The notes beneath the pieces are model-generated. The model was not told where the DNA came from and searched no databases. It saw only the letters and a program-made list of their open reading frames with translations. The translations under genes were made by a program, and so were the position numbers. A stretch of 64,000 nucleotides of DNA, from positions 1,834,561 through 1,898,560 of the forward strand of contig NZ_CP036172.1 in assembly GCF_017357525.1 (NCBI RefSeq), given 5' to 3'. The stretch comes from Methanofollis aquaemaris. Its GTDB lineage: Archaea > Halobacteriota > Methanomicrobia > Methanomicrobiales > Methanofollaceae. Below, one piece after another: positions 1 to 64,000 of the stretch (position 1 is the stretch's first letter; each line of letters opens with the position of its first letter).

Positions 1-613
1 TCGCCTTGCCTGGGATCTGGATCTCCTTGGGGCAGACGATCCTGCACTGCTGGCAGGAGGTGCAGGCGAAGAGCCCCCGCGCCACCGCCTCGGCCGCCCG
101 ATTGCCGGTGTCACGGGGGTCCAGGGCCAGGCGAAGTTCCTGGCGCATCGCCGTTGGCCCCGCGAAGTCCGAGACCTGCAGCGCCGGACAGACCGAGACG
201 CAGGACATGCACTCGATGCACTCGCGCAACGGTTTGATCGCCTCGATCTCGGCCTGCGTCGGGAACTCGGCAGATTCGGCCGGTTCGATGTGGGTGAACC
301 GGCCCAGGTACGGCGCCAACTCCACCTCCAGGTCTCTGGTCACCGGGAGGTCGAGAGGCTCGACGACCATCCCGTCGCGGGCCTCGGTCAGGCACGCCAG
401 GCCGGGTATGCCGTCCACCTTCACCGCACAACTCCCGCACTGCCCGGCACCGCAGCACCAGCGGTAGGCAAGCGTCGGGTCCATGGCATGGACGGCGTGG
501 AGGGCATGGAGAACCCGCGCCCCGTCGTGGACCTCGACGGTATACTCTTCAAGGTGTGGCTGACTGTCGGTCTCCGGGTCAAAGCGCGAGACCCTGAACG
601 TGATCTCCTTCAT
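1..613 (-). CDS. tfrB: Thiol:fumarate reductase iron-sulfur subunit (TfrB-like), 3' part missing
   Basis: About 204 residues are visible before the left window edge cuts the gene. The N-terminus is a ferredoxin-like [2Fe-2S] domain with a CGAGQCGSC motif (ligands about C54, C59, C62 and C74). Two [4Fe-4S] clusters follow, with motifs CIECMSCVSVCP and CTSCQQCRIVCP, as in SdhB/FrdB and TfrB. In methanogens TfrB carries electrons between coenzyme M/coenzyme B thiols and the flavin subunit that reduces fumarate; the full protein usually continues into HdrB-like cysteine-rich domains, which cannot be checked here. Its ATG overlaps the stop of the flavoprotein gene as ATGA, so the two are co-transcribed and probably translationally coupled. 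It could instead be an ordinary quinone-linked fumarate reductase subunit if the C-terminus lacks those domains. Confidence 0.9.
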   Translation of the reverse strand, partial: MKEITFRVSRFDPETDSQPHLEEYTVEVHDGARVLHALHAVHAMDPTLAYRWCCGAGQCGSCAVKVDGIPGLACLTEARDGMVVEPLDLPVTRDLEVELAPYLGRFTHIEPAESAEFPTQAEIEAIKPLRECIECMSCVSVCPALQVSDFAGPTAMRQELRLALDPRDTGNRAAEAVARGLFACTSCQQCRIVCPKEIQIPGKA

Positions 614-2232
614 GCCTTTCTCTCCTCGATGGACGCTCCATGCAGGCTGATCCTGGTGTGCCCGTACGGCGAGTGGGCCGGGTCCGGGCCAGGGGGCACG
701 TCGGTCCGGTAGTGGGCCCCGCGGCTCTCCGGACGCAGCAGGGCCGAACGGACGATGAGCAGTGCTGTGGTGCAGAGGTTCCGGGCACCGCAACACTCGA
801 TGAGGTTGCGCTCGGAGACCGCTTTGAGCGGGGCGGCGAGCAGTCCTTCGACGACCCGCTGTGTTGTTTGCAACGCGGTCGCGTCCCGCCGGATCCCGGC
901 GCCGTCCCACATCGCACGCTGGAGGTGCTCCCGCGCCCAGGTCGGCGAAGATTCGCCCTCGTAGAAGGCGGCGAGCCGTTCCTCCTGCGCCGCCACCTGG
1001 ACTTTATCCAGGACCTTCGCCCGCTCAGGTGTCTTCCCGGCTGCCTCGCCGGCCCGCTTCCCGAATACCTGGGTCTCGGCAAGGGCGTTGCCGCCGAGGC
1101 GGTTGGCCCCGTGAACTCCGCCGGCGGTCTCGCCGCAGGCGAAAAGCCCGGCCAGGCTCGTCTGGCAGGCGGGTGTGATCCGCAGCCCGCCCATCACATG
1201 GTGGGCGGTGGGGGCGACCTCCATCGCCTCCGTCCTGATGTCCACACCGTACCTGAGGAACTGGGAGAGCATCAGCGGGAGGCGCTCCTCGATCTGCCCG
1301 GCCGGCAGATGGGTGACATCCAGCCAGACGCCGTCATGGGAGGTGCCCCGCCCCTCCAGCACCTCGGTGGCGATCGCCCGCGCCACCACGTCGCGGGTGG
1401 AGAGTTCCATCCGCTCGGGGTCGTAGCGGTGCATGAATCGTTCGCCCTCGGCATTGACGAGGTGGCCGCCCTCGCCCCGCACCGCCTCGGTGACCAACCG
1501 TCCCCTGGCGTCGTACGGGTAGACCGCACCGGTCGGGTGGAACTGGACCATCTCCATATCGATCAGGTCGGCCCCGGCCCGGTAGCCGAGGGCGAACCCG
1601 TCGCCGGTCCCGGTGCCCGAGTTGGTGGAGACGTCGTAGACCCTCGACCCTCCACCGGCTGCGAGGACCGTGGCGTCGGCGCGGACCGCGATCAGTTCGC
1701 CTTTCCTGTTGAGGGCCAGGGCCCCACAGACCCGGTCCCCATCTCTGAGCAGTTCGATTGCAGCCGTCTCCTCAAGCCGCTCGACACCGCTCCCGCGCAG
1801 CCGCTCCATCAGGGTGGCCATGATCTCGTGGCCGGTCCGGTCGCCTGCATAGCAGGTCCGCGGGAAAGACTGGCCGCCGAAGGAACGCTGGGCAACCTCC
1901 CGGTCTGCAGAGGCGTCGAAGACCGCTCCCCATCTCACCAGGTCGGTGAGGCGTGCTGGAGCATCGTGAACCAGCGCCTCGACCAGGGCCGGGTCGTTGA
2001 GGTATGCTCCTCCGCGGAGCGTGTCTCCCACATGGAGGTCGCAGGTGTCGTCGTCTTTGAGGACGGCGTTGTACCCACCCTCGGCCATCGTCGTACAGCC
2101 TCCCTTCCCGGTGAGACTCTTGGAAAGGAGGACCGTCTCACCATACTGGTCGGCCTCGATCGCCGCCCTCACTCCGGCGCCGCCACTCCCGATTACGAGT
2201 ACATGGCAGTCGATCACGTCCAGCGCGCGCAT
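610..2232 (-). CDS. tfrA: Fumarate reductase flavoprotein subunit (TfrA-like)
   Basis: A 540-residue protein of the succinate dehydrogenase/fumarate reductase flavoprotein family. The dinucleotide-binding motif VIGSGGAGVRAA lies at residues 13-24, followed by the FAD-contacting GKGGCTTMAEGG segment. The C-terminal half carries HGANRLGGNALAE, the conserved FAD/substrate motif of this family. It should reduce fumarate to succinate using electrons from the adjacent iron-sulfur subunit; in methanogens this serves an incomplete reductive TCA branch for 2-oxoglutarate synthesis and regenerates heterodisulfide. The ATG at 2232 is the first in frame and gives a typical family N-terminus. The gene leads a two-gene operon divergent from lysC, with only 68 nt between the two start codons, so their promoters are close together. 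The family is secure; use of CoM/CoB as donor is inferred from the lineage. Confidence 0.92.
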   Translation of the reverse strand: MRALDVIDCHVLVIGSGGAGVRAAIEADQYGETVLLSKSLTGKGGCTTMAEGGYNAVLKDDDTCDLHVGDTLRGGAYLNDPALVEALVHDAPARLTDLVRWGAVFDASADREVAQRSFGGQSFPRTCYAGDRTGHEIMATLMERLRGSGVERLEETAAIELLRDGDRVCGALALNRKGELIAVRADATVLAAGGGSRVYDVSTNSGTGTGDGFALGYRAGADLIDMEMVQFHPTGAVYPYDARGRLVTEAVRGEGGHLVNAEGERFMHRYDPERMELSTRDVVARAIATEVLEGRGTSHDGVWLDVTHLPAGQIEERLPLMLSQFLRYGVDIRTEAMEVAPTAHHVMGGLRITPACQTSLAGLFACGETAGGVHGANRLGGNALAETQVFGKRAGEAAGKTPERAKVLDKVQVAAQEERLAAFYEGESSPTWAREHLQRAMWDGAGIRRDATALQTTQRVVEGLLAAPLKAVSERNLIECCGARNLCTTALLIVRSALLRPESRGAHYRTDVPPGPDPAHSPYGHTRISLHGASIEERKA

Positions 2233-2257
2233 TCACTTATTACGTGGGCGGTATCAG

Positions 2258-2270
2258 TACATAAATAACA
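2258..2270 (+). promoter_or_regulatory. Probable TATA box for lysC-purM
   Basis: An AT-rich ACATAAATAACA stretch sits in the 68-nt gap between the divergent tfrA and lysC starts, about 32-40 nt before the lysC ATG. It fits an archaeal TATA box giving a short leader. The call rests on composition and position only. Confidence 0.5.
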
Positions 2271-2300
2271 TCGTGTGGGATCAGAGAGAGTGAGCCAGAA

Positions 2301-3704
2301 ATGAGGCTTGTAATGAAATATGGGGGCACATCTGTCGGTGATGCCGAGTCAATCGCCCGTGTGGTCGATATCCTTGCCCGGTATCATGCCGAGGGACACG
2401 AACTCGCCGTCGTCGTCTCGGCCATGTCCGGCGTGACCGACCGGCTCCATGCCATCGCCGCAGAGGCCGAATCCAGCGTAGAAGAACCCCAGATTGCCGC
2501 ATTTATCCAGGCACTGCGGGCAAAGCATATGAAAGCCCTTGAGGCCGTCGCGCCCTCCCAGGTGGAGATGGTCGGGGCGGTCATCGACGAGCGTCTCTGG
2601 AAACTCGAGCATATTCTCACGGCGGTCCACGCCCTTCACGAGTTGACCAGACGCTCCAAGGACTATATTGTCAGTTACGGCGAGCGTCTCTCGTCGATGA
2701 TCGTGAGCGCGGCCCTGCGCGAGCGGGGTATCCAGTCGGTCGCCCTCGACGGTTGCGAGGCCGGGCTTCTCACCACCGACCGGCACGGCGATGCCCTGGT
2801 CCTCCCGTCCAGCGACGCCAGGATCAACAGCCGCGTCCTCCCTCTCCTGATGGACACGGTCCCGGTGATCACCGGGTATATGGGATGCACGCCTGAGGGG
2901 ATCGTCACTACGCTGGGCCGGAGCGGTTCTGACTACTCGGCAGCGGTGATCGGCCGGGGGATCGATGCCGACGAGGTCTGGATCTGGACCGATGTCGACG
3001 GGGTGCTGACCTCGGACCCGCGGGCGATCCGGAATGTGCGGGTGTTGCCGTATGTCAGTTACCGGGAGGCAATGGAACTCTCGTACTTCGGGGCAAAGGT
3101 GCTTCACCCGAAGTCAATCGAACCGGCGATGGAGAAGAATATCATCGTCCGGGTGAAGAACACCTTCAACCCCGACCATCCGGGCACGGTGGTCCGCCGG
3201 CAGGAGAATAAGGAGAAGCGGGTGGTGAAGGCAGTCACCCACATCGACCGCGTGGCCCTGGTCAATGTCAATGGGGTCCAGATGGTCGGGCGGCCGGGAA
3301 CGGCGAAGGAGATCTTCTCGCTTCTCGGTGACGCGGGGGTGAATGTGATGATGATCTCGCAGGCCTCGTCGCAGGCGAATATCTCGATGATCATCGAGGA
3401 GGCCGACCTGGCGGTGGCGAAGGACGTCCTCTCCGGCCCGGTGAAAGCCGGGTTGGTCCGCGAGGTCACGGCCGACCGGAATGTCGTGGCCGTGGCGGTC
3501 GTAGGCGCCGGGATGGCCGGGACACCCGGGATCTCAGGCCGGATCTTCACGGCGCTGGGGCATGCGGGGATCAATGTGATGATGATCTCGCAGGGCTCGT
3601 CTGAGGTGAATGTCTCCTTTGTGGTGAAGCAGGAGGAGCATCACCAGGCGTTGCAGGTGCTGCACGATGAGTTCAGGCTTTCCGAGGAGTGTGACGATGA
3701 GTAA
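2301..3704 (+). CDS. lysC: Aspartate kinase
   Basis: A 467-residue aspartokinase, phosphorylating L-aspartate as the first step towards lysine, threonine and methionine. The N-terminal amino-acid-kinase signature KYGGTSVG is at residues 6-13. The kinase domain runs to about residue 300 and contains the TLGRSGSDYSA motif. Two C-terminal ACT repeats follow, recognisable by the paired DAGVNVMMISQ and HAGINVMMISQ motifs, the usual site of lysine or threonine feedback inhibition. Its 3' end overlaps purM by 8 nt, so the two are one transcript although they belong to different pathways. A second in-frame Met five codons in is possible, but the first ATG keeps the usual short lead before the kinase motif. 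Confidence 0.96.
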   Translation: MRLVMKYGGTSVGDAESIARVVDILARYHAEGHELAVVVSAMSGVTDRLHAIAAEAESSVEEPQIAAFIQALRAKHMKALEAVAPSQVEMVGAVIDERLWKLEHILTAVHALHELTRRSKDYIVSYGERLSSMIVSAALRERGIQSVALDGCEAGLLTTDRHGDALVLPSSDARINSRVLPLLMDTVPVITGYMGCTPEGIVTTLGRSGSDYSAAVIGRGIDADEVWIWTDVDGVLTSDPRAIRNVRVLPYVSYREAMELSYFGAKVLHPKSIEPAMEKNIIVRVKNTFNPDHPGTVVRRQENKEKRVVKAVTHIDRVALVNVNGVQMVGRPGTAKEIFSLLGDAGVNVMMISQASSQANISMIIEEADLAVAKDVLSGPVKAGLVREVTADRNVVAVAVVGAGMAGTPGISGRIFTALGHAGINVMMISQGSSEVNVSFVVKQEEHHQALQVLHDEFRLSEECDDE

Positions 3705-4692
3705 TACAGAAGGATATGCGGCGGCCGGGGTGGATATCGACCTCGAAGCGGCGGGAGTGCGGACGCTGATCGAGCAGTTGACTTTCAGGCGGTCGGGGGC
3801 GTTTCAGACAATCGGGAAGAGCGGGCATTTCGCCGGGCTGGTGGAGTTCGGCGATATGGCGCTGGCCCTGGCGGTCGACGGCGTCGGGACGAAGATGCTG
3901 GTGGCTGACGCCTTGGAGAACTGGTCGACGGTGGGCATCGACTGCATCGCGATGAATGTCAACGACCTCTTTGTGATGAATATCGAGCCGGTGGCGTTCG
4001 TTGACTATATCGCGTGCAACGAGATTTCACTGGACAAGATGCGCCAGATCGGCGAGGGGCTCAACGAGGGTGCCCGTCTGGCCAACATGAACATCGTCGG
4101 CGGGGAGACGGCGACGCTGAAGGGCCTGGTGACCGGCCTCGACCTGGCGGGGACATGTCTCGGGGTCCAGCAGAAGGACCGGATCGTCACCGGCGAGAAG
4201 GTGGCGCCCGGCGACCTGATCGTGGGCGTGCCGTCGACGGGTGTCCACTCGAACGGTTACACGCTGGCCAGGAAGGTGGCGCTGGAACACGGCGGCTTTG
4301 ACTCTGTCCTTCCGTCGGGCCGGACGGTGGGCGAGGCCCTCCTCACGCCGACCCGGATCTACCTGGAGGCGCTGGACGCAGCGGCGGCCTGCGAGGTCCA
4401 TGGCATGTGCCACATCACCGGCGGTGGGCTGCTGAACTTCACCCGTCTCTCGAACTATGGTTTCGATATCACCGATCCCCTCCCGGTTCCTGAGATCCTT
4501 GCATGGGTCGGGGAGCAGGGCGAGATCGCCGAGGCCGAGATGTACCGGACCTTCAATATGGGGATGGGCTACGCCTTTGTCATCCCTGAAGAAAGTCTGC
4601 CGGCGCTCAAGCGGGTGGTGCCCGACGCCGAGGTGGCCGGGGTGGTGGTGCCCGAGGCGGGTGCGTACCTCCGCGGCGAGCGGATCCGGTAA
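3697..4692 (+). CDS. purM: Phosphoribosylformylglycinamidine cyclo-ligase (AIR synthetase)
   Basis: A 331-residue PurM, closing the imidazole ring of aminoimidazole ribotide in de novo purine synthesis with ATP. It begins with the family's GYAAAGVDID sequence, has the ALAVDGVGTK motif near residues 60-70, the GGETATL glycine-rich loop, the VGVPSTGVHSNGYTLAR motif and the late HITGGGL motif. The start chosen is the ATG at 3697 with a GAGGAG ribosome-binding site 7 nt upstream. A longer reading from 3667 would add 10 residues absent from the family and would overlap lysC more. It overlaps the lysC end by 8 nt and is followed directly by a T-rich terminator. The next gene, purF on the opposite strand, catalyses the first step of the same pathway. 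Confidence 0.96.
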   Translation: MSNTEGYAAAGVDIDLEAAGVRTLIEQLTFRRSGAFQTIGKSGHFAGLVEFGDMALALAVDGVGTKMLVADALENWSTVGIDCIAMNVNDLFVMNIEPVAFVDYIACNEISLDKMRQIGEGLNEGARLANMNIVGGETATLKGLVTGLDLAGTCLGVQQKDRIVTGEKVAPGDLIVGVPSTGVHSNGYTLARKVALEHGGFDSVLPSGRTVGEALLTPTRIYLEALDAAAACEVHGMCHITGGGLLNFTRLSNYGFDITDPLPVPEILAWVGEQGEIAEAEMYRTFNMGMGYAFVIPEESLPALKRVVPDAEVAGVVVPEAGAYLRGERIR

Positions 4693-4718
4693 AATATTTT
4701 ATACTTTTTTTTGGCTCG
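4693..4718 (+). terminator. T-rich terminator after purM
   Basis: A run of eight Ts follows an AATATTTTATAC stretch within 25 nt of the purM stop. Archaeal termination needs little more than a T-run, so this is the likely end of the lysC-purM transcript. The T-run leads into GGCTCGTTCGATTG, which resembles the opening of the dispersed intergenic repeat described elsewhere in this window. Confidence 0.6.
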
Positions 4719-5010
4719 TTCGATTGACGCGAGCAGTAGGACGAACGATCAGAGGGTCGCTCCACTAGAAGGACGAAGAATTTCAGGTCGTTCTTTCGCC
4801 CACCGAACCCCCCCACGGCGAGGATAGGCGGGGGCGGCGATTGAATGATGATCCACTCCGCTGTATTGTCTCAAGAGAAATCATCCGGGAATTCGCCAGA
4901 TGTCTTCCTCAGGATATCCGGCGTGGCCGTCCCGTCCCTATCGCAGGATCTTCACCGCTCTCTCGCGCCGGGGGATCCCCCGCGTTCTCCAGAGAAAAAA
5001 AGAAAAAAGA
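4719..5010. repeat. Diverged copy of the dispersed intergenic repeat, between convergent purM and purF
   Basis: This gap of about 290 nt has no credible gene. It holds landmarks of the intergenic repeat in mixed orientation: CCCCACGGCGAGGATAGGC with GGCGATTGAA near 4813-4845, and a GC hairpin CGCCGGGGGATCCCCCGCG near 4967-4985. The last 20 nt before the purF stop read as T-runs on the minus strand and probably terminate purF transcription. Confidence 0.55.
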
Positions 5011-6423
5011 TTACTCGGTCTCCAGATGACTCTGGACACTCCCGTTCACGAACTCGACCTTCCGACAGGCACACCCCTCGCCCGGCACCTCGACCGGATA
5101 CTCGCCGGTCAGACACGCCGTGCAGAGGTCGCCGATATCGATCCCGATCGCATCCACCATCTTGCACAGCGGCACATGATAGAGCGAATCCGCGTGGATC
5201 TGGTTGCACACCTCCTCGGTCGAACGGTCGTGGGCGATCAGTTCGGTCCTCGTCGGGAAGTCCACGCCCAGATAACACGGGGCGACGATCGGGGGCGAGC
5301 CCACCCTGAGATGGACCTCCTTTGCCCCGACGTCCCTGACGATGTCGATGAGCCGCCGCGAGGTGGTCCCCCGCACCACCGAGTCGTCGACGAGCACCAC
5401 CGACTTGCCCTCCAGGTGCTTTCTGATCGGGTTGAGTTTGATCCGCACGGCGTTCTCCCGCATCTGCTGGTTCGGCATGATGAACGTCCGGCCCATATAC
5501 CGGTTCTTCATCAGGCCCTCCAGGTATGGCGTCCCCGACTCCGTGGAATAGCCGATCGCATACGCCGTCCCCGAGTCCGGAACCGGCGCCACCAGATCGG
5601 CCTCGGCCGTCGCGCCTCTGGCTAATTCCTCACCGATCTTGCGGCGCACGTCGTAGACCAGCGTCCCGTCGATGACCGAATCGGCCCGTGCGAAATAGAC
5701 ATACTCGAACATGCAGTGGGCTCTGCGGTCGGAAACCGCGATCTGCGTCGACCTGACCCCATCCGCCGTGATCGTGACGAGTTCGCCGGGCCGCACGTCC
5801 CGCAGGAATGTTCCGTTGAGGGCGTCGATCGCCACACTCTCCGACGCCACGATGTGGCCGGCCCTCGTCCTGCCCAGGCAGAGGGGTTTGATCCCCAGTG
5901 GATCGCGGAAGGCATACAACGTCTCGTCGAGCATCAGCACAATCGAATACGATCCCCGCAGGAGCCGCATCGCCGCCGCCACCGCATCCTCCACCGAGCC
6001 GGAGGTACGGATCTCGTGGGCGATGATCGTTGCGATCACCTCAGAGTCGGTGCTCGTACAGAATATCTGCCCGTCACGCTCGTACTGCGCTCGCAACGCA
6101 TCGGTGTTCACCAGGTTTCCGTTGTGTGCTAAAGAGATGGTCTGGTCACGGAAGACAAAATTGAATGGCTGGATGTTTTCCGGTAAATTCGCACCGGTCG
6201 TCGGATACCTGACATGCCCGATCCCGACGGTCCCCTTGAGCTCCTGAAGAATAGATTCATCAAAGACCTCAGCCACCAGCCCTTTGCCCTTGTGGACATA
6301 AGGCCGGTGGTCAAAAGTGGACATGCCCGCGCTCTCCTGCCCGCGGTGCTGAAGAGCATACAGGGCATAATACAACGGGAAAGAGACACCGCCAGCATCC
6401 ACGATGCCAACGATCCCACACAT
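5011..6423 (-). CDS. purF: Amidophosphoribosyltransferase
   Basis: A 470-residue PurF, transferring glutamine-derived ammonia to PRPP to make phosphoribosylamine, the committed step of purine synthesis. It starts MCGIVGIV, placing the nucleophilic Cys at position 2 with no propeptide. The glutaminase domain has the LQHRGQESAG and GHVRYPTTG motifs. The phosphoribosyltransferase half carries the PRPP loop VVLVDDSVVRGTTSRR. Cysteines near the C-terminus (CTACLTGEYP) match the type that binds a [4Fe-4S] cluster. It ends in a cluster with eL37 and LSm genes 12 nt and 27 nt upstream, an arrangement common in archaea, so the three are very likely one transcript. Confidence 0.96.
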   Translation of the reverse strand: MCGIVGIVDAGGVSFPLYYALYALQHRGQESAGMSTFDHRPYVHKGKGLVAEVFDESILQELKGTVGIGHVRYPTTGANLPENIQPFNFVFRDQTISLAHNGNLVNTDALRAQYERDGQIFCTSTDSEVIATIIAHEIRTSGSVEDAVAAAMRLLRGSYSIVLMLDETLYAFRDPLGIKPLCLGRTRAGHIVASESVAIDALNGTFLRDVRPGELVTITADGVRSTQIAVSDRRAHCMFEYVYFARADSVIDGTLVYDVRRKIGEELARGATAEADLVAPVPDSGTAYAIGYSTESGTPYLEGLMKNRYMGRTFIMPNQQMRENAVRIKLNPIRKHLEGKSVVLVDDSVVRGTTSRRLIDIVRDVGAKEVHLRVGSPPIVAPCYLGVDFPTRTELIAHDRSTEEVCNQIHADSLYHVPLCKMVDAIGIDIGDLCTACLTGEYPVEVPGEGCACRKVEFVNGSVQSHLETE

Positions 6424-6435
6424 ATTCAGACTACC

Positions 6436-6618
6436 TTAATGAGTTGGTACTTTGGGGCGCTTGGTTGTCCACTTGTAGCTGCTCATCTTCTTGCTCTGGC
6501 CAAAGCCACAGGCCGAGCATACCTTGTGCTTAGCGTGGAATGACTTCTTTCCACACCTGCGGCAGGTGATGTGGCTGTTTTTCTGCCGCTTACCCATCGA
6601 TGGTGTACCTTTTGACAT
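6436..6618 (-). CDS. rpl37e: Large-subunit ribosomal protein eL37
   Basis: A 60-residue zinc-ribbon ribosomal protein of the large subunit, shared by archaea and eukaryotes and absent from bacteria. The visible motifs are the N-terminal MSKGTPS, a [10 protein letters not shown] finger and a CSACGFG finger, giving the four zinc-binding cysteines, and a basic C-terminus. The length is typical. It lies 15 nt after the LSm gene and 12 nt before purF, within one probable transcript. The start ATG at 6618 gives the canonical N-terminus. Confidence 0.95.
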
Positions 6619-6633
6619 GAACGCTCACCCTGC

Positions 6634-6861
6634 TTATTCAACTGAAGGAGATATATAGATCACATTGTCCCCGCGGACGATCACGGTGCCGTGCTTCTCC
6701 ACCGTCCCTTCGACTTCTTCCTCTGCCCGGTCGAGGACGAGGTTCAGGTGGACATCGTACCCCTGCAGGATCCCGCGGATCTCACGCCCGCCTTTAAGAG
6801 CGATAATGACCGGCTGGCCGTTGAGTACCTGATCAAGAATCTCCAGTGGTCTTTTTGTCAT
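6634..6861 (-). CDS. lsm: Archaeal LSm (Sm-like) RNA-binding protein
   Basis: A 75-residue Sm-fold protein. Archaeal LSm proteins form heptameric rings that bind U-rich RNA. The Sm1 motif region (residues about 17-50) contains [19 protein letters not shown], and the Sm2 region contains [12 protein letters not shown], whose RGDN is the RNA-contacting signature. It heads the lsm-rpl37e-purF cluster, the usual archaeal order, linking RNA metabolism and translation genes. The product is certain at family level; its RNA partners cannot be told from sequence. Confidence 0.95.
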
Positions 6862-6969
6862 GGTAATTACCCTTTGACCCGTTTAAGAGTACCATACATG
6901 CGAGGGGAATCTACTTAAATATACCGCGGCGAACCATTTAATGAGAGATACAGGGTATTGTGGTGGGCC

Positions 6970-7467
6970 ATGGGGGATATTCAGGTTAAAAAAAGACACA
7001 GCGTCAAGAAATCTGCGGCGGTGCATCTCAGAAAGGCACTTGAAGAGGAGATCGGGGTCGATGCAGGACTCTTCGACGCAAAGACGATCGAAGTCGTCGA
7101 GACTGACTCGGCGTTCACGATCTATCTGGTGGAGAAGAAGCCGCTCTTGATGGAGTTTGAGGGGTGGGTCTTCCCGACGGTGCGAGGGGCAGTCGAACGA
7201 CCATTCGAGGTACGAAGGGTGACGGTCGACTCGGGCGCAGTGCCCTTCGTGATGAACGGTGCCGACATCATGCGGCCGGGAGTGGTCAACGCCACGTCTG
7301 ATGTCAAGAAGGGTGCCCCCTGCATCATCGCCGAAGAACGATACGGCAAACCGCTGGCCGTCGGGATCGCTCTCTATGACGGGATCGACCTGCTGGCAGA
7401 GGAGAAAGGGAAGGTCGTCAGGACGGTCCACCGGGTAGGGGACGGCGTCTGGAACCTTGAACTCTGA
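6970..7467 (+). CDS. PUA-domain RNA-binding protein (MCT-1/DUF1947 type)
   Basis: A 165-residue protein with an N-terminal pre-PUA domain (residues about 1-75) and a C-terminal PUA domain (about 75-155) with the typical VMNGADIMRPGVV motif. This arrangement is that of the archaeal relatives of MCT-1 and the ligatin/eIF2D family, which associate with the ribosome; some archaeal PUA proteins instead modify RNA. The start chosen is the ATG at 6970, preceded by GGTGGG. An upstream TTG at 6958 would give an unlikely MWWA extension. A TATA-like CTTAAATATACC stretch lies near 6914-6925. It is divergent from the lsm cluster. The exact cellular role is not known from sequence. Confidence 0.85.
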   Translation: MGDIQVKKRHSVKKSAAVHLRKALEEEIGVDAGLFDAKTIEVVETDSAFTIYLVEKKPLLMEFEGWVFPTVRGAVERPFEVRRVTVDSGAVPFVMNGADIMRPGVVNATSDVKKGAPCIIAEERYGKPLAVGIALYDGIDLLAEEKGKVVRTVHRVGDGVWNLEL

Positions 7468-7483
7468 ACAAAAATTGGATACC

Positions 7484-7496
7484 ATTAAATAAATTC
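7484..7496 (+). promoter_or_regulatory. TATA box for leaderless sepF transcript
   Basis: An AT-rich ATTAAATAAATT stretch is centred about 25 nt before the sepF ATG at 7515. That is the usual archaeal TATA-to-start distance, so the sepF mRNA is probably leaderless; no Shine-Dalgarno is seen before the ATG. Confidence 0.6.
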
Positions 7497-7514
7497 CATT
7501 CTAGAGTTGTTTTC

Positions 7515-7886
7515 ATGGGAAAATTCCTCGAATCCATTATAGGCAGGAGTGCTTCTCCGAGGCAGGACGACTATATGGACCTCGACCTCAGTACCTTTGA
7601 GGGCGCGAACGACGACGAGCCTGCGTCCATGTACGTCAAGGTCGCCCAGATCACCGATCTCAAGGATACCCCCAGGGTGAAGGACGAGGTCTACAACGGC
7701 AATCTGGTCATCGTGGACATCACCCGTCTGAAACTGGACAAGATCATGTACGAGCGCGTGCTCAAAGACCTGCGCGAGGTGGCGAGCGATGTCAAGGGCG
7801 ATATCATCGGCCTCGGTGAGCAGCAGTACGTGATCATCACCCCCATGTCGGTGCGGATCTCCAGGGAGAAGATCGGAGGGCTGTAG
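7515..7886 (+). CDS. sepF: Archaeal SepF cell-division protein
   Basis: A 123-residue SepF-like protein. The N-terminal MGKFLESIIGR segment is a short amphipathic helix of the kind that tethers SepF to the membrane. An acidic linker follows (residues about 18-37), then the conserved SepF core from about residue 38 with the DEVYNGNLVIVDI and VKGDIIGLGEQQYVI motifs. In archaea SepF anchors FtsZ at the division site where FtsA is absent. Its stop overlaps the GTG start of the ZPR1-type gene by 1 nt, so both share a transcript. The length fits archaeal SepF. No ftsZ is present in this window. Confidence 0.92.
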   Translation: MGKFLESIIGRSASPRQDDYMDLDLSTFEGANDDEPASMYVKVAQITDLKDTPRVKDEVYNGNLVIVDITRLKLDKIMYERVLKDLREVASDVKGDIIGLGEQQYVIITPMSVRISREKIGGL

Positions 7887-8389
7887 TGCGCACTGTCCTC
7901 CGCGCCCCCTGCCCGGTCTGCAGAGAGGAGATCGAATATGTCTATCAGACCGAGGAGGTTCCATACTTTTCTGAGATCCTCATCGAGAGCGCGACCTGCC
8001 CGTGCGGCTGGCGGATGAGCGACGCCTTCATCATGCGGGAGGGCGTGCCGACGAGGGACGAGTTGACGGTTTCGGGCGAGGAGGATCTCTCGGTGCGGGT
8101 GGTCCGCGGCTCGGCCGGGACGATCGAGGTGCCTGAATTTGGGGTCGAGATCAAACCGGGGCCGGCGGCCGAGTCCTTCATCAGCAATGTCGAGGGGGTG
8201 CTCGACCGGATCGATGCTGTCCTTGAGATCGCTCTCAGGGGGGCGGAGGCCGAGGAACGGGAGCGGTGCCTGGCGATCCGGGCCAGGATTGCCGCGGTGA
8301 AGCGCGGTGAGGAGAGGGTCACGCTGATCATCGATGATCCGACCGGGAACTCGGCGCTGATCCGGAACCCCGGAGACGGCTGCGAATAA
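7886..8389 (+). CDS. ZPR1-type zinc-finger protein
   Basis: A 167-residue protein starting at GTG, with one nucleotide shared with the sepF stop. Residues 9-12 (CPVC) and 38-40 (CPC) form a zinc finger, followed by the ZPR1 core with GVEIKPGPAAESFISNVEG and the late IIDDPTGNSAL signature. Archaeal ZPR1-related proteins carry a single copy of the zinc finger plus beta domain, against two in eukaryotes, where ZPR1 binds translation factor eEF1A as a folding factor. A similar role with archaeal EF-1A is possible but inferred. Co-transcription with sepF is suggested by the overlap. Confidence 0.85.
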   Translation: MRTVLRAPCPVCREEIEYVYQTEEVPYFSEILIESATCPCGWRMSDAFIMREGVPTRDELTVSGEEDLSVRVVRGSAGTIEVPEFGVEIKPGPAAESFISNVEGVLDRIDAVLEIALRGAEAEERERCLAIRARIAAVKRGEERVTLIIDDPTGNSALIRNPGDGCE

Positions 8390-8648
8390 TCTGTTCGGCT
8401 CTGGAGTATTCCTATTCTGGAGTGCTGCCGGCTCTGCCCTCAGTCACGCGATGCCGGGGTGCGGTCGGCTCCTGGCTCCCCTTCCAGAAGAGGACTTCAA
8501 TAGGTTCATTTGTTCATTTCTTTTCGGGGCCGGTCGAATATCTGCAGATCTCGTCTGGCCGCCCTTCTATCGTCTCCGGCCTGAACTCTTTGTATGCATC
8601 TGAATGGCAGGTCGTGAGCCTCTGCTCCGGACAAAATGAATCGAAAAG

Positions 8649-8723
8649 TAGCGAAGGATGGATTTGAACCATCGGTCTACGGGTTATGAGCCCGTCGGGA
8701 TCTCCTGACTACCCCACCTCGCT
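8649..8723 (-). tRNA. Initiator tRNA-Met (CAT), copy 1
   Basis: A 75-nt cloverleaf on the minus strand. The acceptor stem AGCGAGG pairs with CTTCGCT (one G:T pair), and the T-loop reads GGTTCAAATCC. The anticodon stem ACGGG/CCCGT encloses CTCATAA, giving anticodon CAT. The A1:U72 pair and three consecutive G:C pairs at the base of the anticodon stem are the hallmarks of archaeal initiator rather than elongator tRNA-Met. The 3' CCA is not encoded. A TATA-like stretch at 8742-8755 precedes it, so it has its own promoter. It is 97% identical to the copy 40 nt upstream. Confidence 0.92.
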
Positions 8724-8763
8724 ATGTTGTGTAAAATTTGTTTTATTTATAAGATCAGAAAAG

Positions 8764-8838
8764 TAGCGAGGGATGGATTTGAACCATCGATCTACGGGTT
8801 ATGAGCCCGTCGGGATCTCCTGACTACCCCACCTCGCT
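8764..8838 (-). tRNA. Initiator tRNA-Met (CAT), copy 2
   Basis: A 75-nt gene nearly identical to the neighbouring copy, differing at two positions: one turns the acceptor-stem G:T into a G:C pair, the other is in the variable region next to the anticodon stem. Anticodon CAT, A1:U72 and the GGG/CCC anticodon stem again mark an initiator. A strong AT tract (8871-8885, TATATATATAT) lies upstream on the minus strand as promoter. Confidence 0.92.
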
Positions 8839-8932
8839 ATGCTGTGGGCTATAATCTTTGATCCGTTCATATATATATTTTTCCTGCCAGTCCTGAGACA
8901 TATAGATTATTCAGGACATCCCATTCAGGATC

Positions 8933-9334
8933 ATGGACGAAGACCTTGAACTGATCCGGCAGAGGAAGCAGGAAGCACTCGCGGCACGCATCGCCGCCCT
9001 CAGACAGGGCGTGATCAGGGTCAACGATCTCAACTTCACCAATATGATCCAGGAACATCCCCTGCTTGTCGTCGATTTCTCGGCCGAGTGGTGCGGCCCC
9101 TGCCGGCACCTCGCCCCGGTGTTTGAGGGTCTTGCCGCCGAACTCGCCGGCACTGTCTCCTTCGCCACCTGCGACATCGACGAGTCTCGTGGAACGGCCT
9201 CATCCTTTGATATTGAGGTGGTCCCGACCATCGTCTTCTTCTCGCACGGAAGGGCGGTGGGGCGGCTCACCGGTGCGGTATCCGGCGACGTCCTCCGTGC
9301 GCACGTCAGAAAAGTTTTCGAGTTATCTGAATAA
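8933..9334 (+). CDS. trx: Thioredoxin with charged N-terminal helix
   Basis: A 133-residue cytoplasmic thioredoxin. Residues about 27-130 are the thioredoxin fold with the redox motif WCGPC (about residues 54-58), the buried CDID strand and the cis-proline motif VVPTIVFF. It reduces protein disulfides. Before the fold lies an unusual 25-residue charged helix (MDEDLELIRQRKQEA), rich in Glu/Arg/Lys and reminiscent of the N-terminal helix of PDCD5-like DNA-binding proteins. No signal peptide is present. A TATA-like ACATATAGAT stretch lies about 30 nt upstream of the ATG. Its last 12 nt overlap the end of the convergent pterin dehydratase gene. Confidence 0.92.
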   Translation: MDEDLELIRQRKQEALAARIAALRQGVIRVNDLNFTNMIQEHPLLVVDFSAEWCGPCRHLAPVFEGLAAELAGTVSFATCDIDESRGTASSFDIEVVPTIVFFSHGRAVGRLTGAVSGDVLRAHVRKVFELSE

Positions 9335-9673
9335 CCCTTTTTTCGCGGTCATCCCGCTGAGCTTCGCGGCCAGGACGAAGTCGGTTCGCGTCAGTCCGCC
9401 GCAGGCGTAGTTGTACCACAGGACGTCGACGTGGCGGTATTGCGAGAGGACGATGTCGGGATAATGGTCCGCACCGCTCTTCGACCCGATCTCGATGACC
9501 CGGTTGATGAACGCGGTTGCCTCTCCAACGGTTCGGAAGGAGAACCTCCTCCACAGTCTCCCGTTCTCCAGTGTCCACTCCGGCACCTCGGGAAGGAGCG
9601 CAAGCATCTCCCGCCTGGTGAGCGGTGCCGATCCGGGTTCCACCGGCATTGCTGTCTCTGCACTGAGAGGCAT
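9323..9673 (-). CDS. 4a-hydroxytetrahydrobiopterin dehydratase (PCD/DCoH family)
   Basis: A 116-residue pterin-4a-carbinolamine dehydratase family protein. The N-terminal PLTRREMLALLPEVPEW segment and the GADHYPDI motif match the family; its histidine is part of the dehydratase active site. The enzyme removes water from 4a-hydroxypterins. Its archaeal partner is unknown, since aromatic amino acid hydroxylases are rare in methanogens, and a role in pterin (possibly methanopterin) chemistry is only a guess. The N-terminus is about 15 residues longer than usual; an internal ATG at codon 9 is an alternative start. The gene converges on and overlaps thioredoxin by 12 nt. Confidence 0.9.
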   Translation of the reverse strand: MPLSAETAMPVEPGSAPLTRREMLALLPEVPEWTLENGRLWRRFSFRTVGEATAFINRVIEIGSKSGADHYPDIVLSQYRHVDVLWYNYACGGLTRTDFVLAAKLSGMTAKKGLFR

Positions 9674-9735
9674 GCTCCTGCCTTCCCGTCCCAGGATATA
9701 AAGGTTGTTATGCGAGGAGACCGCACCAATTCTCT

Positions 9736-11847
9736 GTGTCGTCAGTCTACGCTGCTCTTCACCCCACGCTCAGGAACGTGCTCGCCCACCGCCTCGGCTG
9801 GGACGACCTCCGCCCGGTCCAGGAGGAGGCGTGCCGCGCCGCCGCCGACGGGGCGGACCTCCTGGTCGTCGCCGGCACCGCGGGGGGCAAGACCGAGGCT
9901 GCCTTCATCCCGGTCATCGATACCGTGCTCAAGGAAGGACTTCCTGGCGTCGCCTGTCTCTGCCTCTTCCCGCTCAAGGCCCTCATCAACGACCAGGCAG
10001 GCCGGGTGGAGGAGTTCTGCACCCCGGCCGGGCTCTCGGTCACGAGGTGGCACGGCGACGTCGGACGGGGCGAGCGATCCTGGGTCGGGGGCGATCCCCC
10101 CCACGTCCTCCTCACCACCCCCGAGTCCCTGGAGGTGATCCTCCTGGACAGGGGACTCCGGGCGGCCCTGAAGAATCTCCGTTTTGTCATCGTCGACGAA
10201 CTCCATGCCTTCGTCGGAGACCTGCGGGGCGTGCAGGTCAGATGTCTCCTCGATCGCCTCGACGAAGTGGCCGGCCGGCCGCTCCAGCGGATCGGTCTCT
10301 CGGCGACCGTCGGGAATCCTGAGGAAGTTCTCGATTGGTTCTCCGGGCCCGACCGTCGCCGCCGTCTCGTAGCCGTCCCGGCACCTCCGGGGAAGAAGCA
10401 GTTCTCCTTCGTGGTCGCCCGTAGTCGTGAGGAGCGTGCCGGCGCTGTCGCCCGTCTCGTCGCCGGTCAGCGCGCTCTTGTCTTTGTCGGGAGCAGAAGC
10501 CAGGCCGAAGGCCTTGCCGGAGATCTTACGGGTGCGGTGGGGGACCTCTCGGTCCACCACTCCTCCCTCTCTCCGGCGGTACGCCGGGCGGCCGAGGAGT
10601 CCCTTGCCGGGTCAGGGAGCGCCTGCGTCATCTGCACCTCCACCCTCGAACTCGGGATCGACATCGGCGGCCTCGACCTCGTCGTCCAGGTAGGCCCGCC
10701 TCCATCGGTCTCCTCCTTCCTCCAGCGTCTCGGTCGGACCGGCCGCCGTGGCTCGCCGGCCAGGATGGCCTTTGTCCTCGGCGACGACCTTGCCCTTCTC
10801 ATCGCCGTCGCGACCGTCGAGGCCGCGGTCAGCCACGAAGTCGAACCCCTCACTCCCCCGCGGGCGCCGTACACCGTCCTGGTCCAGCAACTTTTCCTCC
10901 CCCTCCTCGCCCGCGGTCGTGTCCCCTCGCACTCGCTTGTCGCCGGACTCTGTCGGCTCGCACCCTTTGCAGGCATGGAGGTCGAGGTCACAGCTCTTAT
11001 TGAAGATCTCCTCACCTCCGGGTACCTCACCGCCGACCGTGCCCTCCTTATGCTCGGGCCTGAGGCCGAACGAACCCTCTCGCGTTCACACTGGGCCGAC
11101 CTTCTCTCGGTCTTCACCTCGGCCGCCGCCTACCGCGCCCTCACCCCTGAGGGGGAGGCGGTCGGCGAACTGGACGCCAGGTTTGTAGCCGGCGGCGCCG
11201 GCACGGTCTGCACCCTCGGCGGTCGACGGTGGCGGATCATCGCCCTCGACCAGGACTACCGGATCGCCACCGTCGTCCCTGCCGGCGGCGGCCCCGCTAC
11301 CTCCGACCGCCGACCATTCTGGTCGGGCACCGGCGCTCCCCTCAGTCCGGTTGTCGCAGCGTCGGTCCGGCGCCTTCTTGTCAGGGGGTGCTCTATCCTC
11401 CCGCTCGGTCGAACCGAACAGGCGGTGGTGGGCGGTTTTGCCCTGGAGATCGGGGGCGCCGTGCCGCCGGACGGCTTCCTCGTCCTGGAACGGTCAGAAG
11501 GGATCGTCGTCCTTTCCTTTCATGGGAGCCGTTTCAATCGCGTCCTCGCCTATCTACTCTCCGACACTCTTCCCGGCGGCCCGAAGGTCAGGGCCGCCGA
11601 CCTCTGGCTCCTTGTCGAAGAGATGACCGGCCCGGACCCCACCGGCGAGGTGACGGCGGCCCTTGCCGCAGTCAGGGGTCTGGGTGCGGACGATGTCGCC
11701 GCCGCCCTCCCGCTACCCGACCCGGAGGAGTGGAAATTCGGCTCGCTCCTCCCTCAAGAACTCTTCGCCGGAATGGCCGCTGCCGACCGGAATGACTGCC
11801 CGGGCTTTGTCTTAATTATGAAAAGGGAAGATATATTTATGGTCTGA
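9736..11847 (+). CDS. Lhr-like superfamily 2 DEAD/DEAH helicase
   Basis: A 703-residue helicase starting at GTG. Domain 1 carries the Q-motif region near residue 26, Walker A AGTAGGKT at residues 46-53, TPES, motif II DELH and motif III SAT. Domain 2 carries FVGSR, TLELGIDIG and the arginine-finger motif QRLGRTGRRG. The arrangement and the DELH box fit the Lhr family of ATP-dependent nucleic-acid helicases involved in DNA repair or RNA processing. It is shorter than canonical Lhr-Core plus C-terminal extension; residues about 390-700 look like the winged-helix and Lhr-specific region. The gene stands alone, with the pterin dehydratase gene divergent upstream. The exact subfamily is uncertain. 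Confidence 0.85.
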   Translation: MSSVYAALHPTLRNVLAHRLGWDDLRPVQEEACRAAADGADLLVVAGTAGGKTEAAFIPVIDTVLKEGLPGVACLCLFPLKALINDQAGRVEEFCTPAGLSVTRWHGDVGRGERSWVGGDPPHVLLTTPESLEVILLDRGLRAALKNLRFVIVDELHAFVGDLRGVQVRCLLDRLDEVAGRPLQRIGLSATVGNPEEVLDWFSGPDRRRRLVAVPAPPGKKQFSFVVARSREERAGAVARLVAGQRALVFVGSRSQAEGLAGDLTGAVGDLSVHHSSLSPAVRRAAEESLAGSGSACVICTSTLELGIDIGGLDLVVQVGPPPSVSSFLQRLGRTGRRGSPARMAFVLGDDLALLIAVATVEAAVSHEVEPLTPPRAPYTVLVQQLFLPLLARGRVPSHSLVAGLCRLAPFAGMEVEVTALIEDLLTSGYLTADRALLMLGPEAERTLSRSHWADLLSVFTSAAAYRALTPEGEAVGELDARFVAGGAGTVCTLGGRRWRIIALDQDYRIATVVPAGGGPATSDRRPFWSGTGAPLSPVVAASVRRLLVRGCSILPLGRTEQAVVGGFALEIGGAVPPDGFLVLERSEGIVVLSFHGSRFNRVLAYLLSDTLPGGPKVRAADLWLLVEEMTGPDPTGEVTAALAAVRGLGADDVAAALPLPDPEEWKFGSLLPQELFAGMAAADRNDCPGFVLIMKREDIFMV

Positions 11848-11980
11848 CCATATTCATCAGGTTGATGAGGCCCGCTCTCTCCGCCCGGTTTATTCCATGG
11901 AATGCCCCCTATGACGGAGACCTGCCGGTTACTCTGATCGGTTCTCTGACATCAGGCGTACAGGAGTGGGGGAGTCTCTG
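11848..11980 (+). promoter_or_regulatory. Short intergenic region before the MoxR operon
   Basis: This 130-nt gap carries no gene. A GGGGGAG ribosome-binding site sits at 11968-11973, 7 nt before the ATG at 11981. The AT-rich AAGATATATTTATGG lies at the very end of the helicase gene (11828-11842) and may be the operon's TATA box, giving a leader of about 110 nt. Confidence 0.4.
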
Positions 11981-12853
11981 ATGCGGGCCCGTTTTCTTGC
12001 CGCCGCTGCCATCCTTCTCATCTGTCTCAGTGCCGTCGTCTTCCACCTCTCAACCACTTATGACGACTACAGCAGATACAATGTCCAGTGGAACGGCACC
12101 TCGGCCTTCTTCTCGCACCTTGAGGAGCAGAGGGCGCAGACAATCACCGATCCGGCCGACCTCATAAACTATGACGACGCCCTCCTCCTGGTTATCGCTC
12201 CGGAAGGCCCGCCTGGCCCGGAGAGGATCAGGGCCTACAATAACTTCCTGGCACGCAACAACACCCTCGTCCTCTGTGACGACGCCGGTGAAGTTGCCGG
12301 ACTCCTCGCCGCTCTCCCGACCACAGTCTCGATACTGCCCGGCACCGTCTCTTCGGTCGAACGGGAGTACACCACCACCGCCGCGGTGAGGGGTTATCCG
12401 GTCGGCAACCATACCCTCGTCGAGGGAGTTTCGACTGTTCTCTTCAACCGGCCAATGGCGCTGGAGGGCGGGACGCCTCTCCTCCAGACTCCTCTTCTCT
12501 CATGGATCGATGAAGACAGAAACGGCAGGATCAACGGTGAAGAGACGGTTGGGCGCTACCAACTTGGAGTCACCGAGGAGATCGGCGGGGGTGAACTGGT
12601 CGTCATCGGGGATCCAGGGATCTTTCTCAACTCGATGACCGGTCTTGGTGAGGGGAACCAACAGTTTATCGAGAACATCCTCACTCTCCACCCGGTTGTG
12701 CTGGTCGACGAGGGGTGGAGCAGGACGACTGCGGCCGGGCCGTTCACCGGCGCAATATTATGGGTGAAAGAATATCCACTCTCTCAGATCGGAGTGGCGG
12801 CACTGTTTATCGGTGGAGCGGTATACTTTTTCAGGAAGAGGATCAGGAGGTAG
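11981..12853 (+). CDS. DUF4350-type membrane protein of the MoxR operon
   Basis: A 290-residue membrane-anchored protein. Residues 1-20 form an N-terminal hydrophobic segment, the middle is extracytoplasmic, and residues about 262-284 form a second membrane helix ending in FRKRIRR. The body starts with the NVQWNGTSAFFSHLEE region typical of DUF4350 proteins and includes LLLVIAPEGP and GELVVIGDPGIF strands suggesting a Rossmann-like fold. DUF4350 proteins are regularly encoded beside MoxR ATPases and DUF58 proteins, as here. The ATG at 11981 is preferred over the in-frame GTG at 11966, because a GGGGGAG site precedes it at the right distance. The molecular role is unknown. Confidence 0.75.
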   Translation: MRARFLAAAAILLICLSAVVFHLSTTYDDYSRYNVQWNGTSAFFSHLEEQRAQTITDPADLINYDDALLLVIAPEGPPGPERIRAYNNFLARNNTLVLCDDAGEVAGLLAALPTTVSILPGTVSSVEREYTTTAAVRGYPVGNHTLVEGVSTVLFNRPMALEGGTPLLQTPLLSWIDEDRNGRINGEETVGRYQLGVTEEIGGGELVVIGDPGIFLNSMTGLGEGNQQFIENILTLHPVVLVDEGWSRTTAAGPFTGAILWVKEYPLSQIGVAALFIGGAVYFFRKRIRR

Positions 12854-12858
12854 ACGAG

Positions 12859-13827
12859 ATGGATCTGAGTGAGCGTGATGTGGCACCGATTGCCGAAAAA
12901 TTTCTGGAGATCAAGGAGACTGTCAACCAATATGTGGTCGGGCACGAGGATCTGATCCGGCTGATCGCCATAAGTTCTCTTTCAGAGGGTGCGATCCTCA
13001 TCGAGGGTGTCCCCGGTACGGCGAAGACGACGGTCTCGAAAATTATGGCACGCCTCCTCTCCGCTTCATTCAAGCGTGTGCAGGGGGCGGTAGACATCCA
13101 ACCGGCCGACATTATTGGAGTGCGGATCTATACCCGTGATGAGGAGGAGTTCATTCTCAAGAAAGGTCCGATCTTCTCGAACTTTGTCCTGGTCGATGAG
13201 ATCAATCGCCTCACCCCTAAGACTCAGTCCGCCCTCCTCGAGGCGATGAGCGAGCAGCAGGCGACGATCGATGGAGAGACCTATCCTCTGCCACGCCCCT
13301 TCTTCGTCATGGCCACCCAGAATCCGTACGAGTTCGAGGGAACCTTTGCGCTGGTGGAGGCTCAGCGGGATAGGTTTATGTTCAGTGTCCCGCTCAGATA
13401 CCTCAATGGAGAAGACGAGTTCGAGATCCTCTGGCGCGCCCAGACCGGGAGACTGGTCTGGGAGGATTATGCTCGGACACTTGCCCCGGTTCTCAATCCC
13501 GGAGAGATCGAAGGGATGATCAGAACGGTCAGCGCCGTCCATGTCGAGGAACCGATCTGCCGGTATATCACCGATCTGGTGATGGCCACCCGGAACCATG
13601 CCGATATTCGTCTGGGGGTGAGTTCGAGGGCATCTCTCGCTCTTCTGCGTGGGGCAAAGGTCAATGCTGCCCTGGAGGGCAGGACCTATGTGATCCCTGA
13701 CGATGTCAAGACCCTTGCCCTCCCCGCTCTCTGTCATCGGCTCATCCTGGAGCGGGAGGCGGTTATCGGGCGCGTTCCGGTGGACTCGATTGTCAGGGAG
13801 ATCCTGGATCACGTCGAGGTGTCCTGA
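12859..13827 (+). CDS. MoxR-family AAA+ ATPase
   Basis: A 322-residue AAA+ ATPase. Walker A GVPGTAKTT lies at residues about 51-59, Walker B VLVDEINR follows, sensor 1 is FVMATQNP, and the lid domain follows. MoxR proteins act as chaperone-like ATPases that mature or activate partner proteins, often with von Willebrand or DUF58 partners. The start chosen is the ATG at 12859 with GGAGG upstream; a longer reading from 12715 would run back over the DUF4350 gene. The gene lies 5 nt after the DUF4350 gene and 3 nt before the DUF58 gene, so it belongs to one operon. Confidence 0.93.
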   Translation: MDLSERDVAPIAEKFLEIKETVNQYVVGHEDLIRLIAISSLSEGAILIEGVPGTAKTTVSKIMARLLSASFKRVQGAVDIQPADIIGVRIYTRDEEEFILKKGPIFSNFVLVDEINRLTPKTQSALLEAMSEQQATIDGETYPLPRPFFVMATQNPYEFEGTFALVEAQRDRFMFSVPLRYLNGEDEFEILWRAQTGRLVWEDYARTLAPVLNPGEIEGMIRTVSAVHVEEPICRYITDLVMATRNHADIRLGVSSRASLALLRGAKVNAALEGRTYVIPDDVKTLALPALCHRLILEREAVIGRVPVDSIVREILDHVEVS

Positions 13828-13830
13828 ACC

Positions 13831-15120
13831 GTGAAGCCGGGTCCGGCCGCAGAAGGCATGGGGGTGCTTGCCCTTGCTGTCGCCGCCTACGCCATTCTCT
13901 TCGACGACCCTGCGGGTTTTGTCGTCGCTGGAACCCTGCTGATATATCTTGTATACCGGGCCCATTTCTTTCTCCGGAACCTCTACCATCTTGTCGGGTC
14001 ATTGACACTCGTAAGAACGGTGGAGAAAAACATTGTCAGACAGGGGGGGGGTGTCGGCGTTGAGGCGGTCGTCACCTACGAACCCCGCCCGGGGTTTGCG
14101 GTCGGTGTGGAGGATCTCGCTCCGCCGGTCACCGTCCTGGATGGGGAACAGGCGTACGATGCGTCGGAGTCCGGGAAGGTGGCGGTCAGGTACAGGGTGA
14201 AGTTTATGGCCGCGGGGCGGACCTCTTTTGGGGGAATCAAACTCACAGCCCGAGATTTGTTCTTCTCCGGTTCCCTCGCTCTGAAGAACAGGGTCTTCAT
14301 GGTCCCGTCAGTTACGGTCGTCCCCTATGGAACCCCGCTAACCACCGCGGCCGAGGGGACGGGGTTCGGGGATCGGGAAGGGGGGGGTGCGTTTCTTCTG
14401 AGAGGCCAGGAGACTCGTGCCTATCGCGATTACATCCCAGGCGACCCCCTTGACCTGGTGGACTGGAAACTCACGGCCAGACACGGGAAGATGTACATCA
14501 GGGAAGCGGAGGGTATGAGTGGGGGGGCTCCCTGTATCGTTGTCGACCTCCCTGACCCGGGACATGAACTCTCCGACGATGAAATGGCCAGGTATTCTAT
14601 GGCGGTGAACGGTGCGGTCGAGGGGACATACACAAGGTACGGCGTCTGTCCGCTCCTTCTCATCTCCGGGGGTCAGGTCGTCGCCTCCCTCCCGCCGGAA
14701 AGTCGAGAGGAGGAGATCTTCGGGGCTCTGGCGATGGTTCGGCCAACCGAACGGACTGTCCATCTCTACAGGTATCTCGACCGGGCGATGATGCAGGCGC
14801 CTCTTCAGGGACTGCGGGAGGTATCAGGATGGGACGGGCCGTTCAGGGATAGACTGAAATCTCTCGTCTCTTCCTTTGGTTCAGTGGAGGGACTGGTTTA
14901 TTTCAGGACGCAGGTCTCCGGGGCCTTGCGTGCCTCCAACTCTGGGGGGGTCTATCTCTACACCCCGGCTCGGGGCGATATCAGCCACCTTGTCCAGGTG
15001 GTCCTGGAGGCGCGGCACCTCGGGATCGAGGTTTCGGCCTGCTCCCTTTCGGGGCCGAAGAGCGCGGCGGTCAGGGCCGAACTGGCCGCATGCGGGGTGG
15101 ACCAGATGGAGGAGATCTGA
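13831..15120 (+). CDS. DUF58 domain membrane protein
   Basis: A 429-residue protein starting at GTG. Two hydrophobic segments occupy residues about 9-45, followed by a beta-rich domain and then the DUF58 signature RDYIPGDPLDLVDWKLTAR near residues 195-213, and a von Willebrand-A-like fold starting CIVVDLPD. DUF58 proteins are the usual partner of MoxR ATPases and are thought to be their clients or adaptors at the membrane. The neighbouring ATG starts directly after its TGA, showing tight coupling. A polyG tract (14045-14052) in the coding region is intact in frame. Confidence 0.88.
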   Translation: MKPGPAAEGMGVLALAVAAYAILFDDPAGFVVAGTLLIYLVYRAHFFLRNLYHLVGSLTLVRTVEKNIVRQGGGVGVEAVVTYEPRPGFAVGVEDLAPPVTVLDGEQAYDASESGKVAVRYRVKFMAAGRTSFGGIKLTARDLFFSGSLALKNRVFMVPSVTVVPYGTPLTTAAEGTGFGDREGGGAFLLRGQETRAYRDYIPGDPLDLVDWKLTARHGKMYIREAEGMSGGAPCIVVDLPDPGHELSDDEMARYSMAVNGAVEGTYTRYGVCPLLLISGGQVVASLPPESREEEIFGALAMVRPTERTVHLYRYLDRAMMQAPLQGLREVSGWDGPFRDRLKSLVSSFGSVEGLVYFRTQVSGALRASNSGGVYLYTPARGDISHLVQVVLEARHLGIEVSACSLSGPKSAAVRAELAACGVDQMEEI

Positions 15121-15576
15121 ATGGACGGGCGGATCTGGCTCGGGCTCTCCCTCATGGTCGGGCTTGTGGCCTCGCTCCTCGGTCCGGCTCCCCTGGCCGA
15201 GATCGGTGCGCTTGTCGTTGCTGTCGCGGTCATCGCCCTTACCCGGGGGGAGAAGGACTACTGGTTCGTGGTGCTTGCCGCCGGTGCCCTGGTCGCTGTT
15301 GCTGCGGGCTTCACCTCCCCCATCTGGTCGGCCGTTCTCGTCCTCATTCTCCTCGGCTGGGTGGAGGACAGGTTCGCTTTCCTCTCGTCGAGAGGTGGGA
15401 AGGTGGCCTACCTTGTCTTTGCCGGTGTGGCCGGGGCGGTCCTTGTCCCGGTCATGCTGATGAGGCATGTCCTGCTCCTCTTCGGAGGTCTGGTGATACT
15501 CCTGCTGGTTTCAGGGTTATTTCTCTCGTTATCATGGTACAGACTGGTGTGGTCTGCACGGAGGAGTGAAGAATGA
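15121..15576 (+). CDS. Small membrane protein of the MoxR operon
   Basis: A 151-residue, strongly hydrophobic protein with about five predicted membrane helices (residues about 6-25, 27-41, 49-66, 70-85 and 98-138). No family is recognised. It begins directly after the DUF58 stop codon and its own end overlaps the next start as ATGA, so it is translated as part of the MoxR operon. Position suggests it is a membrane subunit or assembly factor for the MoxR-DUF58 system; that is inference only. Confidence 0.7.
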   Translation: MDGRIWLGLSLMVGLVASLLGPAPLAEIGALVVAVAVIALTRGEKDYWFVVLAAGALVAVAAGFTSPIWSAVLVLILLGWVEDRFAFLSSRGGKVAYLVFAGVAGAVLVPVMLMRHVLLLFGGLVILLLVSGLFLSLSWYRLVWSARRSEE

Positions 15577-16349
15577 AAAAACATTTTTTGATGAATGACA
15601 CGACTGCTGCCGGGGCGCTCCTCCTCGTGGCCGCCATCGCCGCCCTCGCCCTGGCTGGGCTGACCGGTCGGGGCGATCTCACGACTGCCATGCTTATCCT
15701 TGCCGGTTTTGGCTCGTTCGCCTCAGGGCTGTTTCTCCTTGCCCTCACCAGGGGACGAACGCCTGACCCGAAGTTCGCCGCCCTCCTGCCGGTGCAGGGG
15801 ACGGTCGGGATCGCCACGCTGCTTGCCGACCTCGGGGTGCAGGGGGACGCCAGGTTTTTTCCGCCCGACCCGAGGGGGCATCTCCGCGCCCTGATCCCTG
15901 CCGGGGGGCAGGTGCTCCGCTCTCCGCCGGAGAGCACCTATTCGTATCTCACGACAGAGGAGGGTGACGCCGTGATGATCACCCCACTTGCCGCCCCCTG
16001 TCTTTCCTATCTGAAAGACTCCTGCTCTTTTGAGGTGCCTCCCGAACGAGAACAACTCTGCGAGGCAGTCGTCGAGATCTGCAGGGATGTACTCGAGATC
16101 GCGGAGCGTATCGAGGCCACGTTTGACGGCGACAACCTTGTCGTCGACCTGAGGGGTTTTGCTCTTGCCAACGGCTGTCAGGCGGTCAGGGAGGTCTCCC
16201 CGAAGTGCTGCACCATGGTCGGGTGTCCCTTCTGCTCGCTCATCGCCTGCATCGCCGCTGAGGGGACGGGGATGCCGTGCCGGATCCTTGCGGCGTCATC
16301 CTCGAAAAAAGGGAGAAATCTCCGCCTCATCATCGGGCCGTCGGCCTGA
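15573..16349 (+). CDS. Membrane protein with cysteine-rich C-terminal domain, MoxR operon
   Basis: A 258-residue protein of unknown family. Two hydrophobic segments lie at residues about 12-30 and 36-60, and the remainder is soluble. The C-terminal region has a dense cysteine motif, KCCTMVGCPFCSLIAC (near residues 210-227), followed by GRNLRLIIGPS. The spacing resembles a metal- or disulfide-binding site, but no known cluster is matched. It starts by ATGA overlap with the upstream membrane protein and is the last gene of the operon. Its end overlaps the convergent DUF1616 gene by 20 nt. The function is unknown; association with MoxR and DUF58 suggests an envelope role. Confidence 0.7.
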   Translation: MKKHFLMNDTTAAGALLLVAAIAALALAGLTGRGDLTTAMLILAGFGSFASGLFLLALTRGRTPDPKFAALLPVQGTVGIATLLADLGVQGDARFFPPDPRGHLRALIPAGGQVLRSPPESTYSYLTTEEGDAVMITPLAAPCLSYLKDSCSFEVPPEREQLCEAVVEICRDVLEIAERIEATFDGDNLVVDLRGFALANGCQAVREVSPKCCTMVGCPFCSLIACIAAEGTGMPCRILAASSSKKGRNLRLIIGPSA

Positions 16350-17319
16350 CCGTGATCCAGAGGTGGAGATCCCGGTAACTCGCGTTGATCCGGTCCTTAT
16401 TCCAGACTGCATCTGAGGGCACCGTCTCGTTGAAGAGGAGGAACTGGAGGCGGTTCATCTCGGTATTGGTGACGGTGAAGTTGTACGGGCGTTCGACAGT
16501 CTCGTTGTGCGGCACCGTCACGGTGAACTGGTCGAGTCGTTCCATGGCGTTGATCTGTGAGGTGTTGGTGGCTTCGTTGAAGGTCTGGTTGGTGAGCAGC
16601 ACCTCCACGGTATAGGGCACTTCCCGGTACTCATGGTTCCCGATGCCGATGATGAGGGACTGTTCGCTCCCGGCGGAGAAGGTGGTCGGGTAGTCGGCGG
16701 CCTTCCCACCGGCGCCGAGGATGTAAAACTCGGTGAAGTGTTCGCCTTCTTTTGGGACGACGATGACGTAGACAGTCGTCACCACCGCCGCGAGGATGGC
16801 GAGGACCAGGATTACCGAGAGGGCGCGGTCGAGTTGTGACTGTTCTTCAGGGAAGAGTTCGGCCTTTGCCTCGGAGGCCATCTCCCTGAACGGAACGACA
16901 AAACGCCGATCGGCCGGGAGGAGCGCCCGCCGCCAGTGGGCGGCGATGAGCATCGCGAGGGTGAAGGCGATGAGAGAGATGAGGATGGGTTCAAGTCTGA
17001 TCCCCCATGGGGTGTAGTTGAGCGCGAGCCCGATGAGGGGGACGACCGCGATCGAAAGTCCGAAAGAGAGGGCGACCCGTTCGATGCCGTCGATGTCGTC
17101 TTTTTCAGGGAAGAGTGCGGCGATAAGGGCATAGCCCGGGATGAAGAGGACCATGGGAAGGCCGAAGATCACCTGGATGAATGTCCCGTGGGTAAGCGGG
17201 AGGTAGATCGCAGGGATGGTCGCGAGTGTCCAGAGGGCGATGAAGATGAGATCTTTTGGGGTGTGCTTTGGATCGAGTGCTTCAAGGATCACGGGCATCG
17301 CTGGCTGTTCTTCACTCAT
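16330..17319 (-). CDS. DUF1616 family membrane protein
   Basis: A 329-residue protein. The N-terminal half is four hydrophobic segments (residues about 25-45, 48-70, 84-105 and 110-132) with the family-typical FIPGYALIAALFP motif. A fifth helix at about 172-192 precedes an extracytoplasmic beta-rich domain with NHEYREVPYTVEV and several Asn-X-Thr/Ser sites. DUF1616 proteins are common in archaea near surface-glycoprotein and glycosylation loci; their function is unknown. It lies 19 nt after a surface protein gene on the same strand, and so probably shares its transcript. It converges with the MoxR operon. Confidence 0.85.
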   Translation of the reverse strand: MSEEQPAMPVILEALDPKHTPKDLIFIALWTLATIPAIYLPLTHGTFIQVIFGLPMVLFIPGYALIAALFPEKDDIDGIERVALSFGLSIAVVPLIGLALNYTPWGIRLEPILISLIAFTLAMLIAAHWRRALLPADRRFVVPFREMASEAKAELFPEEQSQLDRALSVILVLAILAAVVTTVYVIVVPKEGEHFTEFYILGAGGKAADYPTTFSAGSEQSLIIGIGNHEYREVPYTVEVLLTNQTFNEATNTSQINAMERLDQFTVTVPHNETVERPYNFTVTNTEMNRLQFLLFNETVPSDAVWNKDRINASYRDLHLWITVRPTAR

Positions 17320-17338
17320 GAAAACCTCTTAATACTTT

Positions 17339-18541
17339 TTATCTGAGTCTCTTGCCTGTGATCAGGGCGATGACAAGAGCGCCGATGGCACACCCGACCG
17401 GAAGTGGGGACTCCTTCGGTGTCGTAGTGGTGGCAGTATGGGACACTGTGGGGTTTGTAACTATTGTGGCTGTTGTGCCGGCAGGGGCTGCGGCGGTTGT
17501 GTGTGCAAGAACTGGTGTCACGATCGCAAACTCGCCTGCTTCTGAGATCTCTGTCGATATGGTCGATCCGTTGATCCGGCTTGGCAGGGGTTTCCAGCGT
17601 CCGTCGATATACGCGAGGATAGTGAGCGAAGCGGTTTTGTCGACCCCGGCCTTGTTCAGGTCAAGGGTGAGGGTCGCCCCGGGGTTGAAGGATGCACCTG
17701 ACGGAAGGATTGCGTAGGGGCCGGCGGCCGCCTGCCAGTTCTCGGGCACGGCACGGTTGCTCACCATGATGGCAAGGTCATTGGTCCGGGCACCGGAGAG
17801 AGACTCTTCATCGAAGGTGAGGACTGCGCTCCTGTCAAGGGATGAGATGGTCAGGGTCTTCTTTTCGGTCGTTGTCGTCGTCACCGTGCTGTCGTCCCAA
17901 CCCGACGAACCACTGCTGGAGGAGGATGTCGTTGGTCTGGTCGTCGGTACAGTTGTTGGTTCCGAGGCGAGGACAAGGGCGCCGTCGACATAGATTTTTA
18001 CGTTGGCGGTCCCCCCGTTCAGACCGCTGATCGTGAAGGTCATGTCCGAGTTCTCGGGGCCGACCTTCTTTCCTGAGAGATCCATCGAGGTCGTCACAGA
18101 GTCTGCTCCGGCGGTGCCCTCCCCGTTGAGGGTGATATACTGGATGAGTCCCTGTGGGATGTCGTTGTTCTGTCTGATATCCACAACACCGTCTTCGCCG
18201 TCGCCATAGACCATGACGGTCTTGCCGCCCATTTTCGCGCTGAGGCCTGCGGTCTTCACGTTCTCCGCGTGGATCGCGATCCGTCCGTCATCGAGGGCGA
18301 AGGGCATCTGGAAGTTGTTGGTGCTTAGCGAGAAGCGTCCGTCTGTGTCGAGGGGTATGGACGTCTCGATCTGGATCATGAAGGTACTGTTGTCGGGGAG
18401 ATCTCTGATCGAGATGGTGATCGGGTCATTCTCGCTGACGGGGTCTGGTGAAATGGTTACCGTTGCGGCAGAGAGTGGGGCGATAAGAATGATGAGCCCA
18501 ATAATCACTGTCAGCAATTCGGGGGTGCTGGGCAGTTGCAT
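17339..18541 (-). CDS. Secreted surface protein, paralogue of the protein at 33136-34332
   Basis: A 400-residue secreted protein. It has an N-terminal signal peptide ending near ALSAA (residue about 25), a beta-sandwich domain (about 26-190) with ISPDPVSENDPITISI, a Thr/Ser linker with TTTSSSSSGSSG, and a second beta domain (about 230-350) with NWQAAAGPYAILPSG and GRWKPLPSRING. The C-terminal hydrophobic segment with GKRLR could be a membrane anchor. Two Thr-rich linkers suggest glycosylation at the cell surface. It diverges from the subtilase operon across an AT-rich promoter region. A paralogue with the same two-domain layout lies at 33136-34332, also divergent from a surface-protein gene. 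No named family is recognised. Confidence 0.75.
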   Translation of the reverse strand: MQLPSTPELLTVIIGLIILIAPLSAATVTISPDPVSENDPITISIRDLPDNSTFMIQIETSIPLDTDGRFSLSTNNFQMPFALDDGRIAIHAENVKTAGLSAKMGGKTVMVYGDGEDGVVDIRQNNDIPQGLIQYITLNGEGTAGADSVTTSMDLSGKKVGPENSDMTFTISGLNGGTANVKIYVDGALVLASEPTTVPTTRPTTSSSSSGSSGWDDSTVTTTTTEKKTLTISSLDRSAVLTFDEESLSGARTNDLAIMVSNRAVPENWQAAAGPYAILPSGASFNPGATLTLDLNKAGVDKTASLTILAYIDGRWKPLPSRINGSTISTEISEAGEFAIVTPVLAHTTAAAPAGTTATIVTNPTVSHTATTTTPKESPLPVGCAIGALVIALITGKRLR

Positions 18542-18599
18542 GCAAGCATACTCCTCGGGGATAGTATATCTCTTTTGCGCATCCTGGGGGCGGATCCCG

Positions 18600-18722
18600 T
18601 ATTCACGAGCGATTTTTTTATATAATTTAATATATATAATTATCTTTTTTTAATCCTGGGTGATTTTCGAAATGTTTATATCTGGACTCTTATATTTATC
18701 TTGGTAACTTGGAGGTATTATA
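18600..18722. promoter_or_regulatory. AT-rich divergent promoter and ribosome-binding site of the subtilase operon
   Basis: This region between two divergent surface genes contains a very AT-rich core (18609-18652, TTTTTTATATAATTTAA and beyond) and a second AT tract at 18690-18700, a suitable TATA box for the plus-strand operon. A perfect GGAGGT at 18711-18716 sits 6 nt before the TTG at 18723, which fixes that non-ATG start. The size of the AT tract suggests both genes are driven from here. Confidence 0.65.
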
Positions 18723-21700
18723 TTGGCGTATTTACCTTTGCGTGGTCTTCTGACTTTTCTTATATTGCTGGTCCTGCTGGGTTCTGTCAATGCAGGAATC
18801 CCCGGCGGCACGGTCGTCCAGACGGACGAAAAGGTGCCTTTCATTGTTGTCCTCAAGGACCAACCGGAACGCGGAACGACTTTCTCGACGATGAAAGCCG
18901 AGGCTGCCGCCAGTCAGGCATCGGTGCTCTCGTCCATCAGTGCGATCGACTGCGCCGCCGCGCGATCCGCGGAGCGGTTCTGGATTGTGAACGCGATCCG
19001 GGTCGAAGTGGACCAGGCGACGATAGAAAAAATCGCCGCCCTGCCCGGTGTCGACCATGTGGAACCCGACCTGATGGTGATGGCTGACGACCCGGTCACA
19101 GGGACCTCACACATTGTCGATGCCCGGTACGTACGGAGCAGCGACACGTTTGTGATGCCCTGGAACCTCGACTGGGTCGAGGCGCCTGCTGTCTGGGGTG
19201 CCGGGAACCAGGGTGAGGGTGTCACGATCGCAGTCGTGGACACCGGCATCGACGCTTCTCACCCGGCCTTCGGCGGCCGCGTCAGGGCCTTCGCTGACTT
19301 TGTGAATGTGAGCAACACCCTGGCCAGAGACGACAACGGCCACGGCACTCACTGTGCCGGCACCGCCGCGGGCGGCGAGGTTACCGTATCTCGAAATAAC
19401 GGGGGTGACATGAACCTCGTCCTCGGTGTCGCCCCGAAGGCCGACCTGATCGGTGCGAAGGTGCTGGACTCTACAGCTGTCGGTCCTACCAGCACTATCA
19501 TCAAGGGTGTTCAGTGGGCGGTTGAGAACGATGCCGATGTGCTCTCTCTCAGTGTGGGATCCTACTTCTGGAAGTCGGATATGAGACCAAACGAGAACGA
19601 CGAATCATATCTCGCTATCGGGCCGGGAGAGACATTGACCCTGACCCTGGAGGTCTCCTCGAATTACGGTGGAGGCGCTGATGTTTATGAACCCCAGTTT
19701 GTTGTCGGCGGGTATGAACTCGAACAGATGGGGCAGTATTATGCGGCTGCACCATATGCGCCCACACCAGCCAATCTGACATTCTCCCTTACTGCGCCCA
19801 ACGGTGTCACGCCGGTGGGAGGGTTCATCGACTGGGGCGGCTTTGACCATTCGTCCTCCAGGGTGATGTTCAAGGCGCCGTACACCAGCAACAGCGGGAA
19901 CTGGAATGGTTTCTGGACACTGAATGTCACCAACAACGACAATGAAACGGTCTACCTGGAGCAGGCCGCGATCGCCGAGGCCTATGAGTCCGACGGGAAC
20001 ACCGCCTTTGACCTTACCCTGAACAACCTTGTCGAAGGCGGTGTGGTGGCGGTCGTTGCGGCCGGCAACGACGGTTATTTCGGCACCGGCACCATTGGGA
20101 CGCCTGGCACGGCGGCGGACGTGATCACGGTCGGCGCCACCGACTACTGCATGGACTACCGGGCGAGTTTCAGTTCCATCGGGCCGGTGAACCAGGCAAA
20201 CCCCTATGTCAAGCCTGATGTGATGGCCCCGGGTGTCGGCGTTCTCTCCGCCTGTCCGGACGGACAATACGGCGTGATGGACGGCACCTCGATGGCGACA
20301 CCCTGCGTTGCCGGCACGGCCGCCCTCATGCTCGCCGGGAATGATACCCTGACGCCGGCAGAGGTCAAGCAGACCCTGATGGACACGGCTGTCCATATCA
20401 GGGAGGACGGCACGGCGATGGCGACCCCTGAACTGAACAACCTCTACGGCGCCGGCCGGATCAGTGCCTACAGGGCTGTCGAGGCCACCGGCGGGTTGCA
20501 CGGTGCCCCCGAAGCGGCCTCCTCTCTGACCGAACTCTTCGGCGGGCCCTACTATGATCTGAATGACCCGAACACGGTGGAGGTGCTTGGGGTCTGCTGG
20601 AACGCCACGGCAGGCGTCCCTGTTGCTGGAGAGACAGTGAATTTCAGCCTCTATCTCTACGAAAACTCTAATTGGAATATTTACCGAACACAGTCGGCCT
20701 TCACGGATGCCGACGGCATGGCGACCACCTCCTTCGATATCTCAACTCTCGCCGCGGGTCGGTCTTTCAAAGCCGAGGTGACGTGGGGAGACCGCGTCCT
20801 GTCCGGTTCCTACGGGAAGTACAGCACGCCCGGCAGTGGTGGCACGAACACTCCTTCTGCTCCGATCTATGAGGCGCAGTCTTTTATCGCTCCACCGGAC
20901 GGCGCCGTCACGATCCGCTATCCACTCCTGAACATTGATGGTTCGGCCTACACCGAACCGGTCAGGCTGGTGGTGGCGAACACCACGACCACGTTCTTTG
21001 ATGATAACCTGACCCCGGTCGACGGTGTTGTCACGGCCACCGTCGACTTTGCGGGCTTCAATATCGATCCTTCACTCTATTGGACACGTCCCCGCATCAC
21101 GATCAACGGCCGGTCTGCCGGGACAGTGTCGTTTTCGTATGAGGTCTACTATGGGGCCATCTCCTCCCCGAGACTGGCGATCTGCCCGCCCGGCAGTTCG
21201 ATCGACATCGCCCTGCAGGTCGCTGAGCGTCATGGCAATGGTGGCACCGTCACATCGAAGGACTACAAGGTGGACGTGACCGCCTTCACCGAGACGCAGA
21301 TCCTCTCCCTCTCGCCCGATCTCATCGGTCAATTTGCAATCGGGGCACCTATCGGGGGTGCCGCCCTTCTCGAAGCGGCAGGTGGTCTGAAACCCGTAGA
21401 GTCGACCGGGATGGTCAGCGTCACCAACGGCATCGGCATCTACAACTTCACGATGCCGGCGGGATGCTCTGTGGCGGTCGTCAGTTTTGCCGATCCGGAT
21501 AACGAGTATAATGAGCGGGACTCGTTCATGATCTCGGTCGTCTATGGTTCGATGTCGCCCTGGACCCTCCACCGCGTGACCCCGCCGGTGCCGGTCGCAC
21601 TGGAGGCGCTGGACAGTACCTATATCGGCATCTCAGACTACGCCTGGCCGGCGACCTGGAACCAGAGCGAATACCGCTCGGTGCCCGGCGACCAGGCCAC

Positions 21701-24059
21701 CCTTACGGCCTTCGTACTTACCGTGAACGGCACGACCTACGATGTAACCCGTGACGCCGGAAAGACGGTCCGGCTGTACACCGCCGACGGTGTCCGGACG
21801 AACACGACCGACGTCAACGGCACCTGCACCTTCACGCTCGACGTGACAGGAAAGACATCTGAGGACGTGATTCTGCTCACCGAGGGCATCGACTTCTCTG
21901 CGGGAATATTTCCCTATATTCCCTTTGAAATCGACTCAAAAAGCCGTATTTATCCCGGCCTCCTCGAATGCGAACCCGGGACTGCCGCAGCCCTCACGAC
22001 TCTCCGCCCGGCGTCGGAGACCCGGTGGATGGATGTCACCTATCCGGGCAGCGGTTCGTACCAGGTGTCGCTCCACTCCTATGGTCCGGACGACACCCCG
22101 ATCACCGAGCGCGGGATCTTCACCGCAAGTCCCTGTGCCGATTGGTGTACGCAGGGGACCGAATTTGCCGACACGTTCGCCTACATCGGTGACTGGACAA
22201 AGACCATCACCCCGGCCATGAACGGAACCTATGTGGCCCACGCTTCGGTCCTCCGGGGTGGAAAGTTCGTCGATTGGATAGGTCAGATGTTCAGCGTGCC
22301 CGAGGCCCATGTCAACTACACCGTGAAACCCGATATTCTGGTCGGATCAACGGTCCCGGTGACTTTCACCGTCGCCGACGATGACGGCAACCCGATCAGC
22401 AACGCCAAGGTGGGTTTCCTCCTCGGCGCGGCTGCCCAGGCCAATTGCGGCGTAGACTGCTACGATATCCGTCCGATCAACCTTGAGCACCTGGAGATGG
22501 AGTACCCTGATCCGTATTCCGAGGTGCTCGTCGGTTATACCGATGCGAACGGCCAGGTCATCCTGAACATCCACGCCCCCTCGGCCGGGATGGCGATCGA
22601 AAGGAATCTCCTTGGCTTCTCCGACTATGTGCCCTACAGGACGGTCTGTTACAAAGGCGACGAGGTTATCAAGGGCTGCATGGAGTTCGAGATGGAGCTC
22701 GACATGCAGTATTATGACGGCACCTTCAGACTCACCGCCGAGCCCCTGCCCGACTTTGTCCCCGGCGTCCGCGCACCCCATGTGGTGAAGGTGCACAGGG
22801 ACGACACGATCGTGGTCGACAACCTCTATCTCGACATCACAAACCAGGGCACCGCGGACTTCGTCCACACTGACACGGATATTGTGGTGAAGGCATCGGT
22901 CGGGAACAGAGACCAGTCCACCACCTATGCCGGCAACATCGCTGTCGGCGAAACAAAGACCGTCCTGCACCTGGGTTTCGAGGCAGCCGCCTCCGACTAC
23001 GGCATCGACACCAGCAACTACAACCTGCCGGTGGACATGAACATCGACGTGACGGTGAATCAGGATCGGACGATTGCCGAGGTCTCCTATGCGAACAACA
23101 ACATCGTCTATCCGGTGCGGATCACCGCTCCCGACCTCGTGGCGGAGATAAATGTCCCCTCAGTCGTGATCGAGAGCGGCACCCCGACCCCGGTCGCTCT
23201 GGTCGTGACCAATCAGGGCGAGGTGCCGGCCGTTGCAACCACCATGACCTACGTGACCACCGGGAGCCCGGCCGAGACGATCGCCGTCCCGGCGCTCGGC
23301 GCCGGCGAGTCCTGCACGGTCTGGAGAAACAGAACTTTCCTCACCGATCCCGGCGCCTACACCCTCAATTTTGAGGTGAACTCGAACGGTGCAACCGACT
23401 ACGAGACCACGTTTGCGAACAACAAGGTGACGCGGACGGTGAACTGCTACCTCCACCCACTGACCTCTGTCGTGCTGCCGCAGGACCTTGTCCTGGTGCC
23501 GGGAACGACCTACGACCTGCCGATCGTGGTGAACGGCGCAGAGAACCTTTCGGCCTGCCTGATGACCTTCACCTTCGACCCGGCGGCCTTCACGGTCACC
23601 GATGTGACCCCGGGTGCGATCCCGCTGATCGCAGAGAACCTCAAGACCCCAGGTGAGGCGATCTTCGAGGCTGACGCTCCAACCGGCGTCAGCGGTGATG
23701 TGACCGTGGCCACACTTCACCTCTCGGTGACCGGTTCGAGCGGTACCATGTCGGCGCTCCACCTTGACGCTGAACTCAGTGACGAGAACGAGTACTCGAT
23801 CCCGGTCGAGGTGACTCAGGGCAGCGCCGTCCTTCTCCTGTACGGCGACGCGAACGATGACGGGAAGGTCAACCAGGCCGACACCCTCCGCGTCCTGAAA
23901 GTGGTCGTCGGTCTGCCGACGGCGCCGATGCCGGCCACTGGGACAACGCCCTTCCTCCAGGCGGACGTCCATAAGAACAGCGTCATTGAGGTGGGCGATG
24001 CGATGTTCATCGCCCAGAAGAATGTGGGCCTCAGGGATCCGTACTTCAGGATTGTGTGA
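18723..24059 (+). CDS. Giant secreted subtilase with CARDB, cohesin-like and dockerin-like modules
   Basis: A 1778-residue extracellular serine protease of family S8, starting at TTG behind a perfect GGAGGT. Order: signal peptide (1-24); I9-type inhibitor propeptide (about 35-120); catalytic domain with Asp173 (VVDTGID), His207 (NGHGTHC), oxyanion Asn449 (AAGND) and Ser523 (GTSMATP). A beta-sandwich of about 130 residues (about 300-430) is inserted between the His and Asn motifs. Long beta-rich regions follow, then two CARDB-like repeats (about 1350-1570), a cohesin-like domain (about 1577-1706) and a C-terminal dockerin-like module (about 1707-1778) with calcium loops DANDDGKVNQAD and DVHKNSVIEVGD. 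All catalytic residues are present, so it should be active. Carrying both cohesin-like and dockerin-like parts, it could form chains with its neighbours. Confidence 0.92.
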   Translation: MAYLPLRGLLTFLILLVLLGSVNAGIPGGTVVQTDEKVPFIVVLKDQPERGTTFSTMKAEAAASQASVLSSISAIDCAAARSAERFWIVNAIRVEVDQATIEKIAALPGVDHVEPDLMVMADDPVTGTSHIVDARYVRSSDTFVMPWNLDWVEAPAVWGAGNQGEGVTIAVVDTGIDASHPAFGGRVRAFADFVNVSNTLARDDNGHGTHCAGTAAGGEVTVSRNNGGDMNLVLGVAPKADLIGAKVLDSTAVGPTSTIIKGVQWAVENDADVLSLSVGSYFWKSDMRPNENDESYLAIGPGETLTLTLEVSSNYGGGADVYEPQFVVGGYELEQMGQYYAAAPYAPTPANLTFSLTAPNGVTPVGGFIDWGGFDHSSSRVMFKAPYTSNSGNWNGFWTLNVTNNDNETVYLEQAAIAEAYESDGNTAFDLTLNNLVEGGVVAVVAAGNDGYFGTGTIGTPGTAADVITVGATDYCMDYRASFSSIGPVNQANPYVKPDVMAPGVGVLSACPDGQYGVMDGTSMATPCVAGTAALMLAGNDTLTPAEVKQTLMDTAVHIREDGTAMATPELNNLYGAGRISAYRAVEATGGLHGAPEAASSLTELFGGPYYDLNDPNTVEVLGVCWNATAGVPVAGETVNFSLYLYENSNWNIYRTQSAFTDADGMATTSFDISTLAAGRSFKAEVTWGDRVLSGSYGKYSTPGSGGTNTPSAPIYEAQSFIAPPDGAVTIRYPLLNIDGSAYTEPVRLVVANTTTTFFDDNLTPVDGVVTATVDFAGFNIDPSLYWTRPRITINGRSAGTVSFSYEVYYGAISSPRLAICPPGSSIDIALQVAERHGNGGTVTSKDYKVDVTAFTETQILSLSPDLIGQFAIGAPIGGAALLEAAGGLKPVESTGMVSVTNGIGIYNFTMPAGCSVAVVSFADPDNEYNERDSFMISVVYGSMSPWTLHRVTPPVPVALEALDSTYIGISDYAWPATWNQSEYRSVPGDQATLTAFVLTVNGTTYDVTRDAGKTVRLYTADGVRTNTTDVNGTCTFTLDVTGKTSEDVILLTEGIDFSAGIFPYIPFEIDSKSRIYPGLLECEPGTAAALTTLRPASETRWMDVTYPGSGSYQVSLHSYGPDDTPITERGIFTASPCADWCTQGTEFADTFAYIGDWTKTITPAMNGTYVAHASVLRGGKFVDWIGQMFSVPEAHVNYTVKPDILVGSTVPVTFTVADDDGNPISNAKVGFLLGAAAQANCGVDCYDIRPINLEHLEMEYPDPYSEVLVGYTDANGQVILNIHAPSAGMAIERNLLGFSDYVPYRTVCYKGDEVIKGCMEFEMELDMQYYDGTFRLTAEPLPDFVPGVRAPHVVKVHRDDTIVVDNLYLDITNQGTADFVHTDTDIVVKASVGNRDQSTTYAGNIAVGETKTVLHLGFEAAASDYGIDTSNYNLPVDMNIDVTVNQDRTIAEVSYANNNIVYPVRITAPDLVAEINVPSVVIESGTPTPVALVVTNQGEVPAVATTMTYVTTGSPAETIAVPALGAGESCTVWRNRTFLTDPGAYTLNFEVNSNGATDYETTFANNKVTRTVNCYLHPLTSVVLPQDLVLVPGTTYDLPIVVNGAENLSACLMTFTFDPAAFTVTDVTPGAIPLIAENLKTPGEAIFEADAPTGVSGDVTVATLHLSVTGSSGTMSALHLDAELSDENEYSIPVEVTQGSAVLLLYGDANDDGKVNQADTLRVLKVVVGLPTAPMPATGTTPFLQADVHKNSVIEVGDAMFIAQKNVGLRDPYFRIV

Positions 24060-24070
24060 GGTGATTGCAG

Positions 24071-27000
24071 ATGAATGTGAAAAATATCCTGATGGTGGGG
24101 TTTCTCCTCACCGCTCTTCTGGTATCGGCGGCGTCCGCGGCTGACCTTGTGGTCACGCCGCAGAGTTCTACGAGTGCGCTCGGTGAGGTCACCGAGGTGA
24201 CACTGCGGGTTGAGAACGTGGCCCATCTCGGCGGGTTCGATATCGATCTCCACTGGGATCCCTCGGTGGTCACGCTTGACACCGAACCGGACAATGTGAC
24301 CATCGGTTCCCTCTTCTGCGGCCATGTGAACAACTCCGCATGGGGTAGTGATCGCGGGGGTGTCCGCGTGGCGGCGTTGAACGCCAGTCTTGACGGTGTC
24401 TCGGGTGCCGCTGAACTCTTCACCGTGCGCCTGAAGACGGTTGACGACACCGGCAAGTCGACACCTGTTGCGGTTGTGGTGAACAATTATGGATTCCTCA
24501 ATTCGACAAGCGGTGACGACATCCCGGTGAACACGATCACGAACGCCACGATCACCGCGCAGCGGGTCAACCGCATCGTCTCGTATGTTGGTGTTACGGC
24601 CGAGTCCGTCCCACTGGATGCCGAGACTGTCAGTGTCTTCACCGTGGCAAACCAGCGCAATGTCCTGACCTCGAAACTGACGATCAACAGCACCATCTAC
24701 GCCCCCAACGGCTCGGTCTTCAACACCGAAGAACGGAGTGGGGTTATTCTGAAGCCATACGAGCAGAACGTGCAGCAGATCGCATGGACACCGACGCAGA
24801 CCGGCACGTATGTCCTGAATGTGACGGTGACCTCCGACACCGATCTCCCGGTCGTTGGAACGACCACGGCGGAACGCTCGGTGGCCGCGCGCAACTTCAG
24901 CCTTGAGTTTCATCCGTATGTATACGGCTACTCCCGTCCCCAGGTGGACACATGGTTCTGGATGGTATGGTATGTCAAACCAAGTGAGAGCGGGAAGGTA
25001 AAACTGAACCTGAGTGTGCCGGAGAGTATCGAGGTCTGGGGCGAGGCCGAATCTGAACTGTGGATGACCGGCGATGCCCTGAACTATGTCGCGTTCCGTC
25101 TGCGTGCCACCGAGATCGGCACCTTTACCCGTGACCAGTTCAACCTGACGGCGTCGGCACACGGAAAGACGGCCTCGAAAACGAGCACTCATGATGTCTC
25201 AGTCTGGGTACCTTCGATGGAGGTATCGTCGGTGGACTCGGTGAAAGTTGACACCACCGGTGATTTCGAGATGTCCTACAACACCCTCCACACCAACAAC
25301 ACCTGTGACAACCAGACCACTATCATTGTGCAGTCGGGCGCCCGCGGCCGGACGCTCGCCGGTCTTGGCTATCTTGTCGGTTATCCGTATGGGTGTGTCG
25401 AGCAGACCACGTCGAGGATGCTCGCCTCAATGAACGTGAAGAACTACTATCTTGACCGTTCGGACAGGCCGGCCAATTTCCAGATCATCCGCAATGATGC
25501 GAACACCTCGGTGAGCAACGGTGTGGTCAAACTGGTGCGCGGGGGCCAGGTCGGTCAACATGAAGACGGCGGCTGGAGTCTCTGGGGCTGCGGCGAATCC
25601 GAGTCCTCTTCCAGTTCGTACGCCGCCTACACGCTGGCGCGGGTGAACGAGTCGGGCGAAGACCTGAACCACCTGCTGAACGGCAAGGTCAGCAGCGACG
25701 CGACGGTCGACGATGGCACGGTCAACTTCGAGAAAGCGGTCGAATGGTTCCACGAAAACCCGGACGACGATTCGAGCGGCACCTGGACGTGGAGCGCGGG
25801 CGTTTGCCATGCGTGGACGCCGACCTCGAACACCGGGTTCGTGATGCTGATCCACGATATGATCCGGGATCAGGGCACGGTTGCAGAGCCCTATGCGACC
25901 TACATGACGGAGAACATGCAGAATGCCACGCGTTACTTCGTTGGAATCCAGAATTCGGATGAAGGTTACTTCGGCAATGGCCGCGACCGGGCTATGGCGA
26001 CCGCACTCGGGCTCTGGGGTCTTGAGGTCTATGGGACGCCCTCGGATGATGTGACGCAGGACCAGATCAACGATTCAAAGGCGAAGGCAACCGAATGGCT
26101 TATCAAAAACCATGATGCCGACGGTTGCTGGGGCGCCGACCCTGTCTATGGGTACAGCAGCAAGGGTCGGAGATCTGAGAGCACCGCCTACGCCATCCTC
26201 GCCCTGAACGCCACCGGCATCCCCGCGGAGAACGAGACGATCCAGGGTGGCGTGAACTGGCTTGTCGAACAGTACGAGTCCGGCGGGAAGTGGGGATACA
26301 CCTGGGCAACCCAGGCGGCGATCGACGCTCTCATCCACTGTCAGCCGATTGAGGTCAGTGACGGCACGCTCTCGATCTCCATCGACGGGGAAGACATCTG
26401 CACGCTTGAGGTCAACGAAACGAACCCGAAGGTGGAGTACCCCCTCACTGCTGATCAGATGGCGACGGTGATGGCGAACGGTAAGTCGAAACGCGAGATC
26501 ACCCAGTACTCGAAGGTCAAGCAGCACGCCGTCACGGTGACCAGGAACAACGGCAATGGTATGATCCTGGTCTCGATCGAGAACACGCAGCGCGCACCGG
26601 TGAACGAGATCGACGATCCCATCGAGGACACCGGCACCATCCTGTCGACCGGCGGCATCATCCCCGACAACGGGTCGCCGGATGTGGTCCAGTTCTCAGA
26701 GGACATGGACATCCTTGGCGACGCCGCACCCGGAGATCTCTTCGATACGGTGACCCTCACCTCCGACCCGTCCCCGCTTGTTGCGAACGAGTCAGGAAAG
26801 GTGGCGATCCAGGTTGTGTCAGGCGTTCAGGGTGTCTTCTCGCCGATGATCGAGGTGCCGATCGAGGGATTCACCTTTGCAAATGGTACCATCAGCGATG
26901 AGAATGGGAACGATGTAGCCTATCAGGTGCTGCACGGTTCGGTCAACACAGACTCGACCTCGATCTTCATCCAGGCCAATGAATGGACCAGTGATGAGAC

Positions 27001-27898
27001 CTACACCTATGTCTTCGACGCCAAACCCACCCATGTGGGCACTCTCAACTTCAACCTCAGGTTCAAGGCGCTCAATGACGAGGACAATGTCACGCTTGTC
27101 GAGAAGAGTCTGGACGTCATCGGACGCGGCGATGTGGCGGTGAAGGTCACCGACGAGAATGACAGCCCGGTCGTGGCGACGATTGTCCTCGACGGTTCAA
27201 GCCAGACGGCGTCGAGCCACACCTTCGAAGGTCTGCTTGTGGGCAACTATTCGCTCTCGGTCTCGAAGGAGAACTACATCACGGTGAACACCACGGTGAG
27301 CGTCGAGGCGAACGACGAGACCAATGTCACGGTGATGATGCCGACTGATCTCACGACGCCGCGGCTCATCTTCTCCCAGGGCAGCGGTATGCTTGCCGGC
27401 GTCTCGAAGGTTCCGGGCACACTCTCTGCGGCCTTTGCGGAGAACGTTACCTACAATGCGACGGTCGTCGGGAACGGCGGGAGAATAGTACTTGCGCTGG
27501 AATTCCCGCAGCGTTTCCTGTTGAACAACCCGGTGGTGCGGTTGAACGGCGTGGTGCTTGACCCGAGCCAATATGAGATCAGGAGCGGGACGTTCTCCAA
27601 CCCCGATCCGTATGAACCGTTCTCAACCACCAATGCGACGATCATCATCTATGACGCCCCTGACGGTGTTTCAGAGATCTCGATCGAGTTCATAGGTGGA
27701 CGGGCAGGACAGGCGCTTGTTGGCGATCATGAGACCGGCATTCTGGATGCTCTTCGTCTTGCTCAGTTTGATGTAGGACTGAAAGGTGCCCCTGAAACAT
27801 TCGGATACGGTGATGTCAGCGGCGACCTGATGGTCAACATTTTAGATGCGCTCAGAATCGCTCAGTACGACGCTGGTCTGATTCCTGATCTCGCTTAG
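24071..27898 (+). CDS. Alpha-2-macroglobulin-like thioester protein with cohesin-like and dockerin-like modules
   Basis: A 1275-residue secreted protein; the ATG at 24071 follows GAGGTGAT. Order: signal peptide (1-22); cohesin-like domain (about 24-162) with GGFDIDLHWDPSVV; beta domains (163-400); a thioester-domain segment with YPYGCVEQTTSRML, where Cys442 and Gln445 match the internal thioester motif of alpha-2-macroglobulins; an alpha/alpha toroid (about 445-760) ending in a GYTWATQAAIDAL helix typical of these domains; more beta domains; a PEGA/carboxypeptidase-regulatory-like fold (about 1022-1092); and a dockerin-like C-terminus (about 1217-1275) with two LDALRLAQ/LDALRIAQ helices. The first dockerin calcium loop is degenerate. 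The gene starts 11 nt after the subtilase stop. Terpene-cyclase-like toroids look similar, but the Cys-Gln pair favours the macroglobulin reading. Confidence 0.85.
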   Translation: MNVKNILMVGFLLTALLVSAASAADLVVTPQSSTSALGEVTEVTLRVENVAHLGGFDIDLHWDPSVVTLDTEPDNVTIGSLFCGHVNNSAWGSDRGGVRVAALNASLDGVSGAAELFTVRLKTVDDTGKSTPVAVVVNNYGFLNSTSGDDIPVNTITNATITAQRVNRIVSYVGVTAESVPLDAETVSVFTVANQRNVLTSKLTINSTIYAPNGSVFNTEERSGVILKPYEQNVQQIAWTPTQTGTYVLNVTVTSDTDLPVVGTTTAERSVAARNFSLEFHPYVYGYSRPQVDTWFWMVWYVKPSESGKVKLNLSVPESIEVWGEAESELWMTGDALNYVAFRLRATEIGTFTRDQFNLTASAHGKTASKTSTHDVSVWVPSMEVSSVDSVKVDTTGDFEMSYNTLHTNNTCDNQTTIIVQSGARGRTLAGLGYLVGYPYGCVEQTTSRMLASMNVKNYYLDRSDRPANFQIIRNDANTSVSNGVVKLVRGGQVGQHEDGGWSLWGCGESESSSSSYAAYTLARVNESGEDLNHLLNGKVSSDATVDDGTVNFEKAVEWFHENPDDDSSGTWTWSAGVCHAWTPTSNTGFVMLIHDMIRDQGTVAEPYATYMTENMQNATRYFVGIQNSDEGYFGNGRDRAMATALGLWGLEVYGTPSDDVTQDQINDSKAKATEWLIKNHDADGCWGADPVYGYSSKGRRSESTAYAILALNATGIPAENETIQGGVNWLVEQYESGGKWGYTWATQAAIDALIHCQPIEVSDGTLSISIDGEDICTLEVNETNPKVEYPLTADQMATVMANGKSKREITQYSKVKQHAVTVTRNNGNGMILVSIENTQRAPVNEIDDPIEDTGTILSTGGIIPDNGSPDVVQFSEDMDILGDAAPGDLFDTVTLTSDPSPLVANESGKVAIQVVSGVQGVFSPMIEVPIEGFTFANGTISDENGNDVAYQVLHGSVNTDSTSIFIQANEWTSDETYTYVFDAKPTHVGTLNFNLRFKALNDEDNVTLVEKSLDVIGRGDVAVKVTDENDSPVVATIVLDGSSQTASSHTFEGLLVGNYSLSVSKENYITVNTTVSVEANDETNVTVMMPTDLTTPRLIFSQGSGMLAGVSKVPGTLSAAFAENVTYNATVVGNGGRIVLALEFPQRFLLNNPVVRLNGVVLDPSQYEIRSGTFSNPDPYEPFSTTNATIIIYDAPDGVSEISIEFIGGRAGQALVGDHETGILDALRLAQFDVGLKGAPETFGYGDVSGDLMVNILDALRIAQYDAGLIPDLA

Positions 27899-27908
27899 AG
27901 GTGGTATC

Positions 27909-28670
27909 ATGAAATCATCATCATTTTTCTTTATTCTGGCAATTCTCTCGACGGGCTTGATTTATCCAGCGATTGCCGCGTCCGTCGTGTACGAGAACAA
28001 CTCTCTTGTCATCAGAGGAGTGCCGGACGACGGCATCGGCCTTGGTGCATTTGATATTGTTCTCCTTTATCCGGAGGATGTTCAGGTATCGGGCGTCACG
28101 CTCGTCCCTCCGTTTACAGGTGCTGTCAACGATCAGCAGGAAGGGAGAGTGGTCCTGGCCGGGTTCCAGGTCTCTGACGTACTCACCGGCGATGTTCCTG
28201 TGGCTTCACTGACGGTCGCGGGCGACCCCGATTCTCTGGATATCAAAGTGCGTTCTCTGCTCAATCAGAGAACTGAAGAAATTCTAAGAACCAATGCCGA
28301 TTATTCTGAATCTGTATCGCCGTCAGATGGAGGATCTGATGGTTCAGGGGTTTCTTCAGGATCTCAGACCCCTGTGACTTCCGGGGTTGAACGGAGTACA
28401 GGGACTGGATCATCCGGAACATCATCAGGGAAGGTGATTGAGAGGGAAGGCACCGAGGTTGCTATAGATTCTCAATTAAAGTCGGTTATGGGATCAGATG
28501 AAAACACCACGCCGACACCGGATGTTCCAGTTTCAAGCCCTTCAAATCCTGTAAAAGAAACGACCCCCCAGAGGTCTCCCCTTTCGTGGGGGACCATATG
28601 CATGTCTGTTGGTGTGCTTTGTATTGGAAATCGAATTTTATCAAAAATGAAGAGGTGCGATGATGCATAA
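27909..28670 (+). CDS. Small membrane-anchored cohesin-like protein
   Basis: A 253-residue surface protein. A signal peptide covers residues about 1-24, and a single cohesin-like beta-sandwich spans about 24-125 with GAFDIVLLYPEDVQVSG, which parallels the cohesin core of the two upstream proteins. A Ser/Gly/Thr-rich linker (about 130-215) follows, and the C-terminal hydrophobic segment WGTICMSVGVLCIG plus basic KMKRC looks like a membrane anchor. The layout matches a scaffold that displays one cohesin-like domain on the membrane to hold dockerin-bearing partners. GAGGTGG precedes its ATG. It lies 10 nt after the macroglobulin-like gene and overlaps the next gene by 11 nt. Confidence 0.8.
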   Translation: MKSSSFFFILAILSTGLIYPAIAASVVYENNSLVIRGVPDDGIGLGAFDIVLLYPEDVQVSGVTLVPPFTGAVNDQQEGRVVLAGFQVSDVLTGDVPVASLTVAGDPDSLDIKVRSLLNQRTEEILRTNADYSESVSPSDGGSDGSGVSSGSQTPVTSGVERSTGTGSSGTSSGKVIEREGTEVAIDSQLKSVMGSDENTTPTPDVPVSSPSNPVKETTPQRSPLSWGTICMSVGVLCIGNRILSKMKRCDDA

Positions 28671-31600
28671 ACTCAGATTGTTAGTACTTTCAGGTCTGTT
28701 GCTGCTGTGCTGTCTTGGAACGGTGCAGGCGGCCGGAACTGGAATGATTTACGTCACTAATGTTACGGACATTAACTCGACAGAACCTGGTACGGTTCAT
28801 CTTTATCTGGATAACCGGTTTGATCCCCCGGCTGCGGCCTACAATGTCCGGTTGATCTATGACGACACTGTCATCTCCTATGTTGACGGGGTGAAAAAGA
28901 ATGCCACGAACATCAACCCGACGGGCAATGTCATCACGATCAATGGTATTGAGGCAATCGGGTATCCTGCCGGTCCGGTATGGTTGGCTGATCTGAGATT
29001 TGGTGCGGTTGCCGATCCTCCGGATGGAGGTTCGTCCTCTGTTAACATTACTGTGAATACAGTGGGAGATACTGACATCACGGATGTGAAGGCAAATGTA
29101 ACCGTTCGGAACGGTACCGTCACCACCCGTGACGAGGTCGCCCCCAATGTCACCATCGCCACCCCCACGACAGTCTCCTCCACCTTTAACGTCGCCGGTA
29201 CGATTCACGACGTCGGCGGCATGGGCACGGCGATTGCTTACCTCGACAACGGCACGGTTAACGAGACCGTGGACCTGATGCCCCTCACCCGGACCGCCGC
29301 CGACACCTGGACCTTCGACACCGCGGTCACCTGGCCGGTTTACGAACCGGTGACCATCAAGATTTCTGCCACCGACGTTGCCGGCAACACCGCCGTGCCC
29401 CTGCAGACGAAGGTGGTCCAGGTCTCCGAGGTAGGTTTCTCCGACCCCGAACCGACCGGTTACATCAACAGGCAACCCGACAAGATCCAGGTCTTCACCC
29501 GGCGGATGAATCCCACCTCGGTCACGATGACCCTCACCGGGCCTGCGACGATCCCGCTCGACGTGACCTTCGATGGCGACTATGCGCAGAACATCTCCGT
29601 TCCCACTCTCGCCGATGGAACCTGGTATGTGAACGCCACCGGTACCGACACGCCCGGTGGGAATCCCCGCTATCTCAACTGGAGTTTTGTCCTCGACACA
29701 GTCCCGCCGGTGATCAACGCCTTTACCATCACCGACACCGACGGTGACGGTTACCTCGAATCCGGCGAAGTGCTGAACTTCAACTGGGACGTATCCGGTG
29801 CGGGCGTCGTCCTCCTCATGGACAACGTCACCCATGAGGTCTTCTTCGCTTCGACCGATGCCATCGGCACCAACCATACGACCATCGACGTCGGCAACCG
29901 CGACATGGTCTTCGTCGCCTTCGACGAGGCTGCAAACGCTGCGTATGTGCCTTTCCATCTGTATTACAACTACATGGCGTGGATCAACTCCACCAGGATC
30001 GGCACGGTCTCCGGCATCGACACCAACCTCTCTGCGGTGCGCCAGCTCGACCTGACCGCGCAGGGCTCGGTCGTCTTCTACAATGCCCGCGACGTTCCCT
30101 CCGTTCCGATCGGCACGGTTAAAAGGACGGCAACAGGGGTCGGCCAGGTGACGAGCGACACTTATGTTGCGGTCGACAACACCGTCAATGCCACCTATAC
30201 CGGCGCCGACACCTATGACTGCGTCTGGACCTACAACCCGTGCAGCGATCTTGACTTCCTCGTGCAGGCGCCCAACATCAATGCCGCGAACATCATAGTC
30301 CTGGAGGCAAACGAGAGTTACCTTGCTCAACTGGCCAGAGAAGGCGAGTCCGCACGCGACACGATCAATTACAACGACCTCATCCAGAAAGAGGCCTGGA
30401 TCTTCATTGACGGTGGGTACACGAAGATCAAGGTCAATCCTGATGGCACCTTTACTCAGCCTGAAAAGGCCGGCAACCCTCTGATCGTCGCGGCATCTGG
30501 CAATATCATCGACACCCTCCGTATTGCCGATAACCAGGTCAACCTGACCGCCGGGTACTGTCTGGGCACCCAGGGTCTTCCTGTCATCAAACTCCCGGCC
30601 GGTGACTTTGCCCTGGTCGCCATCAGCATGGACGGCGACCGTATCGGTGTCATCACCGGGATGCCCTTCACCGTCATGGAATGCGCCGAAGTGGGCACAG
30701 TGCCTGCATCGGTGACCCGCGGCACGCCCTTCACCGCCGCCTTCCCATCCGAGTGCGATCGCATTGGTACGGTCGTCATCAGGCATGCCACCTGGGACGC
30801 CGATGTCTGGGTCAACGCCAGCACGATTAATCATGATTCGGTCAGTGTGAACCTGACATACGACGGTGTCCCGGCCACGCAGCACCTCTATCACAACATC
30901 TATACCAGCCCCAACGCGGCCGCGTACGCCTATGCCACAAACGCAAGCTCGGTCTCGGTCCCGACCGACAACCTCTGTGCCGGCACCTATGATGTCCACC
31001 TGGTCGCCGTCTGTGAAGAGAACGGCACGGTCAGATCCTACGGCTACCACCAGATCGCGGTGCAGAACCCCTGCGCCCCGGTGGCCGCCTTCAGTGCCGA
31101 CCCGATGACCGGCTTTGCCCCGCTCACCGTGAACTTCACCGACGAGTCCACCGGCCACATCAACACATGGTACTGGGAGTTCGGTGACGGCACCACCTGC
31201 TGGAATCCCAATCCGGCCCTCCACACCTTCAAGAACCCCGGCACCTATCAGGTGAACCTGACCGTGTGGGGCTATGGCGGTAGCAGCACTACTTCAAAGC
31301 AGATCGTCGTCATATCCCCAACGCCGGTCGCAAACTTCAGCGCAACACCGAAAAGCGGGAATGCGCCGCTCACGGTGACCTTCACCGACAGATCCACCGG
31401 CAACATCACCGCCTGGGCATGGGAGTTTGGTGACGGCTCCACCTGTGGCAATCAGAACCCCTCCCCCCATACCTACAACGCCACGGGCACCTATCAGGTG
31501 AACCTGACGGTGACCGGCCCCGACGGCAGTAACACTGCATCCACGGTGATCACGGTGACCGATGTGGCCGCACCGATCGCCAGTTTCACCGCAACGCCGA

Positions 31601-32718
31601 CGAGCGGGTATGCGCCGCTCACGGTGACCTTCACCGACAAATCAGTAGGGAACATCACCTCCCGGTTCTGGGACTTCGGTGACGGCACCAACTGTACCCA
31701 GGAGAACCCGACTCATGTCTTTAATTCGGTCGGAACCTACACGGTGGGCCTGACCGTGACCGGTCCTGGCGGTGCTAACGCCACCTCCACGACGATCACC
31801 GTCAGGAAGAGGTCTTCAGGCGGTAGTGGTGGAGGAGGGGGCCGTTCCTCTCCCCCGACCCAACCGATCGGCCCCTCGGCCCCTGTTGCAGATCTCTGGG
31901 CCGCCTTCGCTCTGAATGGTGCGAACTTCACGACCACGGATGGAACCCAGACCTTCTCGATCGACCTCGATGAGGCGGGCAGGATCAAAATCGAGGGTGA
32001 TATCATCACCTTCAAGAAGAACGGTCTGATCATTGAGATATTGGCGTCTGATCTCAAGAAGACCGGGAACACCATCATCGGCACGGTCAAGTCGGTGAAA
32101 GTCAGGGCCGACCCGCTTGAGACCGAAGTTGAGGGTCTCGGGAATGTTTCCGCACGATTCACTGCAGATTTCCCGTCCTTCCCGTTGAACGGCACCCTCC
32201 ATGCCACACTGGTCGAGAACGTCACTGAAAATGTCTCCTCGGCCTACAGTCTCGCCCTCCTCGACAAGGGGTTCGAGGTCTCCGAGATCGCCTATACCAT
32301 GAAGGTCGTCAAGAAGGGTATCGGGAAGAGCGGTCCCGCGACGATCACGATGACCGTCCCGCCCGAGTGGGTGACGGCCCGCGGCGGCGTTGAGCAGATC
32401 CGGATCCTCAGGCTGGCCGACGACGGCACCACCCAGGTGCTTGAGACGGTCTTCAAGGGCTATGATGCCAACGGCCACTACATCTTTGAGGCGGTCTCTC
32501 CTGACGGTCTCTCCGAGATCGGGCTGGTGGCGGTGACCGCGTCGACCGGCGTCACGGTGCGGCCCACCGATGTGGGCGTCGGCGTGGAAACCCCTCCGAC
32601 GCTCCCGGCCGGCGAGACGCCCACTGACGGGGGTCTCCCGGTCGGTGTGATCGCCGTGCTCCTGGTGGCCATCGTCGCTATCGCTGCGGTCGGCTACTAT
32701 CTGCAGAAGAAGGAATAA
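28660..32718 (+). CDS. Giant PKD-repeat surface protein with N-terminal cohesin-like domain
   Basis: A 1352-residue surface protein ending the subtilase operon. Order: signal peptide (1-25); cohesin-like domain (about 27-150) with PAAAYNVRLIYDDTV; Ig-like domain (about 155-265); a long unclassified region with many N-glycosylation sites; three PKD domains (about 806-1048) carrying WEFGDG, WEFGDG and WDFGDG; a Gly/Ser linker; a C-terminal domain (about 1075-1300) resembling the domain that precedes PGF-CTERM tails in archaea; and a final membrane helix VGVIAVLLVAIVAIAAVGYY plus KKE. Two adjacent ATGs exist; the second, at 28663, is better spaced from GAGGTG. PKD domains usually mediate surface protein-protein contacts. 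The last 300 residues are nearly repeated in the protein at 34427-36637. Confidence 0.85.
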   Translation: MMHKLRLLVLSGLLLLCCLGTVQAAGTGMIYVTNVTDINSTEPGTVHLYLDNRFDPPAAAYNVRLIYDDTVISYVDGVKKNATNINPTGNVITINGIEAIGYPAGPVWLADLRFGAVADPPDGGSSSVNITVNTVGDTDITDVKANVTVRNGTVTTRDEVAPNVTIATPTTVSSTFNVAGTIHDVGGMGTAIAYLDNGTVNETVDLMPLTRTAADTWTFDTAVTWPVYEPVTIKISATDVAGNTAVPLQTKVVQVSEVGFSDPEPTGYINRQPDKIQVFTRRMNPTSVTMTLTGPATIPLDVTFDGDYAQNISVPTLADGTWYVNATGTDTPGGNPRYLNWSFVLDTVPPVINAFTITDTDGDGYLESGEVLNFNWDVSGAGVVLLMDNVTHEVFFASTDAIGTNHTTIDVGNRDMVFVAFDEAANAAYVPFHLYYNYMAWINSTRIGTVSGIDTNLSAVRQLDLTAQGSVVFYNARDVPSVPIGTVKRTATGVGQVTSDTYVAVDNTVNATYTGADTYDCVWTYNPCSDLDFLVQAPNINAANIIVLEANESYLAQLAREGESARDTINYNDLIQKEAWIFIDGGYTKIKVNPDGTFTQPEKAGNPLIVAASGNIIDTLRIADNQVNLTAGYCLGTQGLPVIKLPAGDFALVAISMDGDRIGVITGMPFTVMECAEVGTVPASVTRGTPFTAAFPSECDRIGTVVIRHATWDADVWVNASTINHDSVSVNLTYDGVPATQHLYHNIYTSPNAAAYAYATNASSVSVPTDNLCAGTYDVHLVAVCEENGTVRSYGYHQIAVQNPCAPVAAFSADPMTGFAPLTVNFTDESTGHINTWYWEFGDGTTCWNPNPALHTFKNPGTYQVNLTVWGYGGSSTTSKQIVVISPTPVANFSATPKSGNAPLTVTFTDRSTGNITAWAWEFGDGSTCGNQNPSPHTYNATGTYQVNLTVTGPDGSNTASTVITVTDVAAPIASFTATPTSGYAPLTVTFTDKSVGNITSRFWDFGDGTNCTQENPTHVFNSVGTYTVGLTVTGPGGANATSTTITVRKRSSGGSGGGGGRSSPPTQPIGPSAPVADLWAAFALNGANFTTTDGTQTFSIDLDEAGRIKIEGDIITFKKNGLIIEILASDLKKTGNTIIGTVKSVKVRADPLETEVEGLGNVSARFTADFPSFPLNGTLHATLVENVTENVSSAYSLALLDKGFEVSEIAYTMKVVKKGIGKSGPATITMTVPPEWVTARGGVEQIRILRLADDGTTQVLETVFKGYDANGHYIFEAVSPDGLSEIGLVAVTASTGVTVRPTDVGVGVETPPTLPAGETPTDGGLPVGVIAVLLVAIVAIAAVGYYLQKKE

Positions 32719-32740
32719 TCTCTCTTTTTTTCCGCTCTGT
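31801..32740 (+). repeat. Duplicated C-terminal cassette, copy 1 (partner at 35705-36660)
   Basis: The last 0.9 kb of this gene, from the Gly/Ser linker through the membrane helix, is repeated in the gene at 34427-36637. Long stretches are identical, for example in the segments 32340-32460 and 36260-36380. Similarity continues through the stop codon (GAAGGAATAATCTCTC) into the T-run and repeat that follow. This looks like a recent duplication or ongoing gene conversion. Confidence 0.85.
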
Positions 32741-33050
32741 TAAATTACACATGAGTCGAGAGTGCGCCTTGAGCATGCCGTATGAACAATTGTTCTGAGC
32801 AGTGCTTTGGGGTGTGGAAGGATTCTTGATCCCTCTCAATCGCGACCGGGCGGCGGGGAGGACACCACTCAATCGCCGCTCATCGGCTATCTTCGTCGTG
32901 GTGGTTTCTCCCCCCGGTGCGAGAGAGTGAAAAAAATATCTTCGTTTTTCTGTGGGACAGTCTGTCTGATCGACGTGCCCTCCCACTCCATACGCGCCGG
33001 GGGCTCTGCCCCCGGACCCCTGGGATGGCGAAAGGAGGAGGGAAAGGCAG
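32725..33050 (+). repeat. Dispersed intergenic repeat, full-length copy
   Basis: This non-coding element of about 325 nt fills the gap after the PKD gene. In order it shows a T-run with CCGCTCTGTTAAAT, an ATGAGTCGAGAG...CTTGAGCAT block (32751-32780), a TGTGGAAGGATTC block, and a GC hairpin CCGGGGGCTCTGCCCCCGG (32999-33017) followed by GGGATGGCG and GGAAAGGCAG. The same order is found on the minus strand at 47700-48019 and, with gaps, at 36644-36920. The T-run also serves as terminator for the operon. No gene is seen in the rest of the gap to 33135. Confidence 0.75.
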
Positions 33051-33135
33051 ATGATGCATGCTCACGCCGGGAGAGAACCCGATCGCCACAGGATCTCTGG
33101 CATATTCTTCATAAGAACCGCGGTGTCGCCAGGTT

Positions 33136-34332
33136 TCACCACCTTTTGCGCGCTCCTGCTATGGAGAGGATGCCCACGACCGCACCGATCGCCGGGAGGA
33201 TGCCGGCAGGTGTCTGGGTGGGGGTGGCGGTTGTGGTCGGTGTTGTCAGAGAGGCTGTCTCTTCATGGGTGTTCGCCTGGCTTTGAACGGTGGCTGCCGT
33301 CGTGACCGTCGCTGTAACCGGGGCATAGGTCATCAGGGCATAGGTGCCGGTGGTTGTGATCGTGGCCGAGATCTCTTCGCCGTTGATGCTGGAAGGGAGC
33401 GGTTTCCACGTCCCTTCGGCATATCTGGCCAGGAAAAGGGTATATGCCTCTGGTTCGGCTGCGATATTTTTCGGGAGCCTGAAGATGAGGGATGCCTCCG
33501 GGGAGAAGGTCTTCTCTTGAGGGGTCAGGGTGTATGCGCCGGTGATGGCCTGCCAACCCTCCGGCACCTCCGCGACCTTCACGTTGAGGACGGAAATGCA
33601 ATCTGTAGCCTTCCCGGTGACACGGACGACACCGTCGACCGAGCGCTGCTCGGGGGTTGGGGTCTTGGTCACCCTCTCACCGACATTGCTGTGCCCGCTC
33701 GGAATGCCGGGGTTTGAAGGTTGTGTCGGGGTGACGCCCCCTCCGATGGTGATCTCTCTGGAGAGTTCCTCGTTCCCGTTCACCAGGGCGGTTATGGTGA
33801 CCGAACCATCGGTGATCCCGCCGATCTTAAAGGAGATCTCTGAGTCATCCGGCCCCTTTTTCTCGCCGGTCAGGCTCATGCTCGTCCTGATGTCGGTGCT
33901 CTTCTCACCGGCCGTGCCGCTGAGGGCGAGGTGTTCGTAGGTTCCGGCACTGATGTTGTAGTGCTGGGTGGTCGAGTACCGCCCGTCTTCGTCGGCCAGA
34001 TCGCCCATGCTGTAAGTTGCCCCACTTGTCTTCACTTCAAGTGTCGTACTCCGGGTGTGCTCGGTGCTGGCGGTGATCGTCGAGTCTTTGAGGCTGATGG
34101 GCATCACAAACTCTTCGGTCCTGAAGACGAATTTCGAACCGGGGTCGACTGCAAATGCGGCGTCTATCCTGAGGGAGAATGATGCCCCATCAGGGATTCC
34201 CTGCAGATCGACGGTCACCGTCCCACCCTCCTGGACAGTGTCAGGTGAGGCCGAGACTCCTATTGCGCCCGCTCCTGCAGGGAGGGTGCAGAGTAAACAA
34301 CATATGAAAAATGTTGAAACACTTCTTATCAA
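33136..34332 (-). CDS. Secreted surface protein, paralogue of the protein at 17339-18541
   Basis: A 398-residue secreted protein. The signal peptide ends near residue 23 (PAGAGA). A first beta-sandwich (about 24-190) begins VSASPDTVQEGGTVTVDL, mirroring the paralogue's ISPDPVSENDP opening. After a Pro/Ser/Thr linker, a second domain (about 230-350) contains GWQAITGAYTLTPQ and GTWKPLPSSINGEE, again matching the paralogue. The C-terminal Thr-rich stretch and the final hydrophobic segment (PAIGAVVGILSIAG) followed by RKRW look like a membrane anchor. It diverges from the surface gene at 34427, copying the divergent layout at 17-19 kb. The function is unknown; a cell-envelope role is likely. Confidence 0.78.
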   Translation of the reverse strand: MIRSVSTFFICCLLCTLPAGAGAIGVSASPDTVQEGGTVTVDLQGIPDGASFSLRIDAAFAVDPGSKFVFRTEEFVMPISLKDSTITASTEHTRSTTLEVKTSGATYSMGDLADEDGRYSTTQHYNISAGTYEHLALSGTAGEKSTDIRTSMSLTGEKKGPDDSEISFKIGGITDGSVTITALVNGNEELSREITIGGGVTPTQPSNPGIPSGHSNVGERVTKTPTPEQRSVDGVVRVTGKATDCISVLNVKVAEVPEGWQAITGAYTLTPQEKTFSPEASLIFRLPKNIAAEPEAYTLFLARYAEGTWKPLPSSINGEEISATITTTGTYALMTYAPVTATVTTAATVQSQANTHEETASLTTPTTTATPTQTPAGILPAIGAVVGILSIAGARKRW

Positions 34333-34426
34333 TCAGATCACCACTAGATTTACCATATTTTTCAGATCTAGTTTTGAGTACAAATAAAAAAACATATCAC
34401 TATTGAAGATATATTATTGCCCTATC
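34333..34426. promoter_or_regulatory. AT-rich divergent promoter between two surface genes
   Basis: The 94-nt gap is AT-rich, with an AAAAAAACATATCA tract (34386-34399) about 30 nt before the plus-strand ATG and a TTTACCATATTTTT tract nearer the minus-strand start. No Shine-Dalgarno is seen before 34427, so that transcript may be leaderless. Confidence 0.5.
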
Positions 34427-36637
34427 ATGAATGCTGTACGATTTCTGGACCAATGGAGTCCTTTAATCTTCATAGGGCTTCTATTCCTCCTATTCGTGCC
34501 GGCATCAGCAACGGCCGCTGAGAGTGGCATGACGGTGACACTCGATAAGGTCTATAACGAGAAGGGGATGAATGTCTCCTCCATCGAAGTCCTGGATCTT
34601 GCGAACCCGTCAGTCTCGAGGGCCGAGTTGTTGTCGACGGATGGTACTGACATCAAGACGATCACCGCACCAGAGGTGCGATACTTCACCCGTTCCTTCA
34701 ACAAAGAGACAGTGACAGTGCGCGGGGTAACGATCACCCTCAACAGCGCCCTGAGAGATCCGGTGTCGATCGGCACGGCGAAGGTGCAAGTCTACACAAC
34801 CCCCCATGTCCCGACTCCGAAGTTGGTCGTGCCCGGCGAATCCGGTAATCCCCTTCTCGCGAAGTACAACAATTCCTTCGCCTGTCCCGAGGAACCGGTT
34901 GGCCTTGATGACCTGCTGAGCGCCTCGGAGTGCGGGTATCTCTACGCGGCAGACGGTATCGCCTATGCCAATCCTGAAACTGGGACGTATGCTATCAGCG
35001 GTACGGTCAATGGCGATAAGAACGACCTTGGCTTAACTCTGACCAGCAACGAGGTCGACCTCTCATCGTTCTCTGCCGACCCCGCACGTTCAGGGATGAT
35101 GTCCGCCCCGACCCCAGGGAAGTACGCCCTGACGGCAGTCCAGTACCTCCCCACCGATGAGAAGGTACGGGTGCTTGCTTCGTACCCGGTCGTGATCCTG
35201 AACAAGGACATCTCCCTCACCATGAACGGCAAGGCCGCGGACTCTTCCTTCTATGCCGCCAAGGCCGGTGACGTCGCTCTCTCCTTCCAGGACCGCACCG
35301 GCGTTGCCCACACCTCCTACCTGATCATCAAGCAGGGCACGGCCTATGACCTTGATGCGGCGGTCGATGTCGATGCGCTCGTCAGCGATGCGAAGACGCA
35401 CATCGATACGGTCTCCCCGTCAACGCCTCTCCTCGATATCCTGACCTGGGGTGTCAACCATGAGGTCGGGAAGGACCGGCCGGTGACTTACACGGTCAGG
35501 GCCGTGGGCAAGACGGCGACGCCGAGCACTACGTGGTCTGATGTCGCCATCACGCCTGGTTACGGTTGCTCTGGATATGCCGCAGCCTCGGCGGCGACGG
35601 TCCCGAAGGCGGCCCTCAACACCCTGGGCGTGGGTGCCTACTCGGTCTACGCCGTCGGGCTCAATGTCGACCATGACGTCGTCGCCATCGACCGGAAGAC
35701 CATCACTGTGAAGAAAGAGTCTTCAGGCGGCGGTGGCGGCAGTGGTGGCGGTGGCGGGAGCCCCCAGCCTCCTGTTCGGCCTGACACGACCGGGCCGTCC
35801 ACCCCCGGAGCAGATCTCCATTCCGCCTTCTCCCTGAGCGGTGCGACCTTCGAGACCGCGGGAGAGGCCCAGACCTTCTCGATCAACCTCGGTGAGGCAG
35901 ACCGCGTCAAGGTCGAGGGCGATATCATTACCTTCAAGAAGAACGGTCTCCTCTTTGAAATGCAGGCGTCCGATCTCAAGAAGGACGGGAACACCGTTAC
36001 CGGCACGGTTCAGTCGGTGAAGGTCAAGGCCGACCCGCTTGAGACCGAGGTCGGAGATCTTGGTGATGTCTCGGCACGGTTCACCGCAGAGTTCCCGTCC
36101 TTCCCGGTGAATGCTACGATAGGTGCCACTCTGGTCGAGAACGTGAGCGAGAACGTCGCCTCGGCCTACAGCCTCGCCCTCCTTGACGAGGGGCTCGATG
36201 TCTCCGAGATCGCCTACACCCTGAAGGTCACCAAGAAGGGTATCGAGCAGTGCGGCGCTGCGACGATCACGATGACCGTCCCGCCCGAGTGGGTGACGGC
36301 CCGCGGCGGCGTTGAGCAGATCCGGATCCTCAGGCAGGCCGACGATGGCACCACCCAGGTGCTTGAGACGGTCTTCAAGGGCTATGACACAGACGGCCGC
36401 TACATCTTCGAGGCTGCCTCCCCTGATGGTCTCTCCGAGATCGGGCTTGTGGCAGTGACTGCGTCGACCGGTGTCACCGTGCGGCCCACCGATGTGGGTA
36501 TCGGCGTGGAGACCCCCTCGACGCTCCCGGCCGGAGAAGCAGGTGAAGGCCTCCCGGTCGGCGTGATCGCCGTGCTCCTGGTGGCCATCGTCGCCATCGC
36601 TGCGGTCGGCTACTTCTACATGCAGAAGAAGGAATAA
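34427..36637 (+). CDS. Surface protein with PGF-pre-PGF-like C-terminal domain and membrane helix
   Basis: A 736-residue secreted protein; the ATG at 34427 is chosen over an upstream TTG at 34403. The signal segment (about 10-32) ends near ASATAAE. Residues about 35-430 form a region rich in Val/Thr that is shared by methanogen surface proteins of unknown role. A Gly/Ser linker (SSGGGGGSGGGGGS) and a Pro/Thr stretch follow, then a C-terminal domain (about 460-690) nearly identical to that of the PKD protein upstream, including PPEWVTARGGVEQIRIL, and a final membrane helix VGVIAVLLVAIVAIAAVGYF. It carries no cohesin-like or dockerin-like part. It is the simple counterpart of the subtilase operon in the duplicated divergent layout. 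Confidence 0.8.
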   Translation: MNAVRFLDQWSPLIFIGLLFLLFVPASATAAESGMTVTLDKVYNEKGMNVSSIEVLDLANPSVSRAELLSTDGTDIKTITAPEVRYFTRSFNKETVTVRGVTITLNSALRDPVSIGTAKVQVYTTPHVPTPKLVVPGESGNPLLAKYNNSFACPEEPVGLDDLLSASECGYLYAADGIAYANPETGTYAISGTVNGDKNDLGLTLTSNEVDLSSFSADPARSGMMSAPTPGKYALTAVQYLPTDEKVRVLASYPVVILNKDISLTMNGKAADSSFYAAKAGDVALSFQDRTGVAHTSYLIIKQGTAYDLDAAVDVDALVSDAKTHIDTVSPSTPLLDILTWGVNHEVGKDRPVTYTVRAVGKTATPSTTWSDVAITPGYGCSGYAAASAATVPKAALNTLGVGAYSVYAVGLNVDHDVVAIDRKTITVKKESSGGGGGSGGGGGSPQPPVRPDTTGPSTPGADLHSAFSLSGATFETAGEAQTFSINLGEADRVKVEGDIITFKKNGLLFEMQASDLKKDGNTVTGTVQSVKVKADPLETEVGDLGDVSARFTAEFPSFPVNATIGATLVENVSENVASAYSLALLDEGLDVSEIAYTLKVTKKGIEQCGAATITMTVPPEWVTARGGVEQIRILRQADDGTTQVLETVFKGYDTDGRYIFEAASPDGLSEIGLVAVTASTGVTVRPTDVGIGVETPSTLPAGEAGEGLPVGVIAVLLVAIVAIAAVGYFYMQKKE

Positions 36638-36660
36638 TCTCTCTTTTTTTCGCTCAGTTG
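35705..36660 (+). repeat. Duplicated C-terminal cassette, copy 2 (partner at 31801-32740)
   Basis: This is the second copy of the linker, C-terminal domain, membrane helix and terminator segment. The two copies are almost identical in nucleotide sequence towards the 3' end and less similar in the linker, so exchange seems strongest over the last 400 nt. Confidence 0.85.
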
Positions 36661-36920
36661 AATCAGGCACGAACCCCGGGTTCAAGCATACGTGATGAAA
36701 ATTTCTCGTTGCAGTTCTCCTGAGTGGGGAGGGATACTTGATTCCTCTCCTCGCAACAGGACACCTGAAGGATACTGTTCAACTGCCGCCCCCCGGTGCG
36801 AGACGGCGGTGAAGATTCTGCGGTCGGGGCGGCACGCCTGATCATCATGCCTTCCCCCATCTTCACGCCGGGGGCGTTGCCCCCGGACCCCCGGGACGAA
36901 GATAGGAGCGGGAAGGCAGA
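36644..36920 (+). repeat. Dispersed intergenic repeat, second plus-strand copy
   Basis: The copy begins with a T-run and CGCTCAGTTGAATCAGGCA directly after the surface gene. It has the TTCAAGCATACGTGATGAAAA block (36681-36701), a GGGCGGCACG...ATCATCATGCCTTCCC block, and the GC hairpin CCGGGGGCGTTGCCCCCGG (36869-36887) followed by CCCCCGGGACGAAGATAGG. The middle differs from the copy at 32725. The rest of the gap, 36921-37166, holds AT-rich sequence but no gene I can support. Confidence 0.75.
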
Positions 36921-37166
36921 GGGCCGGATCTTTCTGATGGCGGTTTTTTTCTCCGTATATCAGGTATAAGAGAAATCTGTGTGTTCAAATTCTCATCCAT
37001 AACTCCAGAATTGAACGTCTGGATCATTTTCATGGCAAACTCTATTCTGGATTGAGCATAGTGGGAGAGAGATTACTCGAACCCTACGCGCAACCGATAA
37101 AGGATATGGTGCGGCAAATTCTTTCTTCAGGATTTTGTGCTCTGCCCTCCCTGCCCCGCCGACCGG

Positions 37167-37892
37167 TCACTCTCCTTTTTCACCCTGCCCTCCCTCTTCG
37201 CCGTCCAGGAGCAACCGTATCCACGCCAGCGCAAGCCCGGCCGCGACGATGACCAACCCGCAGAGGGCGATGTCGGCCGGGGCCTGAAGATGAGTGACCG
37301 CCCAGGGGAGAGGGAGGAGTCCTGAGAGAATGAGGAGTGCGCCGACGAGGATGAGAAGTATGCCGATCGGGACGGCGATTCGCTCGACAAATCGGCCGGA
37401 ATGGGATAAAATAGCATCTCGCCAGGATTTTTTCAGGAACAGGAAGCCGAACGAGATGATAACCAGGAGGAAGATCCATTCCGAAGGCTCGGAGAGTTCG
37501 GCCATGACCAGATCCTGGAAGGTGGTGGTGTCGGCGCCGCCGGAGAATGGCCCGAGGAAGGGGTAGAACCAGTTGACCGGTTCGCTCCACATGGTATCCA
37601 GAACCTGGTGGGATCCGATCCCAACGGCGAGGGCGAGTACGATGCCGTTGCGATACCTCCAGAAGAGAAGTGCGCCGACGAAGGCGACGACGGAGAGGAC
37701 GATGAGGGTGTGGGTGTAGATCCGCCCGTATCCCAGGGAGTCAGCGAGGAAGATGTGTCCCAGCGGCTTGTCGATGAGGTCAGGGAGGATCGCCCCGAAG
37801 GCGCAGGCCGGCACGGCCCGCAGGTCCTTGAGCGGCCGGGCAAGGAGGAGACCGAGAACGACCCCGGCGGCAAGGTGGCAGAGGAGGAACAT
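37167..37892 (-). CDS. Membrane-bound metal-dependent hydrolase (YdjM/DUF457-like)
   Basis: A 241-residue membrane protein with about five to six hydrophobic segments. Its N-terminal MFLLCHLAAGVVLG, the LPDLIDKPLGH motif near residue 35, THTLIVL and GIGSHQVLDTMW provide the histidines and aspartates that define the YdjM/LexA-binding membrane hydrolase family, which is thought to bind a metal. The substrate is unknown. The gene stands alone, divergent from the ABC transporter 170 nt away. The C-terminal tail is charged (GEEGGQGEKGE). Confidence 0.78.
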   Translation of the reverse strand: MFLLCHLAAGVVLGLLLARPLKDLRAVPACAFGAILPDLIDKPLGHIFLADSLGYGRIYTHTLIVLSVVAFVGALLFWRYRNGIVLALAVGIGSHQVLDTMWSEPVNWFYPFLGPFSGGADTTTFQDLVMAELSEPSEWIFLLVIISFGFLFLKKSWRDAILSHSGRFVERIAVPIGILLILVGALLILSGLLPLPWAVTHLQAPADIALCGLVIVAAGLALAWIRLLLDGEEGGQGEKGE

Positions 37893-38063
37893 CTCTCGTA
37901 CCCGTGAGTTGACTCTATATGTACTTTCTTCATCCGGTCGACGCCGGCCGGTTCGTCAGCTATAAGAGCGAGCGAGGGGAGATCTACTGAACAGTCGCCC
38001 TGCCGCCCCCTCCCCCTACGACAGGGCCTCTCCTCCTGGGGGAGTCTATCGGAGAAGAGATAG

Positions 38064-38735
38064 ATGAGCACCGAGGTTATCAGGCTGGAACATGTGCGGA
38101 AAGTTTATCCGCGGCTTGCCGGAGACGTCGTCGCCCTTGACGACCTCTCCCTTACGATCGAGGGGGGTGAGTTCGTGGCCGTGATGGGCTCATCCGGATC
38201 GGGCAAGTCTACGCTCATGAACCAGCTCGGCTGCCTCGATGTCCCGACCTCCGGCAACCTCTGGATCTCCGGAAAAAACGTAGGTGAGATGAGCGACTTC
38301 GAACTGACCGAACTGCGCCGCGACACTATCGGGTTCGTCTTCCAGAAATTCAACCTCATTCCGGTTCTAACAGCGCGGGAGAATGTGGAGATCCCTCTCA
38401 TCCTCAAAGAGAAACATCGGGACACTGAGGGCCGGGCCGAGGCCCTCCTCAGGACCGTCGGGCTCGAAGGCGAGGTGATCACCCACACCCCGGCAGAACT
38501 CTCCGGCGGTCAGCAGCAGCGGGTGGCCATCGCCAGGGCCCTGGTCAATGACCCGAAGATCCTTCTCTGCGACGAACCGACCGGGAACCTGGACTCAAAG
38601 ACGAGCACGCAGATCATGGATCTCCTGGCCACTCTCCACCGTGAGGGTCGGACGGTGGTGATGGTCACCCACGACCAGGCCACCGCCGGGTACGCCGACC
38701 GGATCGTGACCATCTCGGACGGGCGGGTGGTCTGA
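38064..38735 (+). CDS. ABC transporter ATP-binding protein (MacB/LolD-like)
   Basis: A 223-residue ATPase of the MacB/LolD/FtsE group. Walker A SSGSGKST is at residues about 43-50, the Q-loop is GFVFQKFNLIP, the signature LSGGQQQRVAIARAL lies near residue 140, Walker B is ILLCDEPTGNLD, and the switch histidine is in VTHD. These ATPases power lipoprotein or peptide export through a FtsX-type permease, which is the next gene, starting immediately after this stop. An AGATAG run precedes the ATG. The substrate is unknown; adjacent secreted-protein genes fit an envelope role. Confidence 0.93.
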   Translation: MSTEVIRLEHVRKVYPRLAGDVVALDDLSLTIEGGEFVAVMGSSGSGKSTLMNQLGCLDVPTSGNLWISGKNVGEMSDFELTELRRDTIGFVFQKFNLIPVLTARENVEIPLILKEKHRDTEGRAEALLRTVGLEGEVITHTPAELSGGQQQRVAIARALVNDPKILLCDEPTGNLDSKTSTQIMDLLATLHREGRTVVMVTHDQATAGYADRIVTISDGRVV

Positions 38736-39896
38736 GTGGCCTCGTCAGGGATCCTCTTCGACATGGCAAAGAGAAATGTCAGGCTTCACCTGGTCAGGTC
38801 GCTCCTGGCGGCGGTCGGGATCGTCATCGGGGTGCTGGCCATCACGGCGATGGGGATGATGGGCGCCACCCTCCAGCAGGCGGTCACCTCTGACCTCTCT
38901 GCGGGGGCCGATAGCCTGGTGGTCTATCCGAAGATCTCGGCGGCCGAAGGCGGCGGGATCACCGAGCGGCAACTGCGGGATATCAGGATGGCCGCCGGCC
39001 CGAACCAGGTGGTCCCGCTCATGACAGGATCAGACCGGATCGCCGTCGGTTCTGAGAACGGGTATGCCCAGGTCTATGGGCTTGACCCCGGCGACCTGGA
39101 CGCCGTGGCCGAGGTGGAGGCCGGGGTCGCCTTCAGGGGGAGCGGGGGCGCCCTCGTAGGCCCGACGCTCGCCCGTGAATATGATATGCGGGTGGGGACC
39201 AGGCTTATTCTGGGCAAAGTGGGAGAGGAGCGGACAGTGCGGGTCGTCGGGATCCTGAAGGAGTCCGGGTTCTCCGGGACGATGATGACCGACAATGCAG
39301 TCCTGGTTCCTGAGCGATGGTATACGAGTGCGTACGGGGACGACGGCTACGACATGGTTCAGGTGGTGGTCAGGGATCTCGGTGAGATCGATCGGGTCAA
39401 GGAACGGATCGAGGATAGACTGAACCGCCGGGAGGAGACGGTGACAGTCTGGGACTCCCGGGCCTTCCTGGAGATGATCCAGCAGGCACTGGGGAGCATA
39501 TCCCTCTTTGTCATGGCCATAGGGGGGATTTCCCTGGTGGTGGCGGCGGTGAGCATCTTCAATGTGATGTTGATGTCGGTCAACGAACGGGTCAAGGAGA
39601 TTGGGATTCTCAGGAGTGTGGGTGCACAGAAACACGAGATCACCCTGCTGTTTCTGTACGAGGCCGCGATCCTCGGACTGGTCGGTGCCGGGGCCGGCGC
39701 CCTCCTCAGTCTTGGGGCCGGGTACCTCCTGGTGATCCTGATGGTCCAGGACACGACCTACTTCTTCACGGCCCAGACTCTCCTCTATGTCCCCTTCGGG
39801 ATGGGGGTCGGCGTCGTGATCTGTCTGCTCTCCGGCGTCTACCCGGCGCTGCGGGCGGCCGGTCTCAACCCGGTCGAGGCGCTTTCCGCCGAGTGA
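38736..39896 (+). CDS. FtsX/MacB-type ABC transporter permease
   Basis: A 386-residue permease starting at GTG directly after the ATPase gene. The first membrane helix is at residues about 20-42 (LLAAVGIVIGVLAITAMGMM), followed by a MacB periplasmic-core-like extracytoplasmic domain (about 50-250). Three C-terminal helices (about 258-285, 305-335 and 350-372) carry the FtsX domain with SVNERVKEIGILRSVGA and the terminal GLNPVEALS motif typical of MacB. With the ATPase it forms a complete two-gene exporter; no separate adaptor gene is present, as is usual in archaea. Confidence 0.92.
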   Translation: MASSGILFDMAKRNVRLHLVRSLLAAVGIVIGVLAITAMGMMGATLQQAVTSDLSAGADSLVVYPKISAAEGGGITERQLRDIRMAAGPNQVVPLMTGSDRIAVGSENGYAQVYGLDPGDLDAVAEVEAGVAFRGSGGALVGPTLAREYDMRVGTRLILGKVGEERTVRVVGILKESGFSGTMMTDNAVLVPERWYTSAYGDDGYDMVQVVVRDLGEIDRVKERIEDRLNRREETVTVWDSRAFLEMIQQALGSISLFVMAIGGISLVVAAVSIFNVMLMSVNERVKEIGILRSVGAQKHEITLLFLYEAAILGLVGAGAGALLSLGAGYLLVILMVQDTTYFFTAQTLLYVPFGMGVGVVICLLSGVYPALRAAGLNPVEALSAE

Positions 39897-39928
39897 CCGG
39901 GAGAAAATGGGTTGGATTCCGGGTCCGG

Positions 39929-40411
39929 TCAAGATCCTTCGGCGAGGATGCCGATATACCCCTGGACCTCCTCGCTCTCTTTCCTGAGCACTTCTTCAGC
40001 GGCCCGCCGGCCGTCGTCATGACCAAGTCTGAGCAGGCACGCAGCGGCCGTCCACCTACAGAAGTTGTCGGTGTCGCTCAACGCCCTGATCAGTGCCTCC
40101 ACCGCCCGCTCGTCACCAATCTCTTCGAGGGCCCATGCGGCCGCGGTCCTGGTCTCCGGCGTCCCGATGTTGAGAGCTTCGATGAGGGGTTCGACGGCCG
40201 GGTTCCCTGCTCTGGAGAGTCCCATAGCCGCTTCCCAGGTCTCTTCGCCCTGTCCCTCCAGGAGGATCGGAACCAGGTATTCAACGCCTTGTTTCCCATT
40301 TTTTCCAAGTTCCCATGCTGCGGTGAGTCGTTCGTGGGCAGTGCCTTCTCTGACAAGTCGGGCCAGTCCCTCGAGGTCACCGGTTGATAGTAGTCTCTCG
40401 ATGGTTCTCAT
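39929..40411 (-). CDS. HEAT-repeat (PBS-lyase type) protein
   Basis: A 160-residue soluble protein made of about four to five HEAT repeats, each with the pattern A-x-W-A-L-x-x-I-G-D-E-R-A-V-E-A-L, as in HEAT repeats of phycobilisome-lyase type. These act as protein-binding scaffolds. The start chosen is the ATG at 40411 with a GAGGAG site upstream; a longer reading from 40945 would overlap the zinc-ribbon gene on the other strand. The gene lies convergent to the ABC permease, with a 32-nt gap. No catalytic motif is present. The partner is unknown. Confidence 0.82.
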   Translation of the reverse strand: MRTIERLLSTGDLEGLARLVREGTAHERLTAAWELGKNGKQGVEYLVPILLEGQGEETWEAAMGLSRAGNPAVEPLIEALNIGTPETRTAAAWALEEIGDERAVEALIRALSDTDNFCRWTAAACLLRLGHDDGRRAAEEVLRKESEEVQGYIGILAEGS

Positions 40412-40594
40412 GGTTCTCCTCGCTGTCCGCAGTATGCGGCGGCCCCTTCTCACACGCTGTTCGGTTATCAATATTTGCGAGGAGGTGCCGGGTGGCGGTA
40501 CTGCCATGCAGGAGGGCCATGCAACCAGTACGAAGAGTATATATCTTGGGGGTGTGCAGTCACCATGGGGACCTCCGGACCCCGGGTGAACTCT

Positions 40595-41014
40595 ATGAGT
40601 GACATCAACATCCATATCCCCTTCCCCTTTGACGATGACGGATATATCGAGAGAAAATGTCCGACATGCGAGCGGACCTTCAAACTGCAACTGGACGAGA
40701 TCGAGATCGAACGGATATCCAGGGCACGATTGAACTCTTTTCATCTCCTCAACTCGAACCGACTCTATACTCTGGAGGAGGACGAGGGCCATGAGTCCAC
40801 ATGCCCATACTGTGGATATTCCGCCCCGGTGACCCATTGGTGGACATATGAACAGCGCAGTTACATTCAAGTCTATGCGAGCATGGTGATCCAGGAGATC
40901 CTCCTGCGAGACCTTGCGGCACGGCGCGCGGAGGGGGCAGGTCATTCGAGAGGAACTTATACCACTCGCCTGAACCTGAGGGGGGTGCAGAACCTCCCGC
41001 TCCCGGTACCCTGA
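40595..41014 (+). CDS. Zinc-ribbon protein of unknown function
   Basis: A 139-residue protein. Residues about 20-28 (RKCPTCERTF) and 69-74 (CPYCGY) provide two CxxC pairs that would bind one zinc. An alpha-helical C-terminus with IQEILLRDLAARR follows. No family is recognised with certainty. Two starts are possible: the ATG at 40595 with GGGTGA 5 nt upstream, or an in-frame ATG at 40565 that would be leaderless, as a GAGTATATATC TATA box lies at 40537-40547. The gene diverges from the HEAT protein. Confidence 0.65.
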   Translation: MSDINIHIPFPFDDDGYIERKCPTCERTFKLQLDEIEIERISRARLNSFHLLNSNRLYTLEEDEGHESTCPYCGYSAPVTHWWTYEQRSYIQVYASMVIQEILLRDLAARRAEGAGHSRGTYTTRLNLRGVQNLPLPVP

Positions 41015-41245
41015 GCGGGTACGGCTATACTTTTCTTATTTTTTCTGATCTGTTGAATCCTCTTCTGGGGAGGGTGAGTCATGGGCCGACCACACCCCGC
41101 CCCCGCGTGCCTGATAGGAGAGGGCGGCACCACGCTCTTCATAATCTCGTCCTGGCAATCGCTATGGCCGTGCACTTCTTCGCGCGAGGATGGGGATGGC
41201 GTAGGATCAGAGAGGTACGAAAAAAGTATGAAGGTCTCTACACCG
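41015..41245. repeat. Gap with partial dispersed repeat at its left end
   Basis: After the zinc-ribbon stop, a T-rich stretch and CTGATCTGTTGAATCC (41031-41060) match the opening of the dispersed repeat. GATAGGAGAGGGCGGCAC near 41113-41130 also resembles repeat landmarks. The remainder shows nothing I can support as a gene. Confidence 0.5.
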
Positions 41246-42442
41246 TCATGTTCTCATCTCTTTTCGGCCTCCTAACCCCCGCCGCATCCAGAGGTAGGCC
41301 ACGACCGCGAGCACCTCGGCGATCGCCACAAACCCGATGATATGAGTGACCGAAACCTCGTAGAGGATGCCCATCACCGTGCTCCCGAGAAACCACCCGG
41401 CGCCGTAGACTGCATAGATGAGACCGAAGGCCTGGCCCCGCACGTCGGTGGTCGTTCGGTCGGCGAGGGCGGCCCGCATCACGGTCTCATGCAACCCGAT
41501 CCCGACACCCCAGATGGCGGTTCCGGCGATGACGAGAGGGACCGAGCCACTGAAGGCGAGGAAGGGGATGGCGAGGTTGACACACGGGATGAAGAGAAGG
41601 GCCCGTGTCCCGACGCGGTCGTAAGTCCAGCCAATGAGGAGGGCGATGGCAGTGGAGACGGTCATGGCGAGGGCATAGACAAGGGGGATCTGGGGGTCGG
41701 TGAGGAGACCCTGCACCTTGATGTGATACGAGATGAGGGGGAAGCTGGCGAACCCAGCCATCGAAAGGAAGAGAAAGGTGGCGAAAGGGACGAACCGGCG
41801 TGGGTCGATGTTCCGCTCCATCTCGTTCCTCTCGAAGACACCGGGTATGGGGGCAGTGTGTTTACCTATAAAGAGGAAGACGAAAAGGAGGGCGATCGGA
41901 AGAGTGAGCAGGGCGAAACCCGCCTCATAGCCTGCCCCCCAGAGGACGGCGGCAGAGAGAACGAGGGGACCGATGATCGCACCGACCTGGTCGAGGGCCT
42001 TGTGGACGCCGACACCCCAGCCGCGCCCGACCCGGAAAGAGGCAAGGGAGATGATGGTGTCACGTGCCGGAGCCCGGATCGCCTTGCCGACCCGTTCGGT
42101 GATGATGAGGACGGCGGCGGCCTCCCAGGTAGCGGCGACGGCGAGAAAGGGGATGGCGATCAGGAGGCCGTACCCGATATAGATGGTCCGCCAGTAGTGT
42201 CTGGTCTGGTCTGAGTACAGCCCGGTGAGTGCCCGGAGGCCGTACCCGGTGAACTCCCCGATCCCGGCGACGAGTCCGACGATGGCGGCCGACCCGCCGA
42301 GGGTGAGGAGGTAGGGGCCGGTGACACTCCGTGCGCCGTTCGAGACGATGTCACCGAGGAGGCTGACGACCCCGAGAATGAGAATGATCCTGAAGGCGGT
42401 CTGCCGCCGGGCCGCACCTGACGGCGGGCGGTCCTCCTGCAT
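41246..42442 (-). CDS. Major facilitator superfamily transporter
   Basis: A 398-residue membrane protein with about 12 hydrophobic helices and the MFS layout. The loop between the second and third helices reads GLYSDQTRHYWR, matching the MFS motif A position, and a second loop (GWTYDRVGTRALL) repeats it after the sixth helix, as expected of two homologous halves. Substrate cannot be told; the closest impression is a drug/proton or sugar-phosphate type carrier. It stands alone, with a partial intergenic repeat downstream. Confidence 0.88.
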   Translation of the reverse strand: MQEDRPPSGAARRQTAFRIILILGVVSLLGDIVSNGARSVTGPYLLTLGGSAAIVGLVAGIGEFTGYGLRALTGLYSDQTRHYWRTIYIGYGLLIAIPFLAVAATWEAAAVLIITERVGKAIRAPARDTIISLASFRVGRGWGVGVHKALDQVGAIIGPLVLSAAVLWGAGYEAGFALLTLPIALLFVFLFIGKHTAPIPGVFERNEMERNIDPRRFVPFATFLFLSMAGFASFPLISYHIKVQGLLTDPQIPLVYALAMTVSTAIALLIGWTYDRVGTRALLFIPCVNLAIPFLAFSGSVPLVIAGTAIWGVGIGLHETVMRAALADRTTTDVRGQAFGLIYAVYGAGWFLGSTVMGILYEVSVTHIIGFVAIAEVLAVVAYLWMRRGLGGRKEMRT

Positions 42443-42548
42443 GGGGGTGAGGTGGGGAATGGAGGGGAAATAAGTTGCTCTCTCTCACTTTCACGCCCCG
42501 CCCCCGATCCCTTCATCTCTTTCCGGTGCCCATGAAGTCTCAAAGACC

Positions 42549-42737
42549 ATGCCCCTCTATCAGATAGAGCACCGCGACCCCCGCCTCGGCACCACAGTGC
42601 TCGCTTCGTCTCAGGATCTTGCCGGCGCCCATGCCGAGCGGGTGCGCCTGGCCGCGGTCTTCGGCTATTCAGAACTGCGGCTCAGGAAGGTCTTCGGGAC
42701 CGCCTTTAGATCGGCTCCAGGTACCAGCGGTAGGTGA
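42549..42737 (+). CDS. Small hypothetical protein, uncertain
   Basis: A 62-residue reading frame starting MPLYQIEHRDPRLG. It is a short alpha/beta sequence with basic residues, no membrane segment and no recognised family. It lies in the 263-nt gap between the divergent MFS and convergent beta-propeller genes, and its last 32 nt overlap the end of the beta-propeller gene. The first 50 residues look protein-like, but the end is shared with the opposite gene, so I am unsure it is real. Confidence 0.4.
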   Translation: MPLYQIEHRDPRLGTTVLASSQDLAGAHAERVRLAAVFGYSELRLRKVFGTAFRSAPGTSGR

Positions 42738-43950
42738 AGGTCACGCGCTCTCCGACTTCTTCGCCGTACACCGCACTCGTCCAGGTGCCCGGGGCGACTC
42801 TCCCATTGCGGGTGAGACTCAGCCTCACTGCCTGGTCCTCTTCTCCATCGTCTTCGTCTCTGAATCTGAAGACCGAACCATCCGGCCCGGAGATGAGAAG
42901 GAGAAGAGAACTCTCATTGTCGTCCCATTTCAGGTCGATCGATGTCCTGGCGGTCCCTGTCGGAACGCCGGTCGCAAAAAAGGCATAATCATCCCCGGCG
43001 ATCTCTCCTCTGTACTCCTCGTCCACCCTGGCCCCCCCATCCTCTCTGCTCTCTATGGCGTACTGCCCACCAGCCCTGTGCCCTGCACCATCCCCGTCCA
43101 TTGCGAGGAGGCAGAGGTCGGTCCCACCTCGCCGCCGTTCGGTCCAGAGAAGGAGGTCGCCAGAGAGGGAGGGGGAGGGTTCTTTCATGGACCTGATCTC
43201 CTCGAGACTGGTTGACCCTGATCCGGTGAGGTCTGTGAGGCGGACCTGCCAGATGCCGTCGCCGCTCTCTCTCTCCTGCCAGACGATCATGTCTCCCGAG
43301 ACGACCGGTCGATTCTGTTCTCCCGGTCCGGCGGCGAGCGGCTGTTCCTCGCCGGTGGCCAGGTCGGTGAGGTAGATGTCGGCGGTGCCGTCCCGCCAAT
43401 CTTCCCAGACAACGACCGAGCCTGAGAGCCAGGGTCGACGCTGATCGCCAGGGGCGGTGCAGACCGCGGTCTCGGTGCCGTCGGTGAGGTTATAGAGGAA
43501 GATGCCACTCTCGCTGTTCTGAGTTCTTTCATACACGAGACGGTCCTCTCCGACGACAGGGTGCCCCTCGCTCCAGTTATTTGCCGGGAGGAGGAGGCGT
43601 TCCCTTTCCGGTCCGGTGAGCCAGGCCCGACCGGCACCGTCTGTTTCGATCCAGGCGATGCGGTCGCCCTGCACCGGGACGCCCCCGGTCCTGCGTGCGG
43701 TCAGCGTCCCACCCGCCGGATCATAGGTGAGGATGTCCCAGTCCCGGTGTCCGGGAGCGTACCAGACGACCAGACCGTCGCAGAGGACCGGGTCGACTCC
43801 GGCAGGTGCGCAGGGAACGAGGAGGAGAGGGTGACTCTCAGGGAGGACGCGGAGGGTGGCCGCGCCGCTGCCTGTACTTGCTGCCTGGCCAGGGGCGGCA
43901 AGGACAAGGAGAAGGGCGAGCAATGCCGCGGCCCGGCCGCGGCGGTTCAT
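42706..43950 (-). CDS. Secreted TolB-like beta-propeller protein
   Basis: A 414-residue secreted protein. The signal peptide (1-23) ends LVLAAPGQAAS. The body (about 35-280) consists of beta-propeller repeats, each with a pattern like GDRIAWIE, EDRLVYERTQNSESGIFLYNLTDG or GDMIVWQERESGDGIWQVRL. A C-terminal pre-peptidase-like beta-sandwich (about 300-414) includes the FATGVPTGTARTSIDLKW region. There is no C-terminal membrane helix. The start ATG overlaps the stop of the larger propeller gene upstream, so both come from one transcript. The ligand is unknown. Confidence 0.8.
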   Translation of the reverse strand: MNRRGRAAALLALLLVLAAPGQAASTGSGAATLRVLPESHPLLLVPCAPAGVDPVLCDGLVVWYAPGHRDWDILTYDPAGGTLTARRTGGVPVQGDRIAWIETDGAGRAWLTGPERERLLLPANNWSEGHPVVGEDRLVYERTQNSESGIFLYNLTDGTETAVCTAPGDQRRPWLSGSVVVWEDWRDGTADIYLTDLATGEEQPLAAGPGEQNRPVVSGDMIVWQERESGDGIWQVRLTDLTGSGSTSLEEIRSMKEPSPSLSGDLLLWTERRRGGTDLCLLAMDGDGAGHRAGGQYAIESREDGGARVDEEYRGEIAGDDYAFFATGVPTGTARTSIDLKWDDNESSLLLLISGPDGSVFRFRDEDDGEEDQAVRLSLTRNGRVAPGTWTSAVYGEEVGERVTFTYRWYLEPI

Positions 43951-45818
43951 CGCCGTCCCGTCCCGGCCGCAGAGATTAAAGCGACGAGTGCGGCGGCGAC
44001 ACCAAAGCCAGGTGCCTGCGGTGTGGTCTCTGCAGACTGCGGCACAGTGTCTTCGGACATGGGGGTATGCAGGCTCTCAGTCTCTTTCACCGTGGGTGTA
44101 GTCAGATTCAGGAATTCTGGCGCCGGCAGAGTTGTCTCCTCTCCGGTGACAAGGTCGTACACCATGATCTCGTTCCTGTCCCTCCCCCTCTCGATCCATG
44201 TTACCCGGTCGCCCGAGATGGCGGGGGAGATGAACGCCCCTTCTTTCGAGAGCAATGTCCTGACCTGTCGCTCTCCGGCGTCCAGGATGCGGAGGTGGTA
44301 TGTCTTTCTGTCCCCCGTCTCCTGCCAGATGAACCGTCCGCCGTTGGCCTGGAAGCCCCGGAGTTCCGGCGTCCGGGCGACTTCTTCAGACCGATCACTC
44401 CCCGGAGTCCGCATCATCACCACATATTCGTCACCTGGCCTCTCGGCCCAGACAACATATCCCTCTGAGACGGTGGGCCACTCCAGCCACCCGATTTCGG
44501 TGGTGAACTGCTCTGTCTTCCCGGTCCTGGTATCGTAGGCGATCACCCGCGCATTGCCCTTTCCGTCATACTCCCCCCAGACAACAAGGCCGCCCGAGGT
44601 CCGGGGTTGGTATGGCTTCCAGCCTTCTTCAGAGGGGTAGACCTCTCCGGTCCCGGTGGCGAGGTCGTATCCGGCAACCGTCAGGCTGTAGTTGAGAGTG
44701 CGATCGTCTCGCTCCTTCCAGACGACGCGGTTCCCATCGACGGCGGGCATCCCCGGCCCCCGTTTCCACTCGGTCAGGCCCGTCTTTTCGCCGGTGGCGA
44801 TGGTGTATGCAAAGATCTTCGTGTGGCCTGACGAACTATAGTTCTCCTCTTTCCCGACCCAGACGAGGTGATCGGTCGAGAGTGCCGGCGCCGAGTACGG
44901 GTCGAGGATCGTGCCGGCGTTGACCTGGGTGGTGGTGCCGTCCTCCATCGAAACAAGGTAGAGGTGGTCGGGGTCGATGGCCGGGTTGATCCAGACCAGA
45001 CGGTCACCGGCGAGGGCGAGATATGTCGGGTCGTACTCCTGCCCCTGCACAGTCCTCTCCACGGTAGTGAGGATCAGGTTCCGCTTCTCGTCGATGAGGG
45101 TGAAAAGATGGTCGCCGGGGTTGAGGTGCCCGGTGTCGAGGACGAACGACCAGGTTCTGCCACCGTATCCCTCTTCGACCGTGATCTCCCCCTCTGCAAC
45201 GATCTTCGCCGGGTCGGCCCCGGTCTCGATCCCGCCCTCTGTCAGTTCATAGGTGAGGACGGTGCCTGGCGCGAGGTTGGTGGTCCCCGAGACCGTGATC
45301 GTCTCGCCATGCTCCCAGACTCGGGGGCCGTCGACGTCTGCCCATGAGGGGTACACCGGTACGGTCAACCTGACGATCCCGTCGTCACCCTTCCCGGTCT
45401 CGAAGACGTCGGCCAGTCTCCCGGCCAGGCCGGGTCCGTGTCTGACGGAAAACCCGGCACCTTCGGGGGCGACGACCTCACCTCTTCCGTCATCTTCTTG
45501 GAAGGTGACCGCCGGTTGCCCATCTTCTCCGGCGTCCTGGACGAAAAGAGTGTAGCCCCCTGAGTCCGTGGCCGATTCAACGGTCCAGGAGAACCCTCCC
45601 TCCTCGTTGGTCTCCAGATGATCGCACATGAGTCGTCCCCCTTCCACTGCCCAGATCCACACTCCTCCTTCCCGGTCGGTCTGTCCGGTGACGGTGAGCA
45701 CGTCGCCCGCAGCAAGGGCGTGGGTGTCTGCCGTAGCCTCGAGGTACGCCCCCACCGGCGCAACCATCCAGAAAATCGCGGTTATCCAGAGAATTCCAAG
45801 TATTTCCATTCTGTTCAT
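43947..45818 (-). CDS. Surface beta-propeller protein with PGF-CTERM-like tail
   Basis: A 623-residue surface protein. The signal peptide (1-24) is followed by a beta-sandwich region (about 25-280) with EGGGFSWTVESATDSGGYT-like strands, then propeller repeats (about 285-560), each with GDRLVWINP, TDHLVWVGKEENYSSSGHTKIFAY or DGNRVVWKER. A Thr/Pro spacer leads to PGFGVAAALVALISAAGTGRR, a PGF-CTERM-like archaeosortase sorting signal: PGF, a hydrophobic helix, then arginines. It is therefore probably processed by archaeosortase A and lipid-anchored. It overlaps the secreted propeller gene by 4 nt (ATGA). A membrane-tethered regulator is divergent upstream. Confidence 0.85.
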   Translation of the reverse strand: MNRMEILGILWITAIFWMVAPVGAYLEATADTHALAAGDVLTVTGQTDREGGVWIWAVEGGRLMCDHLETNEEGGFSWTVESATDSGGYTLFVQDAGEDGQPAVTFQEDDGRGEVVAPEGAGFSVRHGPGLAGRLADVFETGKGDDGIVRLTVPVYPSWADVDGPRVWEHGETITVSGTTNLAPGTVLTYELTEGGIETGADPAKIVAEGEITVEEGYGGRTWSFVLDTGHLNPGDHLFTLIDEKRNLILTTVERTVQGQEYDPTYLALAGDRLVWINPAIDPDHLYLVSMEDGTTTQVNAGTILDPYSAPALSTDHLVWVGKEENYSSSGHTKIFAYTIATGEKTGLTEWKRGPGMPAVDGNRVVWKERDDRTLNYSLTVAGYDLATGTGEVYPSEEGWKPYQPRTSGGLVVWGEYDGKGNARVIAYDTRTGKTEQFTTEIGWLEWPTVSEGYVVWAERPGDEYVVMMRTPGSDRSEEVARTPELRGFQANGGRFIWQETGDRKTYHLRILDAGERQVRTLLSKEGAFISPAISGDRVTWIERGRDRNEIMVYDLVTGEETTLPAPEFLNLTTPTVKETESLHTPMSEDTVPQSAETTPQAPGFGVAAALVALISAAGTGRR

Positions 45819-45971
45819 CTGTTCACTCCCTCATCTCTCCTATCCGGGGGGCCGGGCCCGGTGTCCCACTCCTGATGTCGGCGATTGTGCTATAAACGAT
45901 CTCTGTGTCTTCTCTCTCCGGGTCAGGGCCGATCAAGAACCTTTATGGTTGAAAAGGGGGTATGACCACCT

Positions 45972-46685
45972 ATGCGACAGCACGGGGTCTTCTTCGTCCT
46001 TCTCATGCTCATGACTGTGCTACCGGCATCGGCGTTTTCCTCATATGAGGTCGCCCCCTGGGGCGGGGCTGTCCCTGACAGTGCCGGGGTCGTTCCGGTG
46101 CCGCTCGCGTGGTGGGAGGTGCCGATCCCGGTCCTCCTCCTCTTCTTCCTCCTCCCCATTCTTCCGGCATCTTTTTTCGGACTGTTCTGGATGCTGAAGG
46201 TCTGTGTGTCCCTGGGTTTCAAACAGGTGCATAGGGGAGCTCTGCTGGCCAACCGAACAAGGCGCCAGGTCTACGACCACATCAGGGCGCACCCGGGGAT
46301 CGGGTTCGCCGTCCTGAGCCGCGACCTGGGGGTGAACCGCGGGACGATCAGGTATCACCTCGCCGTCCTCGAACAGTTCGGAGCAATTACGATCTGGAAG
46401 AACGGTCGGTCGGTGGGGTACTTTGAGAACTCGGGAAAATATTCTGAGTCGGAACGCCGGGCACTTGCGGGTCTGAGCGAGGCCGAACGGGAGATCTGCA
46501 CGATTCTGGCGATTTCGCCGGGATCGACGAGGAGCGAGGTGGCGGCCAGTCTGGGGGTGGCCGGTTCGACCGTCTCCTGGCATGTCGGCAGGCTCGCACG
46601 CCGCGGGGTGGTGGCGGTGAAAAAAGAGGGGCGAGAGGTCAGATATGATCTCTGCCCGCCGGCATCTCTGGCTGTCAGGGAATGA
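45972..46685 (+). CDS. Membrane-tethered regulator with two winged helix-turn-helix domains
   Basis: A 237-residue protein. Residues 5-22 and about 48-75 are two membrane segments, so the protein is anchored with its C-terminal part in the cytoplasm. Residues about 92-155 form a winged helix with LSRDLGVNRGTIRYHLAVLEQ, and about 165-230 form a second one with VAASLGVAGSTVSWHVGRLARRGVV. Such membrane-bound double wHTH proteins are a methanogen-type regulator family. It is divergent from the two beta-propeller genes, suggesting it may control them. Its end overlaps the convergent DUF1835 gene by 11 nt. Confidence 0.82.
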   Translation: MRQHGVFFVLLMLMTVLPASAFSSYEVAPWGGAVPDSAGVVPVPLAWWEVPIPVLLLFFLLPILPASFFGLFWMLKVCVSLGFKQVHRGALLANRTRRQVYDHIRAHPGIGFAVLSRDLGVNRGTIRYHLAVLEQFGAITIWKNGRSVGYFENSGKYSESERRALAGLSEAEREICTILAISPGSTRSEVAASLGVAGSTVSWHVGRLARRGVVAVKKEGREVRYDLCPPASLAVRE

Positions 46686-47520
46686 TCGGGAAGAGGTCGT
46701 CCTCGTCGACGATGTCGGCCCGCCGCACCTGGAGCGTTCGCATGGAAGTGGGGTCACCCTCGGCCTCGACCTCGCCGCACCTGATAAGGAAGAGGAGACG
46801 GGTGTACAGGAAGGCGTCGCTGCATTGGTGATATTCATCTGACGAGGCCCCGAGTGCTTCCCCGATGACCATTGCAGCGCTGGTCCAGTCCTCCGGAACG
46901 GCGTAGAGCACGTCCTCTCCGAGGGTGGAGGGGATGGTGGGGTAGAGTTGTCCCCGCCAGAGTGTCCTGACATCGTCCTCTTCATTTTTGAGCCTCTCCC
47001 AGCTCCGCAGGTAGAACGCGGCCTCGTCCTGCGTGAGATGTCGGGCGCGGTCGGTCTGGTCCCTGAGCCAGTCGGGCGTGAGTTCGCCGAGGCTGATCGG
47101 GATGACGCGGTCAGGGCCCTCGTCGGGCTCGTCCTCCCAGACGACGTCGACGCCCTCGGTGAGGTCGATGACCTCGAAGGCGCAGGGATCCGGTTCTCTG
47201 GAGAGGAACTCCAGGAACCCGGAATATTCAATGGCCGATCGTCTGGTGAACCAGACGATCCGGCGTGTGTCGCTGGGCCGGGTTTTGTCCCAGAAGGCGC
47301 GGATCCCGGGGAGGTCGTCCTGGTACCAGGGCTCGTATTCGGTGTCGGCATAGAGCGTCTCGAAGAAGACCTGTCTATCGGGATAATGGTAGGGGTTGAT
47401 CGGACCGAGTGATAGGTCGTCTGCGAGAGCGGCGACGTGCTGATCGGGCATGTCTCTGAATGCTGCTTTGAGGCAGCCCCCGGCTGACTCGGTGAAGGCG
47501 ATGTGCATGGTGTCGGTCAT
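46675..47520 (-). CDS. DUF1835/DUF3658 domain protein
   Basis: A 281-residue soluble protein. It starts MTDTMHIAFTESAGG, matching the N-terminal DUF1835 domain with DDLSLGPI near residue 35, and its second half (from about residue 145) reads HLTQDEAAFYLRSWERL, in line with DUF3658. Proteins of this layout are scattered among bacteria and archaea; their biochemical function is unknown. It has no signal peptide or catalytic motif that I recognise. It converges with the membrane-tethered regulator by 11 nt. A stretch of over 600 nt of repeat sequence precedes it. Confidence 0.78.
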   Translation of the reverse strand: MTDTMHIAFTESAGGCLKAAFRDMPDQHVAALADDLSLGPINPYHYPDRQVFFETLYADTEYEPWYQDDLPGIRAFWDKTRPSDTRRIVWFTRRSAIEYSGFLEFLSREPDPCAFEVIDLTEGVDVVWEDEPDEGPDRVIPISLGELTPDWLRDQTDRARHLTQDEAAFYLRSWERLKNEEDDVRTLWRGQLYPTIPSTLGEDVLYAVPEDWTSAAMVIGEALGASSDEYHQCSDAFLYTRLLFLIRCGEVEAEGDPTSMRTLQVRRADIVDEDDLFPIIP

Positions 47521-47699
47521 AGTGGTCTGCTCCGGTCTGGTCAGAGAACGTGTGAGATCAGGTGTGATCCGCGGAGGGAAGAGGATTATGGGTTTGGAAC
47601 GGAACAGAAAGTTTATCTCCAGGTTTGGTTCCGGGTTTTTCCTGTGGGGGTGTGGGCCGGAGGAGAGAGTGGTTTCTGGCTCGCCTTCTCTTCATGATC

Positions 47700-48019
47700 T
47701 CCCCGCCGCCTTCCGTCCCTATCTTCATCTCGGGGGTCCGGGGGCAACGCCCCCGGCGCGAGTGGTGGGAAGGCAGGATGATCCGACATGCCGCCCCCAT
47801 TTAGACTCTTCACCGCAATCTTGCGCTGGAGAACTTTGCCCCCCGGAAACCCCTCACGAAAAGAGGATAGCCGAGGGGCGGTGATTGAACGAGATCCTCT
47901 CTGGTGTCGCGGCGCAAAGAGGGGGAATCCTTCCACATCTTGAAACGCTGCTCTGAGCAATGTTCAATCGCGTATGCTTGAGCTCAGGGTTCATGTTGAA
48001 TTCAACAGAGCCGAAAAAA
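47700..48019 (-). repeat. Dispersed intergenic repeat, minus-strand full-length copy
   Basis: Read on the minus strand, this 320-nt element begins with a T-run and CGGCTCTGTTGAATTC, then CTCAAGCATACGCGATTGAA, GCTCAGAGCAG and GTGTGGAAGGATTC blocks, TCCGGGGGGC, a GGGCGGCATGTCGGATCATC block, and the GC hairpin CGCCGGGGGCGTTGCCCCCGG with CCCCCGAGATGAAGATAGGG. This order equals the copy at 32725-33050. It starts about 100 nt after the 3' end of tRNA-Ser. The rest of the 47521-48122 gap shows no gene I can support. Confidence 0.75.
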
Positions 48020-48122
48020 GTATCAGACATTTGAGTGATGATCGGGCACGAAGCCGTGTCCGAATGAAATTGGATTCTTGCGTTCAATCTGTATCTCTCG
48101 TGAAGAAGAGTGAATCCGAAGG

Positions 48123-48206
48123 CGCCGGGGGGGAGATTTGAACTCCCGAGGTGCGAGCACCAGTGGCTTTCGAGGCCACCGCCTTCCCGGACTAGACTAC
48201 CCCGGC
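48123..48206 (-). tRNA. tRNA-Ser (CGA)
   Basis: An 84-nt type II tRNA with a long variable arm. The acceptor stem GCCGGGG pairs with CCCCGGC, with discriminator G as expected for serine. The anticodon stem GTGGC/GCCAC encloses CTCGAAA, giving anticodon CGA, which reads UCG. The T-loop is GAGTTCAAATCTC. CCA is not encoded. Confidence 0.93.
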
Positions 48207-48251
48207 CTATTGCGGTAACCCTATCTGTCTGCTGCTCTGATAACCTTTGCG

Positions 48252-48455
48252 ATGGAATGCACCCTTCGGTTCCCCCGCGAGGGGGTCGTGCTCACCTACC
48301 ATGGTGAGGAAGGCGACACCTGGGAGAAGGCGCTTCTCTGCCTCGGCGTAAACCCCGACATCGTGATCGTCTTCGTGGAAGGCCGTCCCGTAGCCCAGGA
48401 CGACGAAATAAAAATAGATGAGGCCGAGATAGTCTCGACCTGTTCGCGTGGCTGA
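48252..48455 (+). CDS. ThiS/MoaD-like beta-grasp small protein ending in Arg-Gly
   Basis: A 67-residue beta-grasp protein. The pattern NPDIVIVFVEGRPVAQDDEI followed by EIVSTCSRG is that of ThiS, MoaD and small archaeal modifier proteins, where the last residues carry sulfur or form an isopeptide bond. Here the end is Ser-Arg-Gly rather than Gly-Gly, preceded by a Cys four residues from the end. It may be a sulfur carrier or ubiquitin-like modifier in a diverged form. It sits between tRNA-Ser and the thermosome gene, converging with the latter, with no E1-like partner in view. Confidence 0.75.
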   Translation: MECTLRFPREGVVLTYHGEEGDTWEKALLCLGVNPDIVIVFVEGRPVAQDDEIKIDEAEIVSTCSRG

Positions 48456-48470
48456 TCAGGTGATTGGATC

Positions 48471-50042
48471 TTACTTGCTGGCGGTGACGAACATGTCGTC
48501 GACCCGCACCAGCATGCTCGCCATCTCGGCCGCCGAGAGGATCGCCTGCTTCTTCACCCGTGCCGGTTCAAAGACCCGCTCGGCCTTCATGTCCACGATC
48601 TCGCCGGTGTAGACATTGAGCCCGGCGTATTTCTCGCCGTGTGCATGAGCCGCCTTGAGGGCGACGATCTTGTCGATGGGGTCGAAGCCCGAGTTCTCGG
48701 CGAGGGTCTTGGGGATGTCCTCGAAAGCATCGGCAAAGCCTTCAAGGGCGATCTGGGTCCGTCCGCCGACACTTGCCGCGTACTCTCTGATCTTGAGCAT
48801 CATCTCGGTCTCGACCGAGCCGCCGCCGACCACGAACGTCCCGTCCTCCAGGGCATCCTGAACAACCCGACGTGCATCCTCGACCGCACGCTCAAGTTCG
48901 TCGATGAGGTGCTGGGTCGAACCCCTCAGCAGGATCGTCGTCGCCTTCGGGTTCGGGCACTCGCCGATCGTGACCAGGTCGGCGTCTTCGGTCTGCTCGA
49001 CATATCCTGCCGTGCCGATCATCTCGGGGGAGAGTTCCTGGACCTTGTTGACGATGACAGCGTGCAGGGCCTTGGCTGCAAACTTCATGTCCTTCTCGGG
49101 GACATCCTCGACGGCAAAGATCCCGTACTTCGCCAGGTAATACTGGACGGCGTCGGCGATCCCTTTCTGGCAGAAGACCACGTTGACTCCCGCCGCCTTG
49201 ATTTCGTCCGCGAGTTTTCTGAGGTTCTCGCGCTCCTGCTCGCCGAAGGCGTTGAGCTGCTCGCTCTCCGAGATCTTGATCTTCGACTTCACCTGGGTCT
49301 TGGTGATCTCCAGGGGCTGGGCAAGGAGGGCGATCTTTGCGTTCTCGACCCTCTTTGGCATCGCGTCGGCGACGCGCTTCTTGTTGATGACGACACCCCT
49401 GATGAGTTCTGCGTCGTCCATCGTCTCGCCGACATCCTTGACGACCTTGACATCGTCCTCGTCGATGACGATCTTCCCGTCCTTCTCTTCGGCGACGGCC
49501 TTGACAGCGTCGACGATGATCCCTGCAACCTTATCCTTCACCGACTCGATCGACTTGCCGGTCATCGAGGTGGAGGCGATCTGGGTGAGGATATCCCGGT
49601 CCTCAGGGGTGACGGTGATGACCAGGCCCTTGAGGATCTCGAGGGCCTTGTCCAGACCCATCCGGTAGCCCTGGGCGACGATTGTCGGGTGGATCTCCTG
49701 GCCGAGCATGGTGCCGGCCCGCTCCATCAGGGCGCCGCCGAGGATGCAGGCGGTGGTGGTGCCGTCGCCGACCTCGTCGTCCTGGGTCTCGGCGACCTCG
49801 ACCATCATCTTTGCGCCAGGGTGCTGAACCGAGAGTTCGTGCAGGATGGTGGCGCCGTCATTGGTGATTGTCACATCTCCGGTTGGGGAGACGAGCATCT
49901 TGTCCATGCCCCGGGGGCCGAGGGTGGTCCTCACGGCGGCGGCGATCGCCTTTGCCGCCATGATATTTGACTCCTGTGCCTCTGTCCCCTTGGTGCGTTC
50001 TACATTGTCACGTAAGATTACGACTGGCTGTCCAGCAAGCAT
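48471..50042 (-). CDS. thsA: Thermosome subunit (group II chaperonin)
   Basis: A 523-residue group II chaperonin, folding proteins in a double-ring complex with ATP. Motifs include [12 protein letters not shown] (about residues 40-52), TNDGATIL, the nucleotide site [15 protein letters not shown], and [10 protein letters not shown] near residue 400. The protein ends VTASK and lacks the Gly-Gly-Met-rich tail seen in many archaeal thermosomes. The start ATG at 50042 has GGAGG 7 nt upstream and a CATATATAGA TATA box further upstream at 50082-50091. It diverges from the archaellin-like gene. A lower-case letter in the symbol is only by convention; which paralogue it is cannot be told. Confidence 0.95.
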
Positions 50043-50212
50043 GATAGAAACCTCCGATATCTCATTACTATGGATTAGAACTTCTATATATGCCGTTCGG
50101 TGTTGGCCCCGCCCTCTCCCTTCTCCACCTGAAAACCGGCTTCTGACAGGTCTGCCCGCGTCTTTCCGGGCAAAAAAGCAAAGGTCAAACCTCCCGGAGA
50201 CAACCCTCTGGT

Positions 50213-50782
50213 ATGCAGACAGACCGCGATCCCACCGCCGCCCTCACCAGACTGGAGTGCGGGATCCTCGCTGCCATCCTTCTCATGACCGTTGCTGTTG
50301 TCATCCATGTCGGGAACGGGGCGATCGGCGCCCCGGCCGGGATGGTGCTGGGCGCACTGGATATCTCTGGGCATGCCGTCATCATCGACGATCTCTATGG
50401 TCACGCCGACCCGGCCGAACCAGGCAGGATGGGCTCGGTCTCCTTCTCGATCCGCCTCTTCCCCGGTGACATGGGGGCAGTGGACATGGGGCAGGCGGCT
50501 GTCGGGTTTGCCACGAAGGCTGAAGAGTGGTCGCTCACGCGGGACGGCCCGACCCCCCCCGCATGGAAAGTCATCGAACGTGCCAATGTCCCGCTCTTCC
50601 ACCCCGCCGATGACGACGACCTCCTCGAACCCGGCGAAGTATTCGTACTCCTGGCAACCCCCGGCCGTTCCCTCGGCTCCGGCGAGACCTTCACCGTCAC
50701 GGTCGCACCCCCTGGCGGTATCGCCGCCTCGGCCGTCAGAACTGTCCCTTCGAGGGTGACCGGGGTGATGGAACTTGCATAA
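50213..50782 (+). CDS. Archaellin-like/type IV pilin-like protein
   Basis: A 189-residue protein with one N-terminal hydrophobic helix (about 15-36) and a beta-rich body. The C-terminal [17 protein letters not shown] followed by VRTVPSRV resembles the P-x-x-G-A...I-R-T-x-P signature at the end of archaellins, and [10 protein letters not shown] matches the preceding strand. The usual basic class III signal (KRGQAG or similar) before the helix is absent; only RLECG precedes it, so processing by the prepilin peptidase is doubtful. It may be a specialised archaellin-like surface or filament component. It overlaps the next gene by 8 nt. The type IV-like secretion genes at 62-64 kb are 11 kb away. 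Confidence 0.6.
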
Positions 50783-51422
50783 GACCGCTCTCGTCGTCGG
50801 CGGCGGAGTCTATGGGGCCACCTGCACCAGGCACCTCCTCGGCGAGGGATGGCAGTGTGTGGTCATCGATCAGGACTCGCTCTGCCTGGCCGCACGTTCT
50901 GTTCTCTCCGGCGGGACCGATGGGAAGGTCTCGTTTGTACGGGGCGGGGTGGCCGCGGCCCTCGACCACTTCACCTCCCATGTTCCCGACTACCTCATCC
51001 CCACGGTTCCCTTCCATCTCCTTGCCGCCCTTGTCTCGCGGGCCTGCGGCTTCGTCCCCTCGGAACTGGGCGCCAGTGCGACCGCCGCGGCGCTCCCCCC
51101 CGACCTCATCCTCTCCTCCTCCGGAGGAACCCTTGTCCTCTCGTATAATCGCGAAGGCTCATGCCTCCCCGTCTGCCCGGCCCCGTCAGTCTGTCCTGCA
51201 ACCGGCGAGCACCGCACCCGTCCGCTGCACACTGTCCTCAGGCACGCCCTCCCGACTGCCTCGGTCCTGGAGAGCGTGCAACTTGCCCCTGGCGTCGGCG
51301 GTCTGCGGGGCGATGACGTCGCTGCCGTGCTTACCCGTGCGAGGGAAGAAGAGAATATCGTCGTCGGGACGGCCTGCCGGTGCCACGGGGTGGTGACGGC
51401 GCTGACAAAAAGAGGAGTTTAG
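50775..51422 (+). CDS. Conserved-looking hypothetical protein with Rossmann-like N-terminus and Cys/Pro motif
   Basis: A 215-residue protein starting at TTG, overlapping the archaellin-like gene by 8 nt. The N-terminal [16 protein letters not shown] segment (residues 7-22) fits a nucleotide-binding beta-alpha-beta fold. The middle has an odd Cys/Pro cluster, [17 protein letters not shown], and the C-terminal part [19 protein letters not shown] has another cysteine pair. No named family is recognised. Its end converges with and overlaps the GfcR-like gene by 4 nt. The cysteine arrangement could bind a metal or cluster; that is only a suggestion. Confidence 0.65.
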
Positions 51423-52039
51423 TCGATCCTCGATACCTTGCAGAGCGGGAAGACCGGGACTCCCTCGACGGCCCTGACATCCCGCTTGTCGAAGAGCACC
51501 CAGATGGCCACCGGCCTCGCGCCGTGGGACCGCAGATAGTCGACGACCTCATGGAGGGTTCTCCCGGTGGTGATCACGTCGTCGACGATGACGCACGACC
51601 GACCGGCGACACCGGCGAAACTCCCTGAGACCGAACCCCTCTTCTTCTCAGCCGAACTGTGCTTGGCCGGGTGGTAGATGGCCAGGCGCGATCCCGTCTC
51701 TTCGGCGATGAGGGTGGCCAGCGGGACACCGGAGAGGGAGATCCCGACCACAGTATCGAACTCGGCCTCCTCGGGTCCGATGAGGGTGTCCCCGCTCTCG
51801 ACCGCAGCCAGATACCGGTGGATGAGCATCCTGGCTGTCATATCGATCATTTCGGCATCGCTGGAAACGACTGTCCAGTCGATATGCACATCCTTTGGGG
51901 CCTCGGCCCCGGGCTGCTGGGTCAACAGCCAGGTCACCGTCTCCATCGAGAGGGAGAGTTCATCTGCGATCTGCTCCTGGCTATGCCCTTCGGAGAGGAG
52001 GAGCCGTGCCTTGTTGATCAGTTCGTCGAGGGAAGACAT
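51419..52039 (-). CDS. gfcR: GfcR-like transcriptional regulator with phosphoribosyltransferase fold
   Basis: A 206-residue protein with an N-terminal helix-turn-helix (residues about 5-40, with [22 protein letters not shown]) and a C-terminal phosphoribosyltransferase-like domain holding the PRPP motif [13 protein letters not shown]. This fusion is that of the orotate phosphoribosyltransferase-like regulator GfcR, known in haloarchaea for control of sugar metabolism. The ATG at 52039 is chosen: a GTTATATAC TATA box at 52060-52068 lies about 25 nt upstream, so the message is leaderless, and a longer reading to 52084 would run through the TATA box. It is near prs, whose product PRPP is its likely ligand. 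Confidence 0.87.
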
Positions 52040-52057
52040 ACCAAATTGGTCTGCGGA

Positions 52058-52070
52058 CGGGTATATAACA
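52058..52070 (-). promoter_or_regulatory. TATA box for the GfcR-like gene
   Basis: GTTATATACCC on the minus strand is 20-30 nt before the ATG at 52039, the standard archaeal distance for a leaderless transcript. It also rules out the longer upstream start. Confidence 0.65.
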
Positions 52071-52198
52071 GTTTGCGAAATCAAGGCGCTGTCCTGGATT
52101 TTCTGAAATAATGGAGATTTTCTGGCCGTTCCACAACATCCGGGATCATTTTCGCCAGTTCGTCCGCCTGAAAAAGATTGTCTGATGGCCCCTGAGCC

Positions 52199-52654
52199 TC
52201 ACCGGCGTTTCCGCCTCACTTCGGCACCGCAGACCGGGCACTCGCCGGGCTCGTCGTAATACCGCCCGCACCCGGCGCACCGGTACTTCCACTTCACCTT
52301 CTTTGCCCGCCGCTGCTGGATCGGGTGAGTTTCGACCCCCAGGTTGATCGCCGCGTTCTGGACAGCGAAGTCGTCGGTGTACAGCACGCCCTCCAGGTCG
52401 CGGGCCAGGGCCAGCACCTCAAGGTCGGTCGGGGAGAGAACACTGATGTCCCGACTCAGTCCGGCTGCCGCCTCCGCGGCCCGCCGCGCCTCGGGCGAGG
52501 GCTCGGTCACGGTCAGGCCGGTAGCCAGCAGCGTCTCGTACCGACACTTTGCCCTGAGGTCGACGAGTTCGGCCACGACCCGCGGGGTGGTGTAGATCTC
52601 GCCCTCGTAGGGCCGGTCCACGAAGAAGGCGGTGGCGTCCAGGATAATTTTCAT
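52199..52654 (-). CDS. nob1: rRNA maturation endonuclease Nob1
   Basis: A 151-residue Nob1, cutting the 3' end of pre-16S rRNA. The PIN domain (about residues 1-110) begins IILDATAFF with the catalytic Asp6, has VAELVDL, and TDDFAVQNAA with further acidic residues. The C-terminal zinc ribbon carries CAGC and CPVC, ending in RRKRR. This PIN plus ribbon layout is specific to Nob1. Its ATG overlaps the stop of rtcA (ATGA), putting it last in a prs-rtcA-nob1 operon. Confidence 0.93.
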   Translation of the reverse strand: MKIILDATAFFVDRPYEGEIYTTPRVVAELVDLRAKCRYETLLATGLTVTEPSPEARRAAEAAAGLSRDISVLSPTDLEVLALARDLEGVLYTDDFAVQNAAINLGVETHPIQQRRAKKVKWKYRCAGCGRYYDEPGECPVCGAEVRRKRR

Positions 52655-53616
52655 GCCGAGAACACCGCCGGAGAGGTGCCCGAGACCGTGACCTCACGGC
52701 CGAAGCGGGCAAGGAGTGCGCAGGCTGTTGCCGCGTGGCTGGAGAGGGCGGGAGCGGTGTACCGCCCGCCGGCCCGGGCCAGATAGATAAGGAGCTGGTC
52801 GGCCATATGGACATCGACCTGGCCGGGCGTCTCGATGGCGGCGAGGAGTTCCCATGCCGCCACCCGTCCCACCTTCTCGGCCGGCAACCCCCGTCGGCCC
52901 AGGGCCACCCCCCCCTTCGACCCGCACCAGGTCGTCACCGAGGTTCCGGTGCCGGGGCCTCCGGTCCGTACGATCTCAACCGGATAGTCGGGAAGGAGTG
53001 CTGCCGCGGCCTCAGCCTGCCGCTCGGCCACATGCTCGGGGAGGCCCTGCGAGCAGGAGATGATCCCCCGGCGTGGGGGCACGACCGTGAGGTCGAGCGG
53101 GCGCAGGGTGGAGGGTTCCACGCTGACCCGAACCCGGCCCCCGCCACGCGGGAAGTAGCCCCGGTTGAGGATCTCCATCCTGACCCTTGCCCCATGGGCC
53201 TGCAGGACCGGGAGCAGCACCTCGGCGCAATAGTCGATGGTCGGGCTCTTCTGGACCTCGGTCCCGCCGGAGAGAGTGATCGCCCCTCCCGTGGCCAGGG
53301 CCACCGGGAGCCAGGCCTGGAGGACGAGCGGGATACTCCCGGCCGTCCCGATCGCGATCTCGCCCCTGGCACATCGCAGTTCGCCGGGGAAAAATGTGAG
53401 CTCGGTGCTCCCGATCGAGCACCCCTGCATCTCTGCTCCGCAGGTGAGGGCCACCGCCCGCACCGCCGTGCAGTGCTGGGCCGCCAGTCCGGGCTTTGGG
53501 CGCCCTGCCCTGATATGGGTGAGCCTGAGCGGGGTGCCGGTCAGCGCCGCGAGGGCGACGGCGGTCCGTACCACCTGGCCGCCGCCCTCCCCCATCGACC
53601 CGTCGATCTCTAACAT
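52651..53616 (-). CDS. rtcA: RNA 3'-terminal phosphate cyclase
   Basis: A 321-residue RtcA, converting an RNA 3'-phosphate to a 2',3'-cyclic phosphate with ATP. It starts MLEIDGSMGEGGGQVVRTA, the family's N-terminus, has RAGRPKPGLAAQH, the RGYFPRGGG motif, and HMADQLLIYLA containing the histidine that is adenylated. The start chosen is the ATG at 53616; a longer reading to 53640 adds residues before the conserved MLEIDG start. It overlaps prs by 7 nt upstream and nob1 by 4 nt downstream. RNA processing enzymes RtcA and Nob1 thus share a transcript with PRPP synthesis. Confidence 0.95.
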   Translation of the reverse strand: MLEIDGSMGEGGGQVVRTAVALAALTGTPLRLTHIRAGRPKPGLAAQHCTAVRAVALTCGAEMQGCSIGSTELTFFPGELRCARGEIAIGTAGSIPLVLQAWLPVALATGGAITLSGGTEVQKSPTIDYCAEVLLPVLQAHGARVRMEILNRGYFPRGGGRVRVSVEPSTLRPLDLTVVPPRRGIISCSQGLPEHVAERQAEAAAALLPDYPVEIVRTGGPGTGTSVTTWCGSKGGVALGRRGLPAEKVGRVAAWELLAAIETPGQVDVHMADQLLIYLARAGGRYTAPALSSHAATACALLARFGREVTVSGTSPAVFSA

Positions 53617-54461
53617 TTTCTGAGCGCTGCCGCGATACACCTGGCCGCCGAGACCTCAGAGCACGCCCGCTCGATAGTGTCCGAACAGATCACGCTCTTC
53701 ACCCCCGCACTGCGGAGATGGACATAGGCCCCGCCGGTGAAGACACCGTGGACGCAGGCTGCGTGGACCGCCGCCGCCCCCTGCTCATAGAGCATCTTCG
53801 TCGCCGTCGCCAGTGTTCCACCGGTGGCGATGATATCGTCGACGATGACGACCTCTCTGCCTGCGACATCAAAGGTCTTGGGTTCCATCCTGACCTCCTC
53901 GCCGGAGAGCCGGGTCTTCTTGAGATAGTCGGTCTGCCACCCGACAGCTGCGGCGACTTCGGCCGCAAACTCCGCCGCACCCGCGTCAGGTGCGAGGATC
54001 AGGGGGTTCTCGAAGCCCTTCGTCTTGAGGTGCTCCCCGACCTCCTGGGCCAGGGAGAGATCATGGGCCGGGCAGTCGAAGTATCGGGCGATGTCCCGCT
54101 CATGGATGTTGACGGTGATCACATCGGTGACCCCCCTGGATAGTGCCCGTGCCGCCACCCTGGCGCTCACCGGCTCCCCGTCCTTGAATTTCTTGTCCTG
54201 CCGTGCGTACCCGAGGTACGGGATGACCAGCGTGTTGGTGGTCGTCTCACAGGCGTCGACGAGGAGCATCAGCTGGATGAACGCATCGTTGTCGGTGACA
54301 CTCCCGACGATCACGGTTTCGTCATCGAGAGGGTCGAGGACCTGCAGGTAGAGCTCCCCATCGGGGAAGCGGGCAAAGCGTGTGTCCGCCACCTGGACTC
54401 CGAGTTCGTCGGCGATCCGGACAGCGAGAATCTGGGATTGTTCTGTGCATACGACCTTCAT
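53610..54461 (-). CDS. prs: Ribose-phosphate pyrophosphokinase (PRPP synthetase)
   Basis: A 283-residue PRPP synthetase, making PRPP from ribose 5-phosphate and ATP for purine, pyrimidine, histidine and, in methanogens, methanopterin-related synthesis. Visible motifs are FPDGELYLQV, PYLGYARQDKKF, NIHE with metal-binding histidine, and the PRPP loop VVIVDDIIATGGT. It is shorter than bacterial Prs, as archaeal members often are. A GAGGAAAT site precedes the ATG at 54461, and a GTTTAAGTAG stretch on the minus strand forms a possible TATA box. It leads prs-rtcA-nob1 and diverges from lonB. Confidence 0.95.
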   Translation of the reverse strand: MKVVCTEQSQILAVRIADELGVQVADTRFARFPDGELYLQVLDPLDDETVIVGSVTDNDAFIQLMLLVDACETTTNTLVIPYLGYARQDKKFKDGEPVSARVAARALSRGVTDVITVNIHERDIARYFDCPAHDLSLAQEVGEHLKTKGFENPLILAPDAGAAEFAAEVAAAVGWQTDYLKKTRLSGEEVRMEPKTFDVAGREVVIVDDIIATGGTLATATKMLYEQGAAAVHAACVHGVFTGGAYVHLRSAGVKSVICSDTIERACSEVSAARCIAAALRKC

Positions 54462-54546
54462 TTCGGGTATTTCCTCCAGCTGAAACTACTTAAACTATCA
54501 TGAAAATAGTATTTAAGTATCATTGCCCAATGAGGTTGCACCAATA

Positions 54547-56478
54547 ATGGAAATGACTGATTCTGACATCCTTGAGAAGAATGCGGACGAGGATCTCCTC
54601 CTTGATTCAGGAATCTCCGACTCATCGGAGATCGAGGTCCCTCCCCGGCTGATCGACCAGGTGATCGGCCAGGAGAACGCGGTGGAGGTGATCAAGAAAG
54701 CGGCCACCCAGCGCCGGCATGTGATGATGCTCGGTACCCCGGGTACCGGCAAGTCGATGCTTGCCAAGGCGATGGCCGAACTCCTTCCCAAAGAGGAGCT
54801 CAAGGACGTTCTCGTCTATCCGAACCTCGAGGACTCCAACAACCCGGTGATCAGGACGGTTGCCGCCGGCCGGGGCAAACAGATCGTTGCAGCTCACAAG
54901 GCCGAGGCGGCAAAGCGCAAACAGATGCGCAACACGCTGATGATGCTTCTGGTCTTTGGCATCCTGGGCTACTCCCTCATCACCGGTCAGTGGCTGATGG
55001 GTATCATCGCGTCGGCCTTCGTCTTCATGGCCCTTCAGTACATGCGGCCGCGTGAGGAGATGATGGTTCCGAAACTTCTGGTATCCAACGAGGCGGACAC
55101 CACCGCCCCCTTCATCGATGCCACAGGTTCGCATGCGGGTGCCCTTCTTGGCGACGTGCGCCACGACCCCTTCCAGTCGGGCGGGCTGGAGACTCCTTCC
55201 CATGACCGTGTCGAGGCCGGGGCGATCCACAAGGCAAACGGCGGTGTTCTCTTCATCGACGAGATCAACACCCTCACCCCTCACTCTCAGCAGAACCTCC
55301 TGACCGCCCTGCAGGAAGGGCAGTTCTCGATCACCGGCCAGTCCGAACGCTCGAGCGGGGCGATGGTCAGGACCGAGGACGTGCCCTGCCGGTTCATCAT
55401 GATCGCAGCCGGAAACCTGGACGCGATGCAGGGGATGCACCCGGCGCTGCGGTCCAGGATCCGTGGCTATGGGTACGAGGTCTACATGCAGGACACGATG
55501 GTCGACACCCCGGAGAACCGGAAGAAGTACATCAGGTTCATCGCCCAGGAGGTCAAGAACGACGGCAAGATCCCGCACTTCGATCGTTCTGCCATCGAGG
55601 AGGTGCTCAGGGAGGCGCAGCGCCGGTCCAACCGGAAGGGCCACCTCACCCTGAAACTCCGTGACATGGGCGGGCTGATCCGGGTGGCCGGCGACATCGC
55701 CAGGCAGGACGGGGCCGAGAGGACCACGGCCGAGCATGTGCTCAGGGCCAAGGGTTCGGCACGCTCGATCGAGCAGCAGATCTCCGACGAGTACATCCAG
55801 AGGAGTCGCGACTACGACCTGACCGTCGTCACCGGCACCGAGATCGGGCGGGTGAACGGGCTTGCGGTGATGGGTGCCGACTCCGGCTCGGTCCTCCCGA
55901 TCATGGCCGAGGTCACCCCGACGCAAGGGGCGACCGGTGCGGTCATCGCAACCGGTCAGTTGAAAGAGATCGCTCAAGAATCCATCAAGAACGTCTCTGC
56001 GGTCCTCAAGAAGTTCACCGGCAAGGACATCAAGAACATGGACATCCATGTCCAGTTCATCGGGACTTACGGGGGGGTGGAGGGCGATTCGGCTTCCATC
56101 TCGGTGACGACTGCAGTGATCAGCGCTATCGAGGGGATCCCGGTCAGGCAGGACGTGGCGATGACCGGGTCGCTCTCGGTCCGCGGCGACGTCCTGCCCA
56201 TCGGCGGGGTCACCTACAAGATCGAGGCCGCGGCGAAGGCCGGGATCAAGACGATCATTATCCCGCGGTCAAATGCAGGCGATGTCCTCATCGAGGACCG
56301 ATACCGCGAGATGGTCGAGATTGTCCCGGTCGATCATATCGAGGAGGTGCTTGAGACGGCGCTGGTCCCGCAGAACCGCGAACTCTTCCTGGACAAACTG
56401 AAGAAACTCGCCGCCAGACCGGTGAAGAAGGCGCTGGAGTCTTCTTCCAACATCGGCGGCAGACAGACGGCAGCGTGA
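54547..56478 (+). CDS. lonB: Membrane-bound ATP-dependent Lon protease (archaeal LonB)
   Basis: A 643-residue LonB. The AAA+ domain has Walker [10 protein letters not shown] (about 62-70) and Walker B LFIDEIN; between them lie two membrane helices (about 129-166), the hallmark of the archaeal membrane-anchored type. The C-terminal protease domain has the EGDSASIS motif with catalytic Ser515, and Lys558 in [10 protein letters not shown]. It degrades unfolded or regulatory proteins at the inner membrane face. The ATG at 54547 has GAGGT about 10 nt upstream; an in-frame TTG at 54523 is a less likely start. It is divergent from prs and heads a row of protease genes. Confidence 0.95.
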
Positions 56479-56482
56479 AACG

Positions 56483-57808
56483 ATGGAGAGCGTTCGTTAC
56501 TATGACGTCCGCCATGTCCACGGTTCCTCAACCCATGTCGATATCGACAACGGGATCGTGGAGTCGGCGGGCACCAGCTATTTTGACCATGCAGTGGTCA
56601 GGGTGCTCGGCCAGAAGGGTTGGGGCGTCCTGACCCTGGATGCCTTCGACCCCGAGGCCCCGCTGAAGCCCCTCATTGAGAGGGGGTTGCGCCTCGCCGC
56701 ACTCACCGGCGAGGAGGTCGACCTTGCCACCGCACCCCGTCAGGTGCTCGGAGTGCCCGGCGTGGCCGAGGATCCGCGGGAGATCTCCCTTGAGGAGAAG
56801 ACCGAAGTCCTCACCGGGATCGAGGCGGCCGCCCGCCTGCCCGGGATCGTGAACACCCGCGCCCGGTATGCCGAGGTGATCGAGGCGGTGCGGTTCTTCG
56901 ATTCCTCAGGGACCGAGTGCTCGTACGAGATCCCGCGTTGCGGTTTCTCGGTGACGGCGGTCGCCGCCAGGGAGGGGGAGATGCAGATGGGCCGCGAGAG
57001 CGAATACACCATCCTCGGTTTCAACCTCAGGCACCGCCAGGAGATGGGAGCGAAGGCGGCCGGTACGGCCGCCGCCCTCCTCGACGCGAAGGCGGCGAAG
57101 GGGGGGAGGATGCGGGCGGTTCTCGATCCCGAACTTGCGGGAGTCTTCGCCCACGAGGCGATCGGGCATGCAAGCGAAGGCGATCTGGTCCAGGAGGGAT
57201 CCTCGGTACTGGCCGGGCGGACCGGCGAACGCATCGGCGCTGCCGGCCTCACGATCGTCGACGACCCCACGCTCCCTGAGTTCGGGTTCGAACCGGTGGA
57301 CGCCGAAGGGGTCGCCGTCGGCCGGACTGAACTGATCAAGGACGGGCGGGTGAACGCCTTCATGCACTCCCGCCAGACCCTGGCGGCGGTCGGTAACGGC
57401 GTCGCAGGCCATGCACGGGCCAGCGCCGGCGACCCGCCCCTCGTGCGGATGAGCAACACCTTCATCCAGGAGGGGGACGCCTCGTACGACGAGGTCGTCG
57501 CCGAGTGCCGGGACGGGATCCTCCTCAAAGGTTCCCGCGGTGGCCAGGTCGATCCTGGCCGCGGGGTCTTCCAGTTCAATGCCGAGTACGGCTACCTGAT
57601 CGAGGACGGCGAACTCGGAGCAATGGTGCGCGATGTCTCGCTCTCGGGCGAGATCCTGGGAACGCTCCATGCGATCGCCCTCCTCGGCAACGACCGCGAG
57701 ATGCACCAGGGCTACTGCGGCAAGGGCGGGCAGAGCGTCCCGGTCAGTGACGGTTCGCCCCATGTCCTCCTTGAAAACGCGATGGTGGGTGGCAATGGAA
57801 CTGATTGA
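56483..57808 (+). CDS. tldD: TldD-family metalloprotease
   Basis: A 441-residue TldD. The zinc-site motif HEAIGH (His224, Glu225, His229) is intact in FAHEAIGHASEGD, which is the active-site helix of the family. TldD works with TldE as a heterodimer that unfolds and degrades short peptides through a narrow cleft. It lies 4 nt after lonB, and its own end overlaps tldE by 14 nt, so the three should be one transcript. The GSRGGQVDPGRGVFQFN region near residue 352 is also typical. This is the active subunit. Confidence 0.93.
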   Translation: MESVRYYDVRHVHGSSTHVDIDNGIVESAGTSYFDHAVVRVLGQKGWGVLTLDAFDPEAPLKPLIERGLRLAALTGEEVDLATAPRQVLGVPGVAEDPREISLEEKTEVLTGIEAAARLPGIVNTRARYAEVIEAVRFFDSSGTECSYEIPRCGFSVTAVAAREGEMQMGRESEYTILGFNLRHRQEMGAKAAGTAAALLDAKAAKGGRMRAVLDPELAGVFAHEAIGHASEGDLVQEGSSVLAGRTGERIGAAGLTIVDDPTLPEFGFEPVDAEGVAVGRTELIKDGRVNAFMHSRQTLAAVGNGVAGHARASAGDPPLVRMSNTFIQEGDASYDEVVAECRDGILLKGSRGGQVDPGRGVFQFNAEYGYLIEDGELGAMVRDVSLSGEILGTLHAIALLGNDREMHQGYCGKGGQSVPVSDGSPHVLLENAMVGGNGTD

Positions 57809-59078
57809 GAAGATCCTGGAGTACGGCAGGACGCGGGCAGACGAGGTGGAGGTCTATGTCTCGGAAAGCGAGTCGGTCTCCGCCGATCTGAAGAAGGACC
57901 GGGTCGAGAATGCCGGTGGATCGCAGGCGTTCGGGATCGGGATCCGGGTCATCGATCACGGTCGGATCGGGGTCTCGGCGACGAGCAGCAAGGGCGAGTG
58001 GCGGGCCTGCCTCGACGCCGCCCTTGCAAGTGCGAGACTCGCCCACCCGCAGGAATGGAAGAGTCTGCCGGGGCCGGCGGCCCTGCCTGACGTCCCGGCG
58101 ATCTTCGACGCTTCGCTCTCCCTTGATCCCGAGTGGTGCCGGACGGCCCTCGAAGGGATGCTTCATGGGGCGGAAGAGCACGACGCAGCCGTGACCGGGG
58201 GCGGGGCCTCGGTCGGGCGGGGAAAGGAGACCGTTGCCAACACCTCGGGCGTGCTGTACGAGCAGGAACGGACGAGCGCCGGGTGTTCGCTGGAGTGCAT
58301 CCACGAGCAGTCGACGGGGTACGAGTTTGACGCTTCCTGCTTTGCCGGCGAGATCGATCCGGTCCGGGTCGGAAGAGAGGCGGCCTTCTTTGCCGAGCAC
58401 AGTGCGGACGGCGAGGAGATCGAGACCGGCGACTACGATCTTGTCCTCTCTCCGGTCGCTCTCTCTCAACTCCTGGGCTATGTCCTTGAGCCGGCCCTCT
58501 CGGGGAGAAATGTCCATGCCGGTCGGTCATGGCTTGCCGGGAAACTCGGTGAGGTCTGCATCGGCGAGGAGATCTCGGTCTACGACGATCCCCTGGACGG
58601 CGGCCTCTCGAGCACGAGGTTCGATGCCGAAGGGATACCGGCACGAAAACTCACGTTCTTCGATCACGGCGAGTTGCGGAGTTATGCCTACGATCTCAGG
58701 ACTGCCTATCGCTATGGGGCCGAGAGCACCGGTTCGGCGGTCCGCGGCGGTGCAGGTGGCGCCCCTGCCATCGGGATCCACACCCTGGTCATCGACGGGC
58801 CCAGGGGCACCGTCGACGATGACCGTGCGGTCTATGTCCACGACGTCGTCGGGGCGCACACCGCCAACGCTCTTACCGGCGACTTCTCGGTCGAACTCTC
58901 CAACCCCTCCTGGGTGGAGGACGGGGAGTTCACTGCGCCGGTGAAAGGGGCGATGTACGCCGGGAACGTCTTCGACCTCCTCGGCGAGGTCGTCGCCCTC
59001 GGCAGGAAGGAGCGGTCGGTCGGCGGGGCCGTCCTGCCGGCGGTAAGGTTAAGTGGCCAGCGTCTGATTGGTAGATGA
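57795..59078 (+). CDS. tldE: TldE/PmbA-family protein
   Basis: A 427-residue TldE/PmbA protein. The start chosen is the ATG at 57795, with GGTGGGTGG upstream, overlapping tldD by 14 nt; the longer reading from 57633 lies inside tldD. It has the GIGIRVIDHGRIGVSATS region and a late NPSWVEDGEFTAPVKGAMYAG motif typical of the family. It lacks the HExxxH zinc site, as expected for the non-catalytic partner of TldD. Role in archaea: peptide degradation after Lon or proteasome, by inference. Confidence 0.93.
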   Translation: MELIEKILEYGRTRADEVEVYVSESESVSADLKKDRVENAGGSQAFGIGIRVIDHGRIGVSATSSKGEWRACLDAALASARLAHPQEWKSLPGPAALPDVPAIFDASLSLDPEWCRTALEGMLHGAEEHDAAVTGGGASVGRGKETVANTSGVLYEQERTSAGCSLECIHEQSTGYEFDASCFAGEIDPVRVGREAAFFAEHSADGEEIETGDYDLVLSPVALSQLLGYVLEPALSGRNVHAGRSWLAGKLGEVCIGEEISVYDDPLDGGLSSTRFDAEGIPARKLTFFDHGELRSYAYDLRTAYRYGAESTGSAVRGGAGGAPAIGIHTLVIDGPRGTVDDDRAVYVHDVVGAHTANALTGDFSVELSNPSWVEDGEFTAPVKGAMYAGNVFDLLGEVVALGRKERSVGGAVLPAVRLSGQRLIGR

Positions 59079-59079
59079 G

Positions 59080-59343
59080 ATGATTGAGACAATCCTGTTG
59101 ATCGTCCTGATGATCGTGGTCGCCGCCGTCCTCTACTACTTCCTCAAAGAGGGGATGAAGTTGGTCATCAACGCCGTCGTCGGACTTGTTGTCCTCTATC
59201 TCATCAACCTCTTTGGCCTGATGAGTTATATCGGCGGCAGCGACCTTTCGATCACCTGGGCCTCGGTGATCATCTGCGCCCTCGGCGGGGTGATCGGGGT
59301 GGTCCTCCTCGTCGTCCTCGACCTCGTGGGGATCACCGTCTGA
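59080..59343 (+). CDS. BofA-family membrane protein
   Basis: An 87-residue membrane protein with three to four hydrophobic segments. LKEGMKLVINAVVGLVVLYLIN and a final hydrophobic stretch match the archaeal members of the pro-sigma-K processing inhibitor (BofA) family; in Bacillus BofA holds the intramembrane protease SpoIVFB inactive. It lies 1 nt after the tldE stop and closes the lonB-tldD-tldE row. The ATG at 59080 is chosen; a TTG at 59068 would overlap tldE. The archaeal role is unknown; location beside a membrane Lon suggests protease control. Confidence 0.8.
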   Translation: MIETILLIVLMIVVAAVLYYFLKEGMKLVINAVVGLVVLYLINLFGLMSYIGGSDLSITWASVIICALGGVIGVVLLVVLDLVGITV

Positions 59344-59349
59344 ACGGGT

Positions 59350-59530
59350 TCTCTTTTTTTTGGCTCTGTTGAAGATCTCTTTTGGAGTGTGAACGGTAGA
59401 GGATGATCACGCCCCGGCGCGTATGGTATGGGAAGGCGTGATGATCCGACGTGCCGCCCTCAATCACAGAATCTTCGCGCCATCTCGCGTCGGGGGCAGA
59501 CCCCCCCGGGGCATCCGGGACAGGTGCCCG
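59350..59530 (+). repeat. Dispersed intergenic repeat, rearranged plus-strand copy
   Basis: A T-run and GGCTCTGTTGAAG directly after the BofA-like gene match the repeat's opening. Downstream blocks are rearranged: GGATGATCACGCC and its inverse, GGGAAGGCGTGATGATCC with GTGCCGCCCTCAATC, then the hairpin CGTCGGGGGCAGACCCCCCCGG near 59487-59509. The T-run probably terminates the lonB-tldDE transcript. Confidence 0.6.
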
Positions 59531-59954
59531 GCGGTACGTCTCATCGACGCCGCGGTGGCCGAAGAGCGGTACGGGATCGAGATGAAATGCCGGGAACATT
59601 GGACCCGACCTTTTCACCCTCGCGCCCGGTTCGCGCCAGGCGGGTGACAACGTGGCGGCCGAGGAAAAGAGTTGATCCTTACCTGGATTCGTGTACAGAG
59701 TACATAGAGAGAAGTGTGTACAGGTACCCCTGATAATTTGCACACGATCCGGAGAACACCCGGCACCGGTGATCGTGAGGTAAGTCTCCCCGACTGTGAT
59801 CCGGGCGCGAGTGGAAACAACATGGAAAACCTTGCATGCGCGCCTCGATCACCGATCGAAGGCTGATTATGAGTTATCGTCCGGTGTAAACCGGGCGCGA
59901 AGAAGAAAATAACTCTCTGGCCCTGTAAAACTCCTCTCCATTTTCCTGGATCCA

Positions 59955-60165
59955 GTATAATTCAACCGCCTCCCCACATCGATCGCGCCGGGGGAAACCC
60001 CTGGAACCCCCCACGGACAGAGGATCTGCAGGGGTGGCACAATGCTTGATTTCTGTCCGCTCCTCGGCCGCAAGGAGAAGGATCGATCCCTCCATGCCCC
60101 AGAGATCTGCAACGAGAAATTTTCATTGCGTATGCTTGGGGCGTGCTCTCGACTCATGCTCAATT
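59955..60165 (-). repeat. Dispersed intergenic repeat, minus-strand partial copy
   Basis: On the minus strand, ATGAGTCGAGAGCACGCCCC, then AAGCATACGCAATGAAAATTTC, are clear (60109-60157), followed by GATCCTCTGTCCGTGGGGGGTTCC and a GGGTTTCCCCCGGCGCGA hairpin end. It lies in the 1.16-kb gap 59344-60502, which holds at least three copies and no supported gene; 59640-59950 shows no repeat landmark and nothing I can assign. Confidence 0.6.
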
Positions 60166-60269
60166 ACTATGAAAATGATCCAGAAGATCAACTCAGTAGG
60201 TATGAATGAGGATTTGACCGCTCAAAGCCCCACATAGACTTGATACACAGAGTACAGAGTCACTCTCTG

Positions 60270-60444
60270 AACGATCGGCCCTCTGCCTTCCCGGCCCTAT
60301 CTTCATCCCGGGGGTCCGGGGGCAGTGCCCCCGGCGCGAGCGTGAGGGAAGGCACGTTGATCGGAAGATCTCCAGAATAATTTTCATCCCGTATGCTTGA
60401 GGCGTACTTTCCCTTCATGAGTGATTCAACAGGGCCCGAAAAAA
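60270..60444 (-). repeat. Dispersed intergenic repeat, short minus-strand copy
   Basis: A T-run and CGGGCCCTGTTGAATC open the element about 60 nt after the stop of the KaiC-like gene. CGCCTCAAGCATACGGGATGAAAATT follows in two adjoining blocks (60377-60402), then directly the hairpin CGCCGGGGGCACTGCCCCCGG and CCCCCGGGATGAAGATAGGG. The middle of about 130 nt found in full copies is missing, giving a natural deletion form. Confidence 0.7.
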
Positions 60445-60502
60445 TCAAAAATTCACGATGGATCGAGGCATTCTCTCAGGCCATCCCTCTCTTGATGATG
60501 AT

Positions 60503-61207
60503 TCAGAAAACATTCGCCTCAAAGTAAACCTGCACCTGGTCCCTGAGAAGTTCGTAGGGTTTAACTCCCCTGGAGTGATCTGAGCCCCGCATCTTTGCGA
60601 CCTCGACGGCCGGGTGGACCTCGGCGAGTTTGTTGGGCCTGACGTATCTGAGGAGGATGACGGTGTCGGCCATGTACTCGACGAGGGCGTATTTGCTTGC
60701 GTACGAACTGTTCTCTCTGGTCTCGGAGGTGAGGATGAGGGTGCACGCCTCATCCCGCATGATCTCGATGAACCTGAAGAGTTCCTTTCTCCGCGTCGCC
60801 TCGTCGGTGAAGAGGCCCTCGAAGAGTGAGATGGGGTCGATGATCACTCGCTGAGCACCGATCTCCCGGATCAACTGGGGGAGTTCGTTTTTGAGGTGGT
60901 TGATCGAGAGGGTGAAGTCGGTAGGGTCGAGTTTGACCACATAGATCGAGGTGTTCCTGACCTCTTCGATGTCCCACCCTTTCCGCTCCATGTCCTGGTA
61001 GAGCATCTCCTCGCGCTCGTCAAGGGAGATGTAGATGACTTTCTCCCCGTTTTTCAGACCCTCGTGCGCAAAGTGGAGGGCGAGCGTCGTCTTCCCCGTG
61101 CCATAGGTTCCGATGATCGAGCAGATACTTTTTTCCAGCAGTCCGCCGCCGAGCATCTGGTCGAGCCCATCGATACCGAATCGCACCCGCGGAGAGTCTG
61201 CGGTCAT
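60503..61207 (-). CDS. KaiC/ArlH-like RecA-superfamily ATPase with intact P-loop
   Basis: A 234-residue single-domain KaiC-like ATPase. It opens with the family's VRFGIDGLDQMLGGGL, has Walker A GTYGTGKTT (about 33-41), YISLDEREEML, and a Walker B-like RVIIDPIS with hydrophobic lead. The central LTSETRENS segment matches the KaiC/RadA type. Such proteins include ArlH (FlaH) of the archaellum, which works with the ATPase ArlI. It is preceded by a related protein whose stop overlaps its ATG (ATGA), so the pair is translated together. The divergent ArlI/GspE-like gene supports a link to a type IV-like machine, but a signalling role is equally possible. Confidence 0.85.
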   Translation of the reverse strand: MTADSPRVRFGIDGLDQMLGGGLLEKSICSIIGTYGTGKTTLALHFAHEGLKNGEKVIYISLDEREEMLYQDMERKGWDIEEVRNTSIYVVKLDPTDFTLSINHLKNELPQLIREIGAQRVIIDPISLFEGLFTDEATRRKELFRFIEIMRDEACTLILTSETRENSSYASKYALVEYMADTVILLRYVRPNKLAEVHPAVEVAKMRGSDHSRGVKPYELLRDQVQVYFEANVF

Positions 61208-62052
61208 ACGACCACCCTGATATTGGAGACCTCGAACCCGCTTCCGGGCGTGATCTTCACGGCAAACTTGACCAGGTCACGCTCTTCCAGGTGGGGCATC
61301 ACGCCCCTGAACTTCTGGACATACATCGTTCGCTGCCGTCGCATCCCCTGCAGTTCCTCCCATCTGAAGAGGATGACGGCGTCGGCGGAGTCCATCACTT
61401 CGAGTTCGTGCGGCCTGGAGAGCACGCCCTGGGCCAGGGGCAGATAGATCACCGATCCCCACCGCTTGGCGACCCGCTGTATGCCGTGGAGGAAACCGGT
61501 GAACGCCCGCCAACGCTCCTGGGTGTCGGCCTGGGTGGCGAGTTCGGTGAGAGAGTCGACGATGATCACACTCTGCGGTGCGGTCTCTGAGAGAAGCCCT
61601 GCAAGGCTGGCGAGGATATCATCGCGGTGGGAACGCTGGTGCATCCTGGCAACGATGTCGACGTTCTCCGAATACCACTCGACCGGGACGATGCTGGAAT
61701 CAAAATAGATCTCAGAGAGATCTTCGAACCTGACACCCTTCTCGATGATGGGATAGATCTCAGGACTTACCGAGAGAGCGACCTCTCCGAGGATGTCCTC
61801 TCTGACCCTGGTGATCGTGATGTACACCACCTCGCCGTCGATCCCCGGAGCACTTCCGTTCCCGCTGTTTGTCTTCAATTTTGCGAGAGAAATTGCGGAT
61901 GTCCTGATAAAGTCGGTCATCCCCGATCCAATGTCGCCGAGAAGAAGGACCACCGAGCCGGGCGGGACGCCGCCCTCCAGCACCGGGTCAAGAGAAGGTA
62001 TGCCGGTGGGGATCTTGAGATCTGTCTGTCTCCACATCAGTCCTCTTAACAT
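61204..62052 (-). CDS. KaiC-like RecA-superfamily protein with altered P-loop
   Basis: A 282-residue paralogue of the neighbouring KaiC-like ATPase. It opens LKIPTGIPSLDPVLEGGVP, as KaiC domains do, but the P-loop reads GDIGSGMTD (about 39-47), so the Walker A lysine is replaced by Met. Later, SVIIVDSLTELA keeps the Walker B-like region. It may bind but not hydrolyse ATP, acting as a partner of the intact ATPase. Starts at 62064 (GTG) and 62037 (ATG, behind AAGAGGA) are also possible; the ATG at 62052 is used. A TTTATACC stretch (62066-62073) suggests a TATA box and a short leader. It is divergent from the GspE-like gene. Confidence 0.82.
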   Translation of the reverse strand: MLRGLMWRQTDLKIPTGIPSLDPVLEGGVPPGSVVLLLGDIGSGMTDFIRTSAISLAKLKTNSGNGSAPGIDGEVVYITITRVREDILGEVALSVSPEIYPIIEKGVRFEDLSEIYFDSSIVPVEWYSENVDIVARMHQRSHRDDILASLAGLLSETAPQSVIIVDSLTELATQADTQERWRAFTGFLHGIQRVAKRWGSVIYLPLAQGVLSRPHELEVMDSADAVILFRWEELQGMRRQRTMYVQKFRGVMPHLEERDLVKFAVKITPGSGFEVSNIRVVV

Positions 62053-62149
62053 TATGACGGGCACGGTATAAATTCATAGCAGATCGCTTTGACAGGATAA
62101 ATAAAGATAAATATTGGTTTTGATCAATCCTTCTGACAGGAACAAAATC
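62053..62149. promoter_or_regulatory. Divergent promoter region between KaiC-like and GspE-like genes
   Basis: The 97-nt gap has TTTATACC on the minus strand near the KaiC-like start and an AATAAAGATAAATATT tract (62100-62115) about 35-50 nt before the plus-strand ATG. Shared regulation of the two sides is possible. Confidence 0.5.
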
Positions 62150-63727
62150 ATGCGTCTCCCCTTCTCCCGGAAGAGGTCGGATGGAACCCGTGTCCCCACA
62201 GTATATGACCCCAGGACCGAGCCGCCCCTGGTGGAAGCGGTCATACCTGACGGCTACGACCTCATCGATCAATACTGGGTGGAGGAAGGACGGTCGCTCG
62301 TCTGCATCCTCAGGGACACCCGGACCCACCAGCCCGAATACTATCTCATTGAACCGCCGCTCACCAACTTCGAGCACGAACTTCTCGAACGCCTCAACGA
62401 AGATCTGCGCAACGTGCTGGTCCTCTTAGATGAGGATCTCAGACAGGACCGCCGTCAGGTTCTGCTGAACCGGGCCGAAGACCTCTTGAAGGAGTATGGT
62501 CTCGACCCCGACCTGGAGACGAGGCGGCGGCTTGAATACTACCTCCTCCGCACCTTCCTGGGCTGGTCCAGAATCGACGGGCTGATGAAGGACGAAGAGA
62601 TTGAGGATATCTCCTGCGACGGCACCGGCGTCCCGCTCTTCCTGTATCATCGGAGGTATCGAAACATCAGGACCAACCTCGTCTTCTCGGAGACCGAACT
62701 CGACTCCCTCGCCATTGCGCTCGCGCAACGTTCCGGCAAACATGTCTCGGTCGGTTCCCCGGTGGTGGACGCAACCCTTCCGGGGGGCTCCAGGCTGCAG
62801 CTCACCTTCGGGCGCGAGGTCTCGACGCGGGGCACCTCGTTTACGATCCGGAAGTTCAGGCCCGAGCCCTTCACGCCGGTTGAACTTCTCGCGCTCGGCA
62901 CCTTCTCGGCCGAAGAACTCGCCTACTTCTGGCTGGCGATCGAGAATAACAAGAGCCTCCTTTTCATCGGGGGCACGGCGTCGGGCAAGACCACCTCGCT
63001 CAACGCCGTCTCCCACTTCATCCCCCCGCTTGCCAAGGTTGTCTCCATCGAGGACACCAGGGAGATCACCCTGTACCATGAGAACTGGGTGGCCTCGGTG
63101 ACCAGGGACACGCCCTCGGGTGATGAAGGGGCGGCGATCTCGATGTTCGATCTCCTGAAGGCGGCGATGCGTCAGCGGCCCGAGTACATCCTGGTCGGTG
63201 AGGTGCGGGGACGGGAGGCGCAGACCCTTTTCCAGGCGATGAACACCGGGCACACCACCTTCTCGACCCTCCATGCCGGTTCGATCGATGCCGCCATTCA
63301 CCGGCTTGAGAACGAGCCTCTCGAGGTTCCGAGAAGCACCATCCAGGCCCTTGACATCGCCAGTCTCCAGGCGCTCATCCACCGCGGGACCGAGCGGGTG
63401 CGGCGCTGTCAGGAGATCGTGGAGATCGCCTCGGTCGACCCCGGCACCGGCAACCTCCAGGTGAACACCGTCTTCGAGTACGATCCCGTCCATGACCAGA
63501 TGCGCTATACCGGGCGGTCGCTGGTGTACGCCAGGATCATGGAGGGCCGCGGCTGGACCCGCGACCGACTCGATGAGGAGATCAGGGTGCGGATCACGGT
63601 CCTTGAGGCGATGGCGGCGGAGGGGATCACTGACTCCCGGGCGGTCTCGCGGGTTCTCCATGCCTTTGCGATAGATCGCGACCGGGTGATCGGAAAACTC
63701 GGCGACCTCTCAGGGCTGTTCCCATGA
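62150..63727 (+). CDS. Type II/IV secretion ATPase (GspE/ArlI/TadA-like)
   Basis: A 525-residue hexameric secretion ATPase of the VirB11/GspE superfamily. The Walker A motif GGTASGKTTSL is at about residues 273-283, an Asp box SIEDTREI follows, Walker B is YILVGEVRG (about 346-354), and the His box is HTTFSTLHAGS (about 367). An N-terminal domain of about 260 residues precedes the ATPase, as in archaeal type IV pilus ATPases. It powers assembly of an archaellum- or pilus-like filament with the membrane protein encoded next by ATGA overlap. The ATG at 62150 is preferred over a TTG at 62114. Which filament it serves is unknown. Confidence 0.92.
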   Translation: MRLPFSRKRSDGTRVPTVYDPRTEPPLVEAVIPDGYDLIDQYWVEEGRSLVCILRDTRTHQPEYYLIEPPLTNFEHELLERLNEDLRNVLVLLDEDLRQDRRQVLLNRAEDLLKEYGLDPDLETRRRLEYYLLRTFLGWSRIDGLMKDEEIEDISCDGTGVPLFLYHRRYRNIRTNLVFSETELDSLAIALAQRSGKHVSVGSPVVDATLPGGSRLQLTFGREVSTRGTSFTIRKFRPEPFTPVELLALGTFSAEELAYFWLAIENNKSLLFIGGTASGKTTSLNAVSHFIPPLAKVVSIEDTREITLYHENWVASVTRDTPSGDEGAAISMFDLLKAAMRQRPEYILVGEVRGREAQTLFQAMNTGHTTFSTLHAGSIDAAIHRLENEPLEVPRSTIQALDIASLQALIHRGTERVRRCQEIVEIASVDPGTGNLQVNTVFEYDPVHDQMRYTGRSLVYARIMEGRGWTRDRLDEEIRVRITVLEAMAAEGITDSRAVSRVLHAFAIDRDRVIGKLGDLSGLFP

Positions 63728-64000
63728 ACGGCGGGAGAGGGGCGGGGAGATACCGGGAGTTTGTCGGGTGGGTGATCGGGCGCGACGAGGTGGGGTATGG
63801 GAACCTCGGGCGCTCGCTCGTCTCGGCCAGGCTCGGGATGACTGTCGAACGGTATGTCGGCCGCGCCTTTCTGGTTGCGCTCTCTGCGGCCCTCTTCGGT
63901 GCGCTTGTCGCCTACCTCCTCGCAGGGTTCGTCACGCTCCCGCAGCCCGCGGGTGACGCTCTCCCGCTCCCCCTCCCCGGGGCCGGGTTCCTCGGCCCGC
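63724..64000 (+). CDS. GspF/ArlJ-like type II secretion membrane protein, cut by window end
   Basis: The first 92 residues of a membrane protein; the rest lies outside. After a charged N-terminus (REFVGWVIGRDEVGYG), LVSARLGMTVERYVGRA leads into a hydrophobic helix LVALSAALFGALVAYLLAGF, typical of the start of archaeal GspF/ArlJ/TadC proteins. It overlaps the GspE-like gene by 4 nt (ATGA), the normal pairing of assembly ATPase and membrane platform protein. The family call rests mostly on the neighbour. Confidence 0.75.
   Translation, partial: MNGGRGAGRYREFVGWVIGRDEVGYGNLGRSLVSARLGMTVERYVGRAFLVALSAALFGALVAYLLAGFVTLPQPAGDALPLPLPGAGFLGP

What the first reader, a model, noticed from the sequence alone, without database searches (positions are those of the whole stretch)
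18723..28670. Surface locus pairing a subtilase, a macroglobulin-like trap and a membrane cohesin-like protein
Seen: three adjacent genes encode an intact S8 protease, a protein with an alpha-2-macroglobulin-type thioester motif and toroid, and a small membrane-anchored protein, all sharing cohesin-like folds; the first two end in dockerin-like modules. Known: cohesin-dockerin pairs bind tightly and occur outside cellulosomes, including in archaea; macroglobulins trap proteases. Inference: the membrane cohesin-like protein docks both partners, giving a surface protease with its own covalent trap, perhaps for peptide feeding or defence against foreign proteases. The lack of any carbohydrate-active enzyme argues against a cellulosome.
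Basis: partly seen in the sequence, partly recalled or inferred. Interest (0 to 1): 0.85.

Follow-up and report, generated by a model that had tools for sequence, protein, structure and literature searches.

The report
Protease and thioester protein, surface-docked
A methanogen operon encodes a secreted protease, a relative of the complement/macroglobulin proteins that can bond covalently to targets, and membrane proteins that probably hold them on the cell by cohesin-dockerin plugs; the plugs change rapidly between species, which suggests a species-private surface machine that has not been described before.

Summary
The first two end in dockerins. TED, small cohesin and large cohesin/PKD protein are adjacent in all 23 loci examined. 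Full-length gene 3 occurs in exactly the 21 of 135 order genomes that have the TED. A subtilase lies next to or near the TED in 20 of 23 loci; in a more distant member of the phylum subtilase and TED are one polypeptide.

Folds and adjacency are right. The trap is not: the protein resembles only the MG-CUB-TED part of complement/macroglobulins, with no ring or bait. One shared anchor is unlikely: the subtilase dockerin is conserved, asymmetric and shared with other exoproteins. The TED dockerin is hypervariable, matches itself across its two repeats, and co-varies with the membrane cohesins. Best model: the TED protein is an adaptor moored by a species-specific plug and working with the protease in complement-like covalent capture. 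Binding and chemistry are untested, and physical linkage confounds the co-variation.

The parts
18723..24059 (+). Gene 1: secreted S8 subtilase (signal peptide, I9-like prodomain, S8 domain with an insert of about 140 aa, CARDB, cohesin, C-terminal dockerin)
   Evidence: Pfam S8 177 bits, triad D173/H207/S523 and N449
23499..23822 (+). Cohesin module of gene 1 (aa 1593-1700)
   Evidence: Pfam Cohesin 26.1 bits, over cut-off; 32.8 bits in the genome search
23841..24014 (+). Dockerin of gene 1 (aa 1707-1764): conserved and asymmetric (NQADTL / EVGDAMF); the same type is carried by other exoproteins in relatives
24065..27898 (+). Gene 2: thioester-domain (TED) protein: N-terminal cohesin, MG-like and CUB-like domains, TED, PEGA, C-terminal dockerin
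24140..24568 (+). N-terminal cohesin of gene 2 (aa 26-168), strongly conserved in type A cassettes
   Evidence: Profile hits solved ScaB cohesin 8.7e-6 and A. fulgidus cohesin 0.0019; hhalign 98% vs gene 1 cohesin
25364..26344 (+). Thioester domain (aa 434-760), alpha-alpha toroid
   Evidence: Pfam TED_complement 36.4 bits, cut-off 22; AlphaFold2/Foldseek: the 50 top hits are all C4, C3, C5, CD109, A2M, A2ML1 or TEP1
25394..25405 (+). CVEQ thioester motif (aa 444-447)
   Evidence: CxEQ present in 23 of 23 orthologues
27686..27895 (+). C-terminal dockerin of gene 2 (aa 1208-1277): hypervariable, its two repeats matched to each other
   Evidence: Profile hits solved dockerins at 3e-11; repeat symmetry
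27909..28670 (+). Gene 3: small membrane-anchored cohesin (signal peptide, cohesin, Ser/Thr-rich linker, C-terminal TM)
27972..28310 (+). Cohesin module of gene 3
   Evidence: AlphaFold2 pLDDT 91.5, pTM 0.83; Foldseek top hits cohesins; hhalign with controls
28660..32718 (+).
   Evidence: Pfam PKD; follows gene 3 in 23 of 23 loci
28729..29133 (+). Cohesin-like module of gene 4
   Evidence: Profile hits the NagJ cohesin-like module 8.7e-5 and scaffoldin cohesins
27686..29124 (+). Hypervariable docking block: TED dockerin + gene 3 + gene 4 cohesin, with edges at domain borders
   Evidence: Window vs L013: 74% (gene 2 aa 1121-1200), 23% (1201-1277), 29-47% (gene 3), 24-30% (gene 4 aa 1-160), 78% (gene 4 aa 161-240)

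Best explanation
The operon builds a small cell-surface assembly held by cohesin-dockerin plugs. The TED protein is the adaptor. Its C-terminal dockerin, which can probably bind in two orientations, moors it to membrane-anchored cohesins (gene 3, perhaps also gene 4). Other exoproteins, the subtilase first, dock through a different, conserved dockerin; the conserved N-terminal cohesin of the TED protein is the likeliest socket. The subtilase then cuts either the TED protein or a nearby target, and the exposed internal thioester forms a covalent bond with that target, as in complement C3/C4 and insect TEPs. It is not a cage. The mooring plug is exchanged between species, so the secreted adaptor stays on its own kind. 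Shown: domains, folds, intact active motifs, four-gene synteny, strict TED/gene 3 co-occurrence, subtilase-TED fusion in one relative, repeat symmetry, and the hypervariable block. Inferred: which plug fits which socket, surface location (from signal peptides and TM segments), thioester formation, activation by the subtilase, and the target.
For: Synteny in 23 loci of three other families plus the window's own; gene 3 in exactly the 21 of 135 genomes that have the TED. The same parts occur outside the order, with subtilase and TED fused in L140. The TED fragment aligns to C4/C3/CD109/TEP1 over about 680 columns. The two TED dockerin repeats agree with each other at loop positions 10 and 11 in 78% and 78% of proteins, against 16% and 10% when shuffled, p = 5e-5; internal symmetry of this kind underlies dual binding modes (PMC4728124). 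Partial Mantel, n = 15: TED dockerin with gene 3 cohesin 0.67 and gene 4 cohesin 0.55, but -0.19 and -0.30 with the other two cohesins. Five of five independent class switches of TED dockerin and gene 3 agree (position chosen after the fact). The subtilase-type dockerin occurs outside the cassette in 11 of 13 type A genomes against 4 of 122 others.
Against: Each co-varying pair is also adjacent in the DNA, so block recombination could give the same signal. L129, L130 and L131 share 81-87% of the gene 3 cohesin while their TED dockerins are 41-53% identical. The match of subtilase dockerin and TED cohesin is not specific: TED cohesin co-varies as strongly with parts of the S8 domain. Gene 1 carries its own cohesin, an equally possible socket. 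Three cassettes lack a nearby subtilase (L018, L022, L023), so the protease is not obligatory. The first calcium loop of the window's TED dockerin is shortened.
Confidence: 0.45

Rival explanations
1. One reading: a macroglobulin trap that cages a protease, docked with the subtilase on one membrane cohesin.
For: TED with CxEQ; subtilase next door in 18 of 23 loci.
Against: No MG ring and no bait region: only about 260 aa of MG/CUB-like sequence precede the TED, against about 950-1500 aa in most of the complete bacterial relatives fetched. Subtilase and TED dockerins are of different types.
Confidence: 0.08
2. Covalent adhesin or wall staple: the thioester fixes the surface protein to the cell's own S-layer or glycan, or to partner cells in aggregates; the protease only matures it.
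For: Gene 4 has PKD repeats and other proteins with the subtilase-type dockerin carry lectin-like, NHL, Kelch and GLUG domains; methanogens live in aggregates (general knowledge).
Against: Closest folds are complement/TEP/CD109 rather than bacterial thioester adhesins. Does not by itself explain fast turnover of the mooring plug.
Confidence: 0.25
3. Exoprotease assembly for peptide feeding: the TED protein holds substrate or product near docked proteases.
For: Proteins with the same dockerin type include further S8 peptidases and papain-family peptidases.
Against: Most such proteins are not peptidases, and the window's own genome has no other copy of this dockerin.
Confidence: 0.12
4. The co-variation of TED dockerin with the gene 3 and gene 4 cohesins reflects replacement of one contiguous DNA block, not binding; the real partners lie elsewhere.
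For: The co-varying modules are contiguous; subtilase dockerin and TED cohesin, also adjacent, co-vary too.
Against: The block ends at domain borders on both sides in several pairs, and the dockerin repeats stay matched to each other, which linkage alone does not explain. Gene 3 never occurs without the TED.
Confidence: 0.2

Closest known systems
Archaeal alpha2-macroglobulin homologues and their neighbourhoods (Makarova et al. 2021, PMC8416519)
   Same: TED with CxEQ in secreted archaeal proteins, beside Ig-domain surface proteins, peptide transporters and endoproteases, in Halobacteria and Methanomicrobia.
   Different: The main text does not mention cohesins or dockerins and found no shuffling at the C-termini of these proteins. 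Here the C-terminal dockerin is the part that is replaced. Whether this cassette is among its 27 proteins is not known (supplements not readable).
Complement C3/C4, insect TEP1, CD109
   Same: MG-CUB-TED order and thioester motif; fold match over about 680 columns.
   Different: No MG1-MG6 ring; dockerin, cohesin and PEGA added; archaeal.
E. coli alpha-2-macroglobulin ECAM
   Same: Homologous TED with CxEQ (PMC4498604).
   Different: ECAM has ten MG domains and a bait region; gene 2 lacks most of these.
Non-cellulosomal archaeal cohesin-dockerin systems (Archaeoglobus fulgidus; ANME, PMC9012536)
   Same: Archaeal cohesins and dockerins outside cellulosomes; the gene 3 model matches the A. fulgidus cohesin (2xdh).
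   Different: No TED or protease pairing is described there; here the adaptor carries the reactive domain.
Cellulosome adaptor scaffoldins (such as ScaB)
   Same: A protein with cohesin at one end and dockerin at the other, moored to membrane cohesins.
   Different: One cohesin per protein, no carbohydrate-active enzyme found, thioester domain in the middle.

Membership tests
S8 subtilase (gene 1) | S8 fold with Asp/His/Ser triad and oxyanion Asn | tested here: met
   Pfam 177 bits; D173, H207, N449, S523
Alpha-2-macroglobulin / thioester protein family (gene 2) | TED toroid | tested here: met
   Pfam 36.4 bits over 22; Foldseek
Alpha-2-macroglobulin / thioester protein family (gene 2) | CxEQ thioester motif | tested here: met
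   CVEQ 444-447; CxEQ in 23 of 23
Alpha-2-macroglobulin protease trap | Ring of MG domains with bait region | tested here: not met
   No MG or bait model over cut-off in gene 2; TED starts near aa 434 of 1277 (for bacterial comparison)
Alpha-2-macroglobulin / thioester protein family (gene 2) | Formed thioester that couples to a nucleophile | not testable with these tools
   Needs protein chemistry
Cohesin (genes 1 to 4) | Cohesin fold/profile | tested here: met
   Gene 1 Pfam; gene 2 and gene 4 by profile against PDB; gene 3 by AlphaFold2 and Foldseek; controls negative
Dockerin (genes 1 and 2) | Two F-hand repeats | tested here: met
Dockerin (gene 2 of the window) | Complete calcium loop in both repeats | tested here: not met
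   First loop shortened by four residues in the window protein; full length in most relatives
Cohesin-dockerin pair | Specific binding | not testable with these tools
   Only co-variation was measured
Cellulosome | Carbohydrate-active enzymes on a scaffoldin with many cohesins | tested here: not met
   One cohesin per protein; no glycoside hydrolase in the four genes or in 23 other dockerin proteins scanned
Known anti-phage system | Match to a defence-system model set | tested here: not met
   PADLOC: only generic subtilase models for gene 1, none for genes 2 to 4

The most novel reading that the evidence does not exclude
An archaeal complement-like surface system: a thioester protein, activated by a partner subtilase, covalently tags foreign cells, viruses or proteins, and a fast-changing dockerin-cohesin lock keeps the secreted adaptor on the producer's own surface.
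Probability: 0.3. Interest if true: 0.92.

Novelty: new variant of a known kind. Interest (0 to 1): 0.72.

Why it matters
Archaeal thioester proteins have been listed, but how they stay on the cell and what they work with was open. This locus gives a concrete answer that can be tested with small, soluble modules: a protease, a reactive adaptor and membrane sockets in one operon, conserved across families. The hypervariable, internally symmetric dockerin is a natural series of orthogonal cohesin-dockerin pairs and suggests selection for species-private docking. If the protease activates the thioester, it would be a two-part complement-like reaction in archaea.

Tried and rejected
The gene 3 profile gave no PDB sequence hit; structure prediction was needed. 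Sigma-70-type promoter scan: 13 found against 5 expected, but archaea use other promoters, so it was not used. A macroglobulin trap was rejected for lack of ring and bait. A cellulosome was rejected for lack of carbohydrate-active enzymes. One shared anchor for both dockerins was rejected because the dockerins differ in type and only one co-varies with the membrane cohesins. The match of subtilase dockerin to TED cohesin (0.52) is kept only as a lead, because TED cohesin co-varies with other parts of gene 1 as well. The A/P concordance of dockerin and gene 3 (23 of 23, 5 switches) was picked by eye after seeing both alignments; its sign test alone gives p = 0.06. Arm-by-arm complex modelling could not be run: the structure tool takes one natural chain.

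Full report
What is there. Four genes run on the + strand with gaps of 5, 10 and -11 bases. Gene 1 (18723-24059) is a secreted S8 subtilase with all active-site residues, a cohesin and a C-terminal dockerin. Gene 2 (24065-27898) has an N-terminal cohesin, MG-like and CUB-like domains, a thioester domain with CVEQ, a PEGA domain and a C-terminal dockerin. Gene 3 (27909-28670) is a signal peptide, one cohesin, a low-complexity linker and a TM segment. The organism is a member of the Methanomicrobiales; the genus was not established.

Are the modules real? Gene 1's cohesin passes the Pfam cut-off. The gene 2 and gene 4 module profiles hit solved cohesins or cohesin-like modules (8.7e-6 and 8.7e-5). 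Gene 3's module has no sequence hit, but its AlphaFold2 model (pLDDT 91.5, pTM 0.83, six-row alignment) matches cohesins in the top 18 of 350,542 PDB chains, the non-cellulosomal A. fulgidus cohesin second. In hhalign the four modules recognise each other at 84-98% probability, while seven Ig-like or other control domains from the same proteins give 0.1-1.4%. The TED dockerin family profile hits solved dockerins at 3e-11.

Is the gene order conserved? In 135 order genomes at least 90% complete, 21 have the TED. Full-length gene 3 (E at most 5e-24) is found in the same 21 and nowhere else; the best match in a genome without the TED is 6e-9. In 23 loci (those 21, one less complete congener and Methanogenium marinum) TED, gene 3 and gene 4 are always consecutive, and CxEQ is always intact. 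The subtilase is directly upstream in 18, nearby in two (L133, L134) and absent from the stretch in three (L018, L022, L023). Two types exist: A (1.27 kb-residue TED protein, GYPYGCVEQ) and B (1.7-2.0 kb-residue, GYPHGCPEQ, with more N-terminal cohesin-like modules).

Beyond the order. Among 392 phylum genomes three further strong TED genomes were found. In L140 the S8 domain and the TED are one 2668-aa polypeptide, followed by a 420-aa protein that corresponds to the C-terminal part of gene 2 with its dockerin, and a 265-aa cohesin with a C-terminal anchor. L141 has a subtilase with dockerin, DUF1616, a TED protein, a dockerin protein and a PGF-CTERM cohesin. L139 has subtilase, TED, small cohesin-like protein and gene 4-like protein in order. 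A Nanohaloarchaeota contig (L025) carries a TED followed by cohesin and dockerin genes. The fusion and the repeated adjacency make a functional link of protease and thioester protein likely.

Not a trap. Bacterial macroglobulins need a ring of MG domains and a bait region (PMC4498604). Most of the complete bacterial relatives fetched carry the TED after about 950-1500 residues in proteins of about 1500-2300; here it starts near residue 434 of 1277, of which the first 168 are signal peptide and cohesin. The model of residues 170-880 (pLDDT 73) matches C4, C3, C5, CD109, A2M and TEP1 only, as an MG-CUB-TED fragment. Covalent coupling remains possible; caging does not look possible.

Two different plugs. 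The subtilase dockerin is conserved (75% mean column identity) and its two repeats differ from each other (NQADTL, EVGDAMF). The TED dockerin is hypervariable between species, yet its two repeats match each other at exactly the variable positions: loop positions 10 and 11 agree in 78% and 78% of proteins against 16% and 10% after shuffling, and helix positions facing the same way agree too (p = 5e-5). Internal symmetry of this kind is what gives type I dockerins two binding orientations (PMC4728124). So the two dockerins are unlikely to share one cohesin.

A hypervariable docking block. The window and L013 are 84% identical in the TED body but 21% in the TED dockerin, 39% in the gene 3 cohesin and 24% in the gene 4 cohesin; gene 4 beyond that module is 77%. 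The window and L014 are 69% in the body but 71%, 84% and 67% in those three modules. The low block starts at the dockerin and ends at the end of the gene 4 cohesin, and the same pattern appears in other pairs such as L014/L015, L128/L129 and L022/L133. With TED body distance held constant, TED dockerin distance correlates with the gene 3 (0.67) and gene 4 (0.55) cohesins but not with the other two (-0.19, -0.30); subtilase dockerin correlates with TED cohesin (0.52) and not with gene 3 or gene 4. Caveats: the co-varying modules are neighbours in the DNA; L129-L131 share gene 3 cohesins but not TED dockerins; and TED cohesin also co-varies with parts of the S8 domain.

Other users of the subtilase plug. 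The subtilase-type dockerin is found in 17 of 135 genomes: all 13 with type A cassettes and four others. Outside the cassette it occurs in 11 of 13 type A genomes against 4 of 122 (Fisher p = 2e-11, not corrected for kinship), on subtilases, papain-family peptidases with lectin-like domains, NHL and Kelch/BNR propellers and PKD, PEGA, GLUG or Big_2 proteins. The conserved TED cohesin occurs once per genome in exactly those 13. This makes the TED protein a candidate adaptor scaffoldin; gene 1's own cohesin is an alternative socket. The window genome itself has no second protein of this dockerin type.

Prior work. TED proteins with CxEQ in archaea, beside surface proteins, peptide transporters and endoproteases, were reported by Makarova et al. 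2021 (PMC8416519), which proposed roles in conflict and found no C-terminal shuffling; cohesin and dockerin are not mentioned in its main text. Cohesins and dockerins in methane-cycling archaea were reviewed by Chadwick et al. 2022 (PMC9012536). No paper in the held library joined the two; that library is incomplete.

Verdict. I rate it a new variant of a known kind: known parts in a combination, and with a mooring polymorphism, that I could not find described.

Noticed in passing
window 38064-39896: ABC ATPase and MacB/FtsX-type permease about 5 kb downstream of gene 4, kept near the cassette in L014, L015 and L016; PMC8416519 mentions peptide transporters beside archaeal TED genes.
   Followed up: partly
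window 16330-18541 and 33136-34332: DUF1616 protein and two related 400-aa membrane proteins flank the cassette; DUF1616 lies near it in 14 of 23 loci (and in L141), the 400-aa family in 17 of 23. Role unknown.
   Followed up: partly
window 34403-36637 vs gene 4 C-terminus: The last part of this 744-aa gene is nearly the same as the C-terminal part of gene 4, suggesting a recent duplication or gene conversion.
   Followed up: no
L135:6924-9757 (own genome, G000:C1 near 2.35 Mb): A second dockerin protein (with its own cohesin-like module) directly followed by a 604-aa cohesin protein with a PGF-type C-terminal anchor: a minimal pair with the same layout.
   Followed up: partly
L140:8901-16907: S8 subtilase and TED fused in one 2668-aa open reading frame, with the C-terminal dockerin part as a separate gene.
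   Followed up: yes
L025: Nanohaloarchaeota MAG contig with a TED followed by cohesin/dockerin genes; could be real or a binning error.
   Followed up: no
L127:1872-3596 and L134:522-2330: Further short subtilases with dockerins beside the cassette.
   Followed up: no

What the first reader, a model, noticed from the sequence alone, without database searches (positions are those of the whole stretch)
25380..25420. Thioester motif in an archaeal macroglobulin-like protein
Seen: PYGCVEQTTSR with Cys442 and Gln445, followed by a helical toroid ending in a WATQAAIDAL helix. Known: the Cys-x-Glu-Gln arrangement forms the reactive thioester in bacterial and animal macroglobulins. Such a site in a secreted archaeal protein fused to cohesin-like and dockerin-like ends is an uncommon combination.
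Basis: partly seen in the sequence, partly recalled or inferred. Interest (0 to 1): 0.7.

Follow-up and report, generated by a model that had tools for sequence, protein, structure and literature searches.

The report
Archaeal surface-docked thioester half-macroglobulin
Some methane-making archaea carry a conserved gene run that appears to hold a complement-like, target-grabbing protein and a protein-cutting enzyme on the cell surface with cellulosome-style plug-and-socket domains; the plug seems to change from species to species together with its likely sockets.

Summary
The gene at 24065-27898 encodes PYGCVEQTTSR at 25385-25417, with Cys442 and Gln445 counted from the ATG. PxGCxEQ is intact in 25 of 25 relatives aligned. 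The model matches CD109, C3, C4, C5, TEP1 and Salmonella A2M from an MG6/MG7-like region to MG8. MG1-MG5 and the bait region are missing; an N-terminal cohesin and a C-terminal dockerin take the ends. It is a half-macroglobulin.

It belongs to a tight, apparently co-transcribed run: S8 subtilase, thioester protein, membrane-anchored cohesin, large membrane-anchored PKD/Ig protein. The last three are together in 25 of 25 loci; the protease gene sits upstream in 21 of 25. The thioester protein's dockerin varies between species, keeps two matching repeats, and co-varies with the anchored cohesin and with the PKD protein's N-terminal domain beyond phylogeny (repeated in an independent set).

Most likely it is a surface-tethered covalent capture device. 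Reactivity, docking pairs and targets are untested. Archaeal thioester domains are already published (PMC8416519, 2021). The cohesin/dockerin-wired version with co-varying docking parts is what I found no report of. New variant of a known kind.

The parts
25385..25417 (+). thioester motif PYGCVEQTTSR (Cys codon 25394-25396, Gln codon 25403-25405)
   Evidence: PxGCxEQ conserved 25 of 25
24065..27898 (+). thioester (TED) protein gene, 1277 aa from TTG or 1275 aa from ATG 24071; N-terminal hydrophobic signal, no C-terminal membrane span
24140..24568 (+). N-terminal cohesin domain
   Evidence: 13 of 16 orthologues match Pfam Cohesin; the window copy itself does not; PDB hits to scaffoldin and A. 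fulgidus cohesins; hhalign 97.7% to the S8 cohesin
24560..25204 (+). two Ig-like domains matching MG6- and MG7-type macroglobulin domains
   Evidence: AF2 model residues 4-855 align with CD109 555-1401; 112-852 with C3 825-1494. MG labels are my reading of those ranges
25346..26359 (+). thioester-containing alpha/alpha toroid (TED), flanked by two halves of a CUB-like beta domain (about 25214-25336 and 26360-26599)
   Evidence: Pfam TED; model matches C4d 1hzf Z 26.0, 3.0 A, 283 residues; secondary structure
25808..25810 (+). codon of His580 (SAxVCH), invariant in 17 of 17 short-type proteins, segment absent in 8 of 8 long-type; aligned with the His of human C4-B 'PVIH'
26738..27115 (+). MG8-like beta domain
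   Evidence: model residues 727-852 fall in the C3 match 825-1494
27170..27337 (+). PEGA domain
   Evidence: Pfam PEGA E 2e-7
27698..27895 (+). dockerin with two internally matching repeats (ILDALRLAQFDVGL / ILDALRIAQYDAGL)
18723..24059 (+). secreted S8 subtilase, 1778 aa, catalytic D173/H207/S523; C-terminal CARDB, cohesin (23454-23831) and a conserved, asymmetric dockerin (23832-24056)
27909..28670 (+). membrane-anchored cohesin protein, 253 aa: signal, cohesin-fold domain (27975-28304), Ser/Thr/Pro/Gly-rich stalk, C-terminal hydrophobic segment
   Evidence: AF2 pLDDT 95.5; A. fulgidus cohesin 2xdh top Foldseek hit, Z 11.7; hydropathy. No meaningful Pfam hit in 25 members
28660..32718 (+). 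large surface protein, 1352 aa: cohesin-like N-terminal domain (28729-29130), Ig region, PKD repeats, C-terminal membrane span
   Evidence: N-domain against S8 cohesin by hhalign 92%; its fold was not modelled

Best explanation
A surface-tethered covalent capture device. The protein at 24071-27898 is a secreted half-macroglobulin (MG6/MG7-like domains, CUB-TED-CUB, MG8) whose internal Cys442-Gln445 thioester is shielded until activation and then acylates a nearby nucleophile. Its C-terminal dockerin plugs into cohesin domains held on the archaeal surface by the two downstream membrane-anchored proteins. The upstream subtilase is brought to the same surface through its own dockerin, perhaps via the thioester protein's N-terminal cohesin, and may trigger, process or be restrained by it. 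Most probable use: covalently tagging or trapping attacking proteases, predators or virus particles at the cell surface; adhesion is the main alternative. Supported by computation: thioester motif and fold, gene run, anchors, cohesin fold, co-variation of docking parts. Inferred: formation and reactivity of the thioester, physical docking, trigger, target.
For: Motif in 25 of 25 and Pfam TED in 25 of 25. Model matches native CD109, A2ML1, Salmonella A2M, TEP1, C3, C4, C5. TED gene, anchored cohesin and PKD protein are contiguous in 25 of 25 loci with gaps of -31 to +96 bp; a protease gene lies upstream in 21 of 25 (one of these, L046, lacks its catalytic part). Subtilase triad kept in every copy that spans it. 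TED and S8 have an N-terminal signal and no C-terminal span; the two downstream proteins have both. Dockerin repeats match inside a protein (0.73) but not between orthologues (0.32), n=24, 0 of 20,000 permutations; the S8 dockerin shows the opposite. Dockerin co-varies with the anchored cohesin (0.67) and the PKD N-domain (0.72) after three phylogeny controls, 14 genomes; 8 independent long-type genomes give 0.41 and 0.59.
Against: No chemistry or binding was tested. The motif region is modelled at pLDDT about 50. The co-varying pieces are neighbours on the DNA, so one recombined segment could create the signal; in L037/L041 the cohesin between them is 87% identical while dockerin (48%) and PKD N-domain (33%) have diverged, but other pairs keep the dockerin and not the PKD domain (L037/L039: 0.64 and 0.37). 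The S8-dockerin to TED-cohesin link is weak: it falls to 0.30 when four genomes are left out, a single bin elsewhere reaches 0.53, and S8-like dockerins occur on other proteins in related genomes. Four long-type loci have no protease directly upstream. 7 of 12 same-genus genomes lack the thioester protein, so it is dispensable.
Confidence: 0.5

Rival explanations
1. A covalent adhesin: the thioester fixes the methanogen to surfaces or syntrophic partner cells, as thioester domains do in Gram-positive adhesins. The subtilase matures surface proteins.
For: Membrane-anchored, PKD- and Ig-rich neighbours with adhesin-like anatomy. His580 aligned with C4-B's His would favour hydroxyl targets such as glycans (role of that His recalled).
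Against: MG7-CUB-TED-CUB-MG8 is the effector half of macroglobulin/complement proteins, whereas the Gram-positive adhesin thioester domain is an unrelated fold (recalled). The protease next door is not expected of an adhesin.
Confidence: 0.25
2. A classical alpha-macroglobulin protease trap that works by bait cleavage.
For: Same fold and PYGCxEQ motif; the E. coli A2M aligns through the motif; a protease gene is adjacent in 21 of 25 loci.
Against: MG1-MG5 and the bait are missing; the extra N-terminus of long types holds cohesins and CARDB, with no macroglobulin hit.
Confidence: 0.1
3. A dead thioester: the toroid is only a structural spacer in a surface or S-layer assembly, linked by cohesins and dockerins.
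For: Neighbouring proteins are structural-looking surface proteins. No functional evidence exists.
Against: Cys, Glu and Gln are invariant in 25 of 25 sequences down to 21-24% identity; loss of use should have let them drift.
Confidence: 0.12
4. The dockerin co-variation is only hitchhiking of a recombining DNA segment with no meaning for binding.
For: The co-varying parts are contiguous; other parts of the cluster are also mosaic.
Against: Signal stops at the PKD domain boundary (bin correlation 0.47 to 0.08); L037/L041 separates the parts; the independent long-type set repeats it.
Confidence: 0.3

Closest known systems
Archaeal TED / alpha2-macroglobulin homologues (PMC8416519, 2021)
   Same: CxEQ thioester domain with Ig-like domains in secreted archaeal proteins, near genes for surface proteins, endoproteases and antimicrobial-peptide transporters (section 14 read)
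   Different: The main text has no occurrence of cohesin, nor of dockerin, subtilase or four Methanomicrobiales genus names; its supplements, which list the 27 proteins, could not be opened, so some members may already be in its tables
Complement C3/C4 and CD109/TEP1
   Same: Contiguous MG7-CUB-TED-CUB-MG8 match; thioester motif; His aligned with C4-B
   Different: No MG1-MG5, no anaphylatoxin or bait insert; cohesin and dockerin at the ends
Bacterial type I A2M (E. coli YfhM, Salmonella)
   Same: YPYGCxEQT motif and TED
   Different: Those have about 13 domains and a bait region (PMC5764988 passages); here half of that, no bait, held by a dockerin
Cellulosomal and non-cellulosomal cohesin/dockerin systems (incl. 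Archaeoglobus 2xdh; ANME archaea, PMC9012536)
   Same: Anchored cohesins plus dockerin-bearing effectors; cohesin fold matched
   Different: Effectors are a protease and a thioester protein rather than polysaccharide hydrolases; PMC9012536 has no occurrence of thioester or macroglobulin

Membership tests
Alpha-macroglobulin/complement TED (PF07678) | TED sequence match above curated cut-off | tested here: met
   36.4 bits vs 22; 25 of 25 relatives match at E 0.05 or better
Alpha-macroglobulin/complement TED (PF07678) | CxEQ thioester residues present and conserved | tested here: met
   25 of 25
Alpha-macroglobulin/complement TED (PF07678) | Cys-Gln thioester bond actually forms | not testable with these tools
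   needs mass spectrometry; local pLDDT about 50
Alpha-macroglobulin superfamily, C-terminal half | MG7-CUB-TED-CUB-MG8 order | tested here: met
   model 112-852 to C3 825-1494, 588 residues, 6.6 A, Z 23.6; CD109 677 residues. Overall pTM only 0.57
Classical alpha-macroglobulin | MG1-MG5 and a bait region | tested here: not met
   only a cohesin precedes the MG6-like domain; that domain is compact in the model with no long low-confidence insert; long-type N-extension gives cohesin and CARDB hits
Squalene-hopene/terpene cyclase | DxDD catalytic motif at the aligned repeat | tested here: not met
   the archaeal profile reads RKTES where the cyclase reads DVDD; D.DD occurs somewhere in 4 of 25 TEDs, positions not examined
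Dockerin type I | two repeated Ca-binding loop-helix motifs | tested here: met
   duplicated repeats; Pfam 11 of 25; window copy weak, E 0.095
Cohesin (TED N-terminus and 253-aa protein) | cohesin sequence or fold | tested here: met
   TED: Pfam 13 of 16. 253-aa: fold match Z 11.7, but no cohesin hit in Pfam, 0 of 25, and no PDB sequence hit
Cohesin (PKD protein N-terminus) | cohesin sequence or fold | tested here: inconclusive
   hhalign 92% to the S8 cohesin; Pfam 2 of 24; not modelled
Cohesin-dockerin complex | the proposed pairs bind each other | not testable with these tools
   co-variation only

The most novel reading that the evidence does not exclude
A prokaryotic complement-like surface system: a thioester effector with C4B/C3-type chemistry, a docked serine protease acting as its convertase, and species-specific dockerin/cohesin sockets exchanged as matched sets, with recombination diversifying the effector half.
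Probability: 0.18. Interest if true: 0.9.

Novelty: new variant of a known kind. Interest (0 to 1): 0.6.

Why it matters
It would show that the effector half of the complement/macroglobulin family can work without MG1-5 and bait when it is plugged onto a cell surface by cohesin-dockerin pairs next to a protease. It also offers natural matched dockerin/cohesin sets whose specificity can be tested, and a simple archaeal protein in which thioester chemistry (His-assisted or not) can be measured.

Tried and rejected
Terpene-cyclase reading: rejected. Full macroglobulin in the long type: a profile of the 8 long N-extensions found nothing in PDB at E 0.1; Pfam gave cohesin and CARDB. The short-type-only profile was too narrow to reach His580, so the C4-B His alignment rests on the 24-sequence profile alone. 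Naming the window's species: not reached. Literature searches.

Rows dropped before counts: partial Mantel tests used 14 of 17 short-type genomes (L044 near-duplicate of L037; L042 PKD gene cut by the contig end; L046 truncated S8), and 8 of 8 long-type genomes. Dockerin repeat test: 24 of 25 TED and 20 of 21 S8 proteins (L044 dropped). L042 is also missing from the PKD alignment (24 of 25). Genomes are species representatives; pairs are not independent, so p values come from permuting genomes.

Full report
Observation. The open reading frame 24065-27898 (+) encodes 1277 residues from TTG, 1275 from ATG 24071. PYGCVEQTTSR lies at 25385-25417; Cys442 and Gln445 in ATG numbering.

What the protein is. 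Pfam finds TED_complement (E 4e-9), a cyclase-C hit over toroid helices, PEGA, and a trace of dockerin. It is the only PF07678 match in its genome. In 199 genomes of the order I found 17 full-length proteins of about 1270-1300 aa (window included; the others 45-81% to it) and 8 of 1700-1990 aa at 24-28% (sizes). A profile of the TED over 232 genomes of the class gave the same 25 with E below 1e-120; 20 more genomes matched only part of the toroid at E 1.5e-8 or worse. PxGCxEQ is intact in 25 of 25. An AF2 model of residues 164-1103 (pLDDT 76.4, pTM 0.57) matches CD109, A2ML1, Salmonella and E. coli A2M, TEP1, C3 and C5 by Foldseek. The second aligner gives C4d Z 26.0 at 3.0 A over 283 residues, C3 8cem Z 23.6 at 6.6 A over 588 residues (model 112-852 to C3 825-1494) and CD109 over 677 residues at 20.9 A, a large rmsd that I read as different domain placement. 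So the order is MG6/MG7-like, CUB, TED, CUB, MG8-like: the C-terminal half of a macroglobulin. Before it stands a cohesin, after it PEGA, an unassigned domain and a dockerin. No MG1-MG5 and no bait were found, also not in the long type, whose extra N-terminus gives cohesin (7 of 8) and CARDB (5 of 8) hits.

A residue of interest. In the profile alignment with human C4, the His of C4-B 'PVIH' lines up with His580 of the archaeal 'SAxVCH', and C4-A has Asp there. His580 is present in 17 of 17 short-type proteins; the stretch is missing in 8 of 8 long-type ones. That C3 and C4-B use this His to move the acyl group to hydroxyls is recalled knowledge. This is one alignment; a short-type-only profile did not reach the position.

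The gene run. In all 25 loci the TED gene is followed within -23 to +22 bp by a gene of 229-267 codons, and then within -31 to +96 bp by a large surface-protein gene (in L042 cut by the contig end); a subtilase gene precedes it in 21 of 25, within -4 to +25 bp in the 17 short-type loci and 88-125 bp in four long-type loci. In L046 the subtilase reading frame lacks its N-terminal catalytic part, and L034's starts at a contig edge; D and H of the triad are present in 19 of 21 and S in 20 of 21, the rest being those gaps. Pfam S8 matches 20 of 21, cohesin 19, dockerin 18. The small protein has a signal, a domain of about 110 aa, a Ser/Thr/Pro/Gly-rich stalk and a C-terminal hydrophobic stretch (24 of 25 above my threshold, the window's own copy just below at 1.5). 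The domain has no cohesin hit in Pfam and no PDB sequence hit, but its model (pLDDT 95.5) is a cohesin: the A. fulgidus cohesin is the only Foldseek hit below E 0.001, and cohesin entries dominate the first 45 rows of the second aligner, Z up to 11.7. The large protein also has both ends hydrophobic in 24 of 24 and a cohesin-like N-terminal domain (hhalign 92%; Pfam 2 of 24).

Docking parts. The two dockerin repeats of the TED protein agree with each other at 0.73 but with other orthologues' repeats only at 0.32; the own partner is best in 22 of 24; no permutation of 20,000 reached this. The S8 dockerin is the reverse: 0.24 inside, 0.63-0.67 between orthologues. Two like repeats are what dual-mode dockerins have (recalled). 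The window and L032 share 84% of the TED body and 77% of the PKD middle part but only 21% of the dockerin, 39% of the small cohesin and 24% of the PKD N-domain; window and L033 share 68% and 60%, but 74%, 84% and 66% of the docking parts. With TED body, S8 catalytic part and PKD middle as controls, 14 genomes: dockerin-PKD N-domain 0.72, dockerin-cohesin 0.67 (both p 0.0001), cohesin-PKD N-domain 0.56; given the dockerin, cohesin-PKD N-domain falls to 0.16 (p 0.12), so the dockerin looks like the hub. Along the cluster the signal is concentrated in the last 80 residues of TED, the small cohesin protein and PKD residues 1-160, then drops to 0.08; among all other bins one reaches 0.50. Eight long-type genomes, not used above, give 0.59 (p 0.0002), 0.41 (p 0.008) and 0.82; there the small cohesin and the PKD domain correlate most with each other, unlike the short type. 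The pieces are contiguous, so a recombining segment is a real alternative; L037/L041 argues against it and L037/L039 does not fit well. S8 dockerin with TED cohesin gives 0.51, and TED 61-197 is the best of 67 domain-sized windows, but it falls to 0.30 in one subset and S8-like dockerins sit on other proteins in related genomes. I treat that link as a guess.

Variation and loss. L037 and L044 are near-identical over the run, yet TED-gene nucleotides about 1700-3240 fall to 59-91% between flanks of 96-100%: the second half of the TED, CUB, MG8 and PEGA were replaced. L044 is from a fragmented genome (87% complete, 210 contigs), so a chimeric assembly is possible. In the same genus 5 of 12 genomes have the protein. 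In G003, which lacks it, the place holds what look like transposase genes and the PKD gene has lost its first 90 or so residues, that is most of its N-domain (transposase by eye, no family search).

Beyond the order. The named-genome scan gave 79 further loci with the motif (by construction of the scan pattern). L057, a Nanohaloarchaea bin contig of 4,980 bases, carries a long-type protein with PHGCPEQ and a dockerin with two like repeats; L058, L059 and L070 (Asgard) encode about 2000-residue proteins with YPYGCVEQ that look like fuller macroglobulins, not analysed by domain search.

What is known. PMC8416519 (passages and section 14 read) reported 27 archaeal proteins with TED and CxEQ, domain layouts that differ, and neighbourhoods with surface proteins, endoproteases and peptide transporters, and suggested a role in conflict. 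Its main text has no dockerin or cohesin. PMC9012536 (passages and section 32 read) describes dockerin/cohesin proteins in ANME archaea, without thioester or macroglobulin. PMC5764988 (passages) describes bacterial A2M types. In my nine literature searches (listings and abstract starts) I saw no paper on a dockerin-bearing thioester protein; subscription papers and supplements were not searchable.

Verdict. A genuine, conserved, archaeal thioester protein, half a macroglobulin, in a protease/cohesin/dockerin surface module. The kind is known; the build and the co-varying docking parts are the new part. Function is inferred.

Noticed in passing
L037:8014-11847 (-) against L044:4396-8295 (-): Near-identical clusters whose TED genes differ sharply from about nt 1700 to 3240 only (second half of TED, CUB, MG8, PEGA): allele replacement or chimeric assembly.
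   Followed up: partly
L186:6409-13310 (G003): Same-genus genome lacking the thioester gene: probable transposase genes stand upstream of a PKD gene that has lost most of its N-terminal domain.
   Followed up: partly
L057:3-3071: Nanohaloarchaea bin contig with a long-type PHGCPEQ protein ending in a symmetric dockerin; transfer or misbinning.
   Followed up: no
window 17339-18541 (-) and 33136-34332 (-): Two proteins of about 400 aa with signal, Ser/Thr-rich linker and C-terminal span flank the run; relatives of one or both recur beside many of the other loci. No Pfam family.
   Followed up: no
window 34403-36637 (+): Second surface protein sharing the C-terminal module (76% over residues 1024-1352) with the 28660-32718 protein.
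   Followed up: no
window 38064-39896 (+): ABC transporter ATPase and MacB/FtsX-like permease (by eye, no family search) downstream; the permease recurs in L032, L033 and G003. PMC8416519 mentions peptide transporters near archaeal TED genes.
   Followed up: no
related genomes G003, G009, G021, G027, G033, G057: The S8-type dockerin (58-69% identical where only the dockerin matches) recurs on other proteins of 151-2512 aa, so it may be a general surface plug in the genus.
   Followed up: no
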